The translations under genes and the position numbers were made by a program. Shown piece by piece: positions 1 to 64,000 of a DNA stretch of 64,000 bases (its first letter is position 1; each line of letters opens with the position of its first letter). The DNA comes from Draconibacterium sediminis. GTDB taxonomy: Bacteria; Bacteroidota; Bacteroidia; Bacteroidales; Prolixibacteraceae. The notes under the pieces are model-generated. The model was not told the DNA's origin. It saw only the letters and a list, made by a program, of their open reading frames with translations, and did no database searches. Location of the stretch: positions 1,488,001 through 1,552,000 of the forward strand of contig NZ_JRHC01000001.1 in NCBI RefSeq assembly GCF_000949475.1. The letters are read 5' to 3'.

Positions 1-255
1 GTCTTTAAAAGTGCCGGGTTCGCCTTCATCGGCATTACATATCACGTATTTTTCTTTCTCTTTTGATTCCGCAGTCAATTTCCATTTTAGCCCGGTTGGA
101 AATCCAGCTCCGCCACGTCCTTTTAGTTCTGAACTGATGAGCTCGTTGATAAGATCCTGTGGTTTCCTTTGTAGCGTTGAAGACAGAATTTTTTCCCAGT
201 CGTTTTCATTTCTGAAAATGAAATCTACACGTTTTAATTGATTTGAAGTTGCCAT
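1..255 (-). CDS. NuoF-like NADH dehydrogenase 51 kDa subunit, N-terminal 85 residues (cut by window edge)
   Basis: My translation of the reverse strand from the ATG at 255 gives 85 residues that run off the left edge. Near residues 47-59 it carries the NuoF/HoxF hallmark [13 protein letters not shown] and, near 74-83, [10 protein letters not shown]. Both belong to the FMN- and NADH-binding region. These subunits take electrons from or give them to NAD(P)H in complex I, in NAD-linked [FeFe] hydrogenases or in formate dehydrogenases. There is no N-terminal thioredoxin-like extension. It starts 10 bases after the NuoE-like gene, so the two are one operon. Which larger complex they serve cannot be decided here, because the downstream genes lie outside the window. 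The family is certain; the complex is open. Confidence 0.93.
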
Positions 256-265
256 AATTGCCGGT

Positions 266-742
266 TTAGTGGTTTTGATTTACTTTCATGTAGGCCGATA
301 ATATCTCCCTCACTTTCTCAGGAGTGAGTTCGGTATAAATTTCATCGTTAATCAGCATTGCCGGTGCCTTGTGACACCAGCCCAGGCAGTTGGTTTCCAG
401 CAGGGTGAATTGTTTGTCGGGGGTGGTTTCCCCTAAACGAATTTTTAGCATGTCTTGTATGGCAAACAAAATCTGGTTTTTACCCTTCATGGCGCAGGTA
501 ATGGTTTTGCACACCCGAATAATGAACTTTCCGGTAGGTTTGGTTTCAAGGAATGAATAAAAAGTGGCAGTTCCGTACACATCGGCAGCCGGAATATCAA
601 TTTCCCGCGCAATCTCGATCATCGAACGTTCTGAAAGGAAATTTTCCTGTTCAACCACTCCTTGTAAAATGGGTAAAACACTCTCCCGGCTACGACCATG
701 TTTCTCAGCCAGGTTTTTAACTAAGGTTTGGATTGGATCCAT
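266..742 (-). CDS. NuoE/HndA-like [2Fe-2S] thioredoxin-fold subunit (24 kDa type)
   Basis: 158 residues, the normal length for NuoE. The first ~65 residues form the helical domain. The rest is thioredoxin-like and holds the four expected cluster ligands as C78-x4-C83 and C119-x3-C123 (CKTITC, CLGWC). The protein would bind a [2Fe-2S] cluster and pair with the NuoF-like subunit encoded directly downstream. Bacteroidota complex I often lacks NuoE/F, so a link to a hydrogenase or formate dehydrogenase is plausible, but that is inference. A possible minus-strand -7 box (TACATTTG, reading 873 to 866) lies about 125 bases upstream of the start. Confidence 0.93.
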
Positions 743-1184
743 GAGGCAAGTTTTAGTTATTAAGATTGGTTTTTAGTTGTTATTGTTAAGTAGAGCGCCA
801 GTTAAGGCTGGATCGATTTTTAATTGCTGCATGAAATAAAGAAATAATTCTTTATTTATTATAAACAAATGTACGGAGTAATCGCATAAAATAACAGCAT
901 ATTTGCTTCATAACATTATGTTTTTCAGCAGAAAACAGATAATGTGATCAAGTCGGGTTTTAAATTGAGCGGAGAACCTAATTTTTGTCATGTATAAAAG
1001 TGTTCTAAAAATGGTTAAGAAGGGGCGGAGTGCAATGTAGTCTAAATAAGAATTATTAGCTGAGGTCAAAACTTGAGATTCATTAACAATTTATTTAAAG
1101 AAAATTAAAGAATGAAGCAACCTTTTGGTGCTGTTTTTTGTCTAATTTTATAGAGCCATAAAACAATTTAACAAGTTCATTAAA
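743..1184. other. Intergenic region between divergent genes, no gene seen
   Basis: 442 A+T-rich bases between the NuoE-like gene (minus) and a small secreted protein (plus). I see a possible minus-strand -7 box at 866-873 and no convincing open frame. The 16-mer GGTGCTGTTTTTTGTC near 1128-1143 recurs near 41598-41613, which may mean a dispersed repeat. Confidence 0.5.
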
Positions 1185-1586
1185 ATGAAAACAGTATTAA
1201 TCACCCATTTCGCTGTTCTGTTATTAATTATTCCGGGCATGAGTTGGGCCCAAATTGTAACCATAACAGGTTATGTTAATAATGGATCCAACGGAAAAGC
1301 TATGGAAAACGTAAGTATTTTTGAAAAGAATTCAGGAATCGGAACAATTACCAATCAGAATGGATTTTATAAACTAATTCTTGATAAGGGCGATATTGAT
1401 TTGTCCATTTCAAATGGAGGTTTTAAACCGGTTTTACACCACGTTGAAGCCGTTTCAGATACTACATTGGTAGTTAGCCTTCAGCCACTGTTGAGCAGTA
1501 AAAACCGACAGAAAAAGAACGATCAGGTACATGCTGAGCTGGAACTGGAAAAGAAGAATGATAGAAAGGGATTTAAACTATTCTAG
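1185..1586 (+). CDS. Small secreted carboxypeptidase-regulatory-like (CarboxypepD_reg-like) protein
   Basis: 133 residues. Residues 1-22 form a signal peptide ending SWA-Q. Residues ~24-98 resemble the beta-sandwich CarboxypepD_reg-like domain found at the start of Bacteroidota TonB receptors: a VTITGYV strand, then GKAMENVSIFEK, then G(I)GTITNQNGFYKL. The tail after residue ~100 is Lys/Glu-rich and charged. As a free-standing short protein it may be a periplasmic or surface binding module. It stands alone and converges with the phosphatase-like gene 24 bases away. The function is not known. Confidence 0.75.
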   Translation: MKTVLITHFAVLLLIIPGMSWAQIVTITGYVNNGSNGKAMENVSIFEKNSGIGTITNQNGFYKLILDKGDIDLSISNGGFKPVLHHVEAVSDTTLVVSLQPLLSSKNRQKKNDQVHAELELEKKNDRKGFKLF

Positions 1587-1610
1587 CACCTTAGCCGGCC
1601 AACAGCTTTT

Positions 1611-3254
1611 CTATTTCGTTTCCACAATTTCTTTAATAATTTTTCCCTGGCATTTGTCGGGTCTTGGCACCGAGATTAATTCGGCCAGCGTTGGCACGAG
1701 GTCAACAGCATTGTGCGTTGTGCTAATGGTTTGAGCTTTAATTCCTTTTCCCCAGATTACTACCGGAATTCGCGACTGATCGGTGTAATTGGCACGTTTA
1801 AATTTATAACCCGGTTGCCAGCCTTCCTTTAAGGTATAGATAAAATCGCCCGAACGGTTTTTGTGGTAAGTATTGTACAGCGGTTCGAACAAGCCGTTTG
1901 CCGAACTGCCCTGTTCCAGCTGGAAAGCGGGCATCGATACCTGAACGCCGGTAAACTGGTTGATGAAATTTGAGGAAACCTCGCGCAATTCATTTAGCGT
2001 TACATTATCGTTTTTATTAATGATGTCGTGATCGAGGTAAAGCTGAAGATCGGAATAATGTTCGATCCATTTTTCTTCGCCGTAAGTAATATTCAGGTAT
2101 GAAGTAAGCAGTGCAATGGCACTTTCAACATTAAAATAATCAACGGTCAGGTGAAATTCTTCTTTCAAATATTCAACGGGGTATGAAGCAGATGTGTTGG
2201 CTGTTAGGAAAAACAATACATTGTCTTTTCCGAATTTCTGTTCGGCGGCATCAATCAATTCGCCAATGTACTGGTCGAGATACAGGTAAGTATCTTCCAT
2301 TTCAAGCGACGCCGGCCCAAATGAACCATTTTCGTAATCCATGCTCGAAAATACTGCGGTAACAAAATCGGTTATGTTGTCCGTTCCAATTTCCTCGTTT
2401 TCCAACAAACGCAGGGTAAAATCCTTGATCATCATATTGGCCGATGGCGTTGTTTTAAACGGCCGGAAATTGTTGGTGCGGCTAATGTATTTGTTTATAG
2501 AATGCGGGAAAGTATTAAACTCTCCGAAATAACCACGCTCCAGCAGGTAGTCGTCGCGCAGGCTTTCGGTGTATTCGATTTCCGGAAGCAGCGTTGTCCA
2601 GGTACGGTGACTGTAAATATCGGCGTAATTTTCGCTGTTGAACAAACGCACCCAGTCGGGGAAAGTGCTGATATAAAACGAACTTGATATCATTCTTCCC
2701 GATTCAATGTCGAACCAGTAAGCTCCGTCGGCAGCATGACCGGCTGCAAAAATGGCCGATTCGCGGTTTAAAGCAGCGCTAAAGATTTTTGCTTTTCCTC
2801 CGCTTAATATTTTCAAATTATCAGTAAGTGTTGTTGAAAGCAGGTTCTGTGGCGAGGCCGCACCGGATTTGGTATCGGCACCAACCGTAAAATAATAGTC
2901 GTCCTCGGTGCTGTCAATTTCCTTTTTCTTTAGTCGGTCGTACCACGAAGTTGAAACAATTCCGTGAATGGAAGGATGAACCCCGGTAAAAAGCGTTGCT
3001 GTTCCGCTGGCGTAGTTTTGCTCGTGCAGCGTAAGTTTCACATTCTTGCAAACGGCACCCTGCGTATAAATCTTCTTAAATCCGTTGGGTTGAAATTTAT
3101 CCCAATAGCGCTGAATGTAATCGGGGCGCATGTTTTCAACAATAATACCAATTACCACTTTGGGTTTATCGCTGTTAAGCGGTTCATTGTTTTGTGCCTG
3201 TGTTTGCACACCAAAAAATAAAAGAATAAAACCTAAAACTACAACTGCTTTCAT
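1611..3254 (-). CDS. PafA-type alkaline phosphatase superfamily protein, probably catalytically inactive
   Basis: 547 residues with a signal peptide of about 20. The fold matches Bacteroidota PafA alkaline phosphatases: VVIGIIVENMRPDY (34-46), TLFTGVHPSIHGI (87-99), AAGHAADGAYWFD (170-182), FGPASLEMEDTYL (312-324), IPVVIWGKG near the C-terminus. From remembered family motifs, the catalytic residues look replaced. The metal Asp of VDQMR is E40, the nucleophile Thr is Y81, the substrate Asn is T102, and the KDR motif reads NRE at 163-165. The Asp of the next metal site is kept (D306), but its His partner is G310. TADHG has become TANTS (351-355), and the last His appears lost. I infer a binding or structural role, or different chemistry. 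A strong promoter lies upstream. Confidence 0.85.
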   Translation of the reverse strand: MKAVVVLGFILLFFGVQTQAQNNEPLNSDKPKVVIGIIVENMRPDYIQRYWDKFQPNGFKKIYTQGAVCKNVKLTLHEQNYASGTATLFTGVHPSIHGIVSTSWYDRLKKKEIDSTEDDYYFTVGADTKSGAASPQNLLSTTLTDNLKILSGGKAKIFSAALNRESAIFAAGHAADGAYWFDIESGRMISSSFYISTFPDWVRLFNSENYADIYSHRTWTTLLPEIEYTESLRDDYLLERGYFGEFNTFPHSINKYISRTNNFRPFKTTPSANMMIKDFTLRLLENEEIGTDNITDFVTAVFSSMDYENGSFGPASLEMEDTYLYLDQYIGELIDAAEQKFGKDNVLFFLTANTSASYPVEYLKEEFHLTVDYFNVESAIALLTSYLNITYGEEKWIEHYSDLQLYLDHDIINKNDNVTLNELREVSSNFINQFTGVQVSMPAFQLEQGSSANGLFEPLYNTYHKNRSGDFIYTLKEGWQPGYKFKRANYTDQSRIPVVIWGKGIKAQTISTTHNAVDLVPTLAELISVPRPDKCQGKIIKEIVETK

Positions 3255-3276
3255 ATTCTAAACTGATTTGAGCAGC

Positions 3277-3307
3277 CAAAAGTAAACAATTTGAGCGCTT
3301 TCAACAA
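3277..3307 (-). promoter_or_regulatory. Bacteroidota sigma-ABfr-type promoter of the PafA-like gene
   Basis: Reading the minus strand, TTG (3307-3305), a 20-base spacer, then TACTTTTG (3284-3277). This fits the Bacteroidota -33/-7 consensus and sits 22 bases before the ATG at 3254. Confidence 0.75.
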
Positions 3308-3470
3308 AGGAATTTTGTAAAGCCTGTGAAAAAATGATTAGCTCAAGATGTTGTTTGTCAGAGGTTTGAGCTAATGGTCAAAAATAATTCTAAAAAAAAT
3401 GCCCAAAAGAGTAGGGTGCTGGGAGTCTTGTGCGGATAACAGGTAGAAATAATCATTAAAATATAATGTC

Positions 3471-4493
3471 ATGAAAAGAATTATTGGATTTTCAGTTATT
3501 GCATTAGCAATATTCATGTTCTCGTGTAATACAAATACCGATGAAGGTATTGATATTCCGGGGATGAGTGACGAACAGACCTTAAAATCGGCCGAAATTA
3601 CAGTGGCCGAAGTGCAGGCTGAAGCAGCAGTTGCCGAATGTAATTACGAAGTGGAATTTTTTGCCAATGCCGAACGAATTCTTAGACGTTGGTGGCAAAT
3701 GGGCAAATTTTTTGGATGGCACAACAAATTGCGCTATTTCGAAAATCAATGTCCGGATTTAACTATTGAGCATAGCGACAGTACCGCATATCCGCTTACA
3801 ATCACGCTTGACTATGGCGATAGCACTGTGCTAAACAACGGTAAAGTGTTAAGCGGAGAAATTGTATTGGTAATTTCGGCACCACGAAACAGTCAGGATT
3901 ATTCGCGATTGGTAAGTTTCAATGATTTTATGGTTGATTCGATGCTGATTAACGGTACCACGGAAGTAATAGTCGACAAAGTGGATAGTACATTCCGTAA
4001 GTTTGAGTCGGAATTAACCTTTGTGTATCCCGATGGTACAACTGTTACGCGAAGTGCCGAACGGGTTTGGCAATGGCTGGCAGGTCTTGATACTCCCGAA
4101 ATTCAAAGTGATGATGTGGTGATTATTACCGGCGAAGTTACCGGAACCATTGTGTGGCCCGATGGAACCGAAGAAACCTACAGCAAAATAATTACCACTC
4201 CGTTAAAACGACTGGCAATGTGCCGATATATGGTTGAAGGAGTGGTTGAAGTGCGAATAGATGGTAATCTGGTTTCGGTACTTGATTATGGGTATAACGA
4301 AAGCGGCGAGGAATGCGACCATTATGCACTGTTGTCAACCAATGCCGGAGACGAAGTAATCGACCTCTCGGAAAAACATTATAACGGAATGGCAAAACAA
4401 TATCAATATAGGAATCAGCATCAGTACACCGGAGAGAACGGAAATCAAAATGGTAGTCAGAATCAAAATAATAACCATAACGGCAACGGATAG
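3471..4493 (+). CDS. Hypothetical lipoprotein with Gln/Asn/Gly-rich C-terminus
   Basis: 340 residues. The N-terminus is a lipoprotein signal with lipobox F-S-C at 17-19, so it is probably anchored in the outer or inner membrane facing the periplasm or surface. The middle contains two similar strands, VYPDGTTVTRS and VWPDGTEETYS, suggesting an internal beta repeat. The last ~30 residues (N/Q/G/H-rich) look disordered. I do not recognise the family. It lies just before the ECF sigma operon but is separated from it by a terminator-like hairpin, so it may be regulated on its own. Confidence 0.75.
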   Translation: MKRIIGFSVIALAIFMFSCNTNTDEGIDIPGMSDEQTLKSAEITVAEVQAEAAVAECNYEVEFFANAERILRRWWQMGKFFGWHNKLRYFENQCPDLTIEHSDSTAYPLTITLDYGDSTVLNNGKVLSGEIVLVISAPRNSQDYSRLVSFNDFMVDSMLINGTTEVIVDKVDSTFRKFESELTFVYPDGTTVTRSAERVWQWLAGLDTPEIQSDDVVIITGEVTGTIVWPDGTEETYSKIITTPLKRLAMCRYMVEGVVEVRIDGNLVSVLDYGYNESGEECDHYALLSTNAGDEVIDLSEKHYNGMAKQYQYRNQHQYTGENGNQNGSQNQNNNHNGNG

Positions 4494-4510
4494 TTAGTAA
4501 TGGGGAGATA

Positions 4511-4548
4511 ATACCGGGATGTGTTTTCATGGTCTCCCGGTATTTCTC
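4511..4548 (+). terminator. Hairpin terminator after the lipoprotein gene
   Basis: ATACCGGGA (4511-4519) pairs perfectly with TCCCGGTAT (4535-4543), followed by TTTCT. It lies 18 bases after the lipoprotein stop codon and before the sigma-factor gene. Confidence 0.7.
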
Positions 4549-4598
4549 ATTCCCGTAAATTGCTGTAACTTTAAAAGTCTAATCATTGTTGCTGCGTT

Positions 4599-5090
4599 TT
4601 GACAAAAGAAGAATTCAAAAAGCTTTTTGATGAACATTTTAGCCAGGTTCGTAACTACATGTTCTATCGTTCGGGAGATACCGAACTGGCTACTGATATT
4701 GCGCAGGAAACATTTCTGAAGATTTGGGAGAAGAACAATAAAATTGACGACGCCAGGGTGAAAGGCCTGCTTTTTAAAATAGCCAACAACCTGTTTGTGT
4801 CGTACTACCGAAAAGAAAAACGTTCTTTTGAGTTTTTTAAACATTATGAACCGGATGGAAAATTGCGCACACCGGAGGAAGATCTGGTTTTCGGGCAATT
4901 GAAGGAAACTTACAATAACGCACTGCAAAGAATGCCTGAAAAACAACGAACCGTTTTCCTGATGAGCAGGGTTGATCAGCTAACCTACAGCGAAATTGCC
5001 GAAATGATTGGTGTAAGTGTAAAGGCCGTAGAAAAAAGAATGAAGCTCGCTCTGCACTTTTTACGAACTAGTTTAAAAACAAATGAATGA
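4599..5090 (+). CDS. ECF-type RNA polymerase sigma-70 factor
   Basis: 163 residues, usual for Bacteroidota ECF sigmas. Region 2 spans ~10-75 (DIAQETFLKIWE at 33-44 is the core-binding / -10 helix), and region 4 spans ~105-157, with the helix-turn-helix LTYSEIAEMIGVSVKAVEKRM at 128-148. The start is a TTG; the next in-frame Met (21) would remove part of region 2. A possible -7 box TAACTTTA is at 4566-4573. It overlaps the FecR-like gene by 8 bases and precedes a TonB receptor, the classic cell-surface signalling arrangement in which the receptor, anti-sigma and sigma act in series. Confidence 0.95.
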   Translation: MTKEEFKKLFDEHFSQVRNYMFYRSGDTELATDIAQETFLKIWEKNNKIDDARVKGLLFKIANNLFVSYYRKEKRSFEFFKHYEPDGKLRTPEEDLVFGQLKETYNNALQRMPEKQRTVFLMSRVDQLTYSEIAEMIGVSVKAVEKRMKLALHFLRTSLKTNE

Positions 5091-5943
5091 TAAAAATAAA
5101 CATAGCAACCCGTTAAACGATTTCGAAAAAGATCTTTTCGGAAAGGGAAAGATTAGCTGGGAGAAATCGGAGGCTGATGTTTGGAATGAGCTGCAAGGCA
5201 AAATGGTTATAAAACCGGCAAAAGTGGTCGCTATCCGGAACAAATGGATTCAGTGGTCAGCGGCGGCGGTAGTCCTGTTAATTTTTGGAATAGGGGCAGT
5301 CGTTTCGTCCTGGCAGAAAACCATAGAATGTTTGCCGGGTGAACATCTAACAGCTGTATTACCCGATGGCTCAAAGGTTAATTTGAATGCAGCATCAAAA
5401 CTGGTTTATAATCCGATAAAATGGAAATGGGATCGTAAACTGAAATTTGAAGGGGAAGGTTTTTTTACTGTTGAAAAGGGATCAACTTTCACCGTTGAGT
5501 CCAAAAACGGAACAACGCAAGTGCTCGGAACTTCGTTTAATATTTATGCCCGCGCAGAAAATTACCGCGTAACCTGCCTCACAGGAAAAGTACAGGTAAC
5601 ATCGCCGGGCAACGAGAAAGTGATTCTACTGCCTCAAAACCACGTTGAACTGGAAGAAGGGAAACTGGTTGTTACCAGAATGTTTGAGCCCGAAAAGGCA
5701 ATAAGCTGGAAACAAAATTATTTTTATTTCACCGGGCGCCCGTTAAAAGAGGTAATCGACGAAATTGAGCGTCAGTATGCCGTAACCATAAAACTCGATC
5801 CGCAATTAAATAATCGTAATTTTGGAAGTAATTTTTCAAAACAATACAGCGTTGAAGAAGTGTTGGATTTTGTTTGCAAACCAATGGGGCTGAAGTTTGA
5901 AAAACAAGCGAATAATGTTTACATCGTGACAGACGAAAGTTAA
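5083..5943 (+). CDS. FecR family anti-sigma factor
   Basis: 286 residues. A cytoplasmic N-terminus (1-56) for sigma binding is followed by one membrane helix (~57-77), a periplasmic FecR domain (~85-185, with LPDGSKVNLNAASKLVY), and a C-terminal DUF4974-type domain (~215-283, with RPLKEVIDEIERQYAV). It should sit in the inner membrane, hold the sigma factor, and relay the state of the downstream TonB receptor. Its ATG overlaps the end of the sigma gene, and its stop overlaps the receptor start as TAATG, so translation of all three is coupled. Confidence 0.95.
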   Translation: MNDKNKHSNPLNDFEKDLFGKGKISWEKSEADVWNELQGKMVIKPAKVVAIRNKWIQWSAAAVVLLIFGIGAVVSSWQKTIECLPGEHLTAVLPDGSKVNLNAASKLVYNPIKWKWDRKLKFEGEGFFTVEKGSTFTVESKNGTTQVLGTSFNIYARAENYRVTCLTGKVQVTSPGNEKVILLPQNHVELEEGKLVVTRMFEPEKAISWKQNYFYFTGRPLKEVIDEIERQYAVTIKLDPQLNNRNFGSNFSKQYSVEEVLDFVCKPMGLKFEKQANNVYIVTDES

Positions 5944-8495
5944 TGAACAGGTTAACCGTTGTGGTTTTGGTAATGCTGCTGGCCATATCGCAAGTGGCGG
6001 CACAAAACCACGAAAAAATAGAAATCAACACACGCAAAACCCCGTTAAATCAGGTTTTAATCGATTTAAAGGAACAGTATGGCTTTCAGTTTGCTTACGA
6101 CAGCGATTTACTTTCCGGCTTTTTAGTTAGTGCCAACCACAAATCTTTCGATAACGATGAAGAGGCGCTGCGTTTTCTCATTAAAGATTTTCCGCTCGAA
6201 ATCGAACGATCGGGCGATGTAATACTGATCATACCAAAACGGGAACGCAAGCCGGAGCTCACACAAATTTCCGGACGAGTGCTGGAAGCCAACACTTTCG
6301 AACCTTTGCCGTATTCATACATTCTTATTAACCGCCGGCCGGTACAATCCGATTTGCAGGGACATTTTAATTTTATCGCTTCGGCCGATACATCATACAA
6401 TCTACAGATATCGCACCTGGGTTATTTTGTTTACGATACGGTTGTTACCCAAAGTCTTTCGCGTAATTTTTTGCTTTATCCGCAAATCGAACGTATTCAA
6501 GAGGTGCAGATCTACAGCAATCCTATCGAAAAATCAACACTTATCGGTTACAATGCCGGACGAATGAAAATTAACCACCAAATAGCACCCATACTGCCCG
6601 GGTACGGCGATAATTCAGTGTTTAATCTTTTGCGCTTAATGCCCGGAGTAATGGCCTCAGGCGAACAATCGAACGATCTGCTTATTTGGGGCGCTTACGA
6701 GAGCCAAAGTAAAATCCAATTTGATGGATTTACTGTTTTTGGGTTGAAAAATTTTAACGATAACATTGCCGTTGTCAATCCATTGGTGGTAAAAAATATT
6801 GAGGTGATGAAAGGCGGTTACGAAGCCCGTTACGGCGATCGCGTTGGAGGAATTGTTGATATTCAGGGCAAAGACGGAAGCTTACAAAAACCAAGTCTTA
6901 CATTCAGTATCAATTCAACTACTGTAAATTCGATGGTTCAGCTGCCGCTTTCAAAAAAGTCGTCGTTGCTGGCAGCTTACCGCCAAACCTACCATCAGCT
7001 GTACGGCCCAACACGAATAAGTGTTGTTACAAGAGAAGAAAGTTCAACACCGGGTTCCGGTGCCGGATCAGGAAATTTCCTGGGGAAAGGTCCTGCAGCC
7101 AGTCGTATTTCTGATGTAAAACCCGATTTTGTTTTTCGCGACGCCAACCTGAAGTATACATTTAAAGGCGATGACGGAAGCCGGTTTTCGCTTAGTTTAT
7201 ATGGTGGTGGCGATGATTTTAATTACGATATGGATGCCCGTATTGCAGGCGTTTTATGGACGAGGGAGGAGCAGGAACAGAATAACGAGTTGGGCGGATC
7301 GGCACAGTTGAATTATCCCTGGAGAAATGGGGATGCTACCAACCTGACTTTTGCTTATTCGGCATTCGAGCGTAAGTTGTACCAAAAAGCCCAAACAGAA
7401 AGGTCTCAAGACGGGTTTATCGAAATAAAGAGTCATTTAGACTCGGAAAATACCGTGGACGAACTAAGTTTTAATGCCGAACATACCCTAAATTTTCGTC
7501 AGGGACATCGTTTGTTGGTAGGTGCGGGAGTGATTAACAACAATGTTGAATTATCACGCTTTTCCGAGGGCGAACAACAGATTGATATCAATAACCAATC
7601 GCCACGTATTTATTCTTATCTGCAGGATGAATATCCGTTAGGGGAGTTGCTGGAGTTAAAAACGGGTGTTCGATTAATTTATAACTCCAAACCAAATAAA
7701 TGGTATGTTGAGCCGCGTGTTTCGGCATCGCTCTCTGTTTTTGATGAACTGAAAATAAACGCTTCGTGGGGCCTTTCCAACCAGTTTCTATCGAAAACAA
7801 CGGTGCTCGACAGTACAAATAATTACACCGAGTTTTGGACGAATTCCGATGAGGAACAAATTCCGGTTTTAAATGCCGAACATTTTGTGGCCGGAGTATC
7901 GTATCAAAAAAACGGATTTACGGCCAGTGCCGAGGCTTTTTATAAAACCACTGAGGGATTAAGTCGATATAGGACCGGCAATTTACGCATTAGTGAGGGA
8001 TTTTATGAGGGGAAGGCAAGAAGTAAAGGCCTTGATATTTTTCTTAAAAAAGAGTACAAACGGAACATGGCCTGGATTTCGTACACCCTGAGTAACACGG
8101 AGGAGCAGTTCCCCTATTTTAGGGTTAATGTTTGGCGGCCGGCACCACACCAGCAAAAGCACGAGCTAAAATTCGCCGGGGTTTGCAATTATAAATCGTT
8201 TTATCTCTCGGCAAATTACGTTTACGGTTCCGGTTTCGAACGTTATGAATTTGAGGTTGATAACGACTTAAACTTCGATAAAGCTTACAGCCGGATGGAT
8301 GCGGCTTTGGTTTATAAATTCAAACCGGGAAAAGTGAAAGCCGAAGCCGGAATTTCAATACTGAATATTTTTAATACAGAAAACATTAAATACTCGAACA
8401 TAAGGATTAGCACCATCGACGAAGTGAGTCTTGTTGGTGTTTATTCCGATGCCATCTCGTTTACGCCTGCCGTGTTCCTGAATATTGAGTTCTAA
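5943..8495 (+). CDS. TonB-dependent outer-membrane receptor with N-terminal STN signalling domain
   Basis: 850 residues. A signal peptide (1-20) is followed by an STN domain (~27-99, NTRKTPLNQVLIDLKEQYGF), a carboxypeptidase-regulatory-like domain (~107-180), a plug (~205-315, with FDGFTVFG and EVMKGGYEARYGDRVGGIVDI), and a beta-barrel to the C-terminus. STN-bearing receptors both import a ligand and signal through FecR, which fits the two genes upstream. No SusD partner follows, so a polysaccharide is not indicated; a siderophore, peptide or other ligand is possible. The substrate is unknown. The receptor is the last gene of the operon. Confidence 0.94.
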   Translation: MNRLTVVVLVMLLAISQVAAQNHEKIEINTRKTPLNQVLIDLKEQYGFQFAYDSDLLSGFLVSANHKSFDNDEEALRFLIKDFPLEIERSGDVILIIPKRERKPELTQISGRVLEANTFEPLPYSYILINRRPVQSDLQGHFNFIASADTSYNLQISHLGYFVYDTVVTQSLSRNFLLYPQIERIQEVQIYSNPIEKSTLIGYNAGRMKINHQIAPILPGYGDNSVFNLLRLMPGVMASGEQSNDLLIWGAYESQSKIQFDGFTVFGLKNFNDNIAVVNPLVVKNIEVMKGGYEARYGDRVGGIVDIQGKDGSLQKPSLTFSINSTTVNSMVQLPLSKKSSLLAAYRQTYHQLYGPTRISVVTREESSTPGSGAGSGNFLGKGPAASRISDVKPDFVFRDANLKYTFKGDDGSRFSLSLYGGGDDFNYDMDARIAGVLWTREEQEQNNELGGSAQLNYPWRNGDATNLTFAYSAFERKLYQKAQTERSQDGFIEIKSHLDSENTVDELSFNAEHTLNFRQGHRLLVGAGVINNNVELSRFSEGEQQIDINNQSPRIYSYLQDEYPLGELLELKTGVRLIYNSKPNKWYVEPRVSASLSVFDELKINASWGLSNQFLSKTTVLDSTNNYTEFWTNSDEEQIPVLNAEHFVAGVSYQKNGFTASAEAFYKTTEGLSRYRTGNLRISEGFYEGKARSKGLDIFLKKEYKRNMAWISYTLSNTEEQFPYFRVNVWRPAPHQQKHELKFAGVCNYKSFYLSANYVYGSGFERYEFEVDNDLNFDKAYSRMDAALVYKFKPGKVKAEAGISILNIFNTENIKYSNIRISTIDEVSLVGVYSDAISFTPAVFLNIEF

Positions 8496-8570
8496 TAAAA
8501 CAATCATGATTCCCATGAATCACCAACAGTGAGGAAAATAATTCAACCTTTCAGCGAACTCTCCCTCATT

Positions 8571-8614
8571 CCCTCTCTTCATGAAGAGAGGGACGATTGT
8601 GTCGAAGGCACAAT
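8571..8614. repeat. Twin-hairpin intergenic repeat
   Basis: A perfect 22-base palindrome at 8571-8592 (CCCTCTCTTCA and its complement) is followed by ATTGTG (8596-8601) pairing with CACAAT (8609-8614). Two adjacent hairpins of this kind, made of C-rich and G-rich arms, recur at 25901-25956 and inside the epimerase gene at 60086-60124. It lies between convergent genes. Confidence 0.7.
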
Positions 8615-8677
8615 CAGGGTGAGTCAATAAATTTAAAGCAGATTTTACTACTAATTTTTATTGGATCTTCAGAAAAT

Positions 8678-8723
8678 AAAAGCTGCCTGCATACTTCCTT
8701 GCGGAAAAATACAGACAGCTTTT
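8678..8723. terminator. Bidirectional hairpin terminator
   Basis: AAAAGCTGCCTG (from 8678) pairs with CAGACAGCTTTT (ends 8723) with one mismatch. The A-run on one side and T-run on the other suit termination of both the TonB receptor and the convergent oxidoreductase gene. Confidence 0.7.
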
Positions 8724-8746
8724 AACAAATGCTATTTTTAATAGAT

Positions 8747-9589
8747 TTATAAAACGGCTTTTACAGCATCGGCCATTGGAGTTGTTGGTCTGCCAATTAA
8801 TTCTGACAGTTGTTTTGAGTCATCGAACAAGTCTCCTTTTGATGCTCCCGTATCCCAACTGGCAATGGCATCGGCAAATAGTTCGGGTAAACCAATGCTT
8901 TTTAAAATTTTAGCGTACTCACCTTCAGGAAGGTTGTTGTAAGGAATGTCTTTTCCTGTTTGTTTCGAGATTTCTGCAGCCAGGTCGGTTAGAGTATAAC
9001 TTTCGTCGCCTGCCAACTCGAAAAGTTTGCCTTTATGTTTTTCGTTTGTCAATACCACTGCTGCAGCTTCGGCAAAGTCGGCACGAGTTGCTGACGATAT
9101 TTTTCCATCACCGGCGCTTCCAACAAATGCTCCGGCACCCAATGCCCCTGCTATCGAACCGGTGTAATTTTCGGTATACCAGCCGTTACGCAAAATGGTA
9201 TGTTCAACACCCGAGTTTTTCAATGCTGCTTCGCTTGCCAGGTGTTCACCTGCCAAACTTAACGATGAGGTGTCGGCGTGTAATAAACTTGTGTATACGA
9301 TCCAGCTAACACTGGCTTTTTTCGCCGCTTCAATCACGTTTTTGTGTTGTTGTTCGCGTTTTCCGATCTCGCTGCTTGAAATCAGTAGTAATCTATCGAT
9401 ACCTGATAATGCTCCGGTTAGTACTTCCGGTTTCTCGTAGTCGAAGGCACGTACTTCAACGCCAAGTCCGGCTGCTTTTTCAGGTGTGCGCACCAGTGCT
9501 ACAATATTTTCTGCTGCTGTTTTTTGTTTTAATTGTTCAACCACCAATTGTCCTAATTGTCCGCTTGCTCCTGTTACTCCTATTTTCAT
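8747..9589 (-). CDS. NAD(P)H:quinone oxidoreductase, QOR2/YtfG-type short-chain reductase
   Basis: 280 residues, the family length. The nucleotide-binding Rossmann motif GASGQLGQ is at 7-14. The atypical SDR pattern of QOR2/NmrA proteins follows: LLLISSSEIGKR, then WIVYTSLLHAD, then HTILRNGWYTENY. The enzyme uses NADPH to reduce quinones in two-electron steps in the cytosol. It stands 123 bases downstream of the DODA-type dioxygenase gene on the same strand. The gap holds a dispersed repeat, so co-transcription with it is uncertain. Confidence 0.9.
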   Translation of the reverse strand: MKIGVTGASGQLGQLVVEQLKQKTAAENIVALVRTPEKAAGLGVEVRAFDYEKPEVLTGALSGIDRLLLISSSEIGKREQQHKNVIEAAKKASVSWIVYTSLLHADTSSLSLAGEHLASEAALKNSGVEHTILRNGWYTENYTGSIAGALGAGAFVGSAGDGKISSATRADFAEAAAVVLTNEKHKGKLFELAGDESYTLTDLAAEISKQTGKDIPYNNLPEGEYAKILKSIGLPELFADAIASWDTGASKGDLFDDSKQLSELIGRPTTPMADAVKAVL

Positions 9590-9639
9590 TTTATCAAATT
9601 TTAATTGTTTATACTTAAAATAATTGTTTTAGTTTCTTG

Positions 9640-9706
9640 CAGATTTCACTGAAAGCGCAGATTTAAGAAATTCAAATTCTGCGAAAATCTGTGTTATCTC
9701 CGTGAA
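9640..9706. repeat. Dispersed CGCAGATTT repeat with inverted halves
   Basis: CGCAGATTT near 9657 faces AAATCTGTG near 9690. A related tract (CGCAGATTTCGCAGATAAGCGCAG) lies near 44195-44218. Such hairpin-forming remnants are common in Bacteroidota spacers; no function is claimed. Confidence 0.45.
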
Positions 9707-9712
9707 ACATTT

Positions 9713-10597
9713 TTACCCGATTTTTACCGAGGTCATTGCTAATGAGCCACCAACCGGGTCATCATTAAAAATACTTATTTCGTCTTTTTTATCCTGCAGT
9801 GCCAGCGCGTAAAGCAATGGCAAATAGTGTTCAGGCGTTGGAATTGATAACTGGAATGCCCTGCCCAATTTTGAATAGTTGATCAAATCGTGGTGATTAC
9901 CGCTCATTATCAATTCTTTCATTTTTTCATTGGCCTCATTGGCCCAGTCAAAACCAAAATTTTCGTTCAGTTTTCCCCAGTGTACCATTCGTAAATTGTG
10001 TACGTTGTTACCGCTGCCCACTATTAAAATCCCTTTTTCACGTAGTTTATTTAGTTCCTGTGCCAGCTCATAATGTTCCTGTGGTGTTTTTCTGTAATCC
10101 AAACTCAGCTGAATTACCGGAACATCGGCTTTGGGATACATGTGCCGGATAACCGACCAGGCTCCGTGATCGAGGCCCCACTTATCATCGAGATGAACGG
10201 TAGTGTTCTGCACGAGATCTTTTACATCCTGCGCCAGTTCTAGCATTCCCGGTGCCGGGTATTGCACTTCGTATAGTTCCTGAGGGAACCCACCAAAGTC
10301 GTGAATCGTCTGTGGTTGCTCCATCGCGGTAACGCGTGTTCCCTGTGTTTGCCAATGTGCAGATACAACGACAATTGCTTTTGGCTTTTCAATTTCAGAA
10401 GACACCTTTCTGAAACCCTGAACAAATTCATTCTCTGTAATGGCATTCATCGGGCTTCCGTGCCCCAGAAACAACACCGGCATTTTGGGAGTATTCTCCA
10501 ACGATTCGGCTATTTTATTTAATGCGCTAAGTTTCATCCCTGCAACTGTTAGCGGCACTGCTGCCATTACTGTTTTTAAAAATTGTTTTCGTTCCAT
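9713..10597 (-). CDS. 4,5-DOPA dioxygenase extradiol family protein (YgiD-type)
   Basis: 294 residues. The first ~30 look like a hydrophobic export signal (KQFLKTVMAAVPLTVAG), so this copy may be periplasmic, unlike cytosolic E. coli YgiD. The family motifs are present: GHGSPMN with metal-ligand H46, VVSAHW with H81, DHGAWSVIRH with H144, and GSGNNVHNLR with H200. These give the zinc/iron site and catalytic base of LigB-type dioxygenases acting on catechols. The natural substrate is unknown. It lies between YceI and the quinone reductase on one strand, which hints at a redox or stress group; this is inference. Confidence 0.9.
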   Translation of the reverse strand: MERKQFLKTVMAAVPLTVAGMKLSALNKIAESLENTPKMPVLFLGHGSPMNAITENEFVQGFRKVSSEIEKPKAIVVVSAHWQTQGTRVTAMEQPQTIHDFGGFPQELYEVQYPAPGMLELAQDVKDLVQNTTVHLDDKWGLDHGAWSVIRHMYPKADVPVIQLSLDYRKTPQEHYELAQELNKLREKGILIVGSGNNVHNLRMVHWGKLNENFGFDWANEANEKMKELIMSGNHHDLINYSKLGRAFQLSIPTPEHYLPLLYALALQDKKDEISIFNDDPVGGSLAMTSVKIG

Positions 10598-10681
10598 TTT
10601 TCACTTCCCCGCAACTGTTTTCATGCCTGTCGGCTGTAATCTCAAAACCGATTAATGCCTCATATTGTTCTCCGGCACTTT

Positions 10682-11245
10682 TTAAAGTGCAAGAGAAATC
10701 TTGAGGGTGAAAATATCGTTTATGGCTTTGTCGCCCAGGTTATCGAAGAATGAGTTTGAGCCGTAACGTACATCAAATTTCGCTCGGTCAATCTCAACTT
10801 CTGCGTTGTAGGCATTTCCTTCTTGAACAACATCGAACGTTATTTCTTCGGTGTTTTCTTTAATGGTGAGTTTTCCTGTTATACTGGCTTTCCCGTTTTC
10901 GAATTTTGTTGCTTTGGTAACCACAAATTTTGATGTCGGGTATTTCTCAACGTCAAAAAAATCATCTGATTTTAAGTGACCCACCAGTTTCTGATTGTAC
11001 TCTTCGTTATCAAGGTCTTTATTGGTAATGCTATTCATATCAATTACCACTTCGCCACCAACAATGTTGTCGTTTTTGAATTCGAAATAACCGCTTTTTA
11101 CATTGATCTCGCCGTGGTGAGACCCACCAATTTTTTTACCTGTCCATTTTACAAGCGATGTTTCTTGTTTTACTTCTTTTTTCTGTGCAAATGTTGCAAC
11201 ACTCGCTGCTAATACCAGCGCCAGTACTAATCCTGATGTTTTCAT
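10682..11245 (-). CDS. YceI family periplasmic lipid-binding protein
   Basis: 187 residues with a signal peptide ending near TFAQ (18-21). The lipocalin-like YceI barrel is seen in VKWTGKKIGGSHHGEI, FEFKNDNIVGGEVVIDMNSI, FFDVEKYPTSKFVVTK and the C-terminal NDIFTLKISLAL. YceI proteins bind isoprenoid or polyprenyl ligands in the periplasm. It follows the SnoaL-like gene by 11 bases, so the two are co-transcribed. Confidence 0.93.
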   Translation of the reverse strand: MKTSGLVLALVLAASVATFAQKKEVKQETSLVKWTGKKIGGSHHGEINVKSGYFEFKNDNIVGGEVVIDMNSITNKDLDNEEYNQKLVGHLKSDDFFDVEKYPTSKFVVTKATKFENGKASITGKLTIKENTEEITFDVVQEGNAYNAEVEIDRAKFDVRYGSNSFFDNLGDKAINDIFTLKISLAL

Positions 11246-11256
11246 TGTCCTAAATT

Positions 11257-11634
11257 TTAATTGTTGTTATAAATTGTTTCACTAATTATTTGTCCATCGC
11301 AATTCCATTTTTGTAACGTAATGTGGCTGTACTTTTGTTCACCGATATCTTCGTGGATGTAATCAAATTCCCATTCCACCACCGAAATTTTATCGCCAAT
11401 AATTACTTTTTTCACAATGGCTTTTCTGAACGCTGTTATACCGGTAACCAGATTTTCTTCTTGCAAACGACACGCGTTTTTTCCAACAATTTTTTCACAA
11501 TCGTTTTTCTGCCGGATTACATCATCGGCATAAAATTTTTCGAATGCTTCTAAAATGTGTCCTCCAACAATCATGTCGTTAAGCTTTTCAACTCGCTCCT
11601 GAACGGATAATTTTTTGGGATCTATTTTTCGCAT
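11257..11634 (-). CDS. SnoaL-like / NTF2-fold protein
   Basis: 125 residues from the ATG at 11634. An upstream Met at 11688 exists, but a TACTTTTG -7 box (11667-11660) falls between the two, so 11634 is the better start. The sequence shows the SnoaL_2 pattern: an N-terminal helix (SVQERVEKLNDMIVGGHILEAFEKFYADDVI), then strands around GDKISVVEWEFDY and KYSHITLQKW. The fold often binds small hydrophobic ligands. No catalytic set can be named. It is the first gene of a run with YceI. Confidence 0.8.
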   Translation of the reverse strand: MRKIDPKKLSVQERVEKLNDMIVGGHILEAFEKFYADDVIRQKNDCEKIVGKNACRLQEENLVTGITAFRKAIVKKVIIGDKISVVEWEFDYIHEDIGEQKYSHITLQKWNCDGQIISETIYNNN

Positions 11635-11659
11635 CGTTTTTTGTTTTAATTGTACAACA

Positions 11660-11667
11660 CAAAAGTA
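11660..11667 (-). promoter_or_regulatory. -7 box of the SnoaL/YceI transcript
   Basis: TACTTTTG on the minus strand, 26 bases before the ATG at 11634. No clear TTG is seen at -33. Its position rules against the longer reading frame starting at 11688. Confidence 0.65.
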
Positions 11668-11864
11668 GGGCACCGGCATGCCTTGCACACTTGACCTATG
11701 ATAAGAAATGAAATTGATCTATGTTAAGCGGATAACATTCTGATTATGCTTATCTTCGGAATTCATTGAAAAATGACTGCGAATTTAAGCTGTTAGAAAG
11801 GGAAGCATTTTTTTTTAAGGGTGATAACGGCTTTTATCCAATTTTTGAAACCAATAACTTCAAC

Positions 11865-12584
11865 ATGTACCATTTGAACAGTATAGAACTTGAAGCGGAA
11901 CAATACCCAACAAGGGAGCACTATCCGTTTAATCTTCCTTTGTTTGCGGAAACAAAAAAACTTGATTTTACCAATCCGGTTACTTTGTTTGTGGGGCAAA
12001 ACGGGTCGGGAAAGTCAACATTGCTTGAGGCCATTGCAGTAGCAGCAGGCATTTATATCTGGAGGAATAATATGACTTCGCGATACATGGTTAACCGTTA
12101 CGAAGCCACATTGCATCGGTATTTGAAGGTTTCGTGGGTGAATGGATCGGTTCCCGGTTCTTTTTTCGGAGCGCAGATATTCAAAGATTTTGCTTCGATG
12201 CTGGAAGAATGGGCAACAACAGATCCCGGCCAGTTGGAGTTTTTTGGTGGTAAATCCTTGATTTCACAATCACACGGTCAATCACTTATGTCGTTTTTTA
12301 GAAGCCGTTACAAGTTAAAAGGATTATACCTGCTTGATGAACCGGAGACGGCACTTTCGCCTTCCAGTCAGTTGGAATTACACCGGTTGATCAGCGAAAA
12401 CTCAAAAGGGGGCCATGCCCAGTTTATTGTTGCCACACATTCGCCAATTTTGCTGGCGTGTAAAAATGCCACCATTTACAATTTTGATCAGATGCCGGTT
12501 TCGGAGGTGAAATATGAAGATACTGAGCATTTCAGGGTGTATCGCGATTTTTTAAATCATCGGGAAAAGTACCTGATGGATTAG
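11865..12584 (+). CDS. AAA/ABC-type ATPase of the COG3910 group
   Basis: 239 residues from the ATG at 11865. The open frame extends to a TTG at 11766, which would add 33 residues not typical of the family. Walker A GQNGSGKST is at 44-52. Walker B LYLLDEPETALSP and the late THSP histidine motif complete an SMC/RecF-like ATPase. Family members are single-domain predicted ATPases of unknown target. It stands alone between divergent and convergent genes, with no toxin or nuclease partner nearby, so a defence role is not supported. Confidence 0.85.
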   Translation: MYHLNSIELEAEQYPTREHYPFNLPLFAETKKLDFTNPVTLFVGQNGSGKSTLLEAIAVAAGIYIWRNNMTSRYMVNRYEATLHRYLKVSWVNGSVPGSFFGAQIFKDFASMLEEWATTDPGQLEFFGGKSLISQSHGQSLMSFFRSRYKLKGLYLLDEPETALSPSSQLELHRLISENSKGGHAQFIVATHSPILLACKNATIYNFDQMPVSEVKYEDTEHFRVYRDFLNHREKYLMD

Positions 12585-12590
12585 CTAAAT

Positions 12591-13181
12591 CTATTTTGCT
12601 GACTTTTTGCGGATGCGGCTCAGGCTTTCGGGTGTAATTCCAAGATAAGAAGCAATGTATACCAAAGGCACGCGCTGAAAAATGTCGGCATGTTCTTTTA
12701 GCATGTTGTTATAGCGGTCAACCGCCGATTCCCACATCGTAGCGTTTAAACGCTCCAGCGCATTAATGTAGGCCTTTTGGAAAAGAATTCTAAAGTAGCG
12801 TTCTAATTTTGGAACTTCGCTGTAAAGTTGCTCTAAACGATCAAACGAAATTCGCAGTAACTCGGAGTCTTCCAGAGTTTCGATGTAATATTTCGAAGGG
12901 CGTTGCGAAAAGAAACTTTCCAGGTCGCTTATCCAGCTGTTGTCTAACCTTATTTGGTAGATATGCTCGATCCCTTTTGCATCAACGTAATACGAGCGCA
13001 AACAACCTTTAATCACAAAATAAATGTATTTACAGGTTTCGTCGGGTTCCAGCACGTCTTTTTTCTTTTTAACAGAAAGCGGTTCAAAAGCAGCTAAAAT
13101 CAACTTTTCATCGTCTTCAGAAATATTGTCGACCCACTTTTTTATGTAGTAAATTAATTTGTGATCTGTTGCTGTTGTCAT
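12591..13181 (-). CDS. Crp/Fnr family transcriptional regulator
   Basis: 196 residues. A cyclic-nucleotide-binding-like beta roll spans ~20-115 (ETCKYIYFVIKGCLRSYYVD), a dimer helix follows, and a short C-terminal helix-turn-helix ends at 196 (VPLVYIASYLGITPESLSRIRKK). It lacks the FNR cysteines, so iron-sulfur sensing is unlikely. Many Bacteroidota members of this type regulate a neighbouring gene, but the target here is not clear. Its stop lies 7 bases from the convergent ATPase stop. Confidence 0.92.
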   Translation of the reverse strand: MTTATDHKLIYYIKKWVDNISEDDEKLILAAFEPLSVKKKKDVLEPDETCKYIYFVIKGCLRSYYVDAKGIEHIYQIRLDNSWISDLESFFSQRPSKYYIETLEDSELLRISFDRLEQLYSEVPKLERYFRILFQKAYINALERLNATMWESAVDRYNNMLKEHADIFQRVPLVYIASYLGITPESLSRIRKKSAK

Positions 13182-13282
13182 TTCGTTTTTTGCTAGCCTT
13201 TAAATTTAACGCTTACAATTTAACCTTTGTTCTTTCTGCTGACGAAAATTGGTTTTGGGAAAAAAGACAAAGTATAAGAACT

Positions 13283-13290
13283 TACTTTTG
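13283..13290 (+). promoter_or_regulatory. -7 box of the DUF1697 gene
   Basis: TACTTTTG lies 20 bases before the ATG at 13310. A TTG occurs at 13255-13257, with a longer spacer than usual. Confidence 0.6.
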
Positions 13291-13309
13291 GACTTGACGT
13301 TATGGAGGT

Positions 13310-13861
13310 ATGAAAACGTATGTGGCCATTTTGCGCGGAATAAATGTTAGCGGGAAAAACAAAATAAAGATGGATATTTTGAAATCCTCATTCAGCAGCC
13401 TTGGTTTTGAACAGGTGCAGACCTACATTCAAAGCGGAAATGTTATTTTTCGTTATCAGGAGACAAGTTCCGATAATTTGGAAGAATTGATCAATAAACA
13501 AATTCTAAAAGACTTTGGATTTGATGTGCCGGTGTTGGTTTTAGATGAAAAGGAATTGGCGAATATCGTTAAAAACAATCCGTTTGCAGGTGATGGAAAT
13601 CGGGATGCTCAATTCCTTCATGTTACTTTTTTGAAAGAACATCCGGCAAATGTGAATGATGAAAAAATCAGTGTTCATGTAAAAGCCGGAGAGGAATTTG
13701 CGATTTCTGATGACGCCATTTATTTGTATTGTCCGCATGGATATGGAAAAACCAAACTCAACAATAACTTTTTCGAGAGCCAATTGAAAGTGAGTGCAAC
13801 TACCCGCAATTGGAAAACTACTTTGAAGTTATTGGAAATGGCGAATGAAGCTGATGCTTAA
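13310..13861 (+). CDS. DUF1697 family protein
   Basis: 183 residues, the full family length. It begins KTYVAILRGINVSGKNKIKM and contains YIQSGNVIF, both typical of DUF1697. The biochemical role is not established. A GGAGGT sits directly before the ATG and is part of a three-codon upstream frame (ATG GAG GTA TGA at 13302-13313) that overlaps the start. The 3' end overlaps the convergent CHAD gene by 4 bases. Confidence 0.9.
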   Translation: MKTYVAILRGINVSGKNKIKMDILKSSFSSLGFEQVQTYIQSGNVIFRYQETSSDNLEELINKQILKDFGFDVPVLVLDEKELANIVKNNPFAGDGNRDAQFLHVTFLKEHPANVNDEKISVHVKAGEEFAISDDAIYLYCPHGYGKTKLNNNFFESQLKVSATTRNWKTTLKLLEMANEADA

Positions 13862-14838
13862 TTGCCGTCGCAATCACATTGAATGTCATTCTTTGATTTG
13901 CGGCCACTAAAAAGCTTTAGATGTTTTTTATGTATCACCGCATTTTCCCAGTTTTTGAAAATGCGCAGGGCAAAAGCGTCGCTACTTTCTGTAAAACATT
14001 GTTCGCCTAGATCCTGAACGCGTTTTCTTAGAACCGACCGACGGTTGTATAAGTACCGCATCAGCTTTTTGCGTGAATCTTTATCGGGAATTAAAATGCT
14101 TTTGTTTTTTATAGCCTCATGAAATAAATTCAGGTCGTGCAGTTTTCCGAGCGTACTTCCCAATAAACTCAAATCGCTAATGTATACACGTATTGAATTT
14201 GGCCAGGCTTGATTGAGCAGCATTAAATGGTAGGTCAGGTATTTAACCTGTTTTCGCCAGTAGTGGTAAATCTCATCATCACTTAAAAACTCGGTGGTTT
14301 CAAATGCGCCTCGTGCTTTTTTATAAATATGTTGCAGGCTTTTCAGAATGAACGATTCCGGATTGCCTGCAAAATTCAGGCTATGCATCATTTGCTGCAG
14401 GCTCAGTATCATCTGCTTTATGTCTTGAGAGTGTCCGGATTGTTTAAAATGTTCAAATGCATTTTTTCTTTTTCTACGATGTTCGGATATAATTTTGTCG
14501 AGCGCTTTTGTAACCGCAGGATTACGCAACTTAACTTTTATTTCCTGGAGCAGTTCAATTTGTGAAGTATCGTCGCGTAACAGGGCTACTTCTTGCGCCA
14601 GATCGCGGTAGTAGCTGTTCATTTCGTTGTAGTTGTCTTCGCCGATTTCGTGTCGCAGCAAACGCAACAAACCTCTTATTTTTTTTATGTTTGTGCGTAC
14701 TTCATGTATGTAAAAGTGCTGGCGGTTGGTGCGGGTAATAAACTTCGCAGAATCGGAATGCAGTTTATCAAGCACACGAAAAATGCCCTCTTCAAAATAT
14801 TCACGTTCTTTTATTTCCAGACTAAAATCTTCGTTCAT
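13858..14838 (-). CDS. CHAD domain protein
   Basis: 326 residues of mostly helical, His/Arg/Lys-rich sequence: FYIHEVRTNIKKIRGLLRLLRHEIG near 42-66, then IYHYWRKQVKYLTYHLMLL and LGSTLGKLHDLNLFHEAI. This is the CHAD alpha-bundle, which binds inorganic polyphosphate and is often found with CYTH phosphatases or polyphosphate granules. No CYTH gene is adjacent. It is probably cytosolic. The gene converges with DUF1697 and stands 84 bases from the efflux permease gene. Confidence 0.9.
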   Translation of the reverse strand: MNEDFSLEIKEREYFEEGIFRVLDKLHSDSAKFITRTNRQHFYIHEVRTNIKKIRGLLRLLRHEIGEDNYNEMNSYYRDLAQEVALLRDDTSQIELLQEIKVKLRNPAVTKALDKIISEHRRKRKNAFEHFKQSGHSQDIKQMILSLQQMMHSLNFAGNPESFILKSLQHIYKKARGAFETTEFLSDDEIYHYWRKQVKYLTYHLMLLNQAWPNSIRVYISDLSLLGSTLGKLHDLNLFHEAIKNKSILIPDKDSRKKLMRYLYNRRSVLRKRVQDLGEQCFTESSDAFALRIFKNWENAVIHKKHLKLFSGRKSKNDIQCDCDGN

Positions 14839-14922
14839 AGTACTGCTTTAATAATCGACAATTCATGCCATTATGCTGCTTACAGATAAACGATATCTGA
14901 ATAAAAAGGTTAACAGCTATTG

Positions 14923-16041
14923 CTATGCCGTTTTTCGGTAACGCCAAATAGCCAGGCTTAAGAATGTAATTCCTAAAATCGACAGGGAAACGAGTTCCCG
15001 CAAAAGGTCGGAAATGTTTGAGCCTTTTAAAACAACCATACGCATTACCCGCATAAAATAGTAAATGGGGTTAAGCCGGTCGATGGTTTGTGCCCAGTTG
15101 GGCATACTTTCAACCGGGGTGAAAATTCCTCCCATCAGAATAAAGATCATCATAAAAAAGAAACTGACGAACATAACCTGCTGTTGGGTGTCGGCTACTG
15201 TTGAGATAAACAGGCCGAGGCCAAGCACTCCGATGAGGTAAATGCCGGCCATAAAAAACAGGGTGAACAAACTGCCAACAATGGGGAGGTCGAAAACAAT
15301 CCAGGCAATGGTTAATCCAAAGGCCAGATCGAACAAGCCGATTATCCAGAACGGAACAAGTTTGCCAATAATAAACTGGTATTTTTTTAGCGGTGTTACG
15401 TTGAGTTGCTCAATAGTGCCAATTTCCTTTTCGCGCACCAGGTTCATCCCCGACATAAACATACCAATGATGGTAACCAGAATGGCCAAAATACCGGGTG
15501 CCATAAACCATTTGTAATCCAGCTCCGGGTTGTACCAGTAGTTCTCCGTAATTTCAACTTTTGTGGGTGGTGTAAATTCCGGGATTCCTTTCCAATCGGC
15601 AATAATGTTTTTGTTGAAATCGCTGATGATGTTGGCCGAATAAGAATAAATCAGCTGCGCCGAATTACTTTCGATAGCATTTATCAAAAGTTGCACTTTT
15701 GCCTCATCATCGCGGATGAGGTTACGTTCAAAATCGACCGGGAAAACAAGAATTGCATCTGCTTCGTCATTTAATAACTTGTCTTCCGCAAGTTTCTCCG
15801 ACTGCTCTAAATGATGCACATGAAAAAAAGGAATTCCATCAAATTTGGCGATCAAGTGCCTTGAGTTTTCTGACATGTCGTGATCTACCACAACCAGATC
15901 GATACGTTTCATGTCGTAAGTTGCCGCAAAAACCAAAATCAGCATTTGCATAATTGGCACAACAAAGATCATCGGCAGGATGGTCTTGTTCCGAAATATT
16001 TGTCGGAATTCTTTTTGTAGTATGTAGAGTATTGTCTTCAT
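14923..16041 (-). CDS. ABC-2 type transporter permease (YbhR/YhhJ-like), last gene of the efflux operon
   Basis: 372 residues. One N-terminal helix (~20-40), a long extracytoplasmic loop (~45-170) and five C-terminal membrane helices match the ABC2_membrane_3 / YbhR-YhhJ layout. It includes EKEIGTIEQLNVTPLKKYQFIIGKLVPFW (~205-233), typical of this family. It forms the channel half of a multidrug-type exporter with the paralogous permease upstream. A four-helix-bundle element sits in the spacer between the two permeases. Confidence 0.93.
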   Translation of the reverse strand: MKTILYILQKEFRQIFRNKTILPMIFVVPIMQMLILVFAATYDMKRIDLVVVDHDMSENSRHLIAKFDGIPFFHVHHLEQSEKLAEDKLLNDEADAILVFPVDFERNLIRDDEAKVQLLINAIESNSAQLIYSYSANIISDFNKNIIADWKGIPEFTPPTKVEITENYWYNPELDYKWFMAPGILAILVTIIGMFMSGMNLVREKEIGTIEQLNVTPLKKYQFIIGKLVPFWIIGLFDLAFGLTIAWIVFDLPIVGSLFTLFFMAGIYLIGVLGLGLFISTVADTQQQVMFVSFFFMMIFILMGGIFTPVESMPNWAQTIDRLNPIYYFMRVMRMVVLKGSNISDLLRELVSLSILGITFLSLAIWRYRKTA

Positions 16042-16046
16042 AGAAT

Positions 16047-16507
16047 GAGTTTCGAGTTACGAGGCGCGAGTTACGAGTTTGCCAAGGATTATTTTAGACT
16101 CTTTTGAAGTCCAATTATCATTTTTTGCTCTTCGTCGAGCTGTTGATTGAGACTGGAAAAGTCCTCTTCATTTATAAAATCCAATCGTTTGGCTATAATT
16201 AATTGTGTTTCCAGTTCAAAAGAAGAGCCCAAAGAAATATCAAGAAATCTATTGAAATCTCTTTTTGAACCTCTTCCTGAGCCTTCTGCAATATTGGAAG
16301 GAATAGAAATTGCTGAGCGTTTAATCTGACTGGTTAATCCGTATAATTCTTCATTCGGAAAATTGTTTGTTTTCTTGTAAACATCAACAACTAGTTCAAT
16401 TCCTTTCTGCCATACTTTTAGATTCTTAAAGTTTTTCATATTTAATTATTTAAAGGTTACTATTCTTTATCTAATTACTCGCCACTCGGTTCTCGAAACT
16501 CGTCACT
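16047..16507 (-). mobile_element. Four-helix-bundle element 1: facing heptad arms around a small gene
   Basis: Arm 16047-16077 is built of 7-base units CGAGTTA/CGAGTTT/CGAGGCG. Arm 16476-16507 contains the complementary units (ACTCGAA, ACTCGGT, ACTCGCC) in the opposite orientation. The arms enclose the four-helix-bundle gene at 16089-16439. The element fills the gap between two permease genes without breaking either one. It resembles intervening-sequence (IVS) units of 23S rRNA in plan, though mobility is inferred. Confidence 0.6.
16089..16439 (-). CDS. Four-helix-bundle protein (23S rRNA IVS / S23 type), copy 1
   Basis: 116 residues. It starts MKNFKNLKVWQKGIELVVDVYK and contains LTSQIKRSAISIPSNIAEGSGRGS and FLDISLGSSFELETQL. 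These are the diagnostic segments of the TIGR02436 / S23 family, whose members are encoded inside 23S rRNA intervening sequences or scattered in genomes. The conserved Arg and Asn-Ile-Ala-Glu-Gly surface probably binds nucleic acid or another helix bundle; its function is unproven. This copy is diverged from copies 2 and 3. It is co-directional with the efflux operon. Confidence 0.9.
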   Translation of the reverse strand: MKNFKNLKVWQKGIELVVDVYKKTNNFPNEELYGLTSQIKRSAISIPSNIAEGSGRGSKRDFNRFLDISLGSSFELETQLIIAKRLDFINEEDFSSLNQQLDEEQKMIIGLQKSLK

Positions 16508-16511
16508 TCTT

Positions 16512-17618
16512 TTACTCCAACCTAATCTTAAACTTCTTCACACTAACCGCTATAAAAAACAATGTCATCGCAATTAAAACAGCTGTCTCTTTCCAAATAA
16601 AAAGGATGCCGGTTCCTTTCAGCATAATGGTTCTTACGATCGTGATAAAATAACGGGCGGGCATTATGTGACTGAAATATTGAAGTACTACGGGCATATT
16701 TTCTATTGGGAAAATAAAACCCGATAAAAGGATGGTGGGTAGCATTAACCCAATCATCGAAATAAACATGGCTGCCATTTGGTTTTTTGCTGCTGTGGAG
16801 ATTAGAATTCCGAGGCACAGTGCCATCAGAATAAATAGAATGGTTTCCAGCATCAGTAAAATGAAACTGCCATTTACGGGGACACCAAATACAAAATGCC
16901 CGATTAGCACTATAATAAAGGCATTGGCGATTGAAAGTAAAAGATAGGGGAGTACCTTGCCAACAATTATTTGCACAGGGCGAAGTGGTGAAACAAGCAG
17001 AATTTCCATCGTCCCCAATTCCTTTTCGCGGGTGATAGAAATGGATGTCATCATAGCCGAAATGAGCATTAAAATCAGCGCCATTACTCCCGGAACGAAC
17101 ATGTAAGCACTTTTCATTTCTTCGTTAAAGTACATGCGTACTTCGGGTGTAATTTGCATAGGCAGCTGCATTTCGGGATACAGTTTTCGTATGTAGTCGT
17201 TCACGATAGCAGTTGTGTACGAAATGGCCAGTTTGGCGATGTTCGGATCGGATGCATCGGCGATCAGCTGCATTTTGGCGATTCCTTCTTTCCCTAGTGT
17301 TTGTCCGAAATTGTTCTCAAAAACAATTACCTCGCGCACTTTACCTTTTCTGAAAATGGCATCGATATCGTCAAGGTTATCCAGGTTTTTATCTAATATA
17401 AAATAGCCCGACGACAGCAGTTTATTGGTGATCTCAAGTGTTGTTTCATCTTTCGATTGGTCGTAAATGGCAATGTGCACATCCTTGATTTCGCTTTTAA
17501 TCACTGTTCCGAAAACCAGCAGTTGCGCTACCGGAATGCCAAAAAGTATCAGCATCGTCCGCGGATCGCGAAAAATGTGGAAGAATTCTTTTTTTATGAA
17601 TGACTTTAGTTGTTTCAT
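16512..17618 (-). CDS. ABC-2 type transporter permease (YbhS-like)
   Basis: 368 residues from the ATG at 17618. A TTG at 17639 would extend the frame into a repeat array and is not favoured. The layout repeats that of the other permease: helix ~18-38, an extracytoplasmic domain, then five helices with EKELGTMEILLVSPLRPVQIIVGKVLPY. It pairs with the permease at 14923-16041 as the membrane dimer. The substrate is not deducible; YbhSR-type systems export drugs or ions such as Na+ and cephalosporins in E. coli. Confidence 0.93.
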   Translation of the reverse strand: MKQLKSFIKKEFFHIFRDPRTMLILFGIPVAQLLVFGTVIKSEIKDVHIAIYDQSKDETTLEITNKLLSSGYFILDKNLDNLDDIDAIFRKGKVREVIVFENNFGQTLGKEGIAKMQLIADASDPNIAKLAISYTTAIVNDYIRKLYPEMQLPMQITPEVRMYFNEEMKSAYMFVPGVMALILMLISAMMTSISITREKELGTMEILLVSPLRPVQIIVGKVLPYLLLSIANAFIIVLIGHFVFGVPVNGSFILLMLETILFILMALCLGILISTAAKNQMAAMFISMIGLMLPTILLSGFIFPIENMPVVLQYFSHIMPARYFITIVRTIMLKGTGILFIWKETAVLIAMTLFFIAVSVKKFKIRLE

Positions 17619-17630
17619 TTTTTTAGTATT

Positions 17631-17703
17631 TAGTTGCAAGCCGCGAGTTCCGAGTATGCTTATGCAGAGGCTTTTTTACTCGAAACTCGTTTCTCGAAAC
17701 TCT
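17631..17703. repeat. Gene-less pair of heptad arms in the efflux operon
   Basis: Arm 17631-17657 (units CGAGTTC, CGAGTAT) faces arm 17677-17703 (units ACTCGAA, ACTCGTT) across ~20 bases. The sequence family and plan match element 1, but no gene is enclosed. It fills the gap between permease and ATPase genes. Confidence 0.6.
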
Positions 17704-17706
17704 TAG

Positions 17707-18432
17707 CTATCTTGCTATCTTCAAAAACACCTCGTCCATGTTTGTTGCCTTGTATTTTTCTTTCAGTTTTGCCGGCGTGTCGAGTGCTTCAATTTTCCCG
17801 GCATTCATTATCGAAACGCGATCGCAATATTCGGCTTCGTCCATGTAATGTGTAGTTACAAAAACGGTAATACCGTTATGTGCTGCTTCGTAAATCAAAT
17901 CCCAGAATTTACGTCGTGTAACCGGGTCAACACCTCCGGTTGGTTCATCAAGAAACACAATTTTTGGGTCGTGAAAAATAGCCACTGAAAAAGCCAGTTT
18001 TTGTTTCCATCCCAAGGGCAGATCGCCGATAAGTTTGTTTTTTACCTTCTCCAGTTCAAGCTTTTGTAACAGCTCAGCTTCTTTTACTTTACGCTGTTTA
18101 CGGCCAATTCCATAAATCCCTGCATATAATTTAATGTTCTCCGAAATTGTCAGGTCTTCATACAACGAAAACTTCTGACTCATGTAACCGATATTCTTTT
18201 TGATCTTTTCAGTTTCATGGTAAATATCAAAACCTGCAACTTTCACCTCACCCGATGTTGGTGACGAAAGGCCACAAAGTATTCGAATTGCCGTTGTTTT
18301 ACCGGCACCGTTCGCTCCCAGAAACCCGAAGATCTCACCCTTTTTTACTTCAAACGTCAGGTTGTCGTTTGCCGTAAAATGCCCAAATTTCTTTATCAGG
18401 TTTCTTGCTGAAATGATTGTTTCTTTTTCCAT
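17707..18432 (-). CDS. ABC transporter ATPase, counterpart of the C-terminal half of YbhF
   Basis: 241 residues with one ATPase domain: Walker A GANGAGKT (39-46), Q-loop SQKFSLYEDLT, Walker B VFLDEPTGGVDP, and H-loop VTTHYMDEAEYCDR. The signature reads LPLGWKQ instead of LSGGQ, which is characteristic of the C-terminal ATPase of fused YbhF proteins. It should pair with the neighbouring ATPase at 18938-19840 as an asymmetric dimer powering the two permeases. Confidence 0.93.
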   Translation of the reverse strand: MEKETIISARNLIKKFGHFTANDNLTFEVKKGEIFGFLGANGAGKTTAIRILCGLSSPTSGEVKVAGFDIYHETEKIKKNIGYMSQKFSLYEDLTISENIKLYAGIYGIGRKQRKVKEAELLQKLELEKVKNKLIGDLPLGWKQKLAFSVAIFHDPKIVFLDEPTGGVDPVTRRKFWDLIYEAAHNGITVFVTTHYMDEAEYCDRVSIMNAGKIEALDTPAKLKEKYKATNMDEVFLKIAR

Positions 18433-18444
18433 GATAGATAGTTT

Positions 18445-18934
18445 GCAGTCTCAGTATTCAGTCTCAGTATTCAGTCTCAGAATGCAGTCCCAGTAATCAG
18501 GTTCAGTTTACAGTTAAAGAACCGGGGCGCTTCCGAATTTCTCAGGATGGTTCATCATATAATTTAACAGTTTACCAATTTCCACACATTCGTTATATAG
18601 TTTCTTATGAATGTCATTGTTCAGGTATTCACAGGCGAATGCAAAATCAAGCCAGGTTGCAGTTTCGCTGTTTTCTCCATCGGAGTCGGTAAGCTTGCTT
18701 AAGAAGTGTTTTGGATATCGTCTTTTTCGATAAGCTTCTGCAATGTTAGTGCATGTTGAACGGGAAGATCGTCGTATTTGATCGGTAAGTGAATACTGCT
18801 CTTCTTTGGGAAAAGATTTCGAAATCTCAAAAATGTCCATCGCCAATTTAAAAGCTTTTTGATATACGATTAATTCTTTAAAATCCATGCTATTTATTTT
18901 TATTTTACTGTTTACTGCGACTGTCAACTGCGAC
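18445..18934 (-). mobile_element. Four-helix-bundle element 2: facing CAGT arms around a small gene
   Basis: The left arm (18445-18514) repeats CAGTCT/CAGTATT with a 6+7 base alternation. The right arm (18905-18934) carries the reverse complement (ACTG units). They enclose the four-helix-bundle gene at 18514-18888. The element lies in the gap between the two ATPase genes. Confidence 0.6.
18514..18888 (-). CDS. Four-helix-bundle protein (S23 / IVS type), copy 2
   Basis: 124 residues from the ATG at 18888. A Met at 18927 exists upstream but would translate the repeat arm, and the homologous copy 3 starts at the equivalent of 18888. It contains LTDQIRRSSRSTCTNIAEAYRKRRYPK and CVEIGKLLNYMM. By eye it is about 89% identical to copy 3 (around 14 differences in 124 residues), so the two are recent duplicates inside one operon. 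Confidence 0.92.
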   Translation of the reverse strand: MDFKELIVYQKAFKLAMDIFEISKSFPKEEQYSLTDQIRRSSRSTCTNIAEAYRKRRYPKHFLSKLTDSDGENSETATWLDFAFACEYLNNDIHKKLYNECVEIGKLLNYMMNHPEKFGSAPVL

Positions 18935-18937
18935 TTC

Positions 18938-19840
18938 TCATTGTTCCATTAAACTCATAAAAACATCTTCAATGCCGGCCGGAATTTCTTCTGCAATTAT
19001 TTTCTCATGACCAAGGTTTTGCAAATAACCTTCGAGTTCTATGGTTTCTACTTCATCATTGAAACCCGTAAAATGGGCAAACTGACCAAAAGCATAAACA
19101 GCTTCTGCTTTTTTGTAAGCACGTAAATCGTTGATGAGTTTGTACATATTTTGGGCTCCCACCTGAATAATTTTTCGTGGAAATTTATCCGTTATGCGTT
19201 TGGGAGAATCTACATCGAGAATCTGTCCGTTTTGGATCAGTGCCACCCGGTCGCAAAGGTCTGCTTCGTCCATATAGGGTGTTGATACCAAAATGGTGAT
19301 GCCTTTTTCCTGAAGGTTTTTCAGCATTTCCCAAAACTCTTTACGCGAAACTGCATCCACACCGGTTGTTGGTTCGTCGAGCACCAGAATTTTGGGTTTA
19401 TGAATTAAGGCACACGAAAGCGCCAGCTTTTGTTTCATTCCGCCCGACAGTTTTCCGGCCCGGCGAGTTTTAAACGGCTCAATCTGGTAATAAATGTCAC
19501 GAATCAAATCGTAATTTTCCTCAACGGTGGTGCCAAAAACAGTCGCAAAAAAGTTCAGGTTTTCTTCCACGCTTAGGTCCTGATAGAGTGAAAACCGCCC
19601 CGGCATGTAACCAACCATTTTGCGGATATGTTTGTAATTTTTAACCACATCGAGGCCATCAAGTTTTGCTTCACCGGAATCAGGCAAAAGCAGAGTCATA
19701 AGAATGCGGATTAAAGTTGATTTCCCGGCACCGTCAGGTCCGATCAATCCAAAAAGTTCTCCTTCATCCACGTTTAGATTGATACCCGAAAGTGCCTTGG
19801 TTTCTTTGTATGACTTAGTTATGTTGTTTATTTCAATCAT
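18938..19840 (-). CDS. ABC transporter ATPase, counterpart of the N-terminal half of YbhF
   Basis: 300 residues. It has Walker A GPDGAGKS (34-41), signature LSGGMKQ, Walker B LVLDEPTTGVDA, and a C-terminal extension of about 80 residues ending in AGIEDVFMSLMEQ. The Asp in GPDGAGK and the extension are features of the first ATPase of YbhF. Together with 17707-18432 it represents a YbhF split into two genes, now separated by a four-helix-bundle element. Confidence 0.93.
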   Translation of the reverse strand: MIEINNITKSYKETKALSGINLNVDEGELFGLIGPDGAGKSTLIRILMTLLLPDSGEAKLDGLDVVKNYKHIRKMVGYMPGRFSLYQDLSVEENLNFFATVFGTTVEENYDLIRDIYYQIEPFKTRRAGKLSGGMKQKLALSCALIHKPKILVLDEPTTGVDAVSRKEFWEMLKNLQEKGITILVSTPYMDEADLCDRVALIQNGQILDVDSPKRITDKFPRKIIQVGAQNMYKLINDLRAYKKAEAVYAFGQFAHFTGFNDEVETIELEGYLQNLGHEKIIAEEIPAGIEDVFMSLMEQ

Positions 19841-19850
19841 CTTTTTAGTA

Positions 19851-20335
19851 TTCAGTCTCAGTCTCAGTTTTCAGTCCAGCACTTTGCTACTTCCAAATTT
19901 TTCAGGGTTACTCATCATGTAATTTAAGAGTTTTCCAATTTCCACACATTCGTTGTATAATGTTTCATGAATGTCATTGCTCAGATAGTTGCAGGAAAAA
20001 GCAAAATCAAGCCAGGTTGCAGTTTCGCTGTTTTCGCCATCGGAGTCGGTTAGTTTGCTTAAAAAGTGTTTTGGATATCGTCTTTTACGATACGCTTCAG
20101 CGATGTTGGTACATGTTGAACGGGAAGATCTTCTAATTTGATCGGTCAGTGAGTACTTTTCTTCTTTTGGAAATGTTTTGGAAACCTCAAAAATATCCAT
20201 AGCCAGTTTAAATGCCTTTTGATATGCGATTAAATGTTTAAAATCCATAATATGTATTTTTGTTTTTACTGCTAACTGAAACTGCTAACTGAAACTGCTA
20301 ACTGTGACTGATTACTGCGACTGGTCACTGCCAAC
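19851..20335 (-). mobile_element. Four-helix-bundle element 3: facing CAGT arms around a small gene
   Basis: The left arm (19851-19876) has CAGTCT units and includes the stop codon of copy 3. The right arm (20267-20335) has long runs of the complement (ACTGCTA/ACTGAA, alternating 7 and 6) and overlaps the last codons of the HlyD gene. The element therefore abuts coding sequence on its upstream side without breaking it. Confidence 0.6.
19871..20248 (-). CDS. Four-helix-bundle protein (S23 / IVS type), copy 3
   Basis: 125 residues starting MDFKHLIAYQKAFKLAMDIF. It is nearly the same as copy 2 over its whole length. Both keep CTNIAEAYRKRRYPKHFLSK and the GENSETATWLDFAF segment. The nucleotide sequences of the two copies also match closely, supporting a recent duplication from one operon gap to another. 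It would be expressed from the efflux operon promoter. Confidence 0.92.
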   Translation of the reverse strand: MDFKHLIAYQKAFKLAMDIFEVSKTFPKEEKYSLTDQIRRSSRSTCTNIAEAYRKRRYPKHFLSKLTDSDGENSETATWLDFAFSCNYLSNDIHETLYNECVEIGKLLNYMMSNPEKFGSSKVLD

Positions 20336-21206
20336 TAACCTCACCAGGCATTCCAATTTTCAAGGTTCCGTCATTCTTTACGCTTACTTTAACGGCATAT
20401 ACCAGTTTTACACGTTCCTCCTTGGTTTGAATGATCTTTGGTGTAAATTCTGCTTCCGATGAAATCCAGGTAATCGTTCCGGTGAAATGTTGGTTTTCGG
20501 TAGCATTCTGATCGACCAATACGTCAAGTTGCTGACCAAGTTTTACATGGGGCAGCTGGGCGCCGCTTACATACACTTTTAGTTCCAGTTCGCTGATATC
20601 GGCAATTTTAAAGAGGGATTTACCGGCAGCGGTTAGTTCTCCTTGTTCGGCGTAGGTTTCCAATATGGTTCCCGAAACGGGTGATTTTATGTTGCAACGA
20701 TTTAACTGATCGCTTACCGAAGCTTTTTGTGCTTCCAAAACTTCCTGCTCTTTGCTGATGAGTGTAAATTGCGTTTTTGTATTGGCAATCTGTTTGTCGA
20801 TCACACTGATCTGTCCCTGAATATCGTCAAGTTGCTTTTGAGTAGCGGCTCCGTCATTCAGCATTTTCTGAATACGTTCCTCGTTGATCTTTAGGTTGGT
20901 CTTTTGCTCCTCGAAAACGGCAATTTGCGACTGAGTCGACTTACGTTTGGCCACTACCGCAGTTTGTTGTGCATCAAGTTGTAACAGCTGTAAGTGCAGT
21001 TGAACAGTATCGATGAGAGCAGCAGAATAACCGGCTTCAATTTTATCGCCTTTGTCAACATTTAGTTCAAGGATCTTTCCCGGAGTTTCAGCAGAAACAA
21101 TAACTGTTTCTGCTTCGAAATTGCCATAAGCATCAGCCGTGTCGTTATTCGTTTGGCAGGCCATAAAAAGAAATGGCAGAGAAAAAATGTATAGTATCTT
21201 TTTCAT
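20325..21206 (-). CDS. HlyD/YbhG-type periplasmic adaptor lipoprotein
   Basis: 293 residues. Lipobox F-M-A-C near 14-17 anchors it to the membrane. A biotinyl-lipoyl half-motif (TPGKILELNVDKGDKIEAGY) precedes a long coiled coil (~65-165, Gln/Lys/Ala-rich) and then the second lipoyl half (CNIKSPVSGTILETYAEQGE). It should bridge the ABC permeases to the TolC-like channel. The C-terminal codons overlap a repeat arm, so its last residues (SWQ) may have been shaped by the element. It is followed closely upstream by the TolC gene. Confidence 0.94.
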   Translation of the reverse strand: MKKILYIFSLPFLFMACQTNNDTADAYGNFEAETVIVSAETPGKILELNVDKGDKIEAGYSAALIDTVQLHLQLLQLDAQQTAVVAKRKSTQSQIAVFEEQKTNLKINEERIQKMLNDGAATQKQLDDIQGQISVIDKQIANTKTQFTLISKEQEVLEAQKASVSDQLNRCNIKSPVSGTILETYAEQGELTAAGKSLFKIADISELELKVYVSGAQLPHVKLGQQLDVLVDQNATENQHFTGTITWISSEAEFTPKIIQTKEERVKLVYAVKVSVKNDGTLKIGMPGEVSWQ

Positions 21207-21229
21207 GGTAATGATGTTTTGCTTGTTGT

Positions 21230-22507
21230 TTAGTTCTGTGTTAATGTGCCCGGTAAGGTTTTTCCTTTAATGAGGACATATTTTTCCCGGGCTTCGTTCA
21301 GTTGAATTTTGTGTAGTTCCTGTTTTAGTTTTGCTATTGTTTCTGCTTGCAATTCCTGAACATAGTCGGAAGTGGTAATTGTTTCATTCTCCAATTTTGA
21401 GGCGGCGGCTTTCGTAATCCCGGAACGCAGTTCTACCAGTTTTTCATCGTTGCTGATTAATTGTTCCAGTTTCCCAATCTGCTCTTTTTGTTGAATAAGT
21501 AAAAGATTGAGGTTTTGTATAAATGTGGCTTCCTGGCTTTGAAGCATTTCTTGCCGTAATTTGAGAATCTGTTGCTGTCGCGAAGTTTGTTTCCAGTCGA
21601 AGGCATTCCACGAAACGCCCACACCAAAAAGGTAGTATCCTTTAAATTCGTCGAGTAACATGTTTAATCCCGGTTTGCCATAACCTAACTGGCCAAATCC
21701 GAAAAGTTTCGGGTTTCTGGTTTTGGAAAGCATATTGCTTTGAACCACCAACTGTTCACGTTGATTACCCAGCAATTGTAATTCCGGGCGTAGCAATTCT
21801 GAATTGAATGAAAAGTTGGTTTGATAGGTGAATGTTCCGTTTTTATCAAACTGCTTGCCTGTCAGCAATTCAAGCATTTGGCGCGATGCATTTTTTGCAG
21901 CGTCCAGCTCTACTATATTTTGTTCGAGGTTTATTCGCTCGGCTTTTAATACCATAGCAGCCGAAGGTTCAGTCACTCCGTTACGGATTCCAGATTCAAC
22001 GCGGCTCAATTGTTCATCAATGGTTTTTATTTGAGCGAGAATCACCTCTTTTTGCTGGTCGACAACCAAAGTTGTGAAAAACGCTTGTGCAACCTGCTCG
22101 TTCAGTTTATAGAGTTCCACCTCAAGTTGACTAAGGTTGCTGTTCAAAATGGCCGTTTCAAGGGTTTTGTTTGTTTTGGTAAGTCCACCGTCCCAAATGG
22201 TTTGTTGCAACTCGGCGTAAGCATTGTAACGATCTTTCGATACAGTTGGAATTGATATTCCGGGCATTGAAACAGGAACCTCGGTTACTGCCGATTGATA
22301 ACTGATCTGCCCATTCAGCGTTACCTGCGGCAGGTAATTGGTTTCGTGGTTTTGTATGGAAAGCGAATTAATTTCTTTCCACAATTCCGTCTGTTTCAGG
22401 TTGGGATAGTTTTGCCGTGCCCACACATAACAACTGTCTAATTGAACGTTGTTTTGGGCAACTGCCAACTGAACCGGAAATAACAATAGAATCAGGATCT
22501 TTCTCAT
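21230..22507 (-). CDS. TolC family outer-membrane efflux channel
   Basis: 425 residues with a signal peptide (1-17). It shows the repeated long helices of TolC with heptad-rich sequence and LDSCYVWARQNYPNLKQ at the start, the usual outer-membrane efflux pattern in Bacteroidota. It overlaps the TetR gene by 4 bases and precedes the HlyD gene by 23, so the tripartite pump is translated as a unit. It probably trimerises in the outer membrane. Confidence 0.94.
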   Translation of the reverse strand: MRKILILLLFPVQLAVAQNNVQLDSCYVWARQNYPNLKQTELWKEINSLSIQNHETNYLPQVTLNGQISYQSAVTEVPVSMPGISIPTVSKDRYNAYAELQQTIWDGGLTKTNKTLETAILNSNLSQLEVELYKLNEQVAQAFFTTLVVDQQKEVILAQIKTIDEQLSRVESGIRNGVTEPSAAMVLKAERINLEQNIVELDAAKNASRQMLELLTGKQFDKNGTFTYQTNFSFNSELLRPELQLLGNQREQLVVQSNMLSKTRNPKLFGFGQLGYGKPGLNMLLDEFKGYYLFGVGVSWNAFDWKQTSRQQQILKLRQEMLQSQEATFIQNLNLLLIQQKEQIGKLEQLISNDEKLVELRSGITKAAASKLENETITTSDYVQELQAETIAKLKQELHKIQLNEAREKYVLIKGKTLPGTLTQN

Positions 22508-23118
22508 TTTATCAGGATTGAGTGAAGGACAAACTCCTTTACGGTTACTTTTCTTTTTTCGATAAATTCGTTGTAGCTTTTTGGGTCATCATCAAAAAAC
22601 AACAGCGACAGTAGAGGTTTTGAGGCAATCGGAAATATGATTAAACTAAGTATGCTAATCAATAGGTCGCGTGGGTCCATAGTTCGAATAGTCCCCTTCT
22701 CTATTTCGTTTTTGAACATCTCAACAACTTTTTTGGGTTCCAGTCCGCTGCTTCTAATCAATCCTTCCAAAAACTCCGGATCCTGGTGAATTTCTTTTAG
22801 GATAAAAGTTGGCAGGAAAGGGTTTTTCATTAACACATCAATGTAATTTTCAATAAAGAATTCCAGCTTTACTTCAATCGGTTGGTCCGACTGAACCATG
22901 CGCATTACATTGGGTATTATTTTGGAAAAAAGACTTTCGAACGTAGCGTTAAACAACTGTTGTTTCGAACGAAAATAATAGTGAAGCAATGCTTTGTTTA
23001 TCCCGGCTTCATCGGCAATTTCCTGCATGCGTGCTCCATCCATTCCTTTCCGAATAAAAACAGTTTGTGCGGCGCTCAGGATTTTTTCCTCGGTATTGTC
23101 TTTTTTTATGTTTGTCAT
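22504..23118 (-). CDS. TetR/AcrR family repressor of the efflux operon
   Basis: 204 residues. The N-terminal helix-turn-helix spans ~10-55 (EKILSAAQTVFIRKGMDGARMQEIADEAGINKALLHYYFRSK). The C-terminal ligand domain resembles CecR/YbiH-type repressors that control YbhGFSR. As first gene of the operon it is likely autoregulated through the two palindromes at 23130-23220. Ligand release would induce the pump. The inducing compound is unknown. Confidence 0.94.
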   Translation of the reverse strand: MTNIKKDNTEEKILSAAQTVFIRKGMDGARMQEIADEAGINKALLHYYFRSKQQLFNATFESLFSKIIPNVMRMVQSDQPIEVKLEFFIENYIDVLMKNPFLPTFILKEIHQDPEFLEGLIRSSGLEPKKVVEMFKNEIEKGTIRTMDPRDLLISILSLIIFPIASKPLLSLLFFDDDPKSYNEFIEKRKVTVKEFVLHSILIK

Positions 23119-23129
23119 GAAATGTAATT

Positions 23130-23220
23130 AACTAAATAGTTTAACCAGTTGGTCAAAAGTAGGCGCTTAAATTTAAATATCCAAGAAAATAACCAAATAG
23201 TTTAACCAAATGGTTAATTT
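23130..23220 (-). promoter_or_regulatory. Efflux operon promoter flanked by two TetR-type operators
   Basis: The minus strand reads TTG (23184-23182), 20 bases, then TACTTTTG (23161-23154), a very good -33/-7 match. Palindrome TTAACCAGTTGGTCAA (23141-23156) overlaps the -7 box and start site, and TTAACCAAATGGTTAA (23202-23217) lies just upstream of -33. Both palindromes belong to a longer shared ~22-base block (AACYAAATAGTTTAACCA) and have centres 61 bases apart. This layout predicts repression by occlusion or looping, and the second site may also affect the divergent DUF1080 gene. Confidence 0.8.
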
Positions 23221-23279
23221 TTGTTTTTTGGATAATAGTTTATCTTTACTGAGCATTACTAAACCAATTAAAAATATTG

Positions 23280-24101
23280 ATGATGACAACTACGTATAAG
23301 TTTATCCTTGTGGCATTAGTGGCGTGTTCGGTAGTTCTTTCGGCATGCAACTCAAAACCGAAAACACAACAAAAGGCTGAAAAATCGGGCGAGGAGTGGA
23401 TTCAACTTTTCAATGGGAAAGATTTAAACGACTGGCAGGTAAAATTCAAAGGCGAGGTGCTGGGCGAAAATTATAATAACACTTTCCGGGTTGAAGATGG
23501 TTTGCTTCGGGTGTCGTATCAGAACTGGGAAGAGTGGAATGGTAAATTTGGCCACTTATTTTACAAAGATGAATTTTCGCATTACCGTTTGCGCGTTGAG
23601 TACCGGTTTATTGGTGAACAGGCCAAAAACGGACCCGGCTGGGCATTCAGAAACAACGGTTTGATGATTCACGGACAAAGTGCCGAGTCGATGGAGTTGG
23701 ATCAGGATTTTCCAACATCAATTGAAGTGCAGTTGTTGGGCGGCGTAACCGGACAAGGTGAACGTTCAACCATGAACCTTTGTACTCCCGGAACCAATGT
23801 GATTTTAAACGGCGAGTTATGGGAGCAGCACTGCACCGATTCAAAATCGAAAACACAATATGATGACGAGTGGGTAAGTGTTGAAGTGGAAGTGCACGGC
23901 GGAGAAGTGATTCGTCATTTTGTTGATGGAGAGGAAGTGCTGAGTTACGAAAAGCCACAACTGGATCCACGTGATCAGTATTTCGAAAAATTATTGCCGG
24001 CCGATGGCAATGAAATAATCAGCGGCGGAACGATATCCATTCAGGCTGAAAGTCATGGTACCGATTTCAGGAAAATAGAATTGTTGATTTTGGAAGAGTA
24101 A
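23280..24101 (+). CDS. DUF1080 (3-keto-disaccharide hydrolase-like) lipoprotein
   Basis: 273 residues from the ATG at 23280 (a TTG precedes it). The lipoprotein signal has lipobox L-S-A-C. It begins the domain with EEWIQLFNGKDLNDWQVKFKGE and contains GLMIHGQS, DFPTSIEVQLLG and GTISIQAESHGTDFRKIELL, the DUF1080 concanavalin-like fold. Members act on glycans or 3-keto-sugars at the cell surface. A possible TATCTTTA -7 box is at 23241-23248. It is divergent from TetR, with one operator between them. Confidence 0.9.
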   Translation: MMTTTYKFILVALVACSVVLSACNSKPKTQQKAEKSGEEWIQLFNGKDLNDWQVKFKGEVLGENYNNTFRVEDGLLRVSYQNWEEWNGKFGHLFYKDEFSHYRLRVEYRFIGEQAKNGPGWAFRNNGLMIHGQSAESMELDQDFPTSIEVQLLGGVTGQGERSTMNLCTPGTNVILNGELWEQHCTDSKSKTQYDDEWVSVEVEVHGGEVIRHFVDGEEVLSYEKPQLDPRDQYFEKLLPADGNEIISGGTISIQAESHGTDFRKIELLILEE

Positions 24102-24133
24102 TTTTAATTTGACAGAATCATTTAACTGTGCAC

Positions 24134-24186
24134 AAAATCAATCTGTATTACCCTAATCCCTAAAGGGAACCAGATTGATTTTTTGG
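24134..24186. terminator. Strong hairpin terminator between convergent genes
   Basis: AAAATCAATCTG (24134-24145) pairs perfectly with CAGATTGATTTT (24171-24182), with an inner TCCCTAAAGGGA hairpin and a T-run. A second stem (TTTTGGATT / AATCCAAAA) follows at ~24182-24222. Confidence 0.75.
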
Positions 24187-24253
24187 ATTCACCCTTTAGG
24201 GGCGGGGTCAAAATCCAAAATATCATGTTGGAAAGTAATCTGTTAAAGAAGAG

Positions 24254-25183
24254 CTATTTCTGCTCCTTTTGGGCGGCCATTTTTTGTTCTCTGCGGTTGG
24301 CATAATTCAGGCTAAGCAACGACACCGCAATTATCATCATGCCAACAATTGAAACGAGATCTGCTTTTTCGTTGCTCAACAAAATCCAGCTGAGTGCTGC
24401 ACCTGAAACGGGAATCAGAAATTTCCACACATTTAGTAACGAGACTTTTACGCCCGGACGTTTCAGTAATGAATACCAAATAGTAATGGCAGCTGCTGAT
24501 AAAAAGCTCAGCCACGCCAAAGCGTACCAGTATTTTGGAGGAAATGGCCCCAGATGAATGCCTTCAACAGGAATGGAAACAATGGATAGCATCAAACCTC
24601 CGATAATGAGCGAAGTGGAGCTTAAAACAACCGGTGATATTGTGCCTGAGTGTTTCGCGACAATTACATTGGAATAGCCTGATACAATATTATTAACCAG
24701 TAGTATTATAATGCCAATATATTCCAGGTAGCCGGTCATCTCAACCTTCGAGCGGCCCAGTGTGATGATGGCAATACCTACCACGCCAATTAATATACTA
24801 AACGTTTTTAGCGGGGTCATTTTATCGTTGCTAAACGAGTAGTGTGCCACCAGTGCTATAAAAAGCGGTTGCGATCCCACGATCATTGCCGATAAGGAAC
24901 CGGGAAGTAAATTTATACCACTGTAAAACAGCGCATATTGTGCAAATATTTGCACCACTGAGAGCAACAGGATAAATTTCAGGTTGTGTTTTAATTCTGA
25001 AAAATAGCGTTTTGGTTTTCCGAAATACAAAAACATAAGAAGGCCGGATATAGTAAAACGGATACCTGCAAACTGGAACGGACTATGATATTCCAGCCCG
25101 ATTTTTACTCCCGCAAAGGCGGTCGACCAAAAAAGGCAGGCAACAATTGCCAGGAATGTTGTTGTTCGGAAAAGATTTCTCAT
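24254..25183 (-). CDS. EamA / drug-metabolite transporter family permease
   Basis: 309 residues from the ATG at 25183, with ten membrane helices in two EamA repeats. The frame continues to 25252, but the added 23 residues are polar and lie before the usual MRNLFRTTTFLAIVACLFWSTAF start. Motifs: FWSTAFAGVKIGLEYHSPFQFAGIRF and PGSLSAMIVGSQPLFIALVAHY. It is likely an inner-membrane exporter of a small metabolite. The substrate is unknown. Confidence 0.92.
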   Translation of the reverse strand: MRNLFRTTTFLAIVACLFWSTAFAGVKIGLEYHSPFQFAGIRFTISGLLMFLYFGKPKRYFSELKHNLKFILLLSVVQIFAQYALFYSGINLLPGSLSAMIVGSQPLFIALVAHYSFSNDKMTPLKTFSILIGVVGIAIITLGRSKVEMTGYLEYIGIIILLVNNIVSGYSNVIVAKHSGTISPVVLSSTSLIIGGLMLSIVSIPVEGIHLGPFPPKYWYALAWLSFLSAAAITIWYSLLKRPGVKVSLLNVWKFLIPVSGAALSWILLSNEKADLVSIVGMMIIAVSLLSLNYANRREQKMAAQKEQK

Positions 25184-25412
25184 GCGATAAATTGAAATGC
25201 AAAGGTGACCATTTTCTGATAAAAACCGGACGTGTAGGTCTGAATTTTTCAATATAACTTCAAAGTCGTTTTAAAAATGGAACATAAAGTATAAAAGTTC
25301 AGTTTTTCTTTGTGAAAGCTTTATAAAAACTAAGGATTCGCAACACTGAAAACTGCTATACTTGCGGAAAAAGGATTAACTTGGCACATCATTTACCAGA
25401 ATTATTTTTTCA

Positions 25413-25877
25413 ATGGAAAAACGAATTATCAACAACTACGAAGAGTTTGAAGCCCTTTTGGGGCAGGTTATTGGAGTTTCAGATTATGTTCAAATAACTC
25501 AGGAGCAGATAGATAAATTTGCAGATGCCACGCTCGATTACCAGTGGATACATACCGATCCGGAGCGTGCAGCCAAAGAATCGCCGTTTAAAACCACCAT
25601 TGCACATGGCTATTTATCCTTGTCGATGCTGACTTATCTGTGGTACAATGTTGTTGATGTAAGAAATGTAAAGATGATCGTAAATTACGGTATCGAGAGT
25701 TTACGTTTTCAGCAGCCGGTAAAAGTGAACGACAAAATCAGGGCAACGGTATCGTTAAACGACATTAAAAACCTGCGTGGAATTGCTAAAATTCAGGTGA
25801 AAATTGTGGTTGACATTGAAGGTGAACGCAAACCTGCTTACGATTGTTTGGTAAATTTTCTTTACCACTTTGAATAA
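25413..25877 (+). CDS. MaoC-like (R)-hydratase family protein
   Basis: 154 residues, single hot-dog domain. The hydratase signature is visible as FADATLDYQWIHTDPERAAKESPFKTTIAHGYLSLSML, with the catalytic Asp/His pair. Such proteins hydrate enoyl-CoA or related thioesters. It closely matches free-standing NodN/MaoC dehydratases of Bacteroidota. A weak TATACTTG box is near 25358-25365. Confidence 0.92.
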   Translation: MEKRIINNYEEFEALLGQVIGVSDYVQITQEQIDKFADATLDYQWIHTDPERAAKESPFKTTIAHGYLSLSMLTYLWYNVVDVRNVKMIVNYGIESLRFQQPVKVNDKIRATVSLNDIKNLRGIAKIQVKIVVDIEGERKPAYDCLVNFLYHFE

Positions 25878-25900
25878 AAACAGAACTACTTATAAAGTTT

Positions 25901-25956
25901 TTTCATCCCCCGTTCCTTCGTCGCTTCCCCCTTCGAAGGGGGATAGGGGGATGAAA
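25901..25956. repeat. Twin-hairpin repeat acting as a convergent terminator
   Basis: TTTCATCCCCC (25901-25911) pairs perfectly with GGGGGATGAAA (25946-25956), and inside it CCCCCTTCGAAGGGGG (25927-25942) is a perfect palindrome. It belongs to the same C-rich/G-rich dispersed family as 8571-8614 and 60086-60124. Confidence 0.7.
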
Positions 25957-25980
25957 GTAACGTTCGAGGAAAACGAAACT

Positions 25981-26451
25981 TTAACTTATTTTTTCTAACA
26001 GCCCCTCGCAAGCATCTTCCAGCAGATCGAGTACCAGCTCAAAACCTTCGGCTCCACCGTAATACGGATCCGGAACCTCGTCGTATTGACCATCGCTGCA
26101 AAAATCTGTCATTTTGTGCAGCTTTTGCAGGTCGTTACCATTGCGGGCCATACTTTTTAAGTTCTGCATATTGCTGTCGTCCATCCCGATAATGTAATCG
26201 AAATAATCGAAATCGGAATGCGGATCAAACTTCCTGGAAAGCGATGTTAAATTATAATCGCGGCGTATGGCGTGTGATTGCATTCTTTTGTCGGCAGGTT
26301 CGCCGGCATGCCAGCCCGATGTTCCTGCAGAATCCACCTCAAACTGTTTGCTTAAACCTGCTTTTTTTACAACGCCGTTGAATACTGCCTCTGCACTTGG
26401 CGAGCGGCAAATATTTCCGAGACATACAAAAAGTACTTTTGTTTTATCCAT
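25981..26451 (-). CDS. Low-molecular-weight protein tyrosine phosphatase
   Basis: 156 residues from the ATG at 26451. The longer frame to 26487 would translate a repeat tract, so the start is set here. The P-loop C10-LGNIC-R16-S is at the N-terminus, and the general acid loop DPYYGG is near the C-terminus, so the enzyme looks intact. It may act on protein tyrosine kinases of exopolysaccharide export. It lies upstream-to-downstream with AroE on one strand, separated by a repeat array. Confidence 0.94.
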   Translation of the reverse strand: MDKTKVLFVCLGNICRSPSAEAVFNGVVKKAGLSKQFEVDSAGTSGWHAGEPADKRMQSHAIRRDYNLTSLSRKFDPHSDFDYFDYIIGMDDSNMQNLKSMARNGNDLQKLHKMTDFCSDGQYDEVPDPYYGGAEGFELVLDLLEDACEGLLEKIS

Positions 26452-26540
26452 GTTCTTTAGTTGCGAGCTACGAGTTACTAGTTTCAAGTTTAAGTACGCA
26501 GATATCTGAAAACTGTATACTGTGACTGATCACTGAATAC
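26452..26540. repeat. Repeat array between the LMW-PTP and aroE genes
   Basis: The left part has 7-base GAGTTAC-type units (CGAGCTA, CGAGTTA, CTAGTTT). The right part has the complement of CAGT units (ACTGTAT, ACTGTG, ACTGATC, ACTGAAT). The two halves face each other but belong to different unit families. No gene is enclosed. Confidence 0.55.
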
Positions 26541-27290
26541 CTACTCTTCCGCGTTCCAAATCTCATAAGACTTTTTTGCCTGGTTCAGCAACATCTCGTA
26601 GCCGTTTTTAACAGTGGCTCCGTTGGCTTGTCCTTTGGCCATAAACTGTGTTACCTCAGGATTGTAAACCAGATCAAAAAGCAAATGTTTATCAGTAATA
26701 AATTCGTAAGGAATATTCGGGAAAGTATCAACTTTTGGATAGGTTCCCAGTGGAGTGGCATTAATGATCAGCAAACGCTCGCATATTAACTGCTCATCGA
26801 TGTCTTCGTAACGAATCTCATTTTCCTTTAACTCTTCAATCGATGCTGAAATATATTCGATTCCCAATTTTTTAAGAACATATTTTAATGCTTTTGAAGC
26901 ACCACCTGTTCCAAGAATCAGTGCTTTTTTATGATGATCTTTTAAAAGCGGTTTCAACGATGATTCAAAACCAAAAGTGTCGGTATTAAATCCTTTTAAA
27001 TGCACACCATTTTCAGTCCGTGTAACACGAATGGTATTAACAGCACCAATCTCTTTAGCCGAATCATTCAGTTCATCCAAATAAGGAATTACCTGCTCTT
27101 TGTACGGAATGGTAACGTTAAACCCAATCACTTCCGGGTTGTCTTTTACCACCTCCGGGAATTTAGTGATCGAATCGATTTCGAAATTGTCATAAGTTGA
27201 ATCTATCTTTTCTGTTTCAAATCGTTCGGTAAAATATCGTTTCGAGAATGAGTGGGTGAGTGGGTAGCCTAATAATCCGTATCTTTTCAT
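26541..27290 (-). CDS. aroE: Shikimate dehydrogenase
   Basis: 249 residues, the compact Bacteroidota form. The N-terminal substrate domain has YPLTHSFSKRYF (the SxS shikimate loop) and NVTIPYKEQVIPYLD with the catalytic Lys. The NADP domain has GTGGASKALKYVL near 127-139 and NATPLGT later. It reduces 3-dehydroshikimate in aromatic amino-acid synthesis. It is in line with DUF368 upstream and LMW-PTP downstream, both across repeat-filled gaps. Confidence 0.95.
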   Translation of the reverse strand: MKRYGLLGYPLTHSFSKRYFTERFETEKIDSTYDNFEIDSITKFPEVVKDNPEVIGFNVTIPYKEQVIPYLDELNDSAKEIGAVNTIRVTRTENGVHLKGFNTDTFGFESSLKPLLKDHHKKALILGTGGASKALKYVLKKLGIEYISASIEELKENEIRYEDIDEQLICERLLIINATPLGTYPKVDTFPNIPYEFITDKHLLFDLVYNPEVTQFMAKGQANGATVKNGYEMLLNQAKKSYEIWNAEE

Positions 27291-27297
27291 TTTATAA

Positions 27298-27356
27298 GTA
27301 TTGAGTCGTGAGTATCAAGTATCAAGTATCAAGAATCAAGAATCAAGTATCCGGAA
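27298..27356. repeat. Single heptad array between aroE and the DUF368 gene
   Basis: A run of AAGTATC/AAGAATC 7-base units (about six) fills the 72-base gap. No facing arm is visible, so it is a one-armed array. The same unit family appears at 41710-41775. Confidence 0.65.
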
Positions 27357-27362
27357 ACCAGT

Positions 27363-28298
27363 TTACTTCTTCAATTTCTTTCCAATTCCTTCAACAACAA
27401 AAATGAGTGCAAATCCGGCAATTGCCAGTAGAATTGCACCAAGCAACCAGGCTTCGTGTCCTGTAATTTGCTCGTATGTGGCGGGTAAGATATTACGTTC
27501 GGCGATGGGTTTTAGTTCACCGTGACGGTCGATTATTGTTTGTGTAACTTCTTTCCACGGCCATACTTTGTTTAGCGATCCTACCATAAAACCAGCTAAC
27601 ACGGCAATTGTAGTATTGTGATATTTTTTCAGTAGCCACGATAATACATTTGAAAAAGCAATGATGCCAACTGCAGCTCCAATAAGGAAAGTAAGGATAA
27701 CAGCAATATTCACATCGCCAACTGCCGATAGGATGAATTTGTACATGCCCAGCAGTACCAAAATAAAACTACCTGAAATTCCCGGTAGGATCATGGCGCA
27801 AATTGCAATGGCTCCCGACAGAAAAATAAACCAGTAGCTGGTGTTAGCTTCGGCAGGTGTGATAACTGTAATCAGGTAGGCAATTACAATTCCGGCCAAA
27901 CCGCCAATAATGGTATCGGCTTTCCACCGTTTTATGGAGCGCGCCACATAAATAGCTGATGCAACGATCAATCCGAAAAAGAACGACCACACTAAGATAG
28001 GATAGTGGTGTAGCAAATATTCCAGCCCTTTGGCCAGTGAGAAAACACTGATGCCTACTCCGATGAATACACTGATAAGAAATGTTCCGTTAATGGCGTT
28101 CCAAAACTCAGCCAGTTTAAAACTGAATAAGAGTTTAATAGCGGTTAAATTGATTGACTTTATCGAGTTAATCAATTCTTCGTAAATACCGGTTATAAAG
28201 GCAATTGTTCCGCCGGAAACGCCCGGTACCACATCGGCAGCACCCATTGCCATTCCTTTTAATACCAGTGTAAAATAATCTTTTGCTGATCTGTTCAT
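27363..28298 (-). CDS. DUF368 membrane protein, probable polyprenyl-phosphate transporter (PopT-like)
   Basis: 311 residues with about eight membrane helices. The family motif GMAMGAADVVPGVSGGTIAFITGIYEELI is at 15-43, and a second GISGSFILVLLGMYKFI repeat lies near 173-189, giving an inverted-repeat carrier layout. DUF368 proteins (PopT) have been linked to return of undecaprenyl phosphate across the inner membrane for cell-wall synthesis. The assignment is by family. Confidence 0.9.
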   Translation of the reverse strand: MNRSAKDYFTLVLKGMAMGAADVVPGVSGGTIAFITGIYEELINSIKSINLTAIKLLFSFKLAEFWNAINGTFLISVFIGVGISVFSLAKGLEYLLHHYPILVWSFFFGLIVASAIYVARSIKRWKADTIIGGLAGIVIAYLITVITPAEANTSYWFIFLSGAIAICAMILPGISGSFILVLLGMYKFILSAVGDVNIAVILTFLIGAAVGIIAFSNVLSWLLKKYHNTTIAVLAGFMVGSLNKVWPWKEVTQTIIDRHGELKPIAERNILPATYEQITGHEAWLLGAILLAIAGFALIFVVEGIGKKLKK

Positions 28299-28400
28299 TT
28301 ATGGTCTGAATTTGTAACGGTGTAAATACCTATTAGCTTCAAAATGTCGCATTTTTTCTTTCAGTCAAAATGTTCCTTTTTCAGTCTATCGGCATTAACC

Positions 28401-28444
28401 ATTGTAAAATGTAAAATTTGCTTTGCGGCATTTTACATTACAAT
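28401..28444. terminator. Hairpin in the DUF368/TPR spacer
   Basis: ATTGTAAAATG/TAAAAT (28401-28417) pairs imperfectly with ATTTTACATTACAAT (28430-28444). Possible terminator of the TPR gene; the surrounding 282-base spacer shows no convincing gene. Confidence 0.45.
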
Positions 28445-28580
28445 TAGTATAATTTTAATTTCGGGATGCCAAAATACAAAAACAAATTGTAAAACAGGGA
28501 TTCGAAGAAGAAGGTTGACTCCCAGCTGCTGATTTTGATCGGGGATTTAATAAATTGGATAAAGAATAATCCTTAATTGT

Positions 28581-29993
28581 TTATTTATCCCCCCGGCGGA
28601 AATCGTCGACAACCTTTTTAAGCTGCTTACTTTTTAAAGCTCTCGGGTAAATATCGAACAGGTAATTGATGTTTTCAAAATCCTGCAGCATTGCCGAACG
28701 CAACCATTCATATGCTTCCTTGCGTTTCCGGTTCCCGAGCAATATGGCCACCAGGCGGTATTTTAGCATTGAGTCGTCGTTATTGTCGATCGCCTTTTTC
28801 AGAATTCGGATGGCACCGTTTGTATCACCGTTCTTCATCAAGGTCTCGGCCCATGTGAGCCAAATCTCGGTATTTTCAGCATCAACACGTGCGCCTTGTT
28901 TATATGCTTTTATTGCATCATCCAGGTATTCGGCATCGCTGCTAACTTTACCTAACGTCAGCCAATATTCCGAATTTTGCTTGTCGATTTTTATGGCCTT
29001 GTTGATGTAGTCGATACTTCTGTCGTACTTTTTAGCGATCCACATAATCAGCCCCACACCAAAATGAGCGGTATCGTTCTCCGGATTTATCGAAATTGCT
29101 TTTTGGTAATTGTGCTCCGATAATAACTGGTCATCCAGGTTCAGATAACACTCGCCAATGTAGCAGTAGGCATCGTCGTTATCCGGGTCAAACTCCAGAA
29201 ATTCCCTGTATTTATCAATGGCCTCTTTAAAACGTCCTGAATTGGCCAGCGCGTTTCCGATATTGAACAGGGCCATATGGAAATTCTCGTTAATGGCCAG
29301 GGTGTACTCATAAGCCTCAATGGCTTTGTCGTGCATGTCGGCTTTGTTGTAAACAATACCCAGGTTAAACCATGCAGAGTAATTGTATACATCGTAATCA
29401 ATAAAACGATTGTAATACTTAATACTGTTTTTGTAATCGCCAATCTGGTCGGTAAAAAATGCAAGATCGTAAAGTGCCAGTTCGTGTTTTGGATTCAGTT
29501 TTAGCGCTTTTTTGAAATAGGAGATGGCCTCACTTATTTCGCCAATTTGCACAAACGCCGAACCAACGTGATATAAAATATCGTCGGTTTCTCCGTTTCC
29601 GACTTTGATTGCTTTTTTGAATGATGCTTTTGCAAGATCTTCGTTGCCCATAATCAACGATGCCGAACCTCTTAACAGGTGAACATCGGGATTGGTGTTT
29701 TCAACTCTTTCAGCAAAATCGAGGTATTTCTGAGCCTGGTCGTATTTGCCTTTGCTCAGCAGAATTTGCGCATATTTTAAATGAAGAGGAACAGCATTCG
29801 GGTGGATTTGTATGCCTTGTTTAGCCGCAATTTCAGATGACTGCAAATCGCCTTCTTCCATTAGTTGCTCAACAATTCCTTCAAATTCCGACACATCGAA
29901 ATACTTTGCACGTCCTGAGACCAAAGAGCTCTTAAAACGCTTAAGTGCTTCACTAATATCCTCTTCCCTCCAATTATCTCTTTCCTCGTTCAT
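28581..29993 (-). CDS. Tetratricopeptide-repeat protein
   Basis: 470 residues built of about eleven consecutive 34-residue TPR units, e.g. ALYDLAFFTDQIGDYKNSIKYYNRFIDYD and AHFGVGLIMWIAKKYDRSIDYINKAI. There is no signal peptide or membrane helix, so it is likely a cytoplasmic scaffold for protein interaction. The N-terminus is acidic. No enzymatic domain is seen. It is transcribed alone, with a promoter region close to the adjacent DUF4301 gene stop. Confidence 0.92.
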   Translation of the reverse strand: MNEERDNWREEDISEALKRFKSSLVSGRAKYFDVSEFEGIVEQLMEEGDLQSSEIAAKQGIQIHPNAVPLHLKYAQILLSKGKYDQAQKYLDFAERVENTNPDVHLLRGSASLIMGNEDLAKASFKKAIKVGNGETDDILYHVGSAFVQIGEISEAISYFKKALKLNPKHELALYDLAFFTDQIGDYKNSIKYYNRFIDYDVYNYSAWFNLGIVYNKADMHDKAIEAYEYTLAINENFHMALFNIGNALANSGRFKEAIDKYREFLEFDPDNDDAYCYIGECYLNLDDQLLSEHNYQKAISINPENDTAHFGVGLIMWIAKKYDRSIDYINKAIKIDKQNSEYWLTLGKVSSDAEYLDDAIKAYKQGARVDAENTEIWLTWAETLMKNGDTNGAIRILKKAIDNNDDSMLKYRLVAILLGNRKRKEAYEWLRSAMLQDFENINYLFDIYPRALKSKQLKKVVDDFRRGDK

Positions 29994-30045
29994 CGTATAT
30001 TAAGTTCGCGAAATTAATAATTCGGCCCGAATCTCAAAAACAATC

Positions 30046-31572
30046 TTACAAGTGTTGATCGCGCAACAGGTCGTTCACCGTTTTTACCGGGTTGAATGTT
30101 TCAATCGGCACCTCTACAAAAAGGGTGTTCCAGTTGCTCATCGCTCCGTTCCACAAGCCCGGCAACTCCTGTGCTTTCAGCTCTTTTCCGTCTTTCGATT
30201 TTTGCGAAATAAAACCGGTTGCCGGGTCGGTAAATTGGGTGAGATCGTATTTTTCTCCTCTGTAATTTTTTACTGCACAAACCAGATCAACCGGATTAAA
30301 GTGAGTAGCGTGGTGAACAATATCCTGTTGTTGAATACTGTCCGGATCGATCTGCGAGCTTTCAACTACCTGCAACGAAATGGTTCCGTCGGCATTCATT
30401 GCCCAAAACGGTCCGCCACCCGGTTCGCCTTCATTTTTTACCATTCCGCAAACGCGCAATGGGCGGTTATATTTTTCTTTCAGGTATTGATAAAGTTCTT
30501 CGCGCTCGGTGTAATAATGATTTTTAGCCGGTTTGGTATTCAGCGTAAACTCCAAAAAGTTGGCGGCTTCGGCCAAAAAATTACTACTAAGCGCTGTATA
30601 ATGTTTCTCGTTTAATTCATTCTGATAATAAAACAGCTTTTCCTGGTGTTTTAACAACACACCGGCCAGGCCTTTTTTGAAGTCGATTGTTGGCTGTTTC
30701 AAACGATCAGGAACTACATTGTCGATGTTTTTTATGAAGATAATATCGGCATCCAGGTCGTTCAGATTCTCGATTAACGCACCGTGGCCACCCGGACGAA
30801 ACAACAAACTACCGTCAGAATTTCGGAAAGGTTCATTTGCCAAGTCAACAGCAATCGTGTCGGTCGAAGGTTTTTGCTGGCTGAAAGTAACATCAAATTC
30901 AACACCCAACTGTTCTTCGTACCTTTCTTTTATTTCGGCCAGCAAAGTTTCAAATCCCGGTTGATGTTCGGGCGAAACAGTAAAGTGCAGACTGGCTTTA
31001 CCGTCTTTGTCGGCGGCGTATTTTGCGCCTTCCACCAGGTGTTCCTCAAAAGGAGTCCTTGCCCCGTCTTCATACGAATGAAATTTAAGCAACCCTTTTG
31101 GTTTGGCACCGTAATTCAATCCTTTTTCGTTTAGCAGATAGTCCAGTTTATTCATAGCAGAAAGTTGCTCTCCGGCATCAGCAACGGCCTTTTTTAGTTC
31201 TTCAGCAAAAGCAAATTTGTTGAGCTCGGTAACATATTGCGCAGCATCTCTGTTGGCGGCAAGTACATCTTCGTGTGGTTGATTTTCGAAGTCTTCCAAA
31301 GCCTGGAAAAGTGCTTTAAACATGCGGCTTGCGGCACCCGATGCAGGTACAAATTTTAAGGCTTTTGTTCCTTCTGCAATTTTGGCATCATAACGTTCGC
31401 CACGTTTTTTCAAATCTTCGGGGCTTAAACGAATAATGCCTTTTCCTACCGAAGCGGCGTCTTCAATTGCGAGGTAGGGGAAGCCTTTTTTGAAATTTTC
31501 GATCTGATTTTGCACGGTTTCGAGTTTACTCCCGCGCTGTTGAATTTGCTGCTTATCTTTATCTGAGAACAT
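30046..31572 (-). CDS. DUF4301 family protein
   Basis: 508 residues from the ATG at 31572; the frame continues to 31626, but MFSDKDKQQIQQRG is the usual family start. Contains LKFVPASGAASRMFKALFQAL, LFRPGGHGALIENLNDLDADIIFIKNIDNVVPD and GPFWAMNADGT, a Bacteroidota-restricted set that resembles nucleotidyltransferase folds (the GGHGALI...NIDNV segment looks like UTP-sugar enzymes). The activity is not established, so that link is only suggestive. Confidence 0.88.
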   Translation of the reverse strand: MFSDKDKQQIQQRGSKLETVQNQIENFKKGFPYLAIEDAASVGKGIIRLSPEDLKKRGERYDAKIAEGTKALKFVPASGAASRMFKALFQALEDFENQPHEDVLAANRDAAQYVTELNKFAFAEELKKAVADAGEQLSAMNKLDYLLNEKGLNYGAKPKGLLKFHSYEDGARTPFEEHLVEGAKYAADKDGKASLHFTVSPEHQPGFETLLAEIKERYEEQLGVEFDVTFSQQKPSTDTIAVDLANEPFRNSDGSLLFRPGGHGALIENLNDLDADIIFIKNIDNVVPDRLKQPTIDFKKGLAGVLLKHQEKLFYYQNELNEKHYTALSSNFLAEAANFLEFTLNTKPAKNHYYTEREELYQYLKEKYNRPLRVCGMVKNEGEPGGGPFWAMNADGTISLQVVESSQIDPDSIQQQDIVHHATHFNPVDLVCAVKNYRGEKYDLTQFTDPATGFISQKSKDGKELKAQELPGLWNGAMSNWNTLFVEVPIETFNPVKTVNDLLRDQHL

Positions 31573-31703
31573 ATCTGCCTGATTTTTCCTTAAAAATAAA
31601 GATTTGAAGCTGTATTTGAAAAGCAAAACCGTTGATATTCGCGGAAAGTTTTCAAGAGTTGTTGATAAGTTTTATGAAGAAAATCCGGATTCACAATTTT
31701 ACG

Positions 31704-31711
31704 TACTTTTG
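31704..31711 (+). promoter_or_regulatory. -7 box of the TIGR01212 radical SAM gene
   Basis: TACTTTTG, 20 bases before the ATG at 31731. No clear TTG is seen at -33. Confidence 0.6.
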
Positions 31712-31730
31712 CAATTTCAAATAAACGGGG

Positions 31731-32675
31731 ATGCAAAACGGAACATACAGCTGGGGACACGACAGGAGATACAATGATTTTCCAACTTATTTCAGAGCGC
31801 TTTTTTCAGAGCGGGTGCAAAAAGTATCGATAGATGCCGGCTTTACCTGCCCTAACCGCGACGGGACAAAAGGTACCGGCGGATGCGCTTATTGCAACAA
31901 CAAAACGTTTAAACCCACCTATTGCAACCTGGAGAATAGCGTAACCAGCCAGGTGGAAAAAGGCATTGCTTTTTTTGCCAGGAAATATAAGTCGATGCGG
32001 TTTTTGGCCTATTTTCAGGCGTATACCAATACTTACGCGCCTATTGAGGACTTGAAGCGTTTGTACGAAGAAGCGCTGGAACATCCAAAAGTAGTTGGAT
32101 TGGTTATATCAACACGCCCTGATTGTATCTACCCGGAATTGCTGGACTACCTGGCCGAACTCAGCAAAAAAGTGTATGTAATGGTGGAGTTGGGAGTCGA
32201 ATCGCACCTCGACAGGACTTTGGACAGCATTAACCGCGGGCACTCGTTTGCCGAAGCGGCATGGGCAATTGAGGAAACTGCTAAACGTGGCATTAACAAT
32301 TGTGCACACATGATTCTTGGTTTGCCGGGCGAAACACGCGAAGAATTGCTTGATCAGGCAAAAACAATATCGAAACTGCCGGTAAAAAACTTAAAGTTGC
32401 ACCAGTTGCAAATTCACAAAAACACGCTGCTTGAAAAACAGTTTCAGCAACACCCTGAAAATTTCGATCTGTACACTGCCGACGAATACATTGATTTGGT
32501 TATCGATTACCTGGAGCTTTTAAATCCCGAAATCATAGTTGAACGTTTTATCAGCCAGGCGCCACCCGAAATGCTGATCGCCCCAAAATGGGGATTAAAG
32601 AATTTTGAGTTTGTTGCCAAAGTGGAAAAACGCTTAAAAGAGCGTGATACGTGGCAGGGGAAACGGTTTATTTAA
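31731..32675 (+). CDS. TIGR01212 / YhcC family radical SAM protein
   Basis: 314 residues. The cluster cysteines are C40, C52 and C55 (FTCPNRDGTKGTGGCAYC), the unusual spacing of the YhcC family. ARPD-like STRPDC and ELGVESHLDRTLDSINRGHS follow, with a C-terminal APPEMLIAPKWGLKNFEF. Family members use S-adenosylmethionine and a [4Fe-4S] cluster; the substrate of YhcC is uncertain. It is transcribed alone, with its stop 5 bases from the convergent DUF3857 gene. Confidence 0.94.
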   Translation: MQNGTYSWGHDRRYNDFPTYFRALFSERVQKVSIDAGFTCPNRDGTKGTGGCAYCNNKTFKPTYCNLENSVTSQVEKGIAFFARKYKSMRFLAYFQAYTNTYAPIEDLKRLYEEALEHPKVVGLVISTRPDCIYPELLDYLAELSKKVYVMVELGVESHLDRTLDSINRGHSFAEAAWAIEETAKRGINNCAHMILGLPGETREELLDQAKTISKLPVKNLKLHQLQIHKNTLLEKQFQQHPENFDLYTADEYIDLVIDYLELLNPEIIVERFISQAPPEMLIAPKWGLKNFEFVAKVEKRLKERDTWQGKRFI

Positions 32676-32679
32676 CCGG

Positions 32680-34629
32680 CTATATTTTTTTAAGGACTAT
32701 TTTCTCATTACCTCGTTTAACGATCTCATTAAAATAGAATTGAATTTTGGAGTAGTCGCTCGCATCGTACACAGATTCTTTAAAATCGGTTAATAAAATC
32801 ACCCGAATACGATCTTCAATCTGCTCAACTGAATAATTAAGTTCAAACAGGTTGTTCTTTATTTTATAATTTTCAGGTTGGTAATCAAGTTCATATCCTT
32901 CAGGTATAATAATATTTGAAGTTAAAATCGATTTTGTTGGGTATGTCATGTCAATCGGATATGACCTTGACGGTTGATTTAAAGGATTATCCTGAAGGGA
33001 TTTATTTAAGAAAGGTTTGATATATAATTTTTCGTTAATCAACTCCGGTGTCATTGTCAGATCATATTCATAACGAAACTCTTTGCTTTTATCTGAAATC
33101 TCAGAAAAATCAGCTCTGTCTATTTTATAATCTCTTTCTTCAAGGTAGTCATCAAGTTTATTTTTGTCATCACCGATAATACTTTTTAACCTGAAAGCTT
33201 TGTATTCAGAAGCGAATGATCTCACCATTACGTTTGAGGTTTCCTTTGCCGGATCGATGGTGAAATCGAGGGCTGAAATGGACGGGAATTTGCATTGTAA
33301 GCCAATCCATTTTACATCCTGATCGGGATTGATGATTAAACCTTTGTCGTTAATACACCGCGATGGAATTCTGTTATTTGCCACATTTGAATTAGTGGCA
33401 TCGCTCAACACATTTTTTCCATCAATATTAGCCATCAGAATAACATAGTTAAAATAGTGAGCAAAAGGATAGTTGTCACTTACTTTTCCATTTTCGCGGG
33501 TGCTTATTAAAACCGGAGTGGCTTCTATTCCTGCGGCTCGCAATAACCCGATGGTTAGTAAATTCAGGTCTGCCGCATTACCATATTTATCCTTTAAAAT
33601 ATCATTTACTGATTTGGAGGAATATTTCCCATTGTACTCATTCCAGCTATAATTGTTTTTAACATAGCTAACTATGTAATCGAATTTGTCTTTTGTTGTT
33701 TTGTCTTTTAAAGCATCCAAGTCAATAATTTTGGAAGCTGACTTCTCACATTTTTTTACGTATTTGCCAAAATTGGGATGATCACTGTATTCCTTGATTA
33801 AATTTGGCCAGGTTGTCATTATCTCTTTATCACCACCATTCGGGTAATTAATTTTCGCGAGTTGGAAATCAAGTTTAATGATGTAGTCGTTTATTGAAGT
33901 GATATAGTCTTCGCTGTTAAATGCAGGTATGTCTCTCATCAAAAATTTGTTAATAACATCTTTGTACTCTATGCGGGCAAATTCGTGAGAGCTTTTGTCT
34001 GTATATGATTCTTTCTTAAGAGAAGTTCCTGTCCGTTGGGCCAGGTAAATGTATTCATAAAAAGGAATCATGGCTGCGGTATACTCGCTGTAGATGGTTG
34101 GTATTTTGCTCTGGAATTCCCAGTCTCGCAGATTAAAGACGTATTGTGAGGAGATTTTGTACGTAAACTCAATAATAGAACCTGCTTTTACGTTGGGCAT
34201 CGCAATTTTTCTGACCATCCAGTAATCATTGTAAATTTCATCATTCCAGGAATCTGCTTGTAATTCGGTTCGGTTTAATCGTCCGTCCTCAAAATTGTAA
34301 GTGCAGGCCTTTAAATCATATATTTTTTCGTAAATGTTTCCTTCGCGATAAAATGGAATTTCAATTTCAGCATATTCAATTCCAGCTTCTTTTAGAATTT
34401 TGATTCGTTTTGATCTTTCAAAAATCAAATCGAAGCCACTATTAATATTCTGACGAAAATACGATGATCCTTTATCATAAATAACCACAGCCTCTGCGGT
34501 CTTATCTTTATCGTATTCTTTCAGGTCAATATCTGCTTTACTTACTTTTCCGTAATCAAAGGAGAAATTCTGGGCATTGGCAACACTAAAACAAAGAATA
34601 GTAAATAATGCGATTAAAAGGTTTTTCAT
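32680..34629 (-). CDS. DUF3857 / transglutaminase-like periplasmic protein lacking the catalytic Cys
   Basis: 649 residues with a signal peptide (1-19). A DUF3857 beta domain spans ~45-240 and a transglutaminase-like core ~310-430. Where the active Cys is expected (GDC), the sequence is YGNAADLNLLTIGLLRAAG with A352. His and Asp equivalents (AHYFNYVIL, LSDATN) remain. The fold is probably kept for binding. Its start overlaps the stop of the DUF3857 gene upstream by one base, so the pair is translationally coupled. Confidence 0.9.
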   Translation of the reverse strand: MKNLLIALFTILCFSVANAQNFSFDYGKVSKADIDLKEYDKDKTAEAVVIYDKGSSYFRQNINSGFDLIFERSKRIKILKEAGIEYAEIEIPFYREGNIYEKIYDLKACTYNFEDGRLNRTELQADSWNDEIYNDYWMVRKIAMPNVKAGSIIEFTYKISSQYVFNLRDWEFQSKIPTIYSEYTAAMIPFYEYIYLAQRTGTSLKKESYTDKSSHEFARIEYKDVINKFLMRDIPAFNSEDYITSINDYIIKLDFQLAKINYPNGGDKEIMTTWPNLIKEYSDHPNFGKYVKKCEKSASKIIDLDALKDKTTKDKFDYIVSYVKNNYSWNEYNGKYSSKSVNDILKDKYGNAADLNLLTIGLLRAAGIEATPVLISTRENGKVSDNYPFAHYFNYVILMANIDGKNVLSDATNSNVANNRIPSRCINDKGLIINPDQDVKWIGLQCKFPSISALDFTIDPAKETSNVMVRSFASEYKAFRLKSIIGDDKNKLDDYLEERDYKIDRADFSEISDKSKEFRYEYDLTMTPELINEKLYIKPFLNKSLQDNPLNQPSRSYPIDMTYPTKSILTSNIIIPEGYELDYQPENYKIKNNLFELNYSVEQIEDRIRVILLTDFKESVYDASDYSKIQFYFNEIVKRGNEKIVLKKI

Positions 34630-36488
34630 TATAAGGATTTTTTAGAAAGGGTAATATAAAACTTGTTCTCAAATTCCACTATTTCGTTGATAAACGAGTA
34701 AAACGCCTGGTACTCAGAAATTGGATATTTTCCACTATTTAGCAGGAAGGTTTTACGTATTTTAAAGTGATCATCCACTTGCTCTGTTCGGGTTGAAAAT
34801 GATCCGTATTTGCTCTCTATTGATTTGTGCTCAGGAATGTTATTGGCTATGTAGCCAGCAGGTATTTTGTAGTTTAATTCGTCTTTGTTGTAAATAGGGT
34901 AATCAATTTGGACGGGAAGAACTCTTTTTGAGGGTGAATCAAAACTACTGATTTCAAAAGGCAGAAGCCTGATAATCATATCGCTTCCGTATTTTTCATA
35001 TAAACCGTTTGATTTTGCTGAGTAGGACAGCTCAGCTTTAAGCGAATCCTGTTTGGCTCGATGGTTTATAATTTCAATAGGCTCAAATCCGTCAGCAATG
35101 AGATGTTCTCTTACGATTTCCAGGTTGTCGTTTTCATTTGTTGAACTGATAAGATTGTGTAATAACTCGAAATCCTCTCCTCTGTAGGTATTGAAAAATT
35201 CGGTTTTACACTCATTTCTTGTTACATGTTCAAGATTAACATGGCGTTCGCAAAGCACTTGTTCTTTTGTTAGAGCCGGAATTCTTGAGAAGTGACTTTT
35301 TTCGCCATTAATAACAAATGCTTCCCGGTTTTGAATAAAGGTACCAATATATTCGAAGGGATTATCGCTTGTGCAATCCAGCCAAAGTGTATCATTTTTT
35401 ACCGGCACACAAACAACGATGTGATTTGATTGCATCGAAGGGAGCGAATGATCGACCTCTTCGATCGGGTCTCCGGCTGCAAGTTTTGCGTAAAAGCATT
35501 CAATCCCGAAACTTTTTAGCAACGCCATAAAATAAATGCTTAGCGCTTTGCAATCTCCATAATGATTTTGAGATACATAACTTGCCGGATATGGTTTTAG
35601 TCCTCCGGTTTCAAGGCTAATATTTATGTACCGGGTTTCATTTTGCACATATTGGTATATGGTTTTAATTACTGCTTTTTCATCTTCAATTCCATTAATA
35701 AGATTTTCAATTGTTTTTACTTCATTATCAGGAATATCGAACAAACTGGCAATAAGTTCATCTTGCCAGCTACCATAGGTTTCCCATGAATCAAAAGAAC
35801 CCTTAATTTCAAATTTGAATTTTTGAGGGACCACCTGTACCGAAGGAACATGGTCTAAAAGCGGAGGTGCAAACACTTCATTTTCCATACTTCCATCGTA
35901 GTTTGTTTTCCAACGATAACGATATTCATCATCAATAGAATCCCGGCTAAATGACGAAACAAAACTGTTCTTGTAAGTAAGCTCGATATCTTTTTCCGCA
36001 AGAACCTCCAACTCAGCGTTTAGCGTGGGAATATCCAGATCGAGAATTGGAACCCAATGCGCTACATAAAGAAACTGATCTTCTGATTCTTCATATTCAT
36101 AGAAAAGGGTGTAGGGATAAACGTTATGCTTTAACTTGAATTCTTTTACAAATTCATCCTCGTAAAAGGTGCCGCTCGAAAAAGAACTTCTTTCAGAGAT
36201 GTCGCTTTTCTTTAGTTTTTTTACAATCTCCCCGTTTTTATCTTTTATGTAAGCCTTTATGTTTGTGACTTTCAATAAACTTGAAAATGGGATTGTAACT
36301 TCAGTGTATTCTTCTCCGTGGCGATTATTGATAAGAATTTCAAAAGAACTGATTCTGGATAAGTTGTTCTTTTTTAATGCTACTGATGTTTTCTGGTTTA
36401 ACAGAACTGCATCAAGGCATTGTGCAAAAAGTGTATGCTGAAAAAGTAGGGTAACAATAAAACAGAATAAAGTCAATCTGTTTCGCAT
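34629..36488 (-). CDS. DUF3857 / transglutaminase-like periplasmic protein with an intact triad
   Basis: 619 residues with a signal peptide (~1-22). The DUF3857 domain (~35-215) is followed by the transglutaminase core, with YGDCKALSIYFMALLKSFG (C313), NHIVV (H356) and LWLDCTSD (D371). The catalytic set looks complete, in contrast to its partner downstream. Members are secreted or periplasmic in Bacteroidota; the substrate is unknown. The two genes probably form one complex or act together. Confidence 0.9.
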   Translation of the reverse strand: MRNRLTLFCFIVTLLFQHTLFAQCLDAVLLNQKTSVALKKNNLSRISSFEILINNRHGEEYTEVTIPFSSLLKVTNIKAYIKDKNGEIVKKLKKSDISERSSFSSGTFYEDEFVKEFKLKHNVYPYTLFYEYEESEDQFLYVAHWVPILDLDIPTLNAELEVLAEKDIELTYKNSFVSSFSRDSIDDEYRYRWKTNYDGSMENEVFAPPLLDHVPSVQVVPQKFKFEIKGSFDSWETYGSWQDELIASLFDIPDNEVKTIENLINGIEDEKAVIKTIYQYVQNETRYINISLETGGLKPYPASYVSQNHYGDCKALSIYFMALLKSFGIECFYAKLAAGDPIEEVDHSLPSMQSNHIVVCVPVKNDTLWLDCTSDNPFEYIGTFIQNREAFVINGEKSHFSRIPALTKEQVLCERHVNLEHVTRNECKTEFFNTYRGEDFELLHNLISSTNENDNLEIVREHLIADGFEPIEIINHRAKQDSLKAELSYSAKSNGLYEKYGSDMIIRLLPFEISSFDSPSKRVLPVQIDYPIYNKDELNYKIPAGYIANNIPEHKSIESKYGSFSTRTEQVDDHFKIRKTFLLNSGKYPISEYQAFYSFINEIVEFENKFYITLSKKSL

Positions 36489-36652
36489 AAGTACAGGGTT
36501 TGTTAAGTTAAATTAGTTATTTCTGAAAGTCTGCATTTTAGGTTCTTTGCTAACAAAAATAATATTTTGAATAAGTTAACAAAATGATTTAAGGGATTGA
36601 ATAAAATTTAGAATGCGTCTAAAGTGTTGGTTGAGAAGGTTTAAATAAAAAT

Positions 36653-36676
36653 GCCCCGAAAAATTAATTTCGGAGC
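36653..36676. terminator. Hairpin in the DUF3857/DUF4197 spacer
   Basis: CCGAAA (36656-36661) pairs with TTTCGG (36668-36673), extended by GC pairs on the outside. Likely a small terminator or structural stem. Confidence 0.5.
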
Positions 36677-36731
36677 AGCGATATTCTGATTTTAGAATGA
36701 CCTGTCTGTAAGCAATAGTTAAGCCGGTCGT

Positions 36732-37487
36732 TCAGCTGTCAACCGAACCAAATACTTTTTTTAGCAAACTGGTTACACGTGCTGCCGGATCTTCCCGGAT
36801 CAGTTTTTCTTCTCCGGCAATTTTCAGGAATACACCGTCAAGCGCTTTGGCGGTGAGGTAGTCTTCCAGCTGGGTGTCAACCTTTTCCAATCCCGCTGTT
36901 TGCCCGAGAAAAGAACCGGCCACCTGGTTCCATTTACCAACCATGGTGTCCCAGCTTTCTTTGGTCGATACACCGCCAACTAATTCTTTCTCCACCGATT
37001 CCTTAATTTTTGGTCGGTAAAGCTGAAAAAGCTGATCGTAAGTGGTTTTATGCAAATAGGCCGTAGCGGCATTGTCGTTGCCTTTTAAAATTCCAAGGGC
37101 ATCGTTGAAAGTCATACTTTTTATGCTGTTCACAAAAATTGGAGCGGCATCCTTTGCAGCGTCTTCAGCAGCACGGTTGATATGTAATAATACATCATCG
37201 ATCAATTTCTCACCTCCCGGAACTTTCCCTGCATTTTCAACAATCATATCGGCTTCGGGTGGAAGCAAAATTTTTACCAGGTCGTCTTTGTAATAACCGT
37301 CTTGCGCACCAAGAATATCCACCGAATTGTTAGTGCCTCTAATGAGCGCTTCTTTTAATCCTGCAACAATTTCCGATTGAGTTAAAGGCGTTTCTCCTTC
37401 CAGGGTTTGCTGGGCAATTTGCATTACTTCGGCGCAGCCCGATAGCATAATTGCTACTGCCAGCGTTAACATTCTGAGTATCTTCAT
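36732..37487 (-). CDS. DUF4197 family lipoprotein
   Basis: 251 residues. Lipobox L-S-G-C near 15-18. The family pattern is clear: LTQSEIVAGLKEALIRGTNNSVDILG, then LLPPEADMIVENAGKVPGGEKLIDDVLLHINRAAEDAAKDAAPIF, and EDYLTAKALDGVFLKIAGEEKLIREDPAARVTSLLKKVFG. It is mostly helical and outer-membrane or periplasm associated; the role is unknown. It overlaps the YgiQ gene by 4 bases, so the two are coupled. Confidence 0.92.
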   Translation of the reverse strand: MKILRMLTLAVAIMLSGCAEVMQIAQQTLEGETPLTQSEIVAGLKEALIRGTNNSVDILGAQDGYYKDDLVKILLPPEADMIVENAGKVPGGEKLIDDVLLHINRAAEDAAKDAAPIFVNSIKSMTFNDALGILKGNDNAATAYLHKTTYDQLFQLYRPKIKESVEKELVGGVSTKESWDTMVGKWNQVAGSFLGQTAGLEKVDTQLEDYLTAKALDGVFLKIAGEEKLIREDPAARVTSLLKKVFGSVDS

Positions 37488-39343
37488 TTAGTGTCGTTAT
37501 TTTGTTTTTTACTGAAAAGCTGTTTCACGAGGTCTTCGCGGCCTTTTGCTTTTAGGTCGCGAATAATTTTATTCCGAAATTCCTTTTTATACCAGAAGAA
37601 GAACTGGCGTTGTTGTTCTTTGGCGTTTTTGTTTCGGGCCGTATAAATTTGCTCCATCGTGTAGGGGTGATACCCCGAATAATAAACCACGGTAGCCAGC
37701 GTCATCGGTGTAGGTGTAAAATCCTGCACCTGCTCGAGCTTGAAATTCATGTCTTTTGTCTGGATAGCCAGATTGGCCATGTCTTCCGATTTACTGCCCG
37801 GATGACTCGAAATAAAATACGGAATCAGCTGCTGATTCAGCTTTTCTTCCTTGTTTATTTTTATAAACTCCTGATTCAGTTCCTCAAACAGTTTAAACGA
37901 CGGTTTTCGCATAAACTTCAGGACCTCGTCCGACGAGTGTTCCGGAGCCACTTTCAATCTTCCCGAAACGTGATGTTTGATCACCTCACGCAAATATTCC
38001 CGATTGGTTTCGTTTACTGCTTCATCATTGGTTTTCTCCAATATCATATCATATCGGATTCCACTACCGATAAAAGCCTTTTTTATCTTTGGATTGCTTC
38101 GGACTTTTCTATAGAGATCGAGCATCCCTTTATGGCTAACATCCAGGTTTTTACAAACCGACGGAAAAATACACGACGGACGTTTACACTTTCGGCAAAT
38201 CTCCTCGTGAATACCTTTCATTTTGTACATGTTGGCCGACGGGCCACCCAAATCGGAAATGTAACCTTTAAAATCGGGCATTTCGGTTACTTTCTCTACT
38301 TCCCGAAGAACAGATTTCTCGGAACGGCTGGCAATAAATTTCCCCTGGTGCGCCGAAATGGTACAAAAGGTACAACCGCCAAAACATCCGCGATGGATAT
38401 TTATGGAGTGCCGGATCATTTCATAAGCAGGAATAACGCCTTTATTGTTGTAGCGCGGATGCGGCAAACGTGTGTACGGCAAATCATAAATGCGGTCGAT
38501 CTCTTTTTCCTTAAAAGTTGGCCACGGCGGATTTACTACCACTTTTTTATCGCCAATTCGCTGCACCAGCTTTTTGGCCTCCATCTTGTTCGATTCCTCC
38601 TCGATGTGCATAAAGTTACGTGCATACTCTTTCTTTTCCTGCAAACAGGTATCGTGCGAGGCCAGTTCCAGCTCATCCCAGTTCTTTTTGGTAGCATAGG
38701 CTTCATCAGCATCAACCATAAAAACAGTTTGCGGAATGGTGGTCAGCGAATCTACAGGAATTCCACGTTTCACCAGGCGCGCAAAATCAACAATCGATTT
38801 TTCGCCCATTCCGTAAAACAGTAAATCGGCCTGTGTATCAGCCAAAATCGAGGGCATTAAACGATCCGACCAATAGTCGTAATGCGTTAAACGGCGCAAC
38901 GAGGCCTCAATTCCTCCGATTACCAGCGGCACATCGGGATACAGTTCTTTTAATATTTTCGAGTAAGTAATGGTGGCGTAATCCGGACGTTTTCCAATCT
39001 GCCCACCCGGCGTGTACGCGTCGTTCGAGCGTTTGCGCTTCCCGGCGGTGTAGTGGTTTACCATCGAGTCCATGTTTCCTGCCGTAACAGCAAAAAACAG
39101 GTTTGGTTTCCCCAGCTTTTTAAAGTCGCGTAAATCATCGGTCCAGTTGGGTTGCGGAACAATTCCTACGCGCAATCCTTCGGCTTCCAGTACCCGGCCA
39201 ATAACAGCCGCTCCAAACGATGGATGATCAATATAGGCATCGCCGGTAAATAAAATTACATCCAGCTCCTCCCAGCCCAACTGTTTTACTTCCTTCTTCG
39301 ATGTGGGGAGCCAGTCTGTAATCTGTAGTTTGTTTTCTGTCAT
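37484..39343 (-). CDS. YgiQ family radical SAM protein
   Basis: 619 residues. N-terminal YgiQ domain has LGWEELDVILFTGDAYIDHPSFGAAVIGRVLEAEG, followed by the radical SAM core with CFGGCTFC (the C-x3-C-x2-C cluster motif) near 318-325 and the family HQGKFIASRSEKSVLREV. Late segments include VAPEHSSDEVLKFMRKP and a C-terminal DUF3362-like tail (TPTPMTLATVVYYSGYHP). The reaction is not established. It precedes DUF4197 in a coupled pair. Confidence 0.94.
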   Translation of the reverse strand: MTENKLQITDWLPTSKKEVKQLGWEELDVILFTGDAYIDHPSFGAAVIGRVLEAEGLRVGIVPQPNWTDDLRDFKKLGKPNLFFAVTAGNMDSMVNHYTAGKRKRSNDAYTPGGQIGKRPDYATITYSKILKELYPDVPLVIGGIEASLRRLTHYDYWSDRLMPSILADTQADLLFYGMGEKSIVDFARLVKRGIPVDSLTTIPQTVFMVDADEAYATKKNWDELELASHDTCLQEKKEYARNFMHIEEESNKMEAKKLVQRIGDKKVVVNPPWPTFKEKEIDRIYDLPYTRLPHPRYNNKGVIPAYEMIRHSINIHRGCFGGCTFCTISAHQGKFIASRSEKSVLREVEKVTEMPDFKGYISDLGGPSANMYKMKGIHEEICRKCKRPSCIFPSVCKNLDVSHKGMLDLYRKVRSNPKIKKAFIGSGIRYDMILEKTNDEAVNETNREYLREVIKHHVSGRLKVAPEHSSDEVLKFMRKPSFKLFEELNQEFIKINKEEKLNQQLIPYFISSHPGSKSEDMANLAIQTKDMNFKLEQVQDFTPTPMTLATVVYYSGYHPYTMEQIYTARNKNAKEQQRQFFFWYKKEFRNKIIRDLKAKGREDLVKQLFSKKQNNDTK

Positions 39344-39568
39344 TTATCTAATTTGTAACCTTATAACAAATAAAGTTCAAATATGATTAAAAAATTATTC
39401 TCAGTGGTCAAATTGCCGTTTTTAGCCCCCAAAGGGCAACCTTAAAATAATTGTGTAGTAATAATAATGTAACGGTGTTAATTCAAAAATCGTTTTATTT
39501 TTGTAATGAACTGAGTTCATCATTTAAACAACTCAGATAGACAGTGTATTTGAACTTAAAAGCAATAA

Positions 39569-41359
39569 ATGGAATTACCAGAGCCAAAAGATTTGTTCAA
39601 AGACCAACTCCCTGCACCTGCCAACGGCGATTATTTCGCCAAGTTCCTGATGTTTATTCTTCGTTTTAAAAAGCTGGATAAAATTTACGAGAAGATTGTA
39701 GATAAGCGAGGTGTGGATTTTATCGACGAGCTGATTAAAATGCTGGAGTTCGATATTGAGTTTGACGAAGAGCAGCTAAAAAAAATACCAAAAGAAGGTC
39801 CGCTCATTATTGTGGCCAACCATCCGCTTGGAGGTTTCGACGGTTTGTTGCTGATTAAATACCTGTCGCTGGTGCGCAAGGATGTTAAGGTGCTGGCGAA
39901 TTATTTGTTGAAAAAGATAGATGCTGTTTCGGAGTATTTTATGGAAGACAATCCGTTTGATGATTCGGAGCAAGGAACTTATTATGGATTAAAAGAAGCC
40001 GTTATGCATTTGAATAGCGGGGGAGTGCTCTGTCTTTTTCCTGCTATCGATGTACACACAAAGGACCCGTTTGGTGGCGTAACCGACAAAGTTTGGCAGT
40101 TTCCGGTGGTGAATTTTATTAAAATGGCGCGCGTTCCTGTTGTTCCGGTATTGTTTCAGGGAACCAACAGCCGTTTGTTGCATTTGGTGGCCAAAATCAA
40201 TCCGGCTTTGAAAAGTGCACGTTTACCCTCGGAGATTTTGCGAAAAAAACATAAGAAAATAAAGTTGCGAATTGGCAGCCCCGTTAAAGTTGACGAGCAG
40301 GATACTTACAACGATGTGTATCAGCTGGGGCGGTTTCTGCGTGCCAAAACATACAGTATGGAATCGGACATTGAGGTGCGGCGCTTTTTTAACTATGCGT
40401 TGAAAGCCAATGTAAAACCCGAAACCATTATCGACCCGGTTCCGTTGGCAAAAATTCAGAAAGAAATTCAGCTGATAAAATCGAAGCACACACTGTTTAC
40501 GCTAAAAAATTATACGGCGTATTGTGCACCGTCGTCGCTGATCCCGAATATATTGAATGAAATCGGTCGTTTGCGCGAAATAACTTTCCGCGAAGTAGGC
40601 GAGGGCACCAACCGCAGCATTGATATCGACGAATATGATTTGTACTATAACCAGATGTTTATCTGGGACGAGGACGAGCATCGGATTGTTGGGGCATATC
40701 GACTGGGGAAGGGCAAAGACATTATGGAGCAGCTGGGCCGGCGGGGCTTTTACCTGCATTCGCTGTTCCGCATCTCCGAAAATTTTAAACCCATTCTGAA
40801 AGAAAGTATTGAGTTGGGGCGCTCGTTTGTTATTAAAGAATACCAGCGCAAACCCATGCCGTTGTTTTTGTTGTGGAAGGGTATTTTATATTTTCTGCTG
40901 AAAAACCCGGAATACCGTTACCTGATTGGGCCGGTGAGCATTAGTAATAATTATTCAAAGGTGTCGAAAGACCTGATCATTAAGTTTATTATGAAGAACC
41001 ATTTGAACTGGAAAATGGCTCAGCATATTAAACCGCGCAACAGCTACAAATTTAAAAGCGATAACGCGGATCTGAATTCACTGATGGAAAATGTTGAGCA
41101 CGATATTAACCGGCTCGACAAAACCATTGGCGATTTGGATGAACTGAACTCAGGTCTTCCGGTGTTGCTGAAAAAGTACATTAAACTGAATGCTGAGATT
41201 ATTGGATTTAATGTAGACCCGAAATTTAATAACTGCCTCGATGGACTGATTGTGCTCGACGTTTACAATGTGCCGAAAAATACCATCGAGTCGCTGTCAA
41301 AAGAAGCCAACGACGGCTCTATTCTCGACCGCTTTTATGGCAGCCGCGAAGTAGAGTAA
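39569..41359 (+). CDS. OlsF-like bifunctional acyltransferase (PlsC-type plus GNAT-type domains)
   Basis: 596 residues. The first domain (~25-250) is PlsC-like, with VANHPLGGFDG near 88-98 giving the His-x5-Asp active site, and LCLFPAID and VVPVLFQGTNSRL strands. The second (~315-490) resembles GNAT/hemolysin or OlsB-type N-acyltransferases (LREITFREVGEGTNRSIDIDEYD, FYLHSLFRISENFKP, LLWKGI). Such a fusion makes ornithine lipids in Flavobacterium and Serratia as OlsF. The assignment is good for the architecture, moderate for the exact lipid. A TATTTTTG -7 box lies at 39494-39501. Confidence 0.8.
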   Translation: MELPEPKDLFKDQLPAPANGDYFAKFLMFILRFKKLDKIYEKIVDKRGVDFIDELIKMLEFDIEFDEEQLKKIPKEGPLIIVANHPLGGFDGLLLIKYLSLVRKDVKVLANYLLKKIDAVSEYFMEDNPFDDSEQGTYYGLKEAVMHLNSGGVLCLFPAIDVHTKDPFGGVTDKVWQFPVVNFIKMARVPVVPVLFQGTNSRLLHLVAKINPALKSARLPSEILRKKHKKIKLRIGSPVKVDEQDTYNDVYQLGRFLRAKTYSMESDIEVRRFFNYALKANVKPETIIDPVPLAKIQKEIQLIKSKHTLFTLKNYTAYCAPSSLIPNILNEIGRLREITFREVGEGTNRSIDIDEYDLYYNQMFIWDEDEHRIVGAYRLGKGKDIMEQLGRRGFYLHSLFRISENFKPILKESIELGRSFVIKEYQRKPMPLFLLWKGILYFLLKNPEYRYLIGPVSISNNYSKVSKDLIIKFIMKNHLNWKMAQHIKPRNSYKFKSDNADLNSLMENVEHDINRLDKTIGDLDELNSGLPVLLKKYIKLNAEIIGFNVDPKFNNCLDGLIVLDVYNVPKNTIESLSKEANDGSILDRFYGSREVE

Positions 41360-41362
41360 AAT

Positions 41363-41545
41363 CAAGGCAAAAGTAAAAAGTTGAGAACTGCTGTCATTTC
41401 GACGAGGAACGAGGAGAGATCTGTTACAAGTTTTCAGTCTCAGTTCTCAGTCTCAGTCACAGTTACCAGATAACAATTTGTCAATTTAGCAATTCAGCAA
41501 TTTTCTTCTTTGAGTGAATGAGTTATTGAGTAAATAAGTTGGCAG
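41363..41545. repeat. Composite repeat unit, copy A
   Basis: In order: AAAGTAAAAAGT, a GTCATTTCGACGAGGAACGA block (from ~41394), CAGTCTCAG arrays, AACAATTT-type runs, and a TTGAGTGAATGA tract. The same order recurs at 43895-44065, so the two copies flank the YwbE and ABC-F genes as direct repeats. Confidence 0.6.
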
Positions 41546-41866
41546 TACGCAAGTAGCAGTATGCAAAAAGCCCCAAAGGAGCGAAATGCAACAGTCTGGT
41601 GCTGTTTTTTGTCGCAGTTTTCAGTCTCAGTAGCCAATCCCAGTAATCAGTTAACAATTTAACAATTCAGCAGTTTGTCAATTTACCTTTCCTAAAACCG
41701 CAAAGCCTTCCAGTATCCAGTATCCAGTATCAAGAATCCAATATCAAGAATCAAGGATCAAGGATCCAGCATCAAAAGACCTAACCACAAAAGAATTAAA
41801 GCATTTACGCATTAAAGCATTGCAGCATTCAATCCCTCAATCCTTCAGTTTTTCAGTCCTTCAATC
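41546..41866. repeat. Cluster of degenerate 7- and 8-base arrays
   Basis: This 320-base stretch holds no gene. It has CAGTCTCAG units (~41620), AACAATTT runs (~41660), AGTATCC/AAGAATC heptads (41710-41775) and 8-base units of GCATTTAC/GCATTAAA then TCCTTCAA/TCCTTCAG (41800-41865). Different unit families succeed each other directly. Confidence 0.6.
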
Positions 41867-41867
41867 C

Positions 41868-42068
41868 TTACTCCTCCTTCAAAATCTTTTGTACGCGGCC
41901 GACTTCTCCGCTTTCGAGCATAACTTTTATTCCGTGGGGGTGGACGGGTGAATTCGTCAAAATTCTTTTAACGATACCACAGGTTAACTCACCAGATTGC
42001 TGGTGTTCTTTTTTTACTACGGCTACGTTTAAGCCGATTTTAATATTGTTACGTTTCTGGTTATTCAT
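41868..42068 (-). CDS. YwbE family protein (DUF2196)
   Basis: 66 residues from the ATG at 42068; the frame extends to 42098, but MNNQKRNNIKIGLNVAVVKKEHQ is the usual start. It contains TCGIVKRILTNSPVHPHGIKVMLESGEVGRVQ, typical of the small YwbE fold (KOW-like). The function is unknown, perhaps RNA-related. It lies 71 bases after the ABC-F gene on the same strand. Confidence 0.9.
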   Translation of the reverse strand: MNNQKRNNIKIGLNVAVVKKEHQQSGELTCGIVKRILTNSPVHPHGIKVMLESGEVGRVQKILKEE

Positions 42069-42139
42069 GTGCTGATTTTTAAAATTAATGCTTTGCACCA
42101 GCCAGGTATGTTTTATCGGCAGTTTCTTCTAAAACAACT

Positions 42140-43771
<1,632 letters not shown>

Positions 43772-43894
43772 TCAATTTTTTCCCTTTTTCCAAGGGTGTG
43801 CAAACCTAGACAAATATTTGATACTGTGTGTTAAGGTAACAACAAGTAATGGTGGAGTTAGTCTTAAATTAATACAGGAAGGGGGACAAGGCTA

Positions 43895-44065
43895 AAAGTT
43901 AAAGGCAAAAGGCAAAAGTAAAAAGTAACTGTCATCTCGACGAGGAACGAGGAGAGATCAGTCTCAGTTTTCAGTCTCAGTTTTCAGTTAACAATTTTTG
44001 AATTTAACAATTCAACAGTTTGCTTCGTTGAGTGGATGATTATTGGGTGAGTGAGGGGGATGGAC
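43895..44065. repeat. Composite repeat unit, copy B
   Basis: It holds AAAGGCA/AAAGTAA heptads, a GTCATCTCGACGAGGAACGA block (from ~43931), CAGTCTCAG arrays, AACAATTT/AATTTAACAATTCA runs, and TTGAGTGGATGA. It matches 41363-41545 in order and orientation. The rest of the 536-base spacer 43757-44292 shows further runs and a CGCAGATTTCGCAGA tract, but no gene. Confidence 0.6.
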
Positions 44066-44292
44066 GAGATTGATGAATGAAGATGAACGATTTGAGATTG
44101 CAGAAGGATTGCAAATGTGCGCTGGGCTCCTTTTGCGTTGCTACCTGGTGATGCTCTCACTCCGAGTGAGGGTATCACTACTTTCAACACTTGCACGCAG
44201 ATTTCGCAGATAAGCGCAGAAGAAGCGGGAAACAAAGAAAGGCAGTGTTTCGCAACACCGCCTTTTAACAAACAAAATCTATTAATTAAAAT

Positions 44293-45015
44293 CTACTCAC
44301 CATCCTCCGGTGTATTGTCTTTCTTTTTTCGCCGTTTTACCGCCTGGTTGTTTGCTGCGGTTATTTCGGCAACGGTTCGGGCAAAATTGCCATACACGGG
44401 TTCGTTAAGCTGCTCCATAACGTTGAGATACGGAACCAGCAAACCGTTAATCTGGTCGAGAACTGTTTTCTTCAGTTGGGTGGCATTCTCGAGGGTGCCT
44501 TCCTGGCCCTGGGCTTCCTCGAAACTTAAGCGGTTGGTTTCAAAATTATCCTGGGCCTCTTGCAGGGCGGCAATATATTCGGCACACTGCGGAACCAGTG
44601 CAATCGTATCAAGCAGTTGTGGTTTTTTGTAATCAGCCAGCATCGAATTCAACAATGAACTTTCGGTGGTGAAACCTTCGTTTTTCATTTCCAGTCCATA
44701 TTGTTCGAAAATTTCGAGCAGGCGAAGGGCAGCAGCTTTGATTACAGCATCGGGATGGTGCGAGAAACTTACCAGAAGGAAATAAAATGCCGTTATTTTT
44801 TCGTCGCGGATATCATCGTAATACATTTGCTCGCTTTTGGCTTTAAGCCGTTTAATTGCCGACGAAAGTAAGGCCAGCGCATCAATAATCAGGGCAAAAA
44901 TCTTCACCATGTTCTCATCGGTGTTCAGGGTGCTTTGCTGATAGCCATTAACAATTTGAGTTGCCGAACCATCAACCTCTGTTGTGCGGCTGCTGTAATG
45001 GAGTTTTTCAATCAT
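44293..45015 (-). CDS. DUF6261-like hypothetical protein
   Basis: 240 residues, nearly all helical, with a Lys/Arg-rich tail (VKRRKKKDN). It has no signal peptide. The pattern (IVNGYQQSTLNTDENM, then LRLLEIFEQYG and LNSMLADYKKPQLLD) resembles DUF6261 proteins of Bacteroidota, but I am only moderately sure. Function unknown. It is divergent from the HD-ATPase gene, with the 42-base palindrome array between them. Confidence 0.7.
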   Translation of the reverse strand: MIEKLHYSSRTTEVDGSATQIVNGYQQSTLNTDENMVKIFALIIDALALLSSAIKRLKAKSEQMYYDDIRDEKITAFYFLLVSFSHHPDAVIKAAALRLLEIFEQYGLEMKNEGFTTESSLLNSMLADYKKPQLLDTIALVPQCAEYIAALQEAQDNFETNRLSFEEAQGQEGTLENATQLKKTVLDQINGLLVPYLNVMEQLNEPVYGNFARTVAEITAANNQAVKRRKKKDNTPEDGE

Positions 45016-45147
45016 AATAATTTAATTTTTAGTGTTAATAAGGATCTTCGGGCTGTGCTAAATGGTTAAATGTTTTTTTGATAATTCCCTTCAATTTACG
45101 ACAAATGCGAGGAAACTTATTAAACAAAAGATCATGTTATGTAGCAT

Positions 45148-45440
45148 AAACAGATATTTAAAAGTCACTTTTTACTTTTTAATGGAGCAAACAAATGTTT
45201 ACACCTCTGCTTTTAGCCCGGGTAGGACATAAACAAATGTTTAAGTCCCCGATTTTTATTTTTTCATGCCTTAAACAGTTGTTTAACACCCCAAAAAGTA
45301 GAAAAACAAGGCTTAAATAGTTGTTTAAGGGGCAAAAAAATGATTTGGATGGCCTTAAACGTTTGTTCGTGCCACCAAAAAGTATTTTTTAAGGGTTTAA
45401 ACAAATGGCTATGCCTAATGGATTGTTTTTTAGTGTTTTT
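45148..45440. repeat. Seven palindromic units at 42-base intervals
   Basis: AAAC-starting units begin at 45148, 45189, 45231, 45273, 45315, 45357 and 45399, a spacing of 42 except for the first 41. The core is TTAAACANNTGTTTAA, palindromic and best kept in units 2-4. The remaining ~26 bases of each unit are looser (CCCCAAAAAGTA-type then GGCCTT). 42 bases is four turns of B-DNA, so all cores face the same side. It lies 200-500 bases upstream of the HD-ATPase gene. The rest of the spacer 45016-45662 shows no gene. Confidence 0.7.
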
Positions 45441-45662
45441 GCACAAAACATAAAAAATATGTTTAGTTTTAATGCACCAAAAACAATAGCCATTGAATTC
45501 GCGCCCTGAAATAGTTGCTGAAAATTACGTTCGTAACATTGATTAGAGTATACCAATGCTTGATGTCTTTCATGTATAAGAGGTTATTTGGCTTTTGTTG
45601 ATGAGAAAACTGGTTAGATGTGATGATAGGCTAGCATAAACAATATTTATAACTATAGTACT

Positions 45663-48554
45663 ATGATTAAACTCCTAGAGAAGCTTCTTTACGAAAAAAC
45701 GCAAGGGACCCAAAGTGAAATCTTGTTTGCACAGTGGAATTATGACAAAAAGGTGATTCCTGTTGCACTTAATGCAGTTTCTAGTTTATTTCCTCATTAC
45801 AGCCTGCATGATGAGTCACATTCAATAACTATCGTTAATAATATTGTAAGAATTTTAGGTAAAGAAAAGCTAGACAAGCTTTCTGCAATTGATATTTGGC
45901 TAATTCTTGAAGCAAGTTATTCTCATGACCTAGGGATGGTTGTCTCAAGTGATAAACTTATTGAGGCTCTGACATCCAAAGATTTTTTTGATTTTTTTAA
46001 TGAAATTCAACAAGACAAAAAGAATGGACTACATGAATTTGCGTTACAATTCAAAATTGAGGATGATAGAATTAAATACAATTCAAATGTATTAAGTTTA
46101 GAATATCATGATGGTATCAAATTCATTTTAGCTGAGTTTTTTAGAAGACAACACTCTGATAGGTCTAAGGAAATAATCACAAATCCTAATGGTGAATTAA
46201 AATTATCTTCTCCAAGAGGAGTTATTCCAAAACGAATTTTTAAGATTCTTGCAAACATCTGTTCGTGTCATACTAAAAGCTTTGAAGAAGTAATGGATTT
46301 GCCGTTTAGCGAAGTAGGTATTGATATTGAAAACGCACATCCAAGGTTTATTTCATGTCTTTTAAGAGTTGGCGATTTATTAGATTTGGACAATAATAGG
46401 TTTTCCGAGGTTATGTTAAGAACACTTAGTAAAATCCCAATTGACACTTTAAACCATAAGGCAAAACACCTTTCTATTGAATCTTTCAGAATTGACAATG
46501 AAATAATAGATGTTACAGCAAAATGTCTTGATTATGACACCGCCAATGTAACACAGCATTGGTTTAACTACTTGAATTCTGAAATAAGTCAGCAAATGAT
46601 CAACTGGAATAATATTGTTCCTTCTAAAGAACTAGGATATTTGCCAACAATTGGGAGCTTAATAGTCGAGCTATCTAACTACGAATATATCGATGGTAAA
46701 AAGAAACCAAAGTTTACTGTTGATACTGATAAAGCAATAGAATTACTTCGAGGTGCTGGAATATACGAAGGGGCATATCAATGTATAAGAGAGATCTTAC
46801 AAAATGCAGTTGATGCTACGTTGTTAAGATTATGGTTAGAATATAAGGAAGAACCAGATTTTGATTTAACTAATCCTAATTCCGTTGATTTTATTCGTGT
46901 AAAAAATGATTTTCCAATTTACATTAACATCAACGAAAAAGATGTTGTAGACCAATACAAAATTTGGGAGTTTAATATTACTGACAAAGGGACTGGATTA
47001 TCAACCTATGATTTAGGATTTTTAATGAATACAGGAAGCTCCTCTAAAAATAGGAAAAGAGTTAGCCTTATTGATGAAATGCCTTTATGGATGCGACCTT
47101 CAGGGATTTTTGGGATCGGTTTTCAAAGCATTTTTATGCTAACAGAACAAGTTAAGTTAGAAACAAAAAGTTTTTTCAATGAAGAATTCCAAATCATAGA
47201 ACTTAATAGTCCAAATTCGGCTAAGGATGGTGGGATATTGGTCCAGAAGATTAAAACCAATCACAGAATAAAACCTGGTACAAAACTTTCATTCGAACAC
47301 AAAACAACAGCGATTCCAAAAAGATGGACAATAAAAGGAGAACAAAAGAATGCAAGTAGAATTGCTCATAATTATGATCCCTTTTCTCATGAATCTCTTG
47401 ATATTGAACTAGGAAAGGTTTTTGATGAAATCTTTGACTTTACATCAAAATGCCATATTCCAATAAAATTATTCTTGAATGGAAAGGAAATAGAAACCCA
47501 CAGCAACAATAACAAATTCAAGTATTTTGACAAAGAAAACTCGTTAGAACTAAATATTCGTTCTAATACAAGTGAAAGTAATAGACGTGGGGCAATTACA
47601 TATTATAAAAATCAAAGAGCAGAAAATAATTTACAAATTAAATTCTTAGATATTGAGCTTAATATTCACAAAGACAAGGCTTCAGCGGTTTTAGAATTGA
47701 GTAGAAATAAGATAAGACCCGAATATAATGATGAATTAATCCGACAGCTTTTTACGAGTACATTTAAAGTGATTGTCGAAAATTTCAATGAAGTATTTGG
47801 TAGCGAAGAGGCGAAACAAATAGGAAGTATGTTTTTAAACTATTACCAAGAACAATTTGAATTTTTATCTAGGTTTGATATAAGGACGTTCAATCAATGG
47901 GAGCATTTTGAAATAAAAATTGGGGATACCAATTATAAAATGAAGGATTTACTAATTGCAATTGACAGCTTAAAAATAACTTATGACAGAAGAATAATTT
48001 CTTATTTTGGAGATATCTATGAAATCAATGACAATGCGCTATCAATAAGTTTAAAAGGTGGTTATCCATCTAACGGTTACACAACCTTTCTATTGGGTGA
48101 ATGTAGTAAAATAATGACTTCAGTTAAAAAAGTTGAAGACATTGAGGCAAATGTGAAGCAAATTATCTTTTCTAAAAAAGCTCAGGGAAATCCTGTTGAG
48201 GAATCAGAAATTAAGCGTATTTTGATCAACACAAAAAACAATTACTACTCATCAAGATCTATAATTCCTTGTGTAGAAAAATACTTTAAACTTCGATTGA
48301 AGGACGACGCTCACGAAGCATATGTGTATCACTATAGGTTTGATTATTATCTTAATCTACGTTATCCAAAAATGCTATCACCGTTCATTTCAGTTGAAGA
48401 CGGAAATGATAAGACAGAATTGCAACTCGTACTAAATGATAAGTTGTATAATTGGGTTTACGAAAACCGATATGATGAAAAGACGACATTAGAGGATATA
48501 AAAGAGTATTATCAGATGTTTATTGATGAATATAAAATTGAGGACTTAAAATAA
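45663..48554 (+). CDS. HD-domain plus GHKL (Hsp90-like) ATPase protein, candidate defence or signalling factor
   Basis: 963 residues. The N-terminal HD phosphohydrolase-like domain has H49/H53 (LHDESHS), H88-D89 (YSHDLGM), H164, H203 and RVGDLLDLDNNR with D238. A GHKL ATPase follows: N-box REILQNAVDA (376-385), DKGTGLS (441-447), GIFGIGFQS (481-489) and KPGTKLSFE. The C-terminal ~300 residues are unassigned. The pairing resembles the HD-CE architecture described in prokaryotic conflict proteins. The gene is visibly A+T-richer than neighbours (17 G+C in the 60 bases from 46021, 24 in the 60 bases from 42181) and prefers AGA for Arg, so recent transfer is likely. No partner gene is adjacent. 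Confidence 0.85.
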   Translation: MIKLLEKLLYEKTQGTQSEILFAQWNYDKKVIPVALNAVSSLFPHYSLHDESHSITIVNNIVRILGKEKLDKLSAIDIWLILEASYSHDLGMVVSSDKLIEALTSKDFFDFFNEIQQDKKNGLHEFALQFKIEDDRIKYNSNVLSLEYHDGIKFILAEFFRRQHSDRSKEIITNPNGELKLSSPRGVIPKRIFKILANICSCHTKSFEEVMDLPFSEVGIDIENAHPRFISCLLRVGDLLDLDNNRFSEVMLRTLSKIPIDTLNHKAKHLSIESFRIDNEIIDVTAKCLDYDTANVTQHWFNYLNSEISQQMINWNNIVPSKELGYLPTIGSLIVELSNYEYIDGKKKPKFTVDTDKAIELLRGAGIYEGAYQCIREILQNAVDATLLRLWLEYKEEPDFDLTNPNSVDFIRVKNDFPIYININEKDVVDQYKIWEFNITDKGTGLSTYDLGFLMNTGSSSKNRKRVSLIDEMPLWMRPSGIFGIGFQSIFMLTEQVKLETKSFFNEEFQIIELNSPNSAKDGGILVQKIKTNHRIKPGTKLSFEHKTTAIPKRWTIKGEQKNASRIAHNYDPFSHESLDIELGKVFDEIFDFTSKCHIPIKLFLNGKEIETHSNNNKFKYFDKENSLELNIRSNTSESNRRGAITYYKNQRAENNLQIKFLDIELNIHKDKASAVLELSRNKIRPEYNDELIRQLFTSTFKVIVENFNEVFGSEEAKQIGSMFLNYYQEQFEFLSRFDIRTFNQWEHFEIKIGDTNYKMKDLLIAIDSLKITYDRRIISYFGDIYEINDNALSISLKGGYPSNGYTTFLLGECSKIMTSVKKVEDIEANVKQIIFSKKAQGNPVEESEIKRILINTKNNYYSSRSIIPCVEKYFKLRLKDDAHEAYVYHYRFDYYLNLRYPKMLSPFISVEDGNDKTELQLVLNDKLYNWVYENRYDEKTTLEDIKEYYQMFIDEYKIEDLK

Positions 48555-48726
48555 GAGTGACTGCCCCATGTCTGCGCTGATTTAATATCGGTGCACGATT
48601 CGGAAGAATAGAAAAGAACAAACATTTAGCCTGTCACTGATGTGCTAAATCCCATAACATCGGAAAGGTTCAGATGGCTTACACGTGACTCTTGATCAAT
48701 CATTAAAAGTTAGCTGTTCAAAACAG

Positions 48727-48754
48727 AAAGTCCCACTCAAACGAGCAGGACTTT
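48727..48754 (-). terminator. Hairpin terminator after trpB
   Basis: AAAGTCC (48727-48733) pairs with GGACTTT (48748-48754) around a short loop, 23 bases past the TrpB stop codon on the minus strand. Confidence 0.6.
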
Positions 48755-48777
48755 GTATGGTATATGTGAGTAATATA

Positions 48778-49986
48778 TTACGCGTTATCTTCTGGTAAAC
48801 CATATTTCTCAACAACAAAGTCGATGTCTTTGTCGCCACGGCCACTCAGGTTAATCAGAATTGATTGTTGCTGGTTTTCTTTGGCCAGTTTTAACCCGTA
48901 AGCTACAGCGTGTGCACTTTCCAACGCCGGAATAATTCCTTCCAAACGACTTAACTCGTAAAAGGCGTCGATGGTTTCAGCGTCGTCGGCAACACCGTAA
49001 TTTACTTTGCCCATATCTTTTAGCATACTGTGCTCCGGTCCAACACCCGGATAATCCAATCCGCTGGCCACCGAATACACCGGAGCAGGTTCGCCTTTTT
49101 CATCCTGCAAGGTGTAGCATTTAAAACCGTGAATAATGCCCGGCTTTCCGAAAGTTATTGTGCTGGCATGGTCGCCCAGTTTTGTTCCTATTCCTCCCGG
49201 CTCAACACCGTGTAACAGGGTATCTTCAAGATCGAGGAAGCCCGAGAACATTCCCATGGCATTACTTCCGCCACCAACACAAGCTACTACGTGATCGGGA
49301 TTTTCGCCGGTCATTTCATAGAATTGTTCCTGTGCTTCAATTCCAACAACCCGCTGGAAATCGCGAACCATCATCGGGAAAGGGTGCGGTCCAACCACAG
49401 AACCAATACAGTAGATGGTATTTATTGGATCTTTTAAATACGATTCGAAAGCCGAATCAACAGCTTCTTTCAACGTTTTTAAACCGTGAGAAACAGGAAC
49501 TACTTCGGCTCCCAGGATTTTCATACGCACCACATTCGGGTGCTCTTTGGCCATGTCAACTTCTCCCATGTGGATTTCGCACTCCAAGCCAAAATAGGCT
49601 GCTGCAGTTGCCAGTGCCACACCGTGTTGTCCGGCGCCGGTTTCGGCAATCAGTTTCTTTTTACCCAGGTGCTTGGCCAGTAACGCCTCGCCCATACAGT
49701 GGTTAAGTTTGTGCGCTCCCGAGTGGTTCAGGTCTTCGCGTTTCAGGTAAATGCGGCCTCCGTATTTTGTCGACAAATTCTGGCAGTAATAAACCGGTGT
49801 TGGTCGTCCCTGAAAGTGTTTGCGAATGCTGCGTAATTCAGAAATAAAATTATGCGATTTGCTGATGCTGTGGTAAGCATTGGTAATGTTATCCATTTCT
49901 TTTTGCAAATCGGGTGGAATAAACGAACCACCATATTCCTTGAAAAATCCCTCTTTGTTCGGGTATTGCTTGAAATAATCAGTCAT
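48778..49986 (-). CDS. trpB: Tryptophan synthase beta subunit (stand-alone TrpB)
   Basis: 402 residues. The family motifs are strong: [28 protein letters not shown] with the PLP Lys, [10 protein letters not shown] with the catalytic Glu, and [12 protein letters not shown]. The usual HKxNN has become HKLNH, a change next to the PLP lysine. No TrpA or other trp genes are nearby, so it may be a second or specialised TrpB that couples serine (or another amine) to indole. The fold is well kept, with [12 protein letters not shown]. It ends in a hairpin terminator. Confidence 0.92.
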
Positions 49987-50123
49987 AAGTTTTTTGAATT
50001 TTTAAATGAACCCACGAATGTAAAGTTTTATCTCTTTGGGTCGATTCTAAATAAGGTATCTGAAATAAATTTTTAGTGAATTGACAACGGATTGTGCCGT
50101 TCTGAAAGGACTAAACGTAAATA

Positions 50124-50181
50124 ACCGTGTGTGAAACGCACGGAAGTAGATGGCGTATAAGTTTCAGCCCTGAAAGGGTTG
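50124..50181. repeat. Dispersed hairpin repeat (CCGTG / CAGCCC type)
   Basis: CCGTGTGTGAAACGCACGG (50124-50142) and CAGCCCTGAAAGGGTTG (50165-50181) are hairpins in the trpB/ligase spacer. Such pairs are widespread in Bacteroidota spacers. Confidence 0.6.
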
Positions 50182-50211
50182 AATAAATTACCACTATCGG
50201 TAAACTCCTGT

Positions 50212-51876
50212 TTAGTGATACAGGTAACGTTTGATTTTTTGAGTAGCCGTTTTTATAAAAGGGGTAGGGTGCGAAATAAAATCCTGAATTTTAGAAAACT
50301 TGTTCACCCGCGAATTGATATATTGTTTTAATTCGACACTTAACTCTTCAATTTTTTCATCTACGTGATGAGTGATTTCATCCATTTTGTCTCCAAGTTC
50401 AGAACGCATTTCTTTCACTTTTTGCTCCAGTTCCTCACGGTTAAAATGAACCAGCGCCACGAGTTTTCCTTTTTTCTGAACCACAATCGATTCCACCACA
50501 TGTCTGAAATTGTTGATGATCGATTCAATTTCCTCAGGATAGATATTTTCGCCGTTGGCACCAACGATCATATTTTTTAACCGGCCTTTGTGGCTTAACC
50601 AGCCGTCTTTATCAAAAACACCAAGGTCGCCGGTTTTAAACCAGCCATCTTCGGTTAATACGCGTTGTGTTTCTTCCGGATTCTTGTAGTAGCCCAACAT
50701 CACATTCGGCCCTTTTGTCCATATTTCGCCTTCGCCGGTTACCGGATTCGGATCATGTATCTTTACTTCGCTGTTGATCACCTTTGGGCCAATGGCACGG
50801 AAACGTGTTGTTGTCGGATTCGATCCTGCCACAAGCGGAGCAGTTTCGGTTAAGCCATAACCAATAGCATACGGAAATTTGGCATCGCGCAGAAAACGTT
50901 CCACTTTGCCATCGAGTTTTGCACCACCAATGCCAAAAAACTCAAGACGGCCACCAAAAGTTTCCATCAGTTTTTTCCCTGCCAATCGGTGAACCAACTT
51001 TCGTGTTGGTTTAAAACGATGTAATAATCGTGTCACCGCTTTTTTGTTAATGCCGGGAATAATGCTGTTTCTGTACACTTTTTCGATGATCATCGGAACC
51101 GTAAGCATAATGTGCGGCCGCACCGATTTTAACGCCGGAAGCAAAACACTTGCTGTTGGCGGTTTGTGCAAATAGGTTACACTGGCACCTTTGTAAATGG
51201 CCAGCAAAAATCCGATAGTATTTTCGTAAGTATGCGATAAGGGCAGAACCGATAAAAACCTGAACTCTTCACGAATCTCCTGAACAGCCGCCGACTGAAC
51301 TACATTCGCCAAAATATTTTTTTGCGATAACATTACACCTTTCGAGTTTCCGGTGGTGCCGGAGGTGTAAATCAATACCGCCAGCTCATTTTCTTTTGGC
51401 TGATAGGCTTTGTCGCTGCTTGCTTTTTCATCGAAAACCACCGACTTGTCTTCAGCATTTAAAAGGCTAAAATCGTCGATCTTTACGAGAACATCCAGCG
51501 TTGATGCGTCAGCATCGTTCAATTTATATTGCAGGCTTGAAGAGATAAACATAGCTTTCGACTCGGAATGTTTGATCACATTCTCCAGTTCCACCGGACT
51601 AAAATCGGGAAGAACAGGAACAGCAACAATTCCGGAGCATTGCAGGGCAAAATACACAACTCCCCAGTTGGGCATATTCTGGCTGTAGATAATCACCTTG
51701 TCGCCCTCGCCAATGCCAAGTTTTTCCAAAAATGCCTGAACAGCGGAGATTTTTCTCCCCATTTCTGCGTAGGTCAGGTAGTCGCCATCAATAAAGCCCA
51801 ATGCTTCATTGTTCGCATAGTTTTTTACTGACTCGGAAATAAAGGAGGAAAAGCTGTCGATTTTATCTCTCTGCAT
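50212..51876 (-). CDS. AMP-dependent acyl-CoA ligase (FadD/FACS type)
   Basis: 554 residues. The adenylation P-loop YTSGTTGNSKG is at 170-180. YGLTETAPLV, GEIWTKGPNVMLGYYKNPEETQRVL, WFKTGDLG and GANGENIYPEEIESI complete the superfamily pattern. The C-terminal ~80 residues carry a heptad-rich helical stretch not typical of short members. It probably activates long-chain fatty acids with CoA for lipid synthesis or breakdown. The exact acid cannot be told. It is in line with QueA on the same strand. Confidence 0.92.
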   Translation of the reverse strand: MQRDKIDSFSSFISESVKNYANNEALGFIDGDYLTYAEMGRKISAVQAFLEKLGIGEGDKVIIYSQNMPNWGVVYFALQCSGIVAVPVLPDFSPVELENVIKHSESKAMFISSSLQYKLNDADASTLDVLVKIDDFSLLNAEDKSVVFDEKASSDKAYQPKENELAVLIYTSGTTGNSKGVMLSQKNILANVVQSAAVQEIREEFRFLSVLPLSHTYENTIGFLLAIYKGASVTYLHKPPTASVLLPALKSVRPHIMLTVPMIIEKVYRNSIIPGINKKAVTRLLHRFKPTRKLVHRLAGKKLMETFGGRLEFFGIGGAKLDGKVERFLRDAKFPYAIGYGLTETAPLVAGSNPTTTRFRAIGPKVINSEVKIHDPNPVTGEGEIWTKGPNVMLGYYKNPEETQRVLTEDGWFKTGDLGVFDKDGWLSHKGRLKNMIVGANGENIYPEEIESIINNFRHVVESIVVQKKGKLVALVHFNREELEQKVKEMRSELGDKMDEITHHVDEKIEELSVELKQYINSRVNKFSKIQDFISHPTPFIKTATQKIKRYLYH

Positions 51877-51962
51877 AGTAGCACAAATATGGTTAAAGTT
51901 CGCTTTTATGCAAATATTTCGTCTTAAAAAATGTTAGCGTAAAAGCTTTACTCAAAGGTAGT

Positions 51963-53174
51963 TTATTTAAGGTAGAGATTGCTGTCGCCGTAACTTAAAA
52001 AGCGGAAGTCGTTGGCCAACGCATAATCGTAAACTTCTTTCCACTTGTTGCCCAGAAATGCGCTGATTAGCAATAATAGCGTACTTTGTGGCTGGTGAAA
52101 GTTGGTGAACATTCCGCTGATCAGTTTAAAATCATAACCCGGCAGAATAATGATCTGCGTAGAAAAACGAATGGCTTTTTCGTTGTTCTCAACCAGAAAA
52201 TAAATGATATTCTGCAAAGCTTTTTCAATTGAAATCTTTGCGTCGTTTTCGTATGGTTCCCATTGTTTTACCTCGGGATGAAACGGATTGAACCGTTGTT
52301 CTTCCAGTTGCAGGCCAATCCAGTACAAACTTTCGAGTGAGCGCACCGAAGTGGTTCCCACCGCAATAATGTTTTTGGGATTTTCCACAAACGAACGCAA
52401 AATATCTATCGGGATGATCACCTGTTCGTGGTGCATGGTATGCCCCTCAATGGTTTCCGATTTTACGGGCTGAAAGGTGCCGGCTCCCACATGCAGGGTA
52501 ATTTCGTTGGTGGTAATGTTTTTATCCGCCAGTTGGGCAATTACCGGATCGGTAAAATGCAAACCCGCTGTTGGTGCTGCCACCGAACCATCAATTTTTG
52601 CATATACAGTTTGATAGCTTTCCTCGTCGCTTTCTTCGGTGTCGCGGTTCAGGTAAGGAGGAATGGGCAATTGTCCGATGTGTTCGATGATCTCGGAGAA
52701 GTGTACGCCGCCGTTCCACACAAACCGGATATGAAACGAATTGCCTTCCTGTCCTATTTTGGCCGCAGTCAGCTCTATGACTTGCCCATCGATTTTAAAA
52801 GTCTGACTCAGGAAACCTTCCTTCCATTTTTTTGAGTTGCCCACCATACATTTCCAGGTTACTTCTTCGGTTTCCTGAAAAGCTACCTGGTAATCGGCCG
52901 GTTCAACAGGCTCCAGACAAAAGATCTCGATTTTGGCACCTGTTTCTTTGTAAAAAAACAAACGGGCATGAATAACGCGGGTATTGTTAAAAACCAGCTG
53001 CGTTTCTTCCGGAAGGTAATTGGCGCAGTTTTCAAAAATATCCTGTGTTATTGTACCGTTCTGCCTGACAAGCAACTTCGATTTATCGCGCTCAGTAAGC
53101 GGGTATTTGGCAATGCGCTCGTCGGGCAGGTTATAAGTGTAATCGCTAATCTTTATGTCTTTGTATCTGTTCAA
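51963..53174 (-). CDS. queA: S-adenosylmethionine:tRNA ribosyltransferase-isomerase
   Basis: 403 residues. Starts with SDYTYNLPDERIAKYPLTERDKSKLLV and has FNNTRVIHARLFFYKETGAKIEIF, AAPTAGLHFT and HVGAGTFQPVKSETIEGHTMHHE, all diagnostic of QueA. It transfers and isomerises the ribosyl part of SAM to make epoxyqueuosine in tRNA. The protein is some 50-60 residues longer than E. coli QueA, with insertions as in other Bacteroidota. A TACTTTTG promoter precedes it. Confidence 0.95.
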   Translation of the reverse strand: MNRYKDIKISDYTYNLPDERIAKYPLTERDKSKLLVRQNGTITQDIFENCANYLPEETQLVFNNTRVIHARLFFYKETGAKIEIFCLEPVEPADYQVAFQETEEVTWKCMVGNSKKWKEGFLSQTFKIDGQVIELTAAKIGQEGNSFHIRFVWNGGVHFSEIIEHIGQLPIPPYLNRDTEESDEESYQTVYAKIDGSVAAPTAGLHFTDPVIAQLADKNITTNEITLHVGAGTFQPVKSETIEGHTMHHEQVIIPIDILRSFVENPKNIIAVGTTSVRSLESLYWIGLQLEEQRFNPFHPEVKQWEPYENDAKISIEKALQNIIYFLVENNEKAIRFSTQIIILPGYDFKLISGMFTNFHQPQSTLLLLISAFLGNKWKEVYDYALANDFRFLSYGDSNLYLK

Positions 53175-53195
53175 AACAATTGTCTTTTAGGACTG

Positions 53196-53229
53196 CAAAA
53201 GTAAGAATTTCTTTTTTGTTGTAATCAAA
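53196..53229 (-). promoter_or_regulatory. queA promoter
   Basis: TACTTTTG (53203-53196) with TTTG 22 bases upstream (53229-53226) on the minus strand, 22 bases before the ATG at 53174. Confidence 0.65.
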
Positions 53230-53238
53230 GTGGTAGTG

Positions 53239-53314
53239 AGGGCTGAAGCCCTTCCTGAAGTCAGCTTTTTTTCCCCGGGCTTCGTAATGGTGCTTCCCAA
53301 ACGGGCTTTAGCCC
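53239..53314. repeat. GGGCT-type hairpin repeat
   Basis: AGGGCTGAAGCCCT (53239-53252) and GGGCTTTAGCCC (53303-53314) form two hairpins in the queA/DUF2027 divergent spacer. Confidence 0.6.
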
Positions 53315-53334
53315 TTAATGATAAATATTAATGC

Positions 53335-53342
53335 TACTTTTG
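53335..53342 (+). promoter_or_regulatory. -7 box of the DUF2027/Smr gene
   Basis: TACTTTTG, 19 bases before the chosen ATG at 53361. It overlaps the alternative start at 53331, so transcription begins downstream of that codon. Confidence 0.65.
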
Positions 53343-53360
53343 CAGGAAAGTAAGAAAGTC

Positions 53361-54401
53361 ATGATAAAAGTAGGCGATAAGGTTAAGTTTTTAAACGATG
53401 TTGGCGGTGGTGTAGTAACCGGTTTTGTAAATAAAAATACGGTAAATGTTGAAGGCGATGATGGTTTTGAAGTGCCTTGCCTGATAAGAGAGCTGGTGAA
53501 TGTAAGTGCACCTGAGCTGAATGTTAGCAGTACTGCCCGCTCACAACAGGAAACGCCGGCAGCAGTGCAGCCCGAACCGGAATTCATCGAGCCGAAAGGC
53601 GAAATCATTAACGGCAAAAATGCGGCAGAATTTTATTTCTGTTTTGTTCCTACAAATCCAAAAAATCCGCTGTCGGGAGAGATTGAATTGTATTTGGTTA
53701 ACGACAGCAATTATACGGTGCTGTTCAATTATTCCTATATAAAAACCGATGGTGTTGAGGCCATAAAACAAGGTTCGGTTCGTTCGAATTCAAGAGAAAA
53801 GATTGACGCTTTGGTACAGGAGGATTTTAGCGATTTGCCTGATTTTGGGTTTCAGCTGATTTATTTCCGCGAAACTGAAAGCGAATGGAACCAGCCAATG
53901 GTAAAGAAGTTCAGGGTAAACCCGGTGAAGTTTTATAAAGAATCGACTTTCCGCGAAAATTCATATTTCAAAAAGAATGCTTTGGTTTTGAAGATTACAT
54001 CTGATACCTTTCAGACTGAGTTGGACAAATTAACGCAGGATGATTTCAAAAAAGTGGTTAAGGCAAAAGAATCTGTTGAAGCGCCAAAACGAAAGGAACG
54101 AAAACGCAATGCCGAAGAAATGGTGATCGATTTGCATATTACCGAGCTGCTCGACGAATCGGAAGGTTTGAGTAACCGCGAAATTCTGGATATACAAATG
54201 GATGCCGTTGAATCGGAAATGAACCTGGCCATTAAAAACCATACGAAACGAGTTGTATTTATCCATGGTGTAGGGCAGGGCATTTTAAAACAGGAGGTAA
54301 CCAACCTGCTGAAACGCAAATTCAAAAAATACTATTTCCAGGACGCTTCGTTTAAGGAGTATGGCTATGGAGCAACTATGGTTATTCTGAGGAAAGGATG
54401 A
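53361..54401 (+). CDS. DUF2027 and Smr domain protein
   Basis: 346 residues from the ATG at 53361, matching the family start IKVGDKVKFLNDVGGGVVTGFV. The frame extends to 53331, but the promoter -7 box covers that codon. The N-terminal KOW-like domain and DUF2027 (~5-220) precede a C-terminal Smr domain (~255-346) with VIDLHITELLDES and HGVGQGILKQEV, the DNA/RNA nicking motif of MutS2 tails. It probably acts on nucleic acids. The stop codon touches the left arm of a four-helix-bundle element. Confidence 0.92.
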   Translation: MIKVGDKVKFLNDVGGGVVTGFVNKNTVNVEGDDGFEVPCLIRELVNVSAPELNVSSTARSQQETPAAVQPEPEFIEPKGEIINGKNAAEFYFCFVPTNPKNPLSGEIELYLVNDSNYTVLFNYSYIKTDGVEAIKQGSVRSNSREKIDALVQEDFSDLPDFGFQLIYFRETESEWNQPMVKKFRVNPVKFYKESTFRENSYFKKNALVLKITSDTFQTELDKLTQDDFKKVVKAKESVEAPKRKERKRNAEEMVIDLHITELLDESEGLSNREILDIQMDAVESEMNLAIKNHTKRVVFIHGVGQGILKQEVTNLLKRKFKKYYFQDASFKEYGYGATMVILRKG

Positions 54402-54910
54402 TTGATCAAGGATTAAGGATGAATTATAAAGATGAATGATTAGGGATTATTGGGGAGATTATGTAATTTGTTAGTGTAATCACCAAAAAACTTTAATCAT
54501 GAACAAAGAAAACGACCTCAAACAAAGAACTAAAAGCTTTTGCATAGATTGTATTCGTTTAGCGGAAAGCTTGCCGAATACTTATTTGGGAAAACATATT
54601 CAAGGACAATTAATAAGAAGTTCATCGTCGGTGGCAGCAAACTACAGAGCCGCTAAATTGGCACAATCGACAGCTGCATTTGTTTCAAAAATCAGCATTG
54701 TAATTGAAGAAGCTGATGAATCATTATTCTGGCTTGAATTAATTGATAATCTGAAATTGTTCAATTCTGAACAACGAGATATCCTTGAAAAGGAGGCTTC
54801 AGAACTTGTTGCTATTTTTGTTTCATCGCGTAAAAAGTTGCATCAACGTAAATTCAATTAATCCTTTCAATTCATGCTTTTTATTCATCCTTTATCAATT
54901 ATCCTTAATC
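54397..54910 (+). mobile_element. Four-helix-bundle element 4: facing GAT-type heptad arms, next to rnpB
   Basis: The left arm (54397-54452) has units GATCAAG/GATTAAG/GATGAAT/ATGAATG. The right arm (54852-54910) is the complement of GATTAAG/GATAATT/GATAAAG/GATGAAT, also with period 7. They enclose the small gene 54499-54861. The left arm overlaps the Smr stop codon, and the right arm ends 8 bases before the rnpB -7 box. Confidence 0.6.
54499..54861 (+). CDS. Four-helix-bundle protein (S23 / IVS type), copy 4
   Basis: 120 residues. It contains FCIDCIRLAESLP, QLIRSSSSVAANYRAAKLAQ and IVIEEADESLFWLELIDNL, the pattern of the divergent S23 subgroup. It differs from the other three copies (Ala-Asn-Tyr-Arg in place of Asn-Ile-Ala-Glu). 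It lies on the plus strand between Smr and rnpB. Function unproven. Confidence 0.88.
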   Translation: MNKENDLKQRTKSFCIDCIRLAESLPNTYLGKHIQGQLIRSSSSVAANYRAAKLAQSTAAFVSKISIVIEEADESLFWLELIDNLKLFNSEQRDILEKEASELVAIFVSSRKKLHQRKFN

Positions 54911-54917
54911 GTTTTAC

Positions 54918-54925
54918 TACTTTTG
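54918..54925 (+). promoter_or_regulatory. rnpB -7 box
   Basis: TACTTTTG directly before the RNase P RNA start at ~54927. Confidence 0.7.
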
Positions 54926-54926
54926 T

Positions 54927-55334
54927 GCCGGCAAGCCGCTTTATCGGGCTGACGATTACTGTCAGTCAGGAAAGTCCGGGCAACGCAGGGCGCCGTGCTT
55001 CCTAGCGGGAAGATCTTTGAAAGGGGATAGCAACGTAACAGAAAATAACCACCTTGTTGTGGCGTGTCCACGGCAGGGAACGGGTGAAAAGGTGCGGTAA
55101 AAGCGCACCGGTGGAGGTGGCAACATCACCAGCCGTACGTCTTACGGGTTGCAAAGCCATGTATATCCAAAGTGTATGCCGCTGTTGCGGTACAGCGAAA
55201 CGGCCCGTTTTGCTCTCAACGCACAAGAGACTTTGGAGGGGTAGGCTGCAGGATCCCGGCAGTGATGTCGGGACTAGATAAATGATAAAGGTCCGTCTTT
55301 TGACGGATACAGGACCCGGCTTACAGGCTTGCCT
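54927..55334 (+). ncRNA. rnpB: RNase P RNA
   Basis: About 408 bases, a bacterial type A RNase P RNA in Bacteroidota form. The ends pair as GGCAAGCC (54930-54937) with GGCTTGCC (ends 55333) to make P1. Conserved core blocks are present: GAGGAAAGTCCGGGC-like AGGAAAGTCCGGGCAACG (near 54968), GAAAGGGGATAGCAACGTAAC, GGTGAAAAGGTGCGGTAA, and the 3' block near 55312. The RNA cleaves tRNA leaders together with the RnpA protein. Boundaries are within a few bases. Confidence 0.95.
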
Positions 55335-55339
55335 TTTTA

Positions 55340-55473
55340 ATGAAACTCAGGATTTGGAATCCGTCGGTAGACGGAGAACCAAATTCTGTTAGTTGAATTA
55401 ATCCCGATAACAAAGTTCATCGGGATATTATAACTCAGCGGGTGACTGGTTATTTTTAACTTTAGTCACCCGT
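55340..55473 (+). ncRNA. Structured tract downstream of rnpB (three stem-loops)
   Basis: GGATTTGG (~55351) pairs with CCAAATTC around an inner CCGTC-GGTA-GACGG hairpin. ATCCCGAT pairs with ATCGGGAT across ~55403-55428. CAGCGGGTGACT pairs with AGTCACCCGTTG to ~55473. All three recur, almost unchanged, after the rnpB remnant at 57535-57676. It may be part of the rnpB transcript, a terminator set, or a separate small RNA. Confidence 0.55.
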
Positions 55474-55514
55474 TGTGTTTTAACTCATACCCATTTCATC
55501 TAATCCAAAGCCTT

Positions 55515-57329
55515 TTATTTCATTCCTTCTCCCAGGAAAAACCCCGGAACAGGAGGTTGGTTATAAGCAACATTTTGCCACGAAATTGCGATTCGGTATT
55601 GCAGATCCTGCATTAATGTTACCATACGATAATTACTTGGAATGGTGGTTGAATAAATCCTAAGTTTCTGATTATCGCGTGTGCGCCAAATCACTTCTTC
55701 TCTCCAGTCGCCCCATAAATCAGCACTTAGCACAGGAGTAGATTTTGTCCCGTTATTTGAGGTGCACTCCGGATCGGTAAACAACAACTCTTCTTTTTTG
55801 TTTTCCCAATCCCATTTGGTTATCCTGTTACTGGTCAATAATTCACGCAGCAGATCGCCATCCCACCAAATGGCAAAGTTGCATGTTTGGGGAGCATTGC
55901 CTAGTTCCTTTCCCTGCGCTGAGTACAAAGTGCCAATATTTGACCAAAGTTCGCAGCCCGGGTAGTTGGGATCGATATCGGCAGCGCAGGCACGGCCTTC
56001 ATCCTGCCCGGGATTATGACCAAAAATAATTTCTCCTGTCCGTGCATCATATAAAGCCTCTCCAAAACCATTTTCATATCCTTTCACGGGTACTTCGTTT
56101 TCATGCATACCCCATACTTCCTGTCCCGGCCGTGTTGGATCAATATCAGTTACATACATTGCATCGCCGTGTCGAAGTCCTGTTGTATACATTCCTGAAC
56201 CATTGTCGTCAACAGCCATCGCGCCATAAATAATCTCATCTTTTCCGTCGTAATCCACATCGGCGACTGAGATACCATGATTTCCCTGCCCGGAATAAAG
56301 TTCCAGTCCCGGATCGGCACTATTAAATACCCAGCGCTGGGTTAATTCTCCCTCTCGCCAGTCCCAGGCTGCCAGAACCGATTTCCCATAATACCCGCGA
56401 CACATCACCACACTGGGTAATTCCCTATCGAGGTATGCTACTGTTGCCAAAAAACGATCCGATCGGTTGGCTGTATTGTCATTACCTCCGTTGCCTCCAA
56501 CGCCTCCCCAATCATCCAGATTTCCTCTTGCCGGTACATAATTGGTCGTAGCAAGTGCTGAACCTGTCCGTCCGTCGAAAATGGTAAAATATTCCGGGCC
56601 GGTAACAATCTTGCCAAATGTTCTGCTTTGTTGGTCCCGGTCGACCCAGTCGGCTTTTGAATCACCAATAACAGTTCCCGTTCCGTCAATGGTACCATCG
56701 GCTGTTTTCATGGCGACTTCGGCCCGGCCATCGCCATCAAGGTCATAAACAATAAACTGGGTATAGTGGGCTCCTTCGCGAATATTTTTCCCCAGATTGA
56801 TTGTCCAGAGAAGGGTGCCGTCCATTTTGTAGGCGTGGAATATGGGGTCGGTGGTAATACCTAAATGCGAATTATCAGCACCTCGTCCTGTCATGTGAAC
56901 AAGCAGGTCATAATGACCGTCGCCGTCAAGATCGCCCACCGAGGCATCGTTGGGGGAGTAGCCATCCGGGGTTTGCAAAGAAATTTCCCAATAAGGTGCC
57001 TGCCATACTTTACAGGAAGCAATCGACCGTTTATTTTCGGCTCCGTTTAAAAATTCTATCAATTCGTAGGTTGATCCTTCTATTGCGTCGACATCGGTAT
57101 AGTTTGTCGTTTTTATCGGAGAAGAATTGATCTTTTCTCCGTTCCTGTAAAGATTAAAGGCAATCTGTTCGGGATCGGAATTTAACAGACGCCAGCTTAA
57201 AAATACTGAATTTTGTTCGGCCGGAATGGCTACCAAAGCCCTGTCCAGCTTTTCCATTACTTGTTGTGCCCTCGCGTTTGATAATCCAGTAATCAATAGA
57301 AGAAGAATGAGTAAGGTGTTCTTTATCAT
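55515..57329 (-). CDS. Secreted rhamnogalacturonan lyase (PL11-type, FG-GAP beta-propeller)
   Basis: 604 residues, signal peptide 1-21. An N-terminal fibronectin-like domain (~22-105, LDRALVAIPAEQNSVFLSWRLL) precedes an eight-bladed propeller with calcium-binding repeats DLDGDGHYDLL, DLDGDGRAEVAMKT and DVDYDGKDEIIY. GNHGISVADVD and LWGDWREEVIW are PL11 hallmarks (YesW/YesX). It cleaves the rhamnose-galacturonate backbone of pectin by beta-elimination outside the cell. It stands alone between two copies of an rnpB-linked repeat, with no SusCD genes nearby. Confidence 0.93.
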   Translation of the reverse strand: MIKNTLLILLLLITGLSNARAQQVMEKLDRALVAIPAEQNSVFLSWRLLNSDPEQIAFNLYRNGEKINSSPIKTTNYTDVDAIEGSTYELIEFLNGAENKRSIASCKVWQAPYWEISLQTPDGYSPNDASVGDLDGDGHYDLLVHMTGRGADNSHLGITTDPIFHAYKMDGTLLWTINLGKNIREGAHYTQFIVYDLDGDGRAEVAMKTADGTIDGTGTVIGDSKADWVDRDQQSRTFGKIVTGPEYFTIFDGRTGSALATTNYVPARGNLDDWGGVGGNGGNDNTANRSDRFLATVAYLDRELPSVVMCRGYYGKSVLAAWDWREGELTQRWVFNSADPGLELYSGQGNHGISVADVDYDGKDEIIYGAMAVDDNGSGMYTTGLRHGDAMYVTDIDPTRPGQEVWGMHENEVPVKGYENGFGEALYDARTGEIIFGHNPGQDEGRACAADIDPNYPGCELWSNIGTLYSAQGKELGNAPQTCNFAIWWDGDLLRELLTSNRITKWDWENKKEELLFTDPECTSNNGTKSTPVLSADLWGDWREEVIWRTRDNQKLRIYSTTIPSNYRMVTLMQDLQYRIAISWQNVAYNQPPVPGFFLGEGMK

Positions 57330-57462
57330 TTGCTTGTGTTATTTTGTTGCCATCGAATGCATACCAATATCACAATTATTTATGAGAAAAACATTTTTGG
57401 GAATGGTTTCATTTTATTGTCGAAACAAAAAGTATAAAATCGCTATGGCTTTTTTATCCTTT

Positions 57463-57535
57463 GGCACCGGAAAGCCCCTTTATCGTTCCTGACGATAAAT
57501 GTCAGGATTGACAGGACCCGGCTTACAGGCTTGCC
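57463..57535 (+). pseudogene. Truncated rnpB remnant (5' and 3' ends joined)
   Basis: The first ~48 bases (GGCACCGGAAAGCC, then CTTTATCG and CTGACGAT) match the rnpB 5' end with changes. They run straight into ACAGGACCCGGC (57511) and the 3' end GGCTTGCC. About 330 bases of the core are missing, so it cannot be an active RNase P RNA. P1 keeps most of its pairing (GGAAAGCC with GGCTTGCC, one mismatch), and a new hairpin TCCTGAC/GTCAGGA has formed near 57487-57507. It may be a fossil or a short structured RNA. Confidence 0.75.
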
Positions 57536-57676
57536 TTTTTTTAATGAAACTCAGGATTTGGAATCCGTCGGTAGACGGAGAACCAAATTCTGTTAGTTGA
57601 ATTAATCCCGATAACGAAGTTCATCGGGATATCAATATTCATCGGGTGACTGTTTGTTTTTAACTTTAGTCACCCG
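57511..57676 (+). repeat. Second copy of the rnpB 3' end and downstream tract
   Basis: This ~166-base block matches 55309-55473 with few changes, mostly in loops and near the end. It is a direct repeat flanking the rhamnogalacturonan lyase gene. Confidence 0.85.
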
Positions 57677-57693
57677 ATGAATTGTTTTTATGC

Positions 57694-58254
57694 TTATTTT
57701 AATTTCCAGTCAACCTCGTCTTTAAGCAAATATTCCAACGGAAACGAAAACTTGATCTGCTCACCAAATGCTATGGCATCTGCCAGTTTGTAGCCTTTGT
57801 ATTCAACCAGGTAAGCCATCATAAAATAAGTAACCCGGCCGGCACTTCCACAATGAATTAATACCTTTTTGTATTTGCCATCCAGAGCTTCTGCAAATTT
57901 CTCCAGGTTTTCGGGCGTATAACCATCGTATCCTGCAACGGGCAGCGAAATGTATTTCATTTTCAGTTTGGCAACCATTTCTTCTTCGTTAAAGGCTTCC
58001 TCTGCAAAATCCTCGTTTTCATCATCTGTACGAAGATTGATCACCAAATCAACCCCCTGTTCTTTTAACCACTCAAAAGTTTCGAGATTGGGCTGACCGC
58101 TAAAAAACATGTTGTCGCTTTTATACAGGTTGGGCGCAATATCGAGCTCTTCAATCTCGGGAACTCCCTTTTTCTGAAGTGTTGAAGCATATGCAAATGG
58201 CGCATTAAAAAGAAGTATTACATAACTAAAAAGTAGCAGGGTAAACGTTTTCAT
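57694..58254 (-). CDS. Periplasmic protein tyrosine phosphatase-like protein (DUF442/BLH type)
   Basis: 186 residues with a signal peptide (~1-24). The phosphatase loop HCGSAGRVTYFMMAYLVEY (~138) has Cys-x4-Arg, the short loop of the DUF442/BLH-type family (compare HCASGNRV), rather than the usual Cys-x5-Arg. LVINLRTDDENEDF and the FSGQPNLETFEWLKEQGVD segment also fit. It would act outside the cytoplasm, on an unknown phosphoester. A strong stem-loop (57645-57680) lies just after its stop. Confidence 0.85.
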   Translation of the reverse strand: MKTFTLLLFSYVILLFNAPFAYASTLQKKGVPEIEELDIAPNLYKSDNMFFSGQPNLETFEWLKEQGVDLVINLRTDDENEDFAEEAFNEEEMVAKLKMKYISLPVAGYDGYTPENLEKFAEALDGKYKKVLIHCGSAGRVTYFMMAYLVEYKGYKLADAIAFGEQIKFSFPLEYLLKDEVDWKLK

Positions 58255-58401
58255 GAGATAGAATTTAAGATTATCTCATAAAATTAGTAATCCGGAACCT
58301 CAATTCTGTTAATGAAGTGTTATTGCTTGTTAACGAGGTTAAAAACAAAAGTTCCGATTCTGCTCTGCGCGTTTTTTTAAGGAGCGTCTAAACTTTTGTA
58401 G

Positions 58402-59715
58402 TTACAATTGATGTTTTAGTTCAACAAAAAGTGAATAGTAAAACGGATCGGCATTGGTCATGCTTGCCATATAAAGATCAGCTTCGGAAACAATTGTTTT
58501 AAATTCGTTCCATTTTACGGCTTCGGCAAAGGTGTCAACGGCATCATTCCAAAGTGTGTTGGCATACAGAATTTTGTCGCTGTAGTACATCTCTATTTTT
58601 TTGGCCGTTGAATCGTCGTTTTGTGATTTGGCGAGCTCTCTTTTTAAGGATTCGATACCGGAATAGTACTGGCACAAAACGATAGAACCACCCTCTGTGA
58701 GCATGCTTTTGGCCTTGTCGATAATTTTCTTTTTGTCGGTAAAATTGAAATAGAACAACACATAATTCATTAGTACTACATCGTACTTTTTTCCGGGTTC
58801 ATATTGAAAAAAATCGTCGTTAATGATTTCCACATTCTCTGCATTGGCAAATTTATCATTGGTGTCGGCAAATACTTTGGGATTTTTCTCGATACCCGTA
58901 ATAAATGCTTCCGGGAAATTCTGCTGCACCACTTCCACATAATTGCCATATCCACAGCCTAAATCAAACAGGTTTATGGCACTGTTGCCTTTGGTGATGT
59001 TGCGTAAATAATCAAGAAAACGAAATTGGGTGAAATTATGGAAAGCATTCTGACCCGATTCCGTGTAATAAGCCTCATCAAAAGGACTCTCTATCTTTTG
59101 AGGTATTCTTAAATCAACCAGGTGATAAAGTGTTTCGCTCAGTCTGACTTCGTAATCCAGTTTTCGCTCTGTTATCAGGCTTTCCCATATCTCACTTTCC
59201 TTTCCTTTAATCGATTGAAAGTTGTACCCGGGGTTATTGTATTTCTGCACCAGATCGCGCACAAATCGAAAATCAATAATTAATTGTTTTTCTTTGCGGC
59301 TCAGCGATTTATAGGATAAGTTCCCGTCGTTTCGAATCAGTTTGCTTATCCTGTCATTTTCCAGGAGCGAGTTATAGTCTTTGTTGATTTCCATTTTATT
59401 TCCCGAAAATGATAGAATTCCGAAGTGAATCAGGAATTCGGTAAGCGATGTGCTGATTCTGTCTTTGTAATCAACGTCAGCCATTTTCTGTATACCGGGA
59501 TTTTTAAGCTCAATATCCCGATTATTTGCTAAAACATACAAACCAATTGCCCGAAGGTAGTTGAGCATCTTTTCAAAATAATCGAGTTTGCAGGCTGTGG
59601 TATTGGGTTTGAATAAGCGGGTGGCATTAACAAGTAGGCGTTGGGTAAGATTCAAGGAAACAGGATCCGTTGATTGTTGGTGCGATGCGAAATCAATTTG
59701 CTTGTTGTTGATCAT
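58402..59715 (-). CDS. Class I SAM-dependent methyltransferase with N-terminal helical domain
   Basis: 437 residues. Residues ~245-405 form the methyltransferase fold, with motif I FDLGCGYGN at 250-258, acidic EKN after strand 2, and IINDDFFQYEP (motif II region). The first ~230 residues are helical and unassigned, similar to the dimerisation domains of O-methyltransferases. The substrate is unknown. It is on the same strand as the epimerase and sulfate genes, about 120 bases after the epimerase stop. Confidence 0.88.
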   Translation of the reverse strand: MINNKQIDFASHQQSTDPVSLNLTQRLLVNATRLFKPNTTACKLDYFEKMLNYLRAIGLYVLANNRDIELKNPGIQKMADVDYKDRISTSLTEFLIHFGILSFSGNKMEINKDYNSLLENDRISKLIRNDGNLSYKSLSRKEKQLIIDFRFVRDLVQKYNNPGYNFQSIKGKESEIWESLITERKLDYEVRLSETLYHLVDLRIPQKIESPFDEAYYTESGQNAFHNFTQFRFLDYLRNITKGNSAINLFDLGCGYGNYVEVVQQNFPEAFITGIEKNPKVFADTNDKFANAENVEIINDDFFQYEPGKKYDVVLMNYVLFYFNFTDKKKIIDKAKSMLTEGGSIVLCQYYSGIESLKRELAKSQNDDSTAKKIEMYYSDKILYANTLWNDAVDTFAEAVKWNEFKTIVSEADLYMASMTNADPFYYSLFVELKHQL

Positions 59716-59834
59716 TGTTTGCTGGTTTGATAGGTGTAGAAGAATGAACCCTGTATGATTTCTCCTTCTTTAATTTATCAAATTGTCTAATTTAAAAAAG
59801 ATCGGGGCGCGATTTTAATTCGTGCCCCGGCCTT

Positions 59835-60887
59835 TTATTTGAAGTAGGATTTGTACCACTTCACAAACTCGCCAATCCCTTCCGCCAGCGGCGTGTCGGG
59901 TGAGTAGCCAAAGTCGTTTTCCAGCGCACTTACATCGGCGTAGGTTTTGTACACATCGCCGGGTTGCATATCGTGGTATTCTTTAACGGCTTCCTGTCCC
60001 AGTGCTTTTTCAATGGTCTCGATAAAGTCCAAGAGTTTCACCGGGCTTGAATTACCAATGTTATGCACTTTGTAAGGAGCAACCACCCCGCCCTCCGGGC
60101 ACCCCTCCTGCGAGGAGGGGAAACTCGAGCTCTGTGGCGGTGCGTTCAATATTTTAGTGATTCCCTCAACAATATCGTCGATATAGGTAAAGTCGCGGTA
60201 CAAATCGCCATGGTTAAATATCTTAATGGCATCTCCGGCTAGGATATTCTTTGTGAACGAGAAGTAGGCCATATCCGGTCGTCCCCATGGTCCGTAAACC
60301 GTAAAAAAGCGCAATCCTGTAGTAGGGATACCAAACAAATGACTGTAGGTATGTGCCATCAATTCGTTGCTCTTTTTGGTAGCCGCGTATAAACTCACCG
60401 GGTTATCCACCGCATCATCAACCGACAGCGGCATTTTTGCACTGTTGCCATACACACTCGACGAGCTGGCGTAAACCAGGTGCTGAATGTTATTGTGGCG
60501 GCATGCTTCAAGGATATTGATAAAACCTACAATGTTACTGTCGATATAAGCCCGAGGATTTTCGATGCTGTAACGCACACCGGCCTGAGCAGCCAGGTTG
60601 CAAACCATATCGAACTTTTCGGTTTCGAAAAGCTGATCGATTTGCTCGCGGTCTTCCAGGTTCATCCGAACAAAGGAATATGCCGGATTTTTTGTACTGA
60701 CAACCTTTTTATGCCAGTTTTCAGCCTCCCCGGAAATACCTGCTTCGGCCAAACGGGCATATTTCAGCTCGGTTGAATAGTAGTTATTGATATTATCGAT
60801 ACCAACAACTTCAACGCCTTGCTCCAATAACTTATTGGCAAGGTGAAAACCGATAAATCCTGCAGTGCCCGTTACCAGTATTTTCAT
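59835..60887 (-). CDS. UDP-glucuronate 4-epimerase-type NAD-dependent epimerase
   Basis: 350 residues. Rossmann motif GTAGFIGFHLA (7-17), catalytic YAATK (167-171) with Ser before it (SSSSVYG), and FFTVYGPWGRPDMA are present. It belongs to the UDP-glucuronate epimerase / LspL group, used for capsule or LPS sugars. Residues 256-267 (SSQEGCPEGG region) come from an inserted hairpin repeat in a loop that varies in this family, so activity is probably kept. It lies 9 bases after CysN/C and may share its transcript. Confidence 0.9.
   Translation of the reverse strand: MKILVTGTAGFIGFHLANKLLEQGVEVVGIDNINNYYSTELKYARLAEAGISGEAENWHKKVVSTKNPAYSFVRMNLEDREQIDQLFETEKFDMVCNLAAQAGVRYSIENPRAYIDSNIVGFINILEACRHNNIQHLVYASSSSVYGNSAKMPLSVDDAVDNPVSLYAATKKSNELMAHTYSHLFGIPTTGLRFFTVYGPWGRPDMAYFSFTKNILAGDAIKIFNHGDLYRDFTYIDDIVEGITKILNAPPQSSSFPSSQEGCPEGGVVAPYKVHNIGNSSPVKLLDFIETIEKALGQEAVKEYHDMQPGDVYKTYADVSALENDFGYSPDTPLAEGIGEFVKWYKSYFK
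60086..60124. repeat. Hairpin repeat inserted in frame in the epimerase gene
   Basis: GCCCTCCGGGC (60090-60100) and CCCCTCCTGCGAGGAGGGG (60102-60120) are two adjacent hairpins, the same plan as 8571-8614 and 25901-25956. Here they lie inside an open frame and encode residues ~256-267. Confidence 0.7.
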
Positions 60888-60896
60888 TTCAAATTC

Positions 60897-62816
60897 CTAG
60901 TGGTTAGGAAATACTTTGTTTATTGCTAAGTAATCCAAAATAGCATCCAGGTTTTCTTCGTTTTGCTCCGGTTTGAAAACCAGTTTTGCGTTGTTTGGTG
61001 CTTCGTATTCCAGATCTACACCCGGCAAACCACTTGTTTTTCCTTGCTCAAGCATTTCGTACAGTTCAGGTTTATTGTTTTTGCAATATTCCAGATCTGC
61101 ATCCATGTAGAATAGGTGAAAACGGTCTTTGCCAATTATCTCTGCCACCTGGTTGCGCAACGATTCGTTACGAGAGATGTACGAAGCAATGGTGATAATT
61201 CCCTGGTCGTTCAGCATTTTACAAATGTGTGCCACACGACGCAGGTTCTCTGCTCTGTCGGCAGGAGAGAAGTCCAATTCACGACTTAATCCTGATCGTA
61301 CTGAACTACCGTCGATCAATACCACTGCAGCACCGTTGTCGAACAGTTTTTTCTCCAGACTAAAAGCCAGTTCGTTTTTACCCGAACCATGCAGACCGGT
61401 AATCCAAATGGTTTCACCTTTCTGGTTGTACTTCTGTACGTATTCTTCCGGTTTGATCAGCGCTTCACCCAAGGCAATTTTAGCCTTATCCACATCAGTA
61501 ATACGCGAAGGCAAGCTGCTACTGCCCAGTTTATCGATGATCATACCCACCGCTACGGTGTTATGCGTTACGGGGTCGATTAAAATAAACGAACCGGTTT
61601 GATGGTTCTTTTTATACGGATCGAAGTAAAGTGGCTTGGTAGTGGTAATTACCACACGGCCAATTTCATTCAGCTTGAATTTTTCGATGTTCGATTTCTC
61701 AAGCGTGTTTACATCCACTTTGTATTTAATTTCGTCGATACGGGCCTTTGTATTGTTGTTGGCATGTTTGATGTAAAACTGAGTGGAAAGATTCATATCA
61801 GTTTCATCCATCCAAACCAGCATGGCCTCAAACTGACGCTCTACACGTGGCAGGTTATCAGGATGAACCAACATATCGCCACGCGAAATATCAATCTCAT
61901 CTTCCAGCGTAACGGTTACCGATTGTGGTGGGAAAGCATAATCCAGTTCCCCTTCGTAAGTAACGATTTTCTCTACTTTCGATTTTTTCATCGAAGGCAG
62001 CACCATTACTTCATCGCCTTTTTTTATGATACCTGAAGCTACAGAAGTTGAGAACCCACGGAATTTAATATCGGGGCGCAATACATACTGAACCGGGAAA
62101 CGCAGGTCGTCGAAGTTACGGTCGGAACTTACATGAACGTTCTCCAAAAACTCCAGCAGACAAGGACCATGGTACCAATCCATATTCTCGCCTTTATCTA
62201 CTACATTGTCGCCTTTTAATGCCGACAGCGGGATAAAGTTTACATCAGGTATATCCAATTGGGTAACAAACGCTTTGTAATCGGCTTTAATTTCCTCAAA
62301 ACGTTCCTGTTTGTAATCGGCCAGGTCCATTTTGTTAATGGCCACCACCACGTGTTTAATTCCCAGAAGGTTGGCCAAATAGGTGTGGCGTTTGGTCTGG
62401 GTAATTACTCCGTAGCGAGCATCTATAAGAATAATGGCCAGGTTGGCAGTCGATCCACCGGTAATCATGTTACGGGTGTACTGCTCGTGTCCCGGAGTAT
62501 CTGCGATAATAAATTTACGCTTGGCAGTTGAGAAGTAGCGGTAAGCAACGTCGATGGTAATTCCCTGCTCGCGCTCGGCTTTCAAACCATCGAGCAACAA
62601 GGCATAGTCAATTTCCTCACCGGCATGGCCGATACGTTTACTGTCGCGGTGCAAAGCTTCAAGCTGATCTTCGTAAAGCATTTTACTGTCAGCCATCAGG
62701 CGTCCGATTAGCGTTGATTTGCCATCGTCAACCGATCCTGCAGTCAGTAAGCGTAATAAATCCTTTTTCTGGTCTTGATCCAGAAACTCTTGTATGTTAA
62801 GTTTTTTTGTAGTCAT
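60897..62816 (-). CDS. cysN: Sulfate adenylyltransferase large subunit fused to an APS-kinase-like domain (CysN/C)
   Basis: 639 residues. The GTPase part has [10 protein letters not shown] (26-35), DTPGHEQY (106-113) and NKMD (161-164), and EF-Tu-like domains to ~455. The C-terminal CysC domain (~466-639) keeps the fold, but residues look altered. Walker A is GLHGSGKN (474-481) with Asn for Ser/Thr, the DGDNVR loop is DGSSVR (502-507), and the ISP loop is ISR (547-549). The GTPase is intact, so APS formation with CysD is expected, while APS kinase activity is doubtful. A gene-less repeat array separates it from cysD upstream. Confidence 0.9.
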
Positions 62817-62822
62817 CTTTTT

Positions 62823-62902
62823 GATACTTGATGTTTGATACTAGATGCTGGATGCTTGATTCTGGATACTCGATCGATCAAGAATCCGGAATCCGGTATC
62901 CA
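62823..62902. repeat. Gene-less palindrome of GAT-type heptads between cysD and cysN
   Basis: Left arm units GATACTT/GATGTTT/GATACTA/GATGCTG/GATGCTT/GATTCTG/GATACTC run into CGATCGATC, and the right arm (62875-62902) is the complement of GATACCG/GATTCCG/GATTCTT. The arms pair as a hairpin with no gene inside. It fills the 88-base operon gap. Confidence 0.65.
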
Positions 62903-62904
62903 GT

Positions 62905-63813
62905 CTAGAAATACCCTTCTCTTTTTTTCTGTTCCATACTTGCTTCCTGGTCGAAGTCGATAACACGAGTTGTACGTTCCGAAACGGTAACGGTCATCAT
63001 TTCTTCCACAATTTTCTCGATGGTATCAGCTTCCGATTCAATAGCACCGGTAAGCGGGTAACATCCCAGCGTACGGAAACGTACCATGCGCATTTCTGCT
63101 TTGTCGCGCAATTCTTTTGGCATACGTTCGTCGTCTACCATAACAAGGGTGCCATCCATTTCAACCACCGGGCGCTCTTTGGCGTAATACAGCGGAACGA
63201 TCGGGATATTTTCCAAACGAATGTACTGCCAGATGTCCAGCTCAGTCCAGTTCGAGATAGGGAACACACGAATGGATTCACCTTTCTGAACGCGGCTGTT
63301 ATAGATATTCCAAAGCTCAGGACGCTGGTTTTTGGGATCCCACTGATGGAATTTATCACGGAACGAGAAAATACGTTCTTTCGCACGTGATTTTTCCTCA
63401 TCACGACGGGCACCACCAAAGGCAGCATCAAATTTGTATTTATTCAGACCTGCCAGCAGCGCCTGTGTTTTCATAATGTCGGTGTGTACTTTACTTCCGT
63501 GAGTAAACGGACCAACGCCACTTTCAAAACCTTCTTTGTTGTAATGAACGATCAGATCCCAGCCTTTTTCTTTCGCATAGCTGTCGCGGAAATCGATCAT
63601 TTCCTGGAATTTCCATTTCGAGTCGATGTGCATCAACGGAAACGGAACTTTACCGGGATAAAAAGCTTTTTCGGCCAGGCGAACCATCACTGATGAGTCT
63701 TTCCCGATGGAATAAAGCATTACTGGATTTTCGAACTCGGCTGCCACCTCGCGGATGATGTGGATGGCTTCTGCCTCCAGTTCGCGAAGGTTGGTTAATG
63801 AATAATTATCCAT
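62905..63813 (-). CDS. cysD: Sulfate adenylyltransferase small subunit
   Basis: 302 residues. The PP-loop [14 protein letters not shown] (~33-46) binds [25 protein letters not shown] and [15 protein letters not shown] follow, the CysD/PAPS reductase family pattern. With the CysN GTPase it activates sulfate to APS at the start of assimilation or of polysaccharide sulfation. It is first in an operon with CysN/C. A TATATTTG box lies ~120 bases upstream. Confidence 0.95.
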
Positions 63814-63930
63814 TCTTTTCTATTTTAGTTTTTACAGCCCGGTATGATTACTTTTTTGGGTATGTTGCTGATATCTACCAATAGTAGGCTGTAGCTGTAT
63901 TAATTTCGTACTCTTATTTTCAAACGAATG

Positions 63931-63938
63931 CAAATATA
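63931..63938 (-). promoter_or_regulatory. -7 box of the cysD operon with a long leader
   Basis: TATATTTG on the minus strand (63938-63931). The leader down to the ATG at 63813 is ~110 bases and can form ACAGCC/GGCTGT enclosing CTAC-TATTG-GTAG. No known riboswitch is recognised. Confidence 0.5.
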
Positions 63939-64000
63939 GAATTTTATTCCGGTTGGCTTAAGGAATGAAGGGTTTTGTCCGGTGATCGATTTCTTTCTTA

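Follow-up and report, generated by a model that had tools for sequence, protein, structure and literature searches.

Why should the spacers of a single bacterial operon be occupied, one after another, by genes of the same small protein family, each enclosed in facing short repeats? This question is raised by a stretch of 64,000 nt from Draconibacterium sediminis, here called the window, in which S23-family (PF05635) genes occupy three of the four inner gaps of an efflux operon, each flanked by two facing arms built of degenerate 6-7-nt repeats, and in which the fourth inner gap has the arms and no gene (Table 1). The operon and its three S23 genes all lie on the minus strand. An earlier note on this DNA had described the three armed genes and proposed that they represent an undescribed class of operon-spacer element, transcribed as stem-loops. 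As regards the units themselves, that description is confirmed: the three proteins score far above the cut-offs of PF05635 (33.8 bits) and of TIGR02436, which was also scored, and are members of PF05635, while the arms are visible in the sequence and are supported by shuffle tests (p 0.007-0.017). As had been claimed, the arms interrupt no gene; in the window sequence they span from a stop codon to just short of the following start codon. No recombinase gene lies between the arms of the window units, which hold one gene, S23. Scanning the window for repeats yielded 13 stretches, where shuffled sequence gave 0.4 on average, and one of the 13 (23170-23217) looks like the TetR operator. With respect to gene starts, S23 gene b is taken from an ATG by sequence reading (the mechanical ORF begins at a TTG, 18927), and permease 1 read from a TTG would begin within the arm-only unit, at 17639.

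Table 1. S23 units, their parts and other repeat arrays, in window positions.
Feature	Location	Position	Strand	Description
Element 1	gap HlyD/ATPase 1	19841..20324	-	484 bp; 5' CAGT array, S23 gene, 3' ACTG array
Element 1 5' arm		20249..20324	-	CAGTNN / CAGTNNN units, period 13
S23 gene c (element 1)		19871..20248	-	125 aa; PF05635 117.8 bits; facing arms, shuffle p 0.017
Element 1 3' arm		19841..19870	-	shuffle test
Element 2	gap ATPase 1/ATPase 2	18433..18937	-	505 bp
Element 2 5' arm and leader		18889..18937	-	repeat scan
S23 gene b (element 2)		18514..18888	-	124 aa from ATG; PF05635 120.5 bits; facing arms, shuffle p 0.007
Element 2 3' arm		18433..18513	-	repeat scan
Arm-only unit	gap ATPase 2/permease 1	17622..17706	-	facing CGAG repeats, without gene
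Element 3	gap permease 1/permease 2	16042..16511	-	470 bp; CGAG-type arms
Element 3 5' arm repeats		16477..16505	-	
S23 gene a (element 3)		16089..16439	-	116 aa; PF05635 144.1 bits; facing arms, shuffle p 0.013
Element 3 3' arm		16042..16088	-	
Fourth S23 element	outside operon	about 54391..54917	+	GGATTAA / GATGAAT arms; shuffle p 0.003
S23 gene of fourth element		54499-54861	+	
Arrays without S23		41425..41790	.	CAGT type 41425-41472 and 41587-41652; CAGTATC type 41692-41790
Facing GATACTNG / CCGGTATC array pair without S23		62803..62904	.	repeat scan

Such arms are frequent around S23 genes elsewhere. In a genus-centred sample of 102 S23 genes, kept from 119 ORF hits after identical genes and hits lacking a start codon had been dropped, facing arms (p<=0.05) were found at 72 genes, compared to 2 of 50 control genes, and 30 genes were without significant arms; this sample is not random, since it consists of best hits, efflux operons and 40 regions picked by eye. 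In a phylum sample of 111 S23 genes in 109 loci, which leans to two subfamilies because it was built from best-scoring loci (the best 80 of 558 confirmed stretches and 29 new loci), facing arms were significant at 87 genes as against 27 of 260 controls and not significant at 24. Comparable arms were also seen around 13 of the 18 S23 genes examined on cyanobacterial plasmids, and no relative of S23 gene a was found among phage records. Furthermore, S23 genes lie mostly between two same-strand genes (longest-ORF calls, not curated), with 90 of 102 doing so in the genus-centred sample versus 21 of 48 other window genes, and 94 of 111 in the phylum sample (best 80 of 558 stretches and 29 loci). 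Outside the efflux operon the host genes of the units are varied.

Comparison of 25 orthologous efflux operons (L063, at a contig end, and the distant L064-L070 were left out of the tree and gap counts) revealed gaps that are empty, filled, swapped or decayed. Twenty of the 25 species carry S23 in this operon and five lack it (L041, L042, L049, L050, L052), and in some other operons a GIY-YIG gene holds the corresponding gap; a gap 2 value of -23 in L055 is a gene-call artefact. No S23 match was obtained in the seven distant operons L064-L070, where gaps are mostly <45 nt or overlaps, the longer S23-free ones measuring 67 nt (L066), 115 and 407 nt (L067) and 160 nt (L065). The S23 type is swapped between sister species, and in sister species with a core dS of 0.189 the gap-2 S23 genes differ by a dS of 0.013 and the gap-4 genes are saturated. 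One unit has suffered an internal deletion (L043), one operon carries a recent gap-to-gap copy of S23 (L062, dS 0.028), and array unit number differs by 13 nt between close species. By eye, no target-site duplication was evident in comparisons of empty and filled gaps, the compared species being diverged. Among the 26 closest pairs per gap that were listed (the truncated L058 gap 4 gene left out), S23 dN/dS was mostly 0.02-0.14, and by this measure the S23 genes are under purifying selection. It might be suggested that the units are host regulatory modules in which S23 binds the arms to tune the expression of its operon, a reading in keeping with their stability in most of these species, with purifying selection and with same-strand position; however, the five operons without S23, the swaps of type between sister species, the GIY-YIG genes in the same gap and the varied hosts of other units make it very improbable.

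The notion of an operon-spacer class, of which no description was found in the open-access literature, is thus borne out by units that one operon has acquired, lost or exchanged in its spacers, from stop codon to start codon, by the prevalence of same-strand gaps and by one unit that also occurs at an unrelated site. The two points on which the earlier note had made it depend likewise hold, as most sampled S23 genes have arms and empty-site alleles exist. The relocated unit, of about 525 bp, matches an efflux-operon unit of a relative and, in a different genome, follows an unrelated gene (L132/L135; 91.9% DNA identity over 529 nt, unrelated flanks); the shared match stops at the outer arm ends, and gene and arms are common as one block. 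This is the only well-resolved relocation, which counts against reading the units as mobile. At least one homologous flanking ORF is shared by 294 of 325 pairs of similar S23 genes, as expected from vertical descent or fixed sites. A candidate transposition in G024, with two equal-scoring S23 genes on contigs, was rejected as a duplicated 2-kb stretch. Support for the relocation comes from relatives of the window genome, in which none of 25 loci has S23 following the racemase gene, although one locus was cut off after 167 nt.

The arms can be further characterized by their repeat words. In one S23 subfamily 91 of 106 elements have the CAGT word, and in another 11 of 12 have CTGG, the word being kept across the phylum by S23 subfamily while spacer bases vary; twenty regions fetched after the genus survey enter only this word-by-subfamily analysis and the G024 pair check. 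The words are also oriented, CAGT outnumbering ACTG by 250:24 in 5' flanks and the reverse holding in 3' flanks (33:238). Within one operon, arm profiles correlate with the distance between S23 proteins (Mantel 0.86) but not with core genes (0.02); here and in the word-by-subfamily analysis, the Mantel permutations ignore kinship among elements. From these comparisons, the arm word is tied to the S23 subfamily, not to host phylogeny. An alternative in which heptamer arrays result from replication slippage and inverted-repeat template switching at gene ends, with S23 genes as unrelated passengers persisting inside, has to face this association, since a private word is not expected of passengers, as well as the common block of gene and arms in L132/L135. 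On the other hand, arrays may stand alone, as S23 is missing within 1.5 kb of 29 of the 30 CAGT-array loci sampled; close species differ by 13 nt in unit number, and complementarity is higher between the arms of one locus than with same-class arms of other loci, as would fit exchange between arms. On balance we judge this alternative unlikely. Per genome, the median number of CAGT arrays was 16 with a close CAGT-class S23 and 2 without (p 0.004, with no phylogenetic correction), and a control word count went in the same direction (2 versus 0, p 0.015).

A second alternative is that the units are RNA elements resembling the intervening sequences (IVS) of 23S rRNA, with arms that pair within the polycistronic mRNA and an S23 segment that RNase III removes. 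In its favour are the shared protein family, the same-strand gaps and the Coxiella IVS, for which one study (PMC4990558) reports heptamers and a terminal stem cut by RNase III. Locus-specific arm complementarity and foldable RNA are likewise what a pairing model predicts, and predicted RNA folds do pair the arms (z -4.49 for element 3, -1.56 for element 1). However, mismatches between the arms comprise 202 of G.U type and 202 of A.C type, whereas the 16S flanking stems, aligned in the same way as a positive control, gave 53:11, these control loci being related to one another. The G.U fraction of the two mismatch types was 0.485-0.516 in five subsets, and a laxer score gave 683 G.U-type versus 751 A.C-type mismatches (p 0.08) and 492 versus 516 (fractions 0.476 and 0.488), with 811 versus 888 when arms were paired across different loci. 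Neither arm-only units nor single arrays at the ends of genes call for a role in processing, 4 of the 18 cyanobacterial S23 genes are antisense to both neighbours, and positions 14900-23200 have no Rfam match. The stem-loops of the earlier note are thus not supported as the point of the arms: an RNA stem as the keeper of arm complementarity is rejected, although folding itself is possible, and the IVS-like reading as a whole has little likelihood in our opinion.

Gene and arm type go together, and the arm mismatches bear no sign of RNA pairing. We consider that the units are probably small mobile DNA elements whose S23 protein likely binds its own arm words as double-stranded DNA. In this mechanism, a 5' repeat array, an S23 gene and a facing 3' array would behave as one mobile DNA element, which lies mostly between co-directional genes and is probably expressed by read-through transcription, a mode of expression that may account for the strand bias. 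Recognition of the repeat words in duplex DNA by S23 would help the unit to move or persist, and arrays without S23 would represent decayed or non-autonomous copies. A broader proposal, which we put forward more tentatively and as somewhat doubtful, is that S23 proteins read a DNA word code, each subfamily recognising a short word of its own that recurs every 6-7 bases in inverted arrays, and define a self-marked mobile class across phyla with no known recombinase, the heptamers of Bacteroidota and Cyanobacteria being its footprints and the rRNA IVS a lineage that landed in rRNA. The tie between arm word and S23 subfamily provides a testable function for both heptamer arrays and S23, the units cast light on the rewriting of operon spacers, stop codons and last codons, and the RNA-stem expectation inherited from the rRNA IVS gives way to a DNA-level one.

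Several known systems offer points of comparison. Like REP/RAYT systems, the S23 units involve dispersed repeats of which most copies are gene-free and few flank a protein gene; they differ in having only S23 between the arms and no Y1 transposase gene. Action of a RAYT in trans was considered and rejected: Y1 genes occur in 35 of 37 genomes, but in 15 of 20 fetched Y1-type loci of the genus the significant facing repeats are of a different sort, often near-perfect palindromes. Window units lack the known recombinase of an insertion sequence or MITE, but a defined unit at non-homologous sites, as in such transposons, is seen in one clear case (L132/L135). The Avd protein of diversity-generating retroelements has a related four-helix-bundle fold, and with scores of 40.1 and 43.1 two of the three proteins of the window lie narrowly above the Pfam bAvd cut-off of 40; the window proteins nevertheless score 21-36 bits against the NCBIfam Avd cut-off of 80, far below it, and are not assigned to Avd or to such retroelements. 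The genome of the window has no RVT_1 match, and a reverse transcriptase acting in trans was rejected, given that G000, G009 and 16 others of the 37 genus genomes have no such match and thus do not need this enzyme at present.

A further comparison is with the 23S rRNA IVS with an S23p ORF (Coxiella, Leptospira), in which, as in the window units, an S23-family gene lies inside complementary arms over about 430-500 nt. According to PMC4990558, the Coxiella IVS has tandem heptamers before the gene, in numbers varying by strain, and signs of horizontal transfer. The link to the IVS drawn by the earlier note stands as regards protein family, and the Coxiella heptamers are a further likeness, but the window units lie between protein-coding genes and not in rRNA; their arm mismatches, moreover, carry no RNA-pairing signal. 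Reductive evolution is reported for the Coxiella ORF in the same paper, whereas S23 here is clearly under purifying selection. Finally, heptamer repeats (TAACTGA and others) have been described in intergenic DNA of Beggiatoaceae, Cyanobacteria and Bacteroidetes without a known maker or reader (PMC4679880), a paper in which no link to S23 or facing arms was found and the terms "four helix" and "S23" are absent. Recognition by each S23 protein of its own kind of repeat, which is likely, could explain such short repeat families. These are, like the arms, tandem 7-nt intergenic units, and TAACTGA includes the ACTG word of the 3' arms.

Genes for TetR, an outer-membrane efflux protein, HlyD, two ATPases and two permeases form one minus-strand operon in the window, and three of its inner gaps are filled by genes of the S23 family (PF05635; cut-off 33.8 bits, scores 144.1, 120.5 and 117.8). 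Each of these genes is enclosed by facing arrays (arms) of degenerate 6-7-nt units, with CAGT-based words in the HlyD/ATPase 1 and ATPase 1/ATPase 2 gaps (gaps 1 and 2) and CGAG-based words in the permease 1/permease 2 gap (gap 4), and the ATPase 2/permease 1 gap (gap 3) carries a facing CGAG pair with no gene. These scores and arrays bear out the earlier note, which had described three S23 genes with facing 6-7-nt repeat arms in the operon gaps, and the class has proved larger than first noted: S23 arm-gene-arm units are a widespread class of small elements, of which the operon holds three together with an arm-only unit. A genome search recovered nine S23 genes in the window's genome, including a fourth one in the window itself; solved structures (2gsc, 2rld) were found among S23 relatives, and the arms of a unit in genome G006 of the same genus (locus L032) are identical to those on a D. 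aestuarii contig (L144). The inverted motifs beside the TetR gene are probably the TetR operator.

Coordinates of the fourth S23 gene, the inverted motifs and the arrays without S23 in the window
Feature	Position	Strand	Remarks
Fourth S23 gene	54499-54861	+	genome search
Inverted TTTAACCAnnTGGTTAA-like motif, two copies	23136-23217		between TetR gene and divergent gene; one caught by repeat scan
ATCAAGT-type heptamer array	27283-27372		no S23; upstream end of the gene in the next row
Gene	27363-28298		
AAAGGC-type and CAGT-type heptamer arrays	43876-44004		no S23

The 130 nt preceding each S23 gene and the 110 nt following it were scored for mutual complementarity, with dinucleotide shuffles as the reference, in two samples: a genus-centred one of 102 different S23 genes (from the genus, with some relatives at order level) and a phylum sample of 111 S23 genes from 109 further loci (80 named contigs, the best 80 of 558 confirmed stretches, and 29 other best-scoring loci). 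Facing arms were significant at p ≤ 0.01 in 51/102 and at p ≤ 0.05 in 72/102 genes of the former, against 0/50 and 2/50 other window genes, while in the phylum sample the counts were 67/111 and 87/111, against 18/260 and 27/260 neighbouring genes; 30/102 and 24/111 S23 genes are therefore without significant arms. At lag 7, the flanks of S23 genes had a self-identity of 0.37-0.40 and those of controls one of 0.31-0.32. Both neighbours lie on the same strand for 90/102 and 94/111 S23 genes compared with 21/48 other window genes, the median distance for those 94 being 75 nt on the upstream side and 47.5 nt on the downstream side, so that facing arms and a place in same-strand gaps, both proposed as checks in the earlier note, were found for the majority.

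Comparison of 25 orthologous operons, the window's own included, revealed S23 genes in gap 1 of eight, gap 2 of nine, gap 3 of four and gap 4 of 14, with at least one in 20/25, and no S23 match in seven more distant operons. Empty-site alleles exist, since seven operons have a gap 1 of just 7-17 nt, eight a gap 2 of 6-27 nt and two a gap 4 of 53 nt. Filled units extend from the upstream stop codon, which the arms had been said to reach, to just short of the downstream start codon, and HlyD ends in tgg cag tga, readable as the beginning of the arm, in 6/8 filled gap 1 alleles and in tgg aac taa in four empty ones. Between the window's operon and that of a sister species (L039; core dS 0.189) the gap 1 S23 genes have diverged like host genes (dS 0.219), whereas that of gap 2 is recently converted or transferred (dS 0.013), and gap 4 holds different S23 genes with saturated dS (DNA identity 75% vs 95-96.5% for the permeases), as is also the case for gap 2 of L053 and L057. 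Near-identical units occupy gaps 1 and 2 of L062 (dS 0.028), and in gap 2 of L043 both arms and the first S23 codons are kept around an internal deletion. In a separate observation, the permease 1/permease 2 gap of L041, L042, L043, L045 and L061 is filled by a GIY-YIG gene (PF01541 by a test on L042) in facing GTCATTTCGA / GAGAAATCTG arms; the insert is shortened in L052, and the palindrome stands alone in L060. The slot of element 3, the window's gap 4 unit, can therefore hold a second kind of gene-in-arms unit, whose gene is unrelated to S23.

One unit was also found at an unrelated site. Among 325 S23 pairs at least 75% identical, 31 share no homologous flanking ORF. The clearest pair, a single case, is L132 vs L135. 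The former is a Prolixibacteraceae contig with the efflux operon, in which identity to the window's counterparts is 78% for ATPase 2 and 63% and 57% for the two permeases. It has two S23 units with 91% identity between them, one at the contig end ahead of ATPase 2 and the other in the gap from ATPase 2 to permease 1; in L135, another Bacteroidota contig, the unit is flanked by a gene for alanine racemase and a convergent one of Crp type (Pfam). The second L132 copy aligns with L135 over 529 nt at 92% identity; the match begins just past the stop codon of the racemase gene and stops at the outer edge of the 3' arm, and the flanks are unrelated. Of 61 relatives of the window's genome, 59 have a racemase orthologue, none more than 61% identical to that of L135, and no S23 gene lay within 700 nt downstream in 25 such loci fetched (one cut at 167 nt).

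The words of the arms follow the S23 subfamily. Across 35 elements of 20 operons the arm 4-mer profile correlated with S23 protein distance (Mantel r 0.86; 0.86 in a partial test on core-gene distance) and not with core-gene distance (0.02), and for the 14 elements of gap 4 alone the values were 0.42 and 0.51 (partial). Arm similarity fell from 0.62 at near-identical S23 to about 0.23 at distant S23 (226 elements), and the words differ by subfamily: CAGT in 91/106, CTGG in 11/12 and, in that of element 3, AG-type words such as AGCT in 29/60. Flanks of 82 S23 genes (L131-L210) contained 250 CAGT and 24 ACTG on the 5' side and 33 and 238 on the 3' side, spaced mainly by 7 or 6, and this inversion between the two sides would present the words to a reader as either double-stranded DNA or base-paired RNA.

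Pairing of the arms as RNA stem-loops in the mRNA, as in 23S rRNA intervening sequences (IVS) with an S23-family ORF, had been suggested as their sense, and it would favour G.U over A.C mismatches, which in DNA arise alike. In the 159/213 loci with arms at p ≤ 0.05 there were 202 G.U and 202 A.C, five subsets, the 21 best-paired included, gave fractions of 0.485-0.516, and a laxer score gave 683 vs 751 and 492 vs 516. The flanks of 16S rRNA genes form a processing stem, and the same alignment on those of relatives gave 53 vs 11 (24 mutually related, non-independent loci); the counts for the arms lend no support to the RNA reading. The mRNA could still fold with its arms paired (predicted z -1.56 for element 1, in gap 1, and -4.49 for element 3). 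Arms matched own-locus partners better than same-class arms of other loci (median 34 vs 22), which we would assign to exchange between arms or to DNA hairpins. Separately, 12 16S loci in which the 5' end motif was found on the read strand (L260, L261, L263-L265, L267, L268, L276, L278, L282, L285, L288) gave no match to GGATCACCTCC, the motif usual at the 3' end; their anti-Shine-Dalgarno end may have changed.

The best-supported explanation, from sequence comparison, is that the unit is a mobile element working at the level of DNA and that its S23 protein would recognise, in DNA, the words of the unit's own arms. Where dS was finite, S23 dN/dS was mostly 0.02-0.14, with one higher value of 0.25 at dS 0.013; a gene that comes and goes yet stays intact fits a protein that works for the unit it belongs to. 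RVT_1 had no match in the window's genome, and Y1 (RAYT-like) genes are common in the genus but lie among other repeats. Facing repeats were significant at 15/20 of these Y1-transposase loci (L111-L130), and many of the repeats are almost perfect palindromes, for example CCGTCAGCTTTAGCTGACGG.

Arrays also occur where the S23 gene is missing. In 37 genomes of the genus a pattern of four CAGT words was matched 473 times and its reverse 103 times, the latter number by estimate above chance because other words form arrays too. Among 30 CAGT-array loci sampled, 29 had no S23 within 1.5 kb, five of these being facing pairs. Genomes with a close CAGT-class S23 had a median of 16 CAGT arrays vs 2 in those without (p 0.004, kinship ignored), a control word giving a weaker difference (2 vs 0, p 0.015, kinship likewise ignored).

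Beyond the phylum, relatives of the gap 4 and gap 2 S23 genes in plasmid records were largely cyanobacterial, with significant facing arms in 13/18 loci, other words (e.g. GCAGGGG, GGGAGTA) and a looser strand rule, 4/18 being antisense to both neighbours (L295, L301, L302, L306). An annotated integrase or tyrosine recombinase adjoins S23 in 6/18 (L290, L291, L294, L297, L299, L307), which may point to the enzyme that moves the units. In a Pseudanabaena plasmid (L303) S23 lies between cas6 and cas4, and in a Nostoc plasmid the antisense gene of L302 separates two ribonucleotide reductase genes. Cyanobacterial heptamers have long been named STRR, a term in use in the literature.

No description of arm-bearing S23 units was found in the open-access literature, the scope of the search. 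MacGregor 2015 describes intergenic TAACTGA heptamers in some phyla that also have S23 units, and speculates that the mobile element could be a protein binding the repeats (PMC4679880). The Coxiella 23S IVS is reported to have tandem heptamers 5' of its S23 gene, in strain-variable number (PMC4990558).
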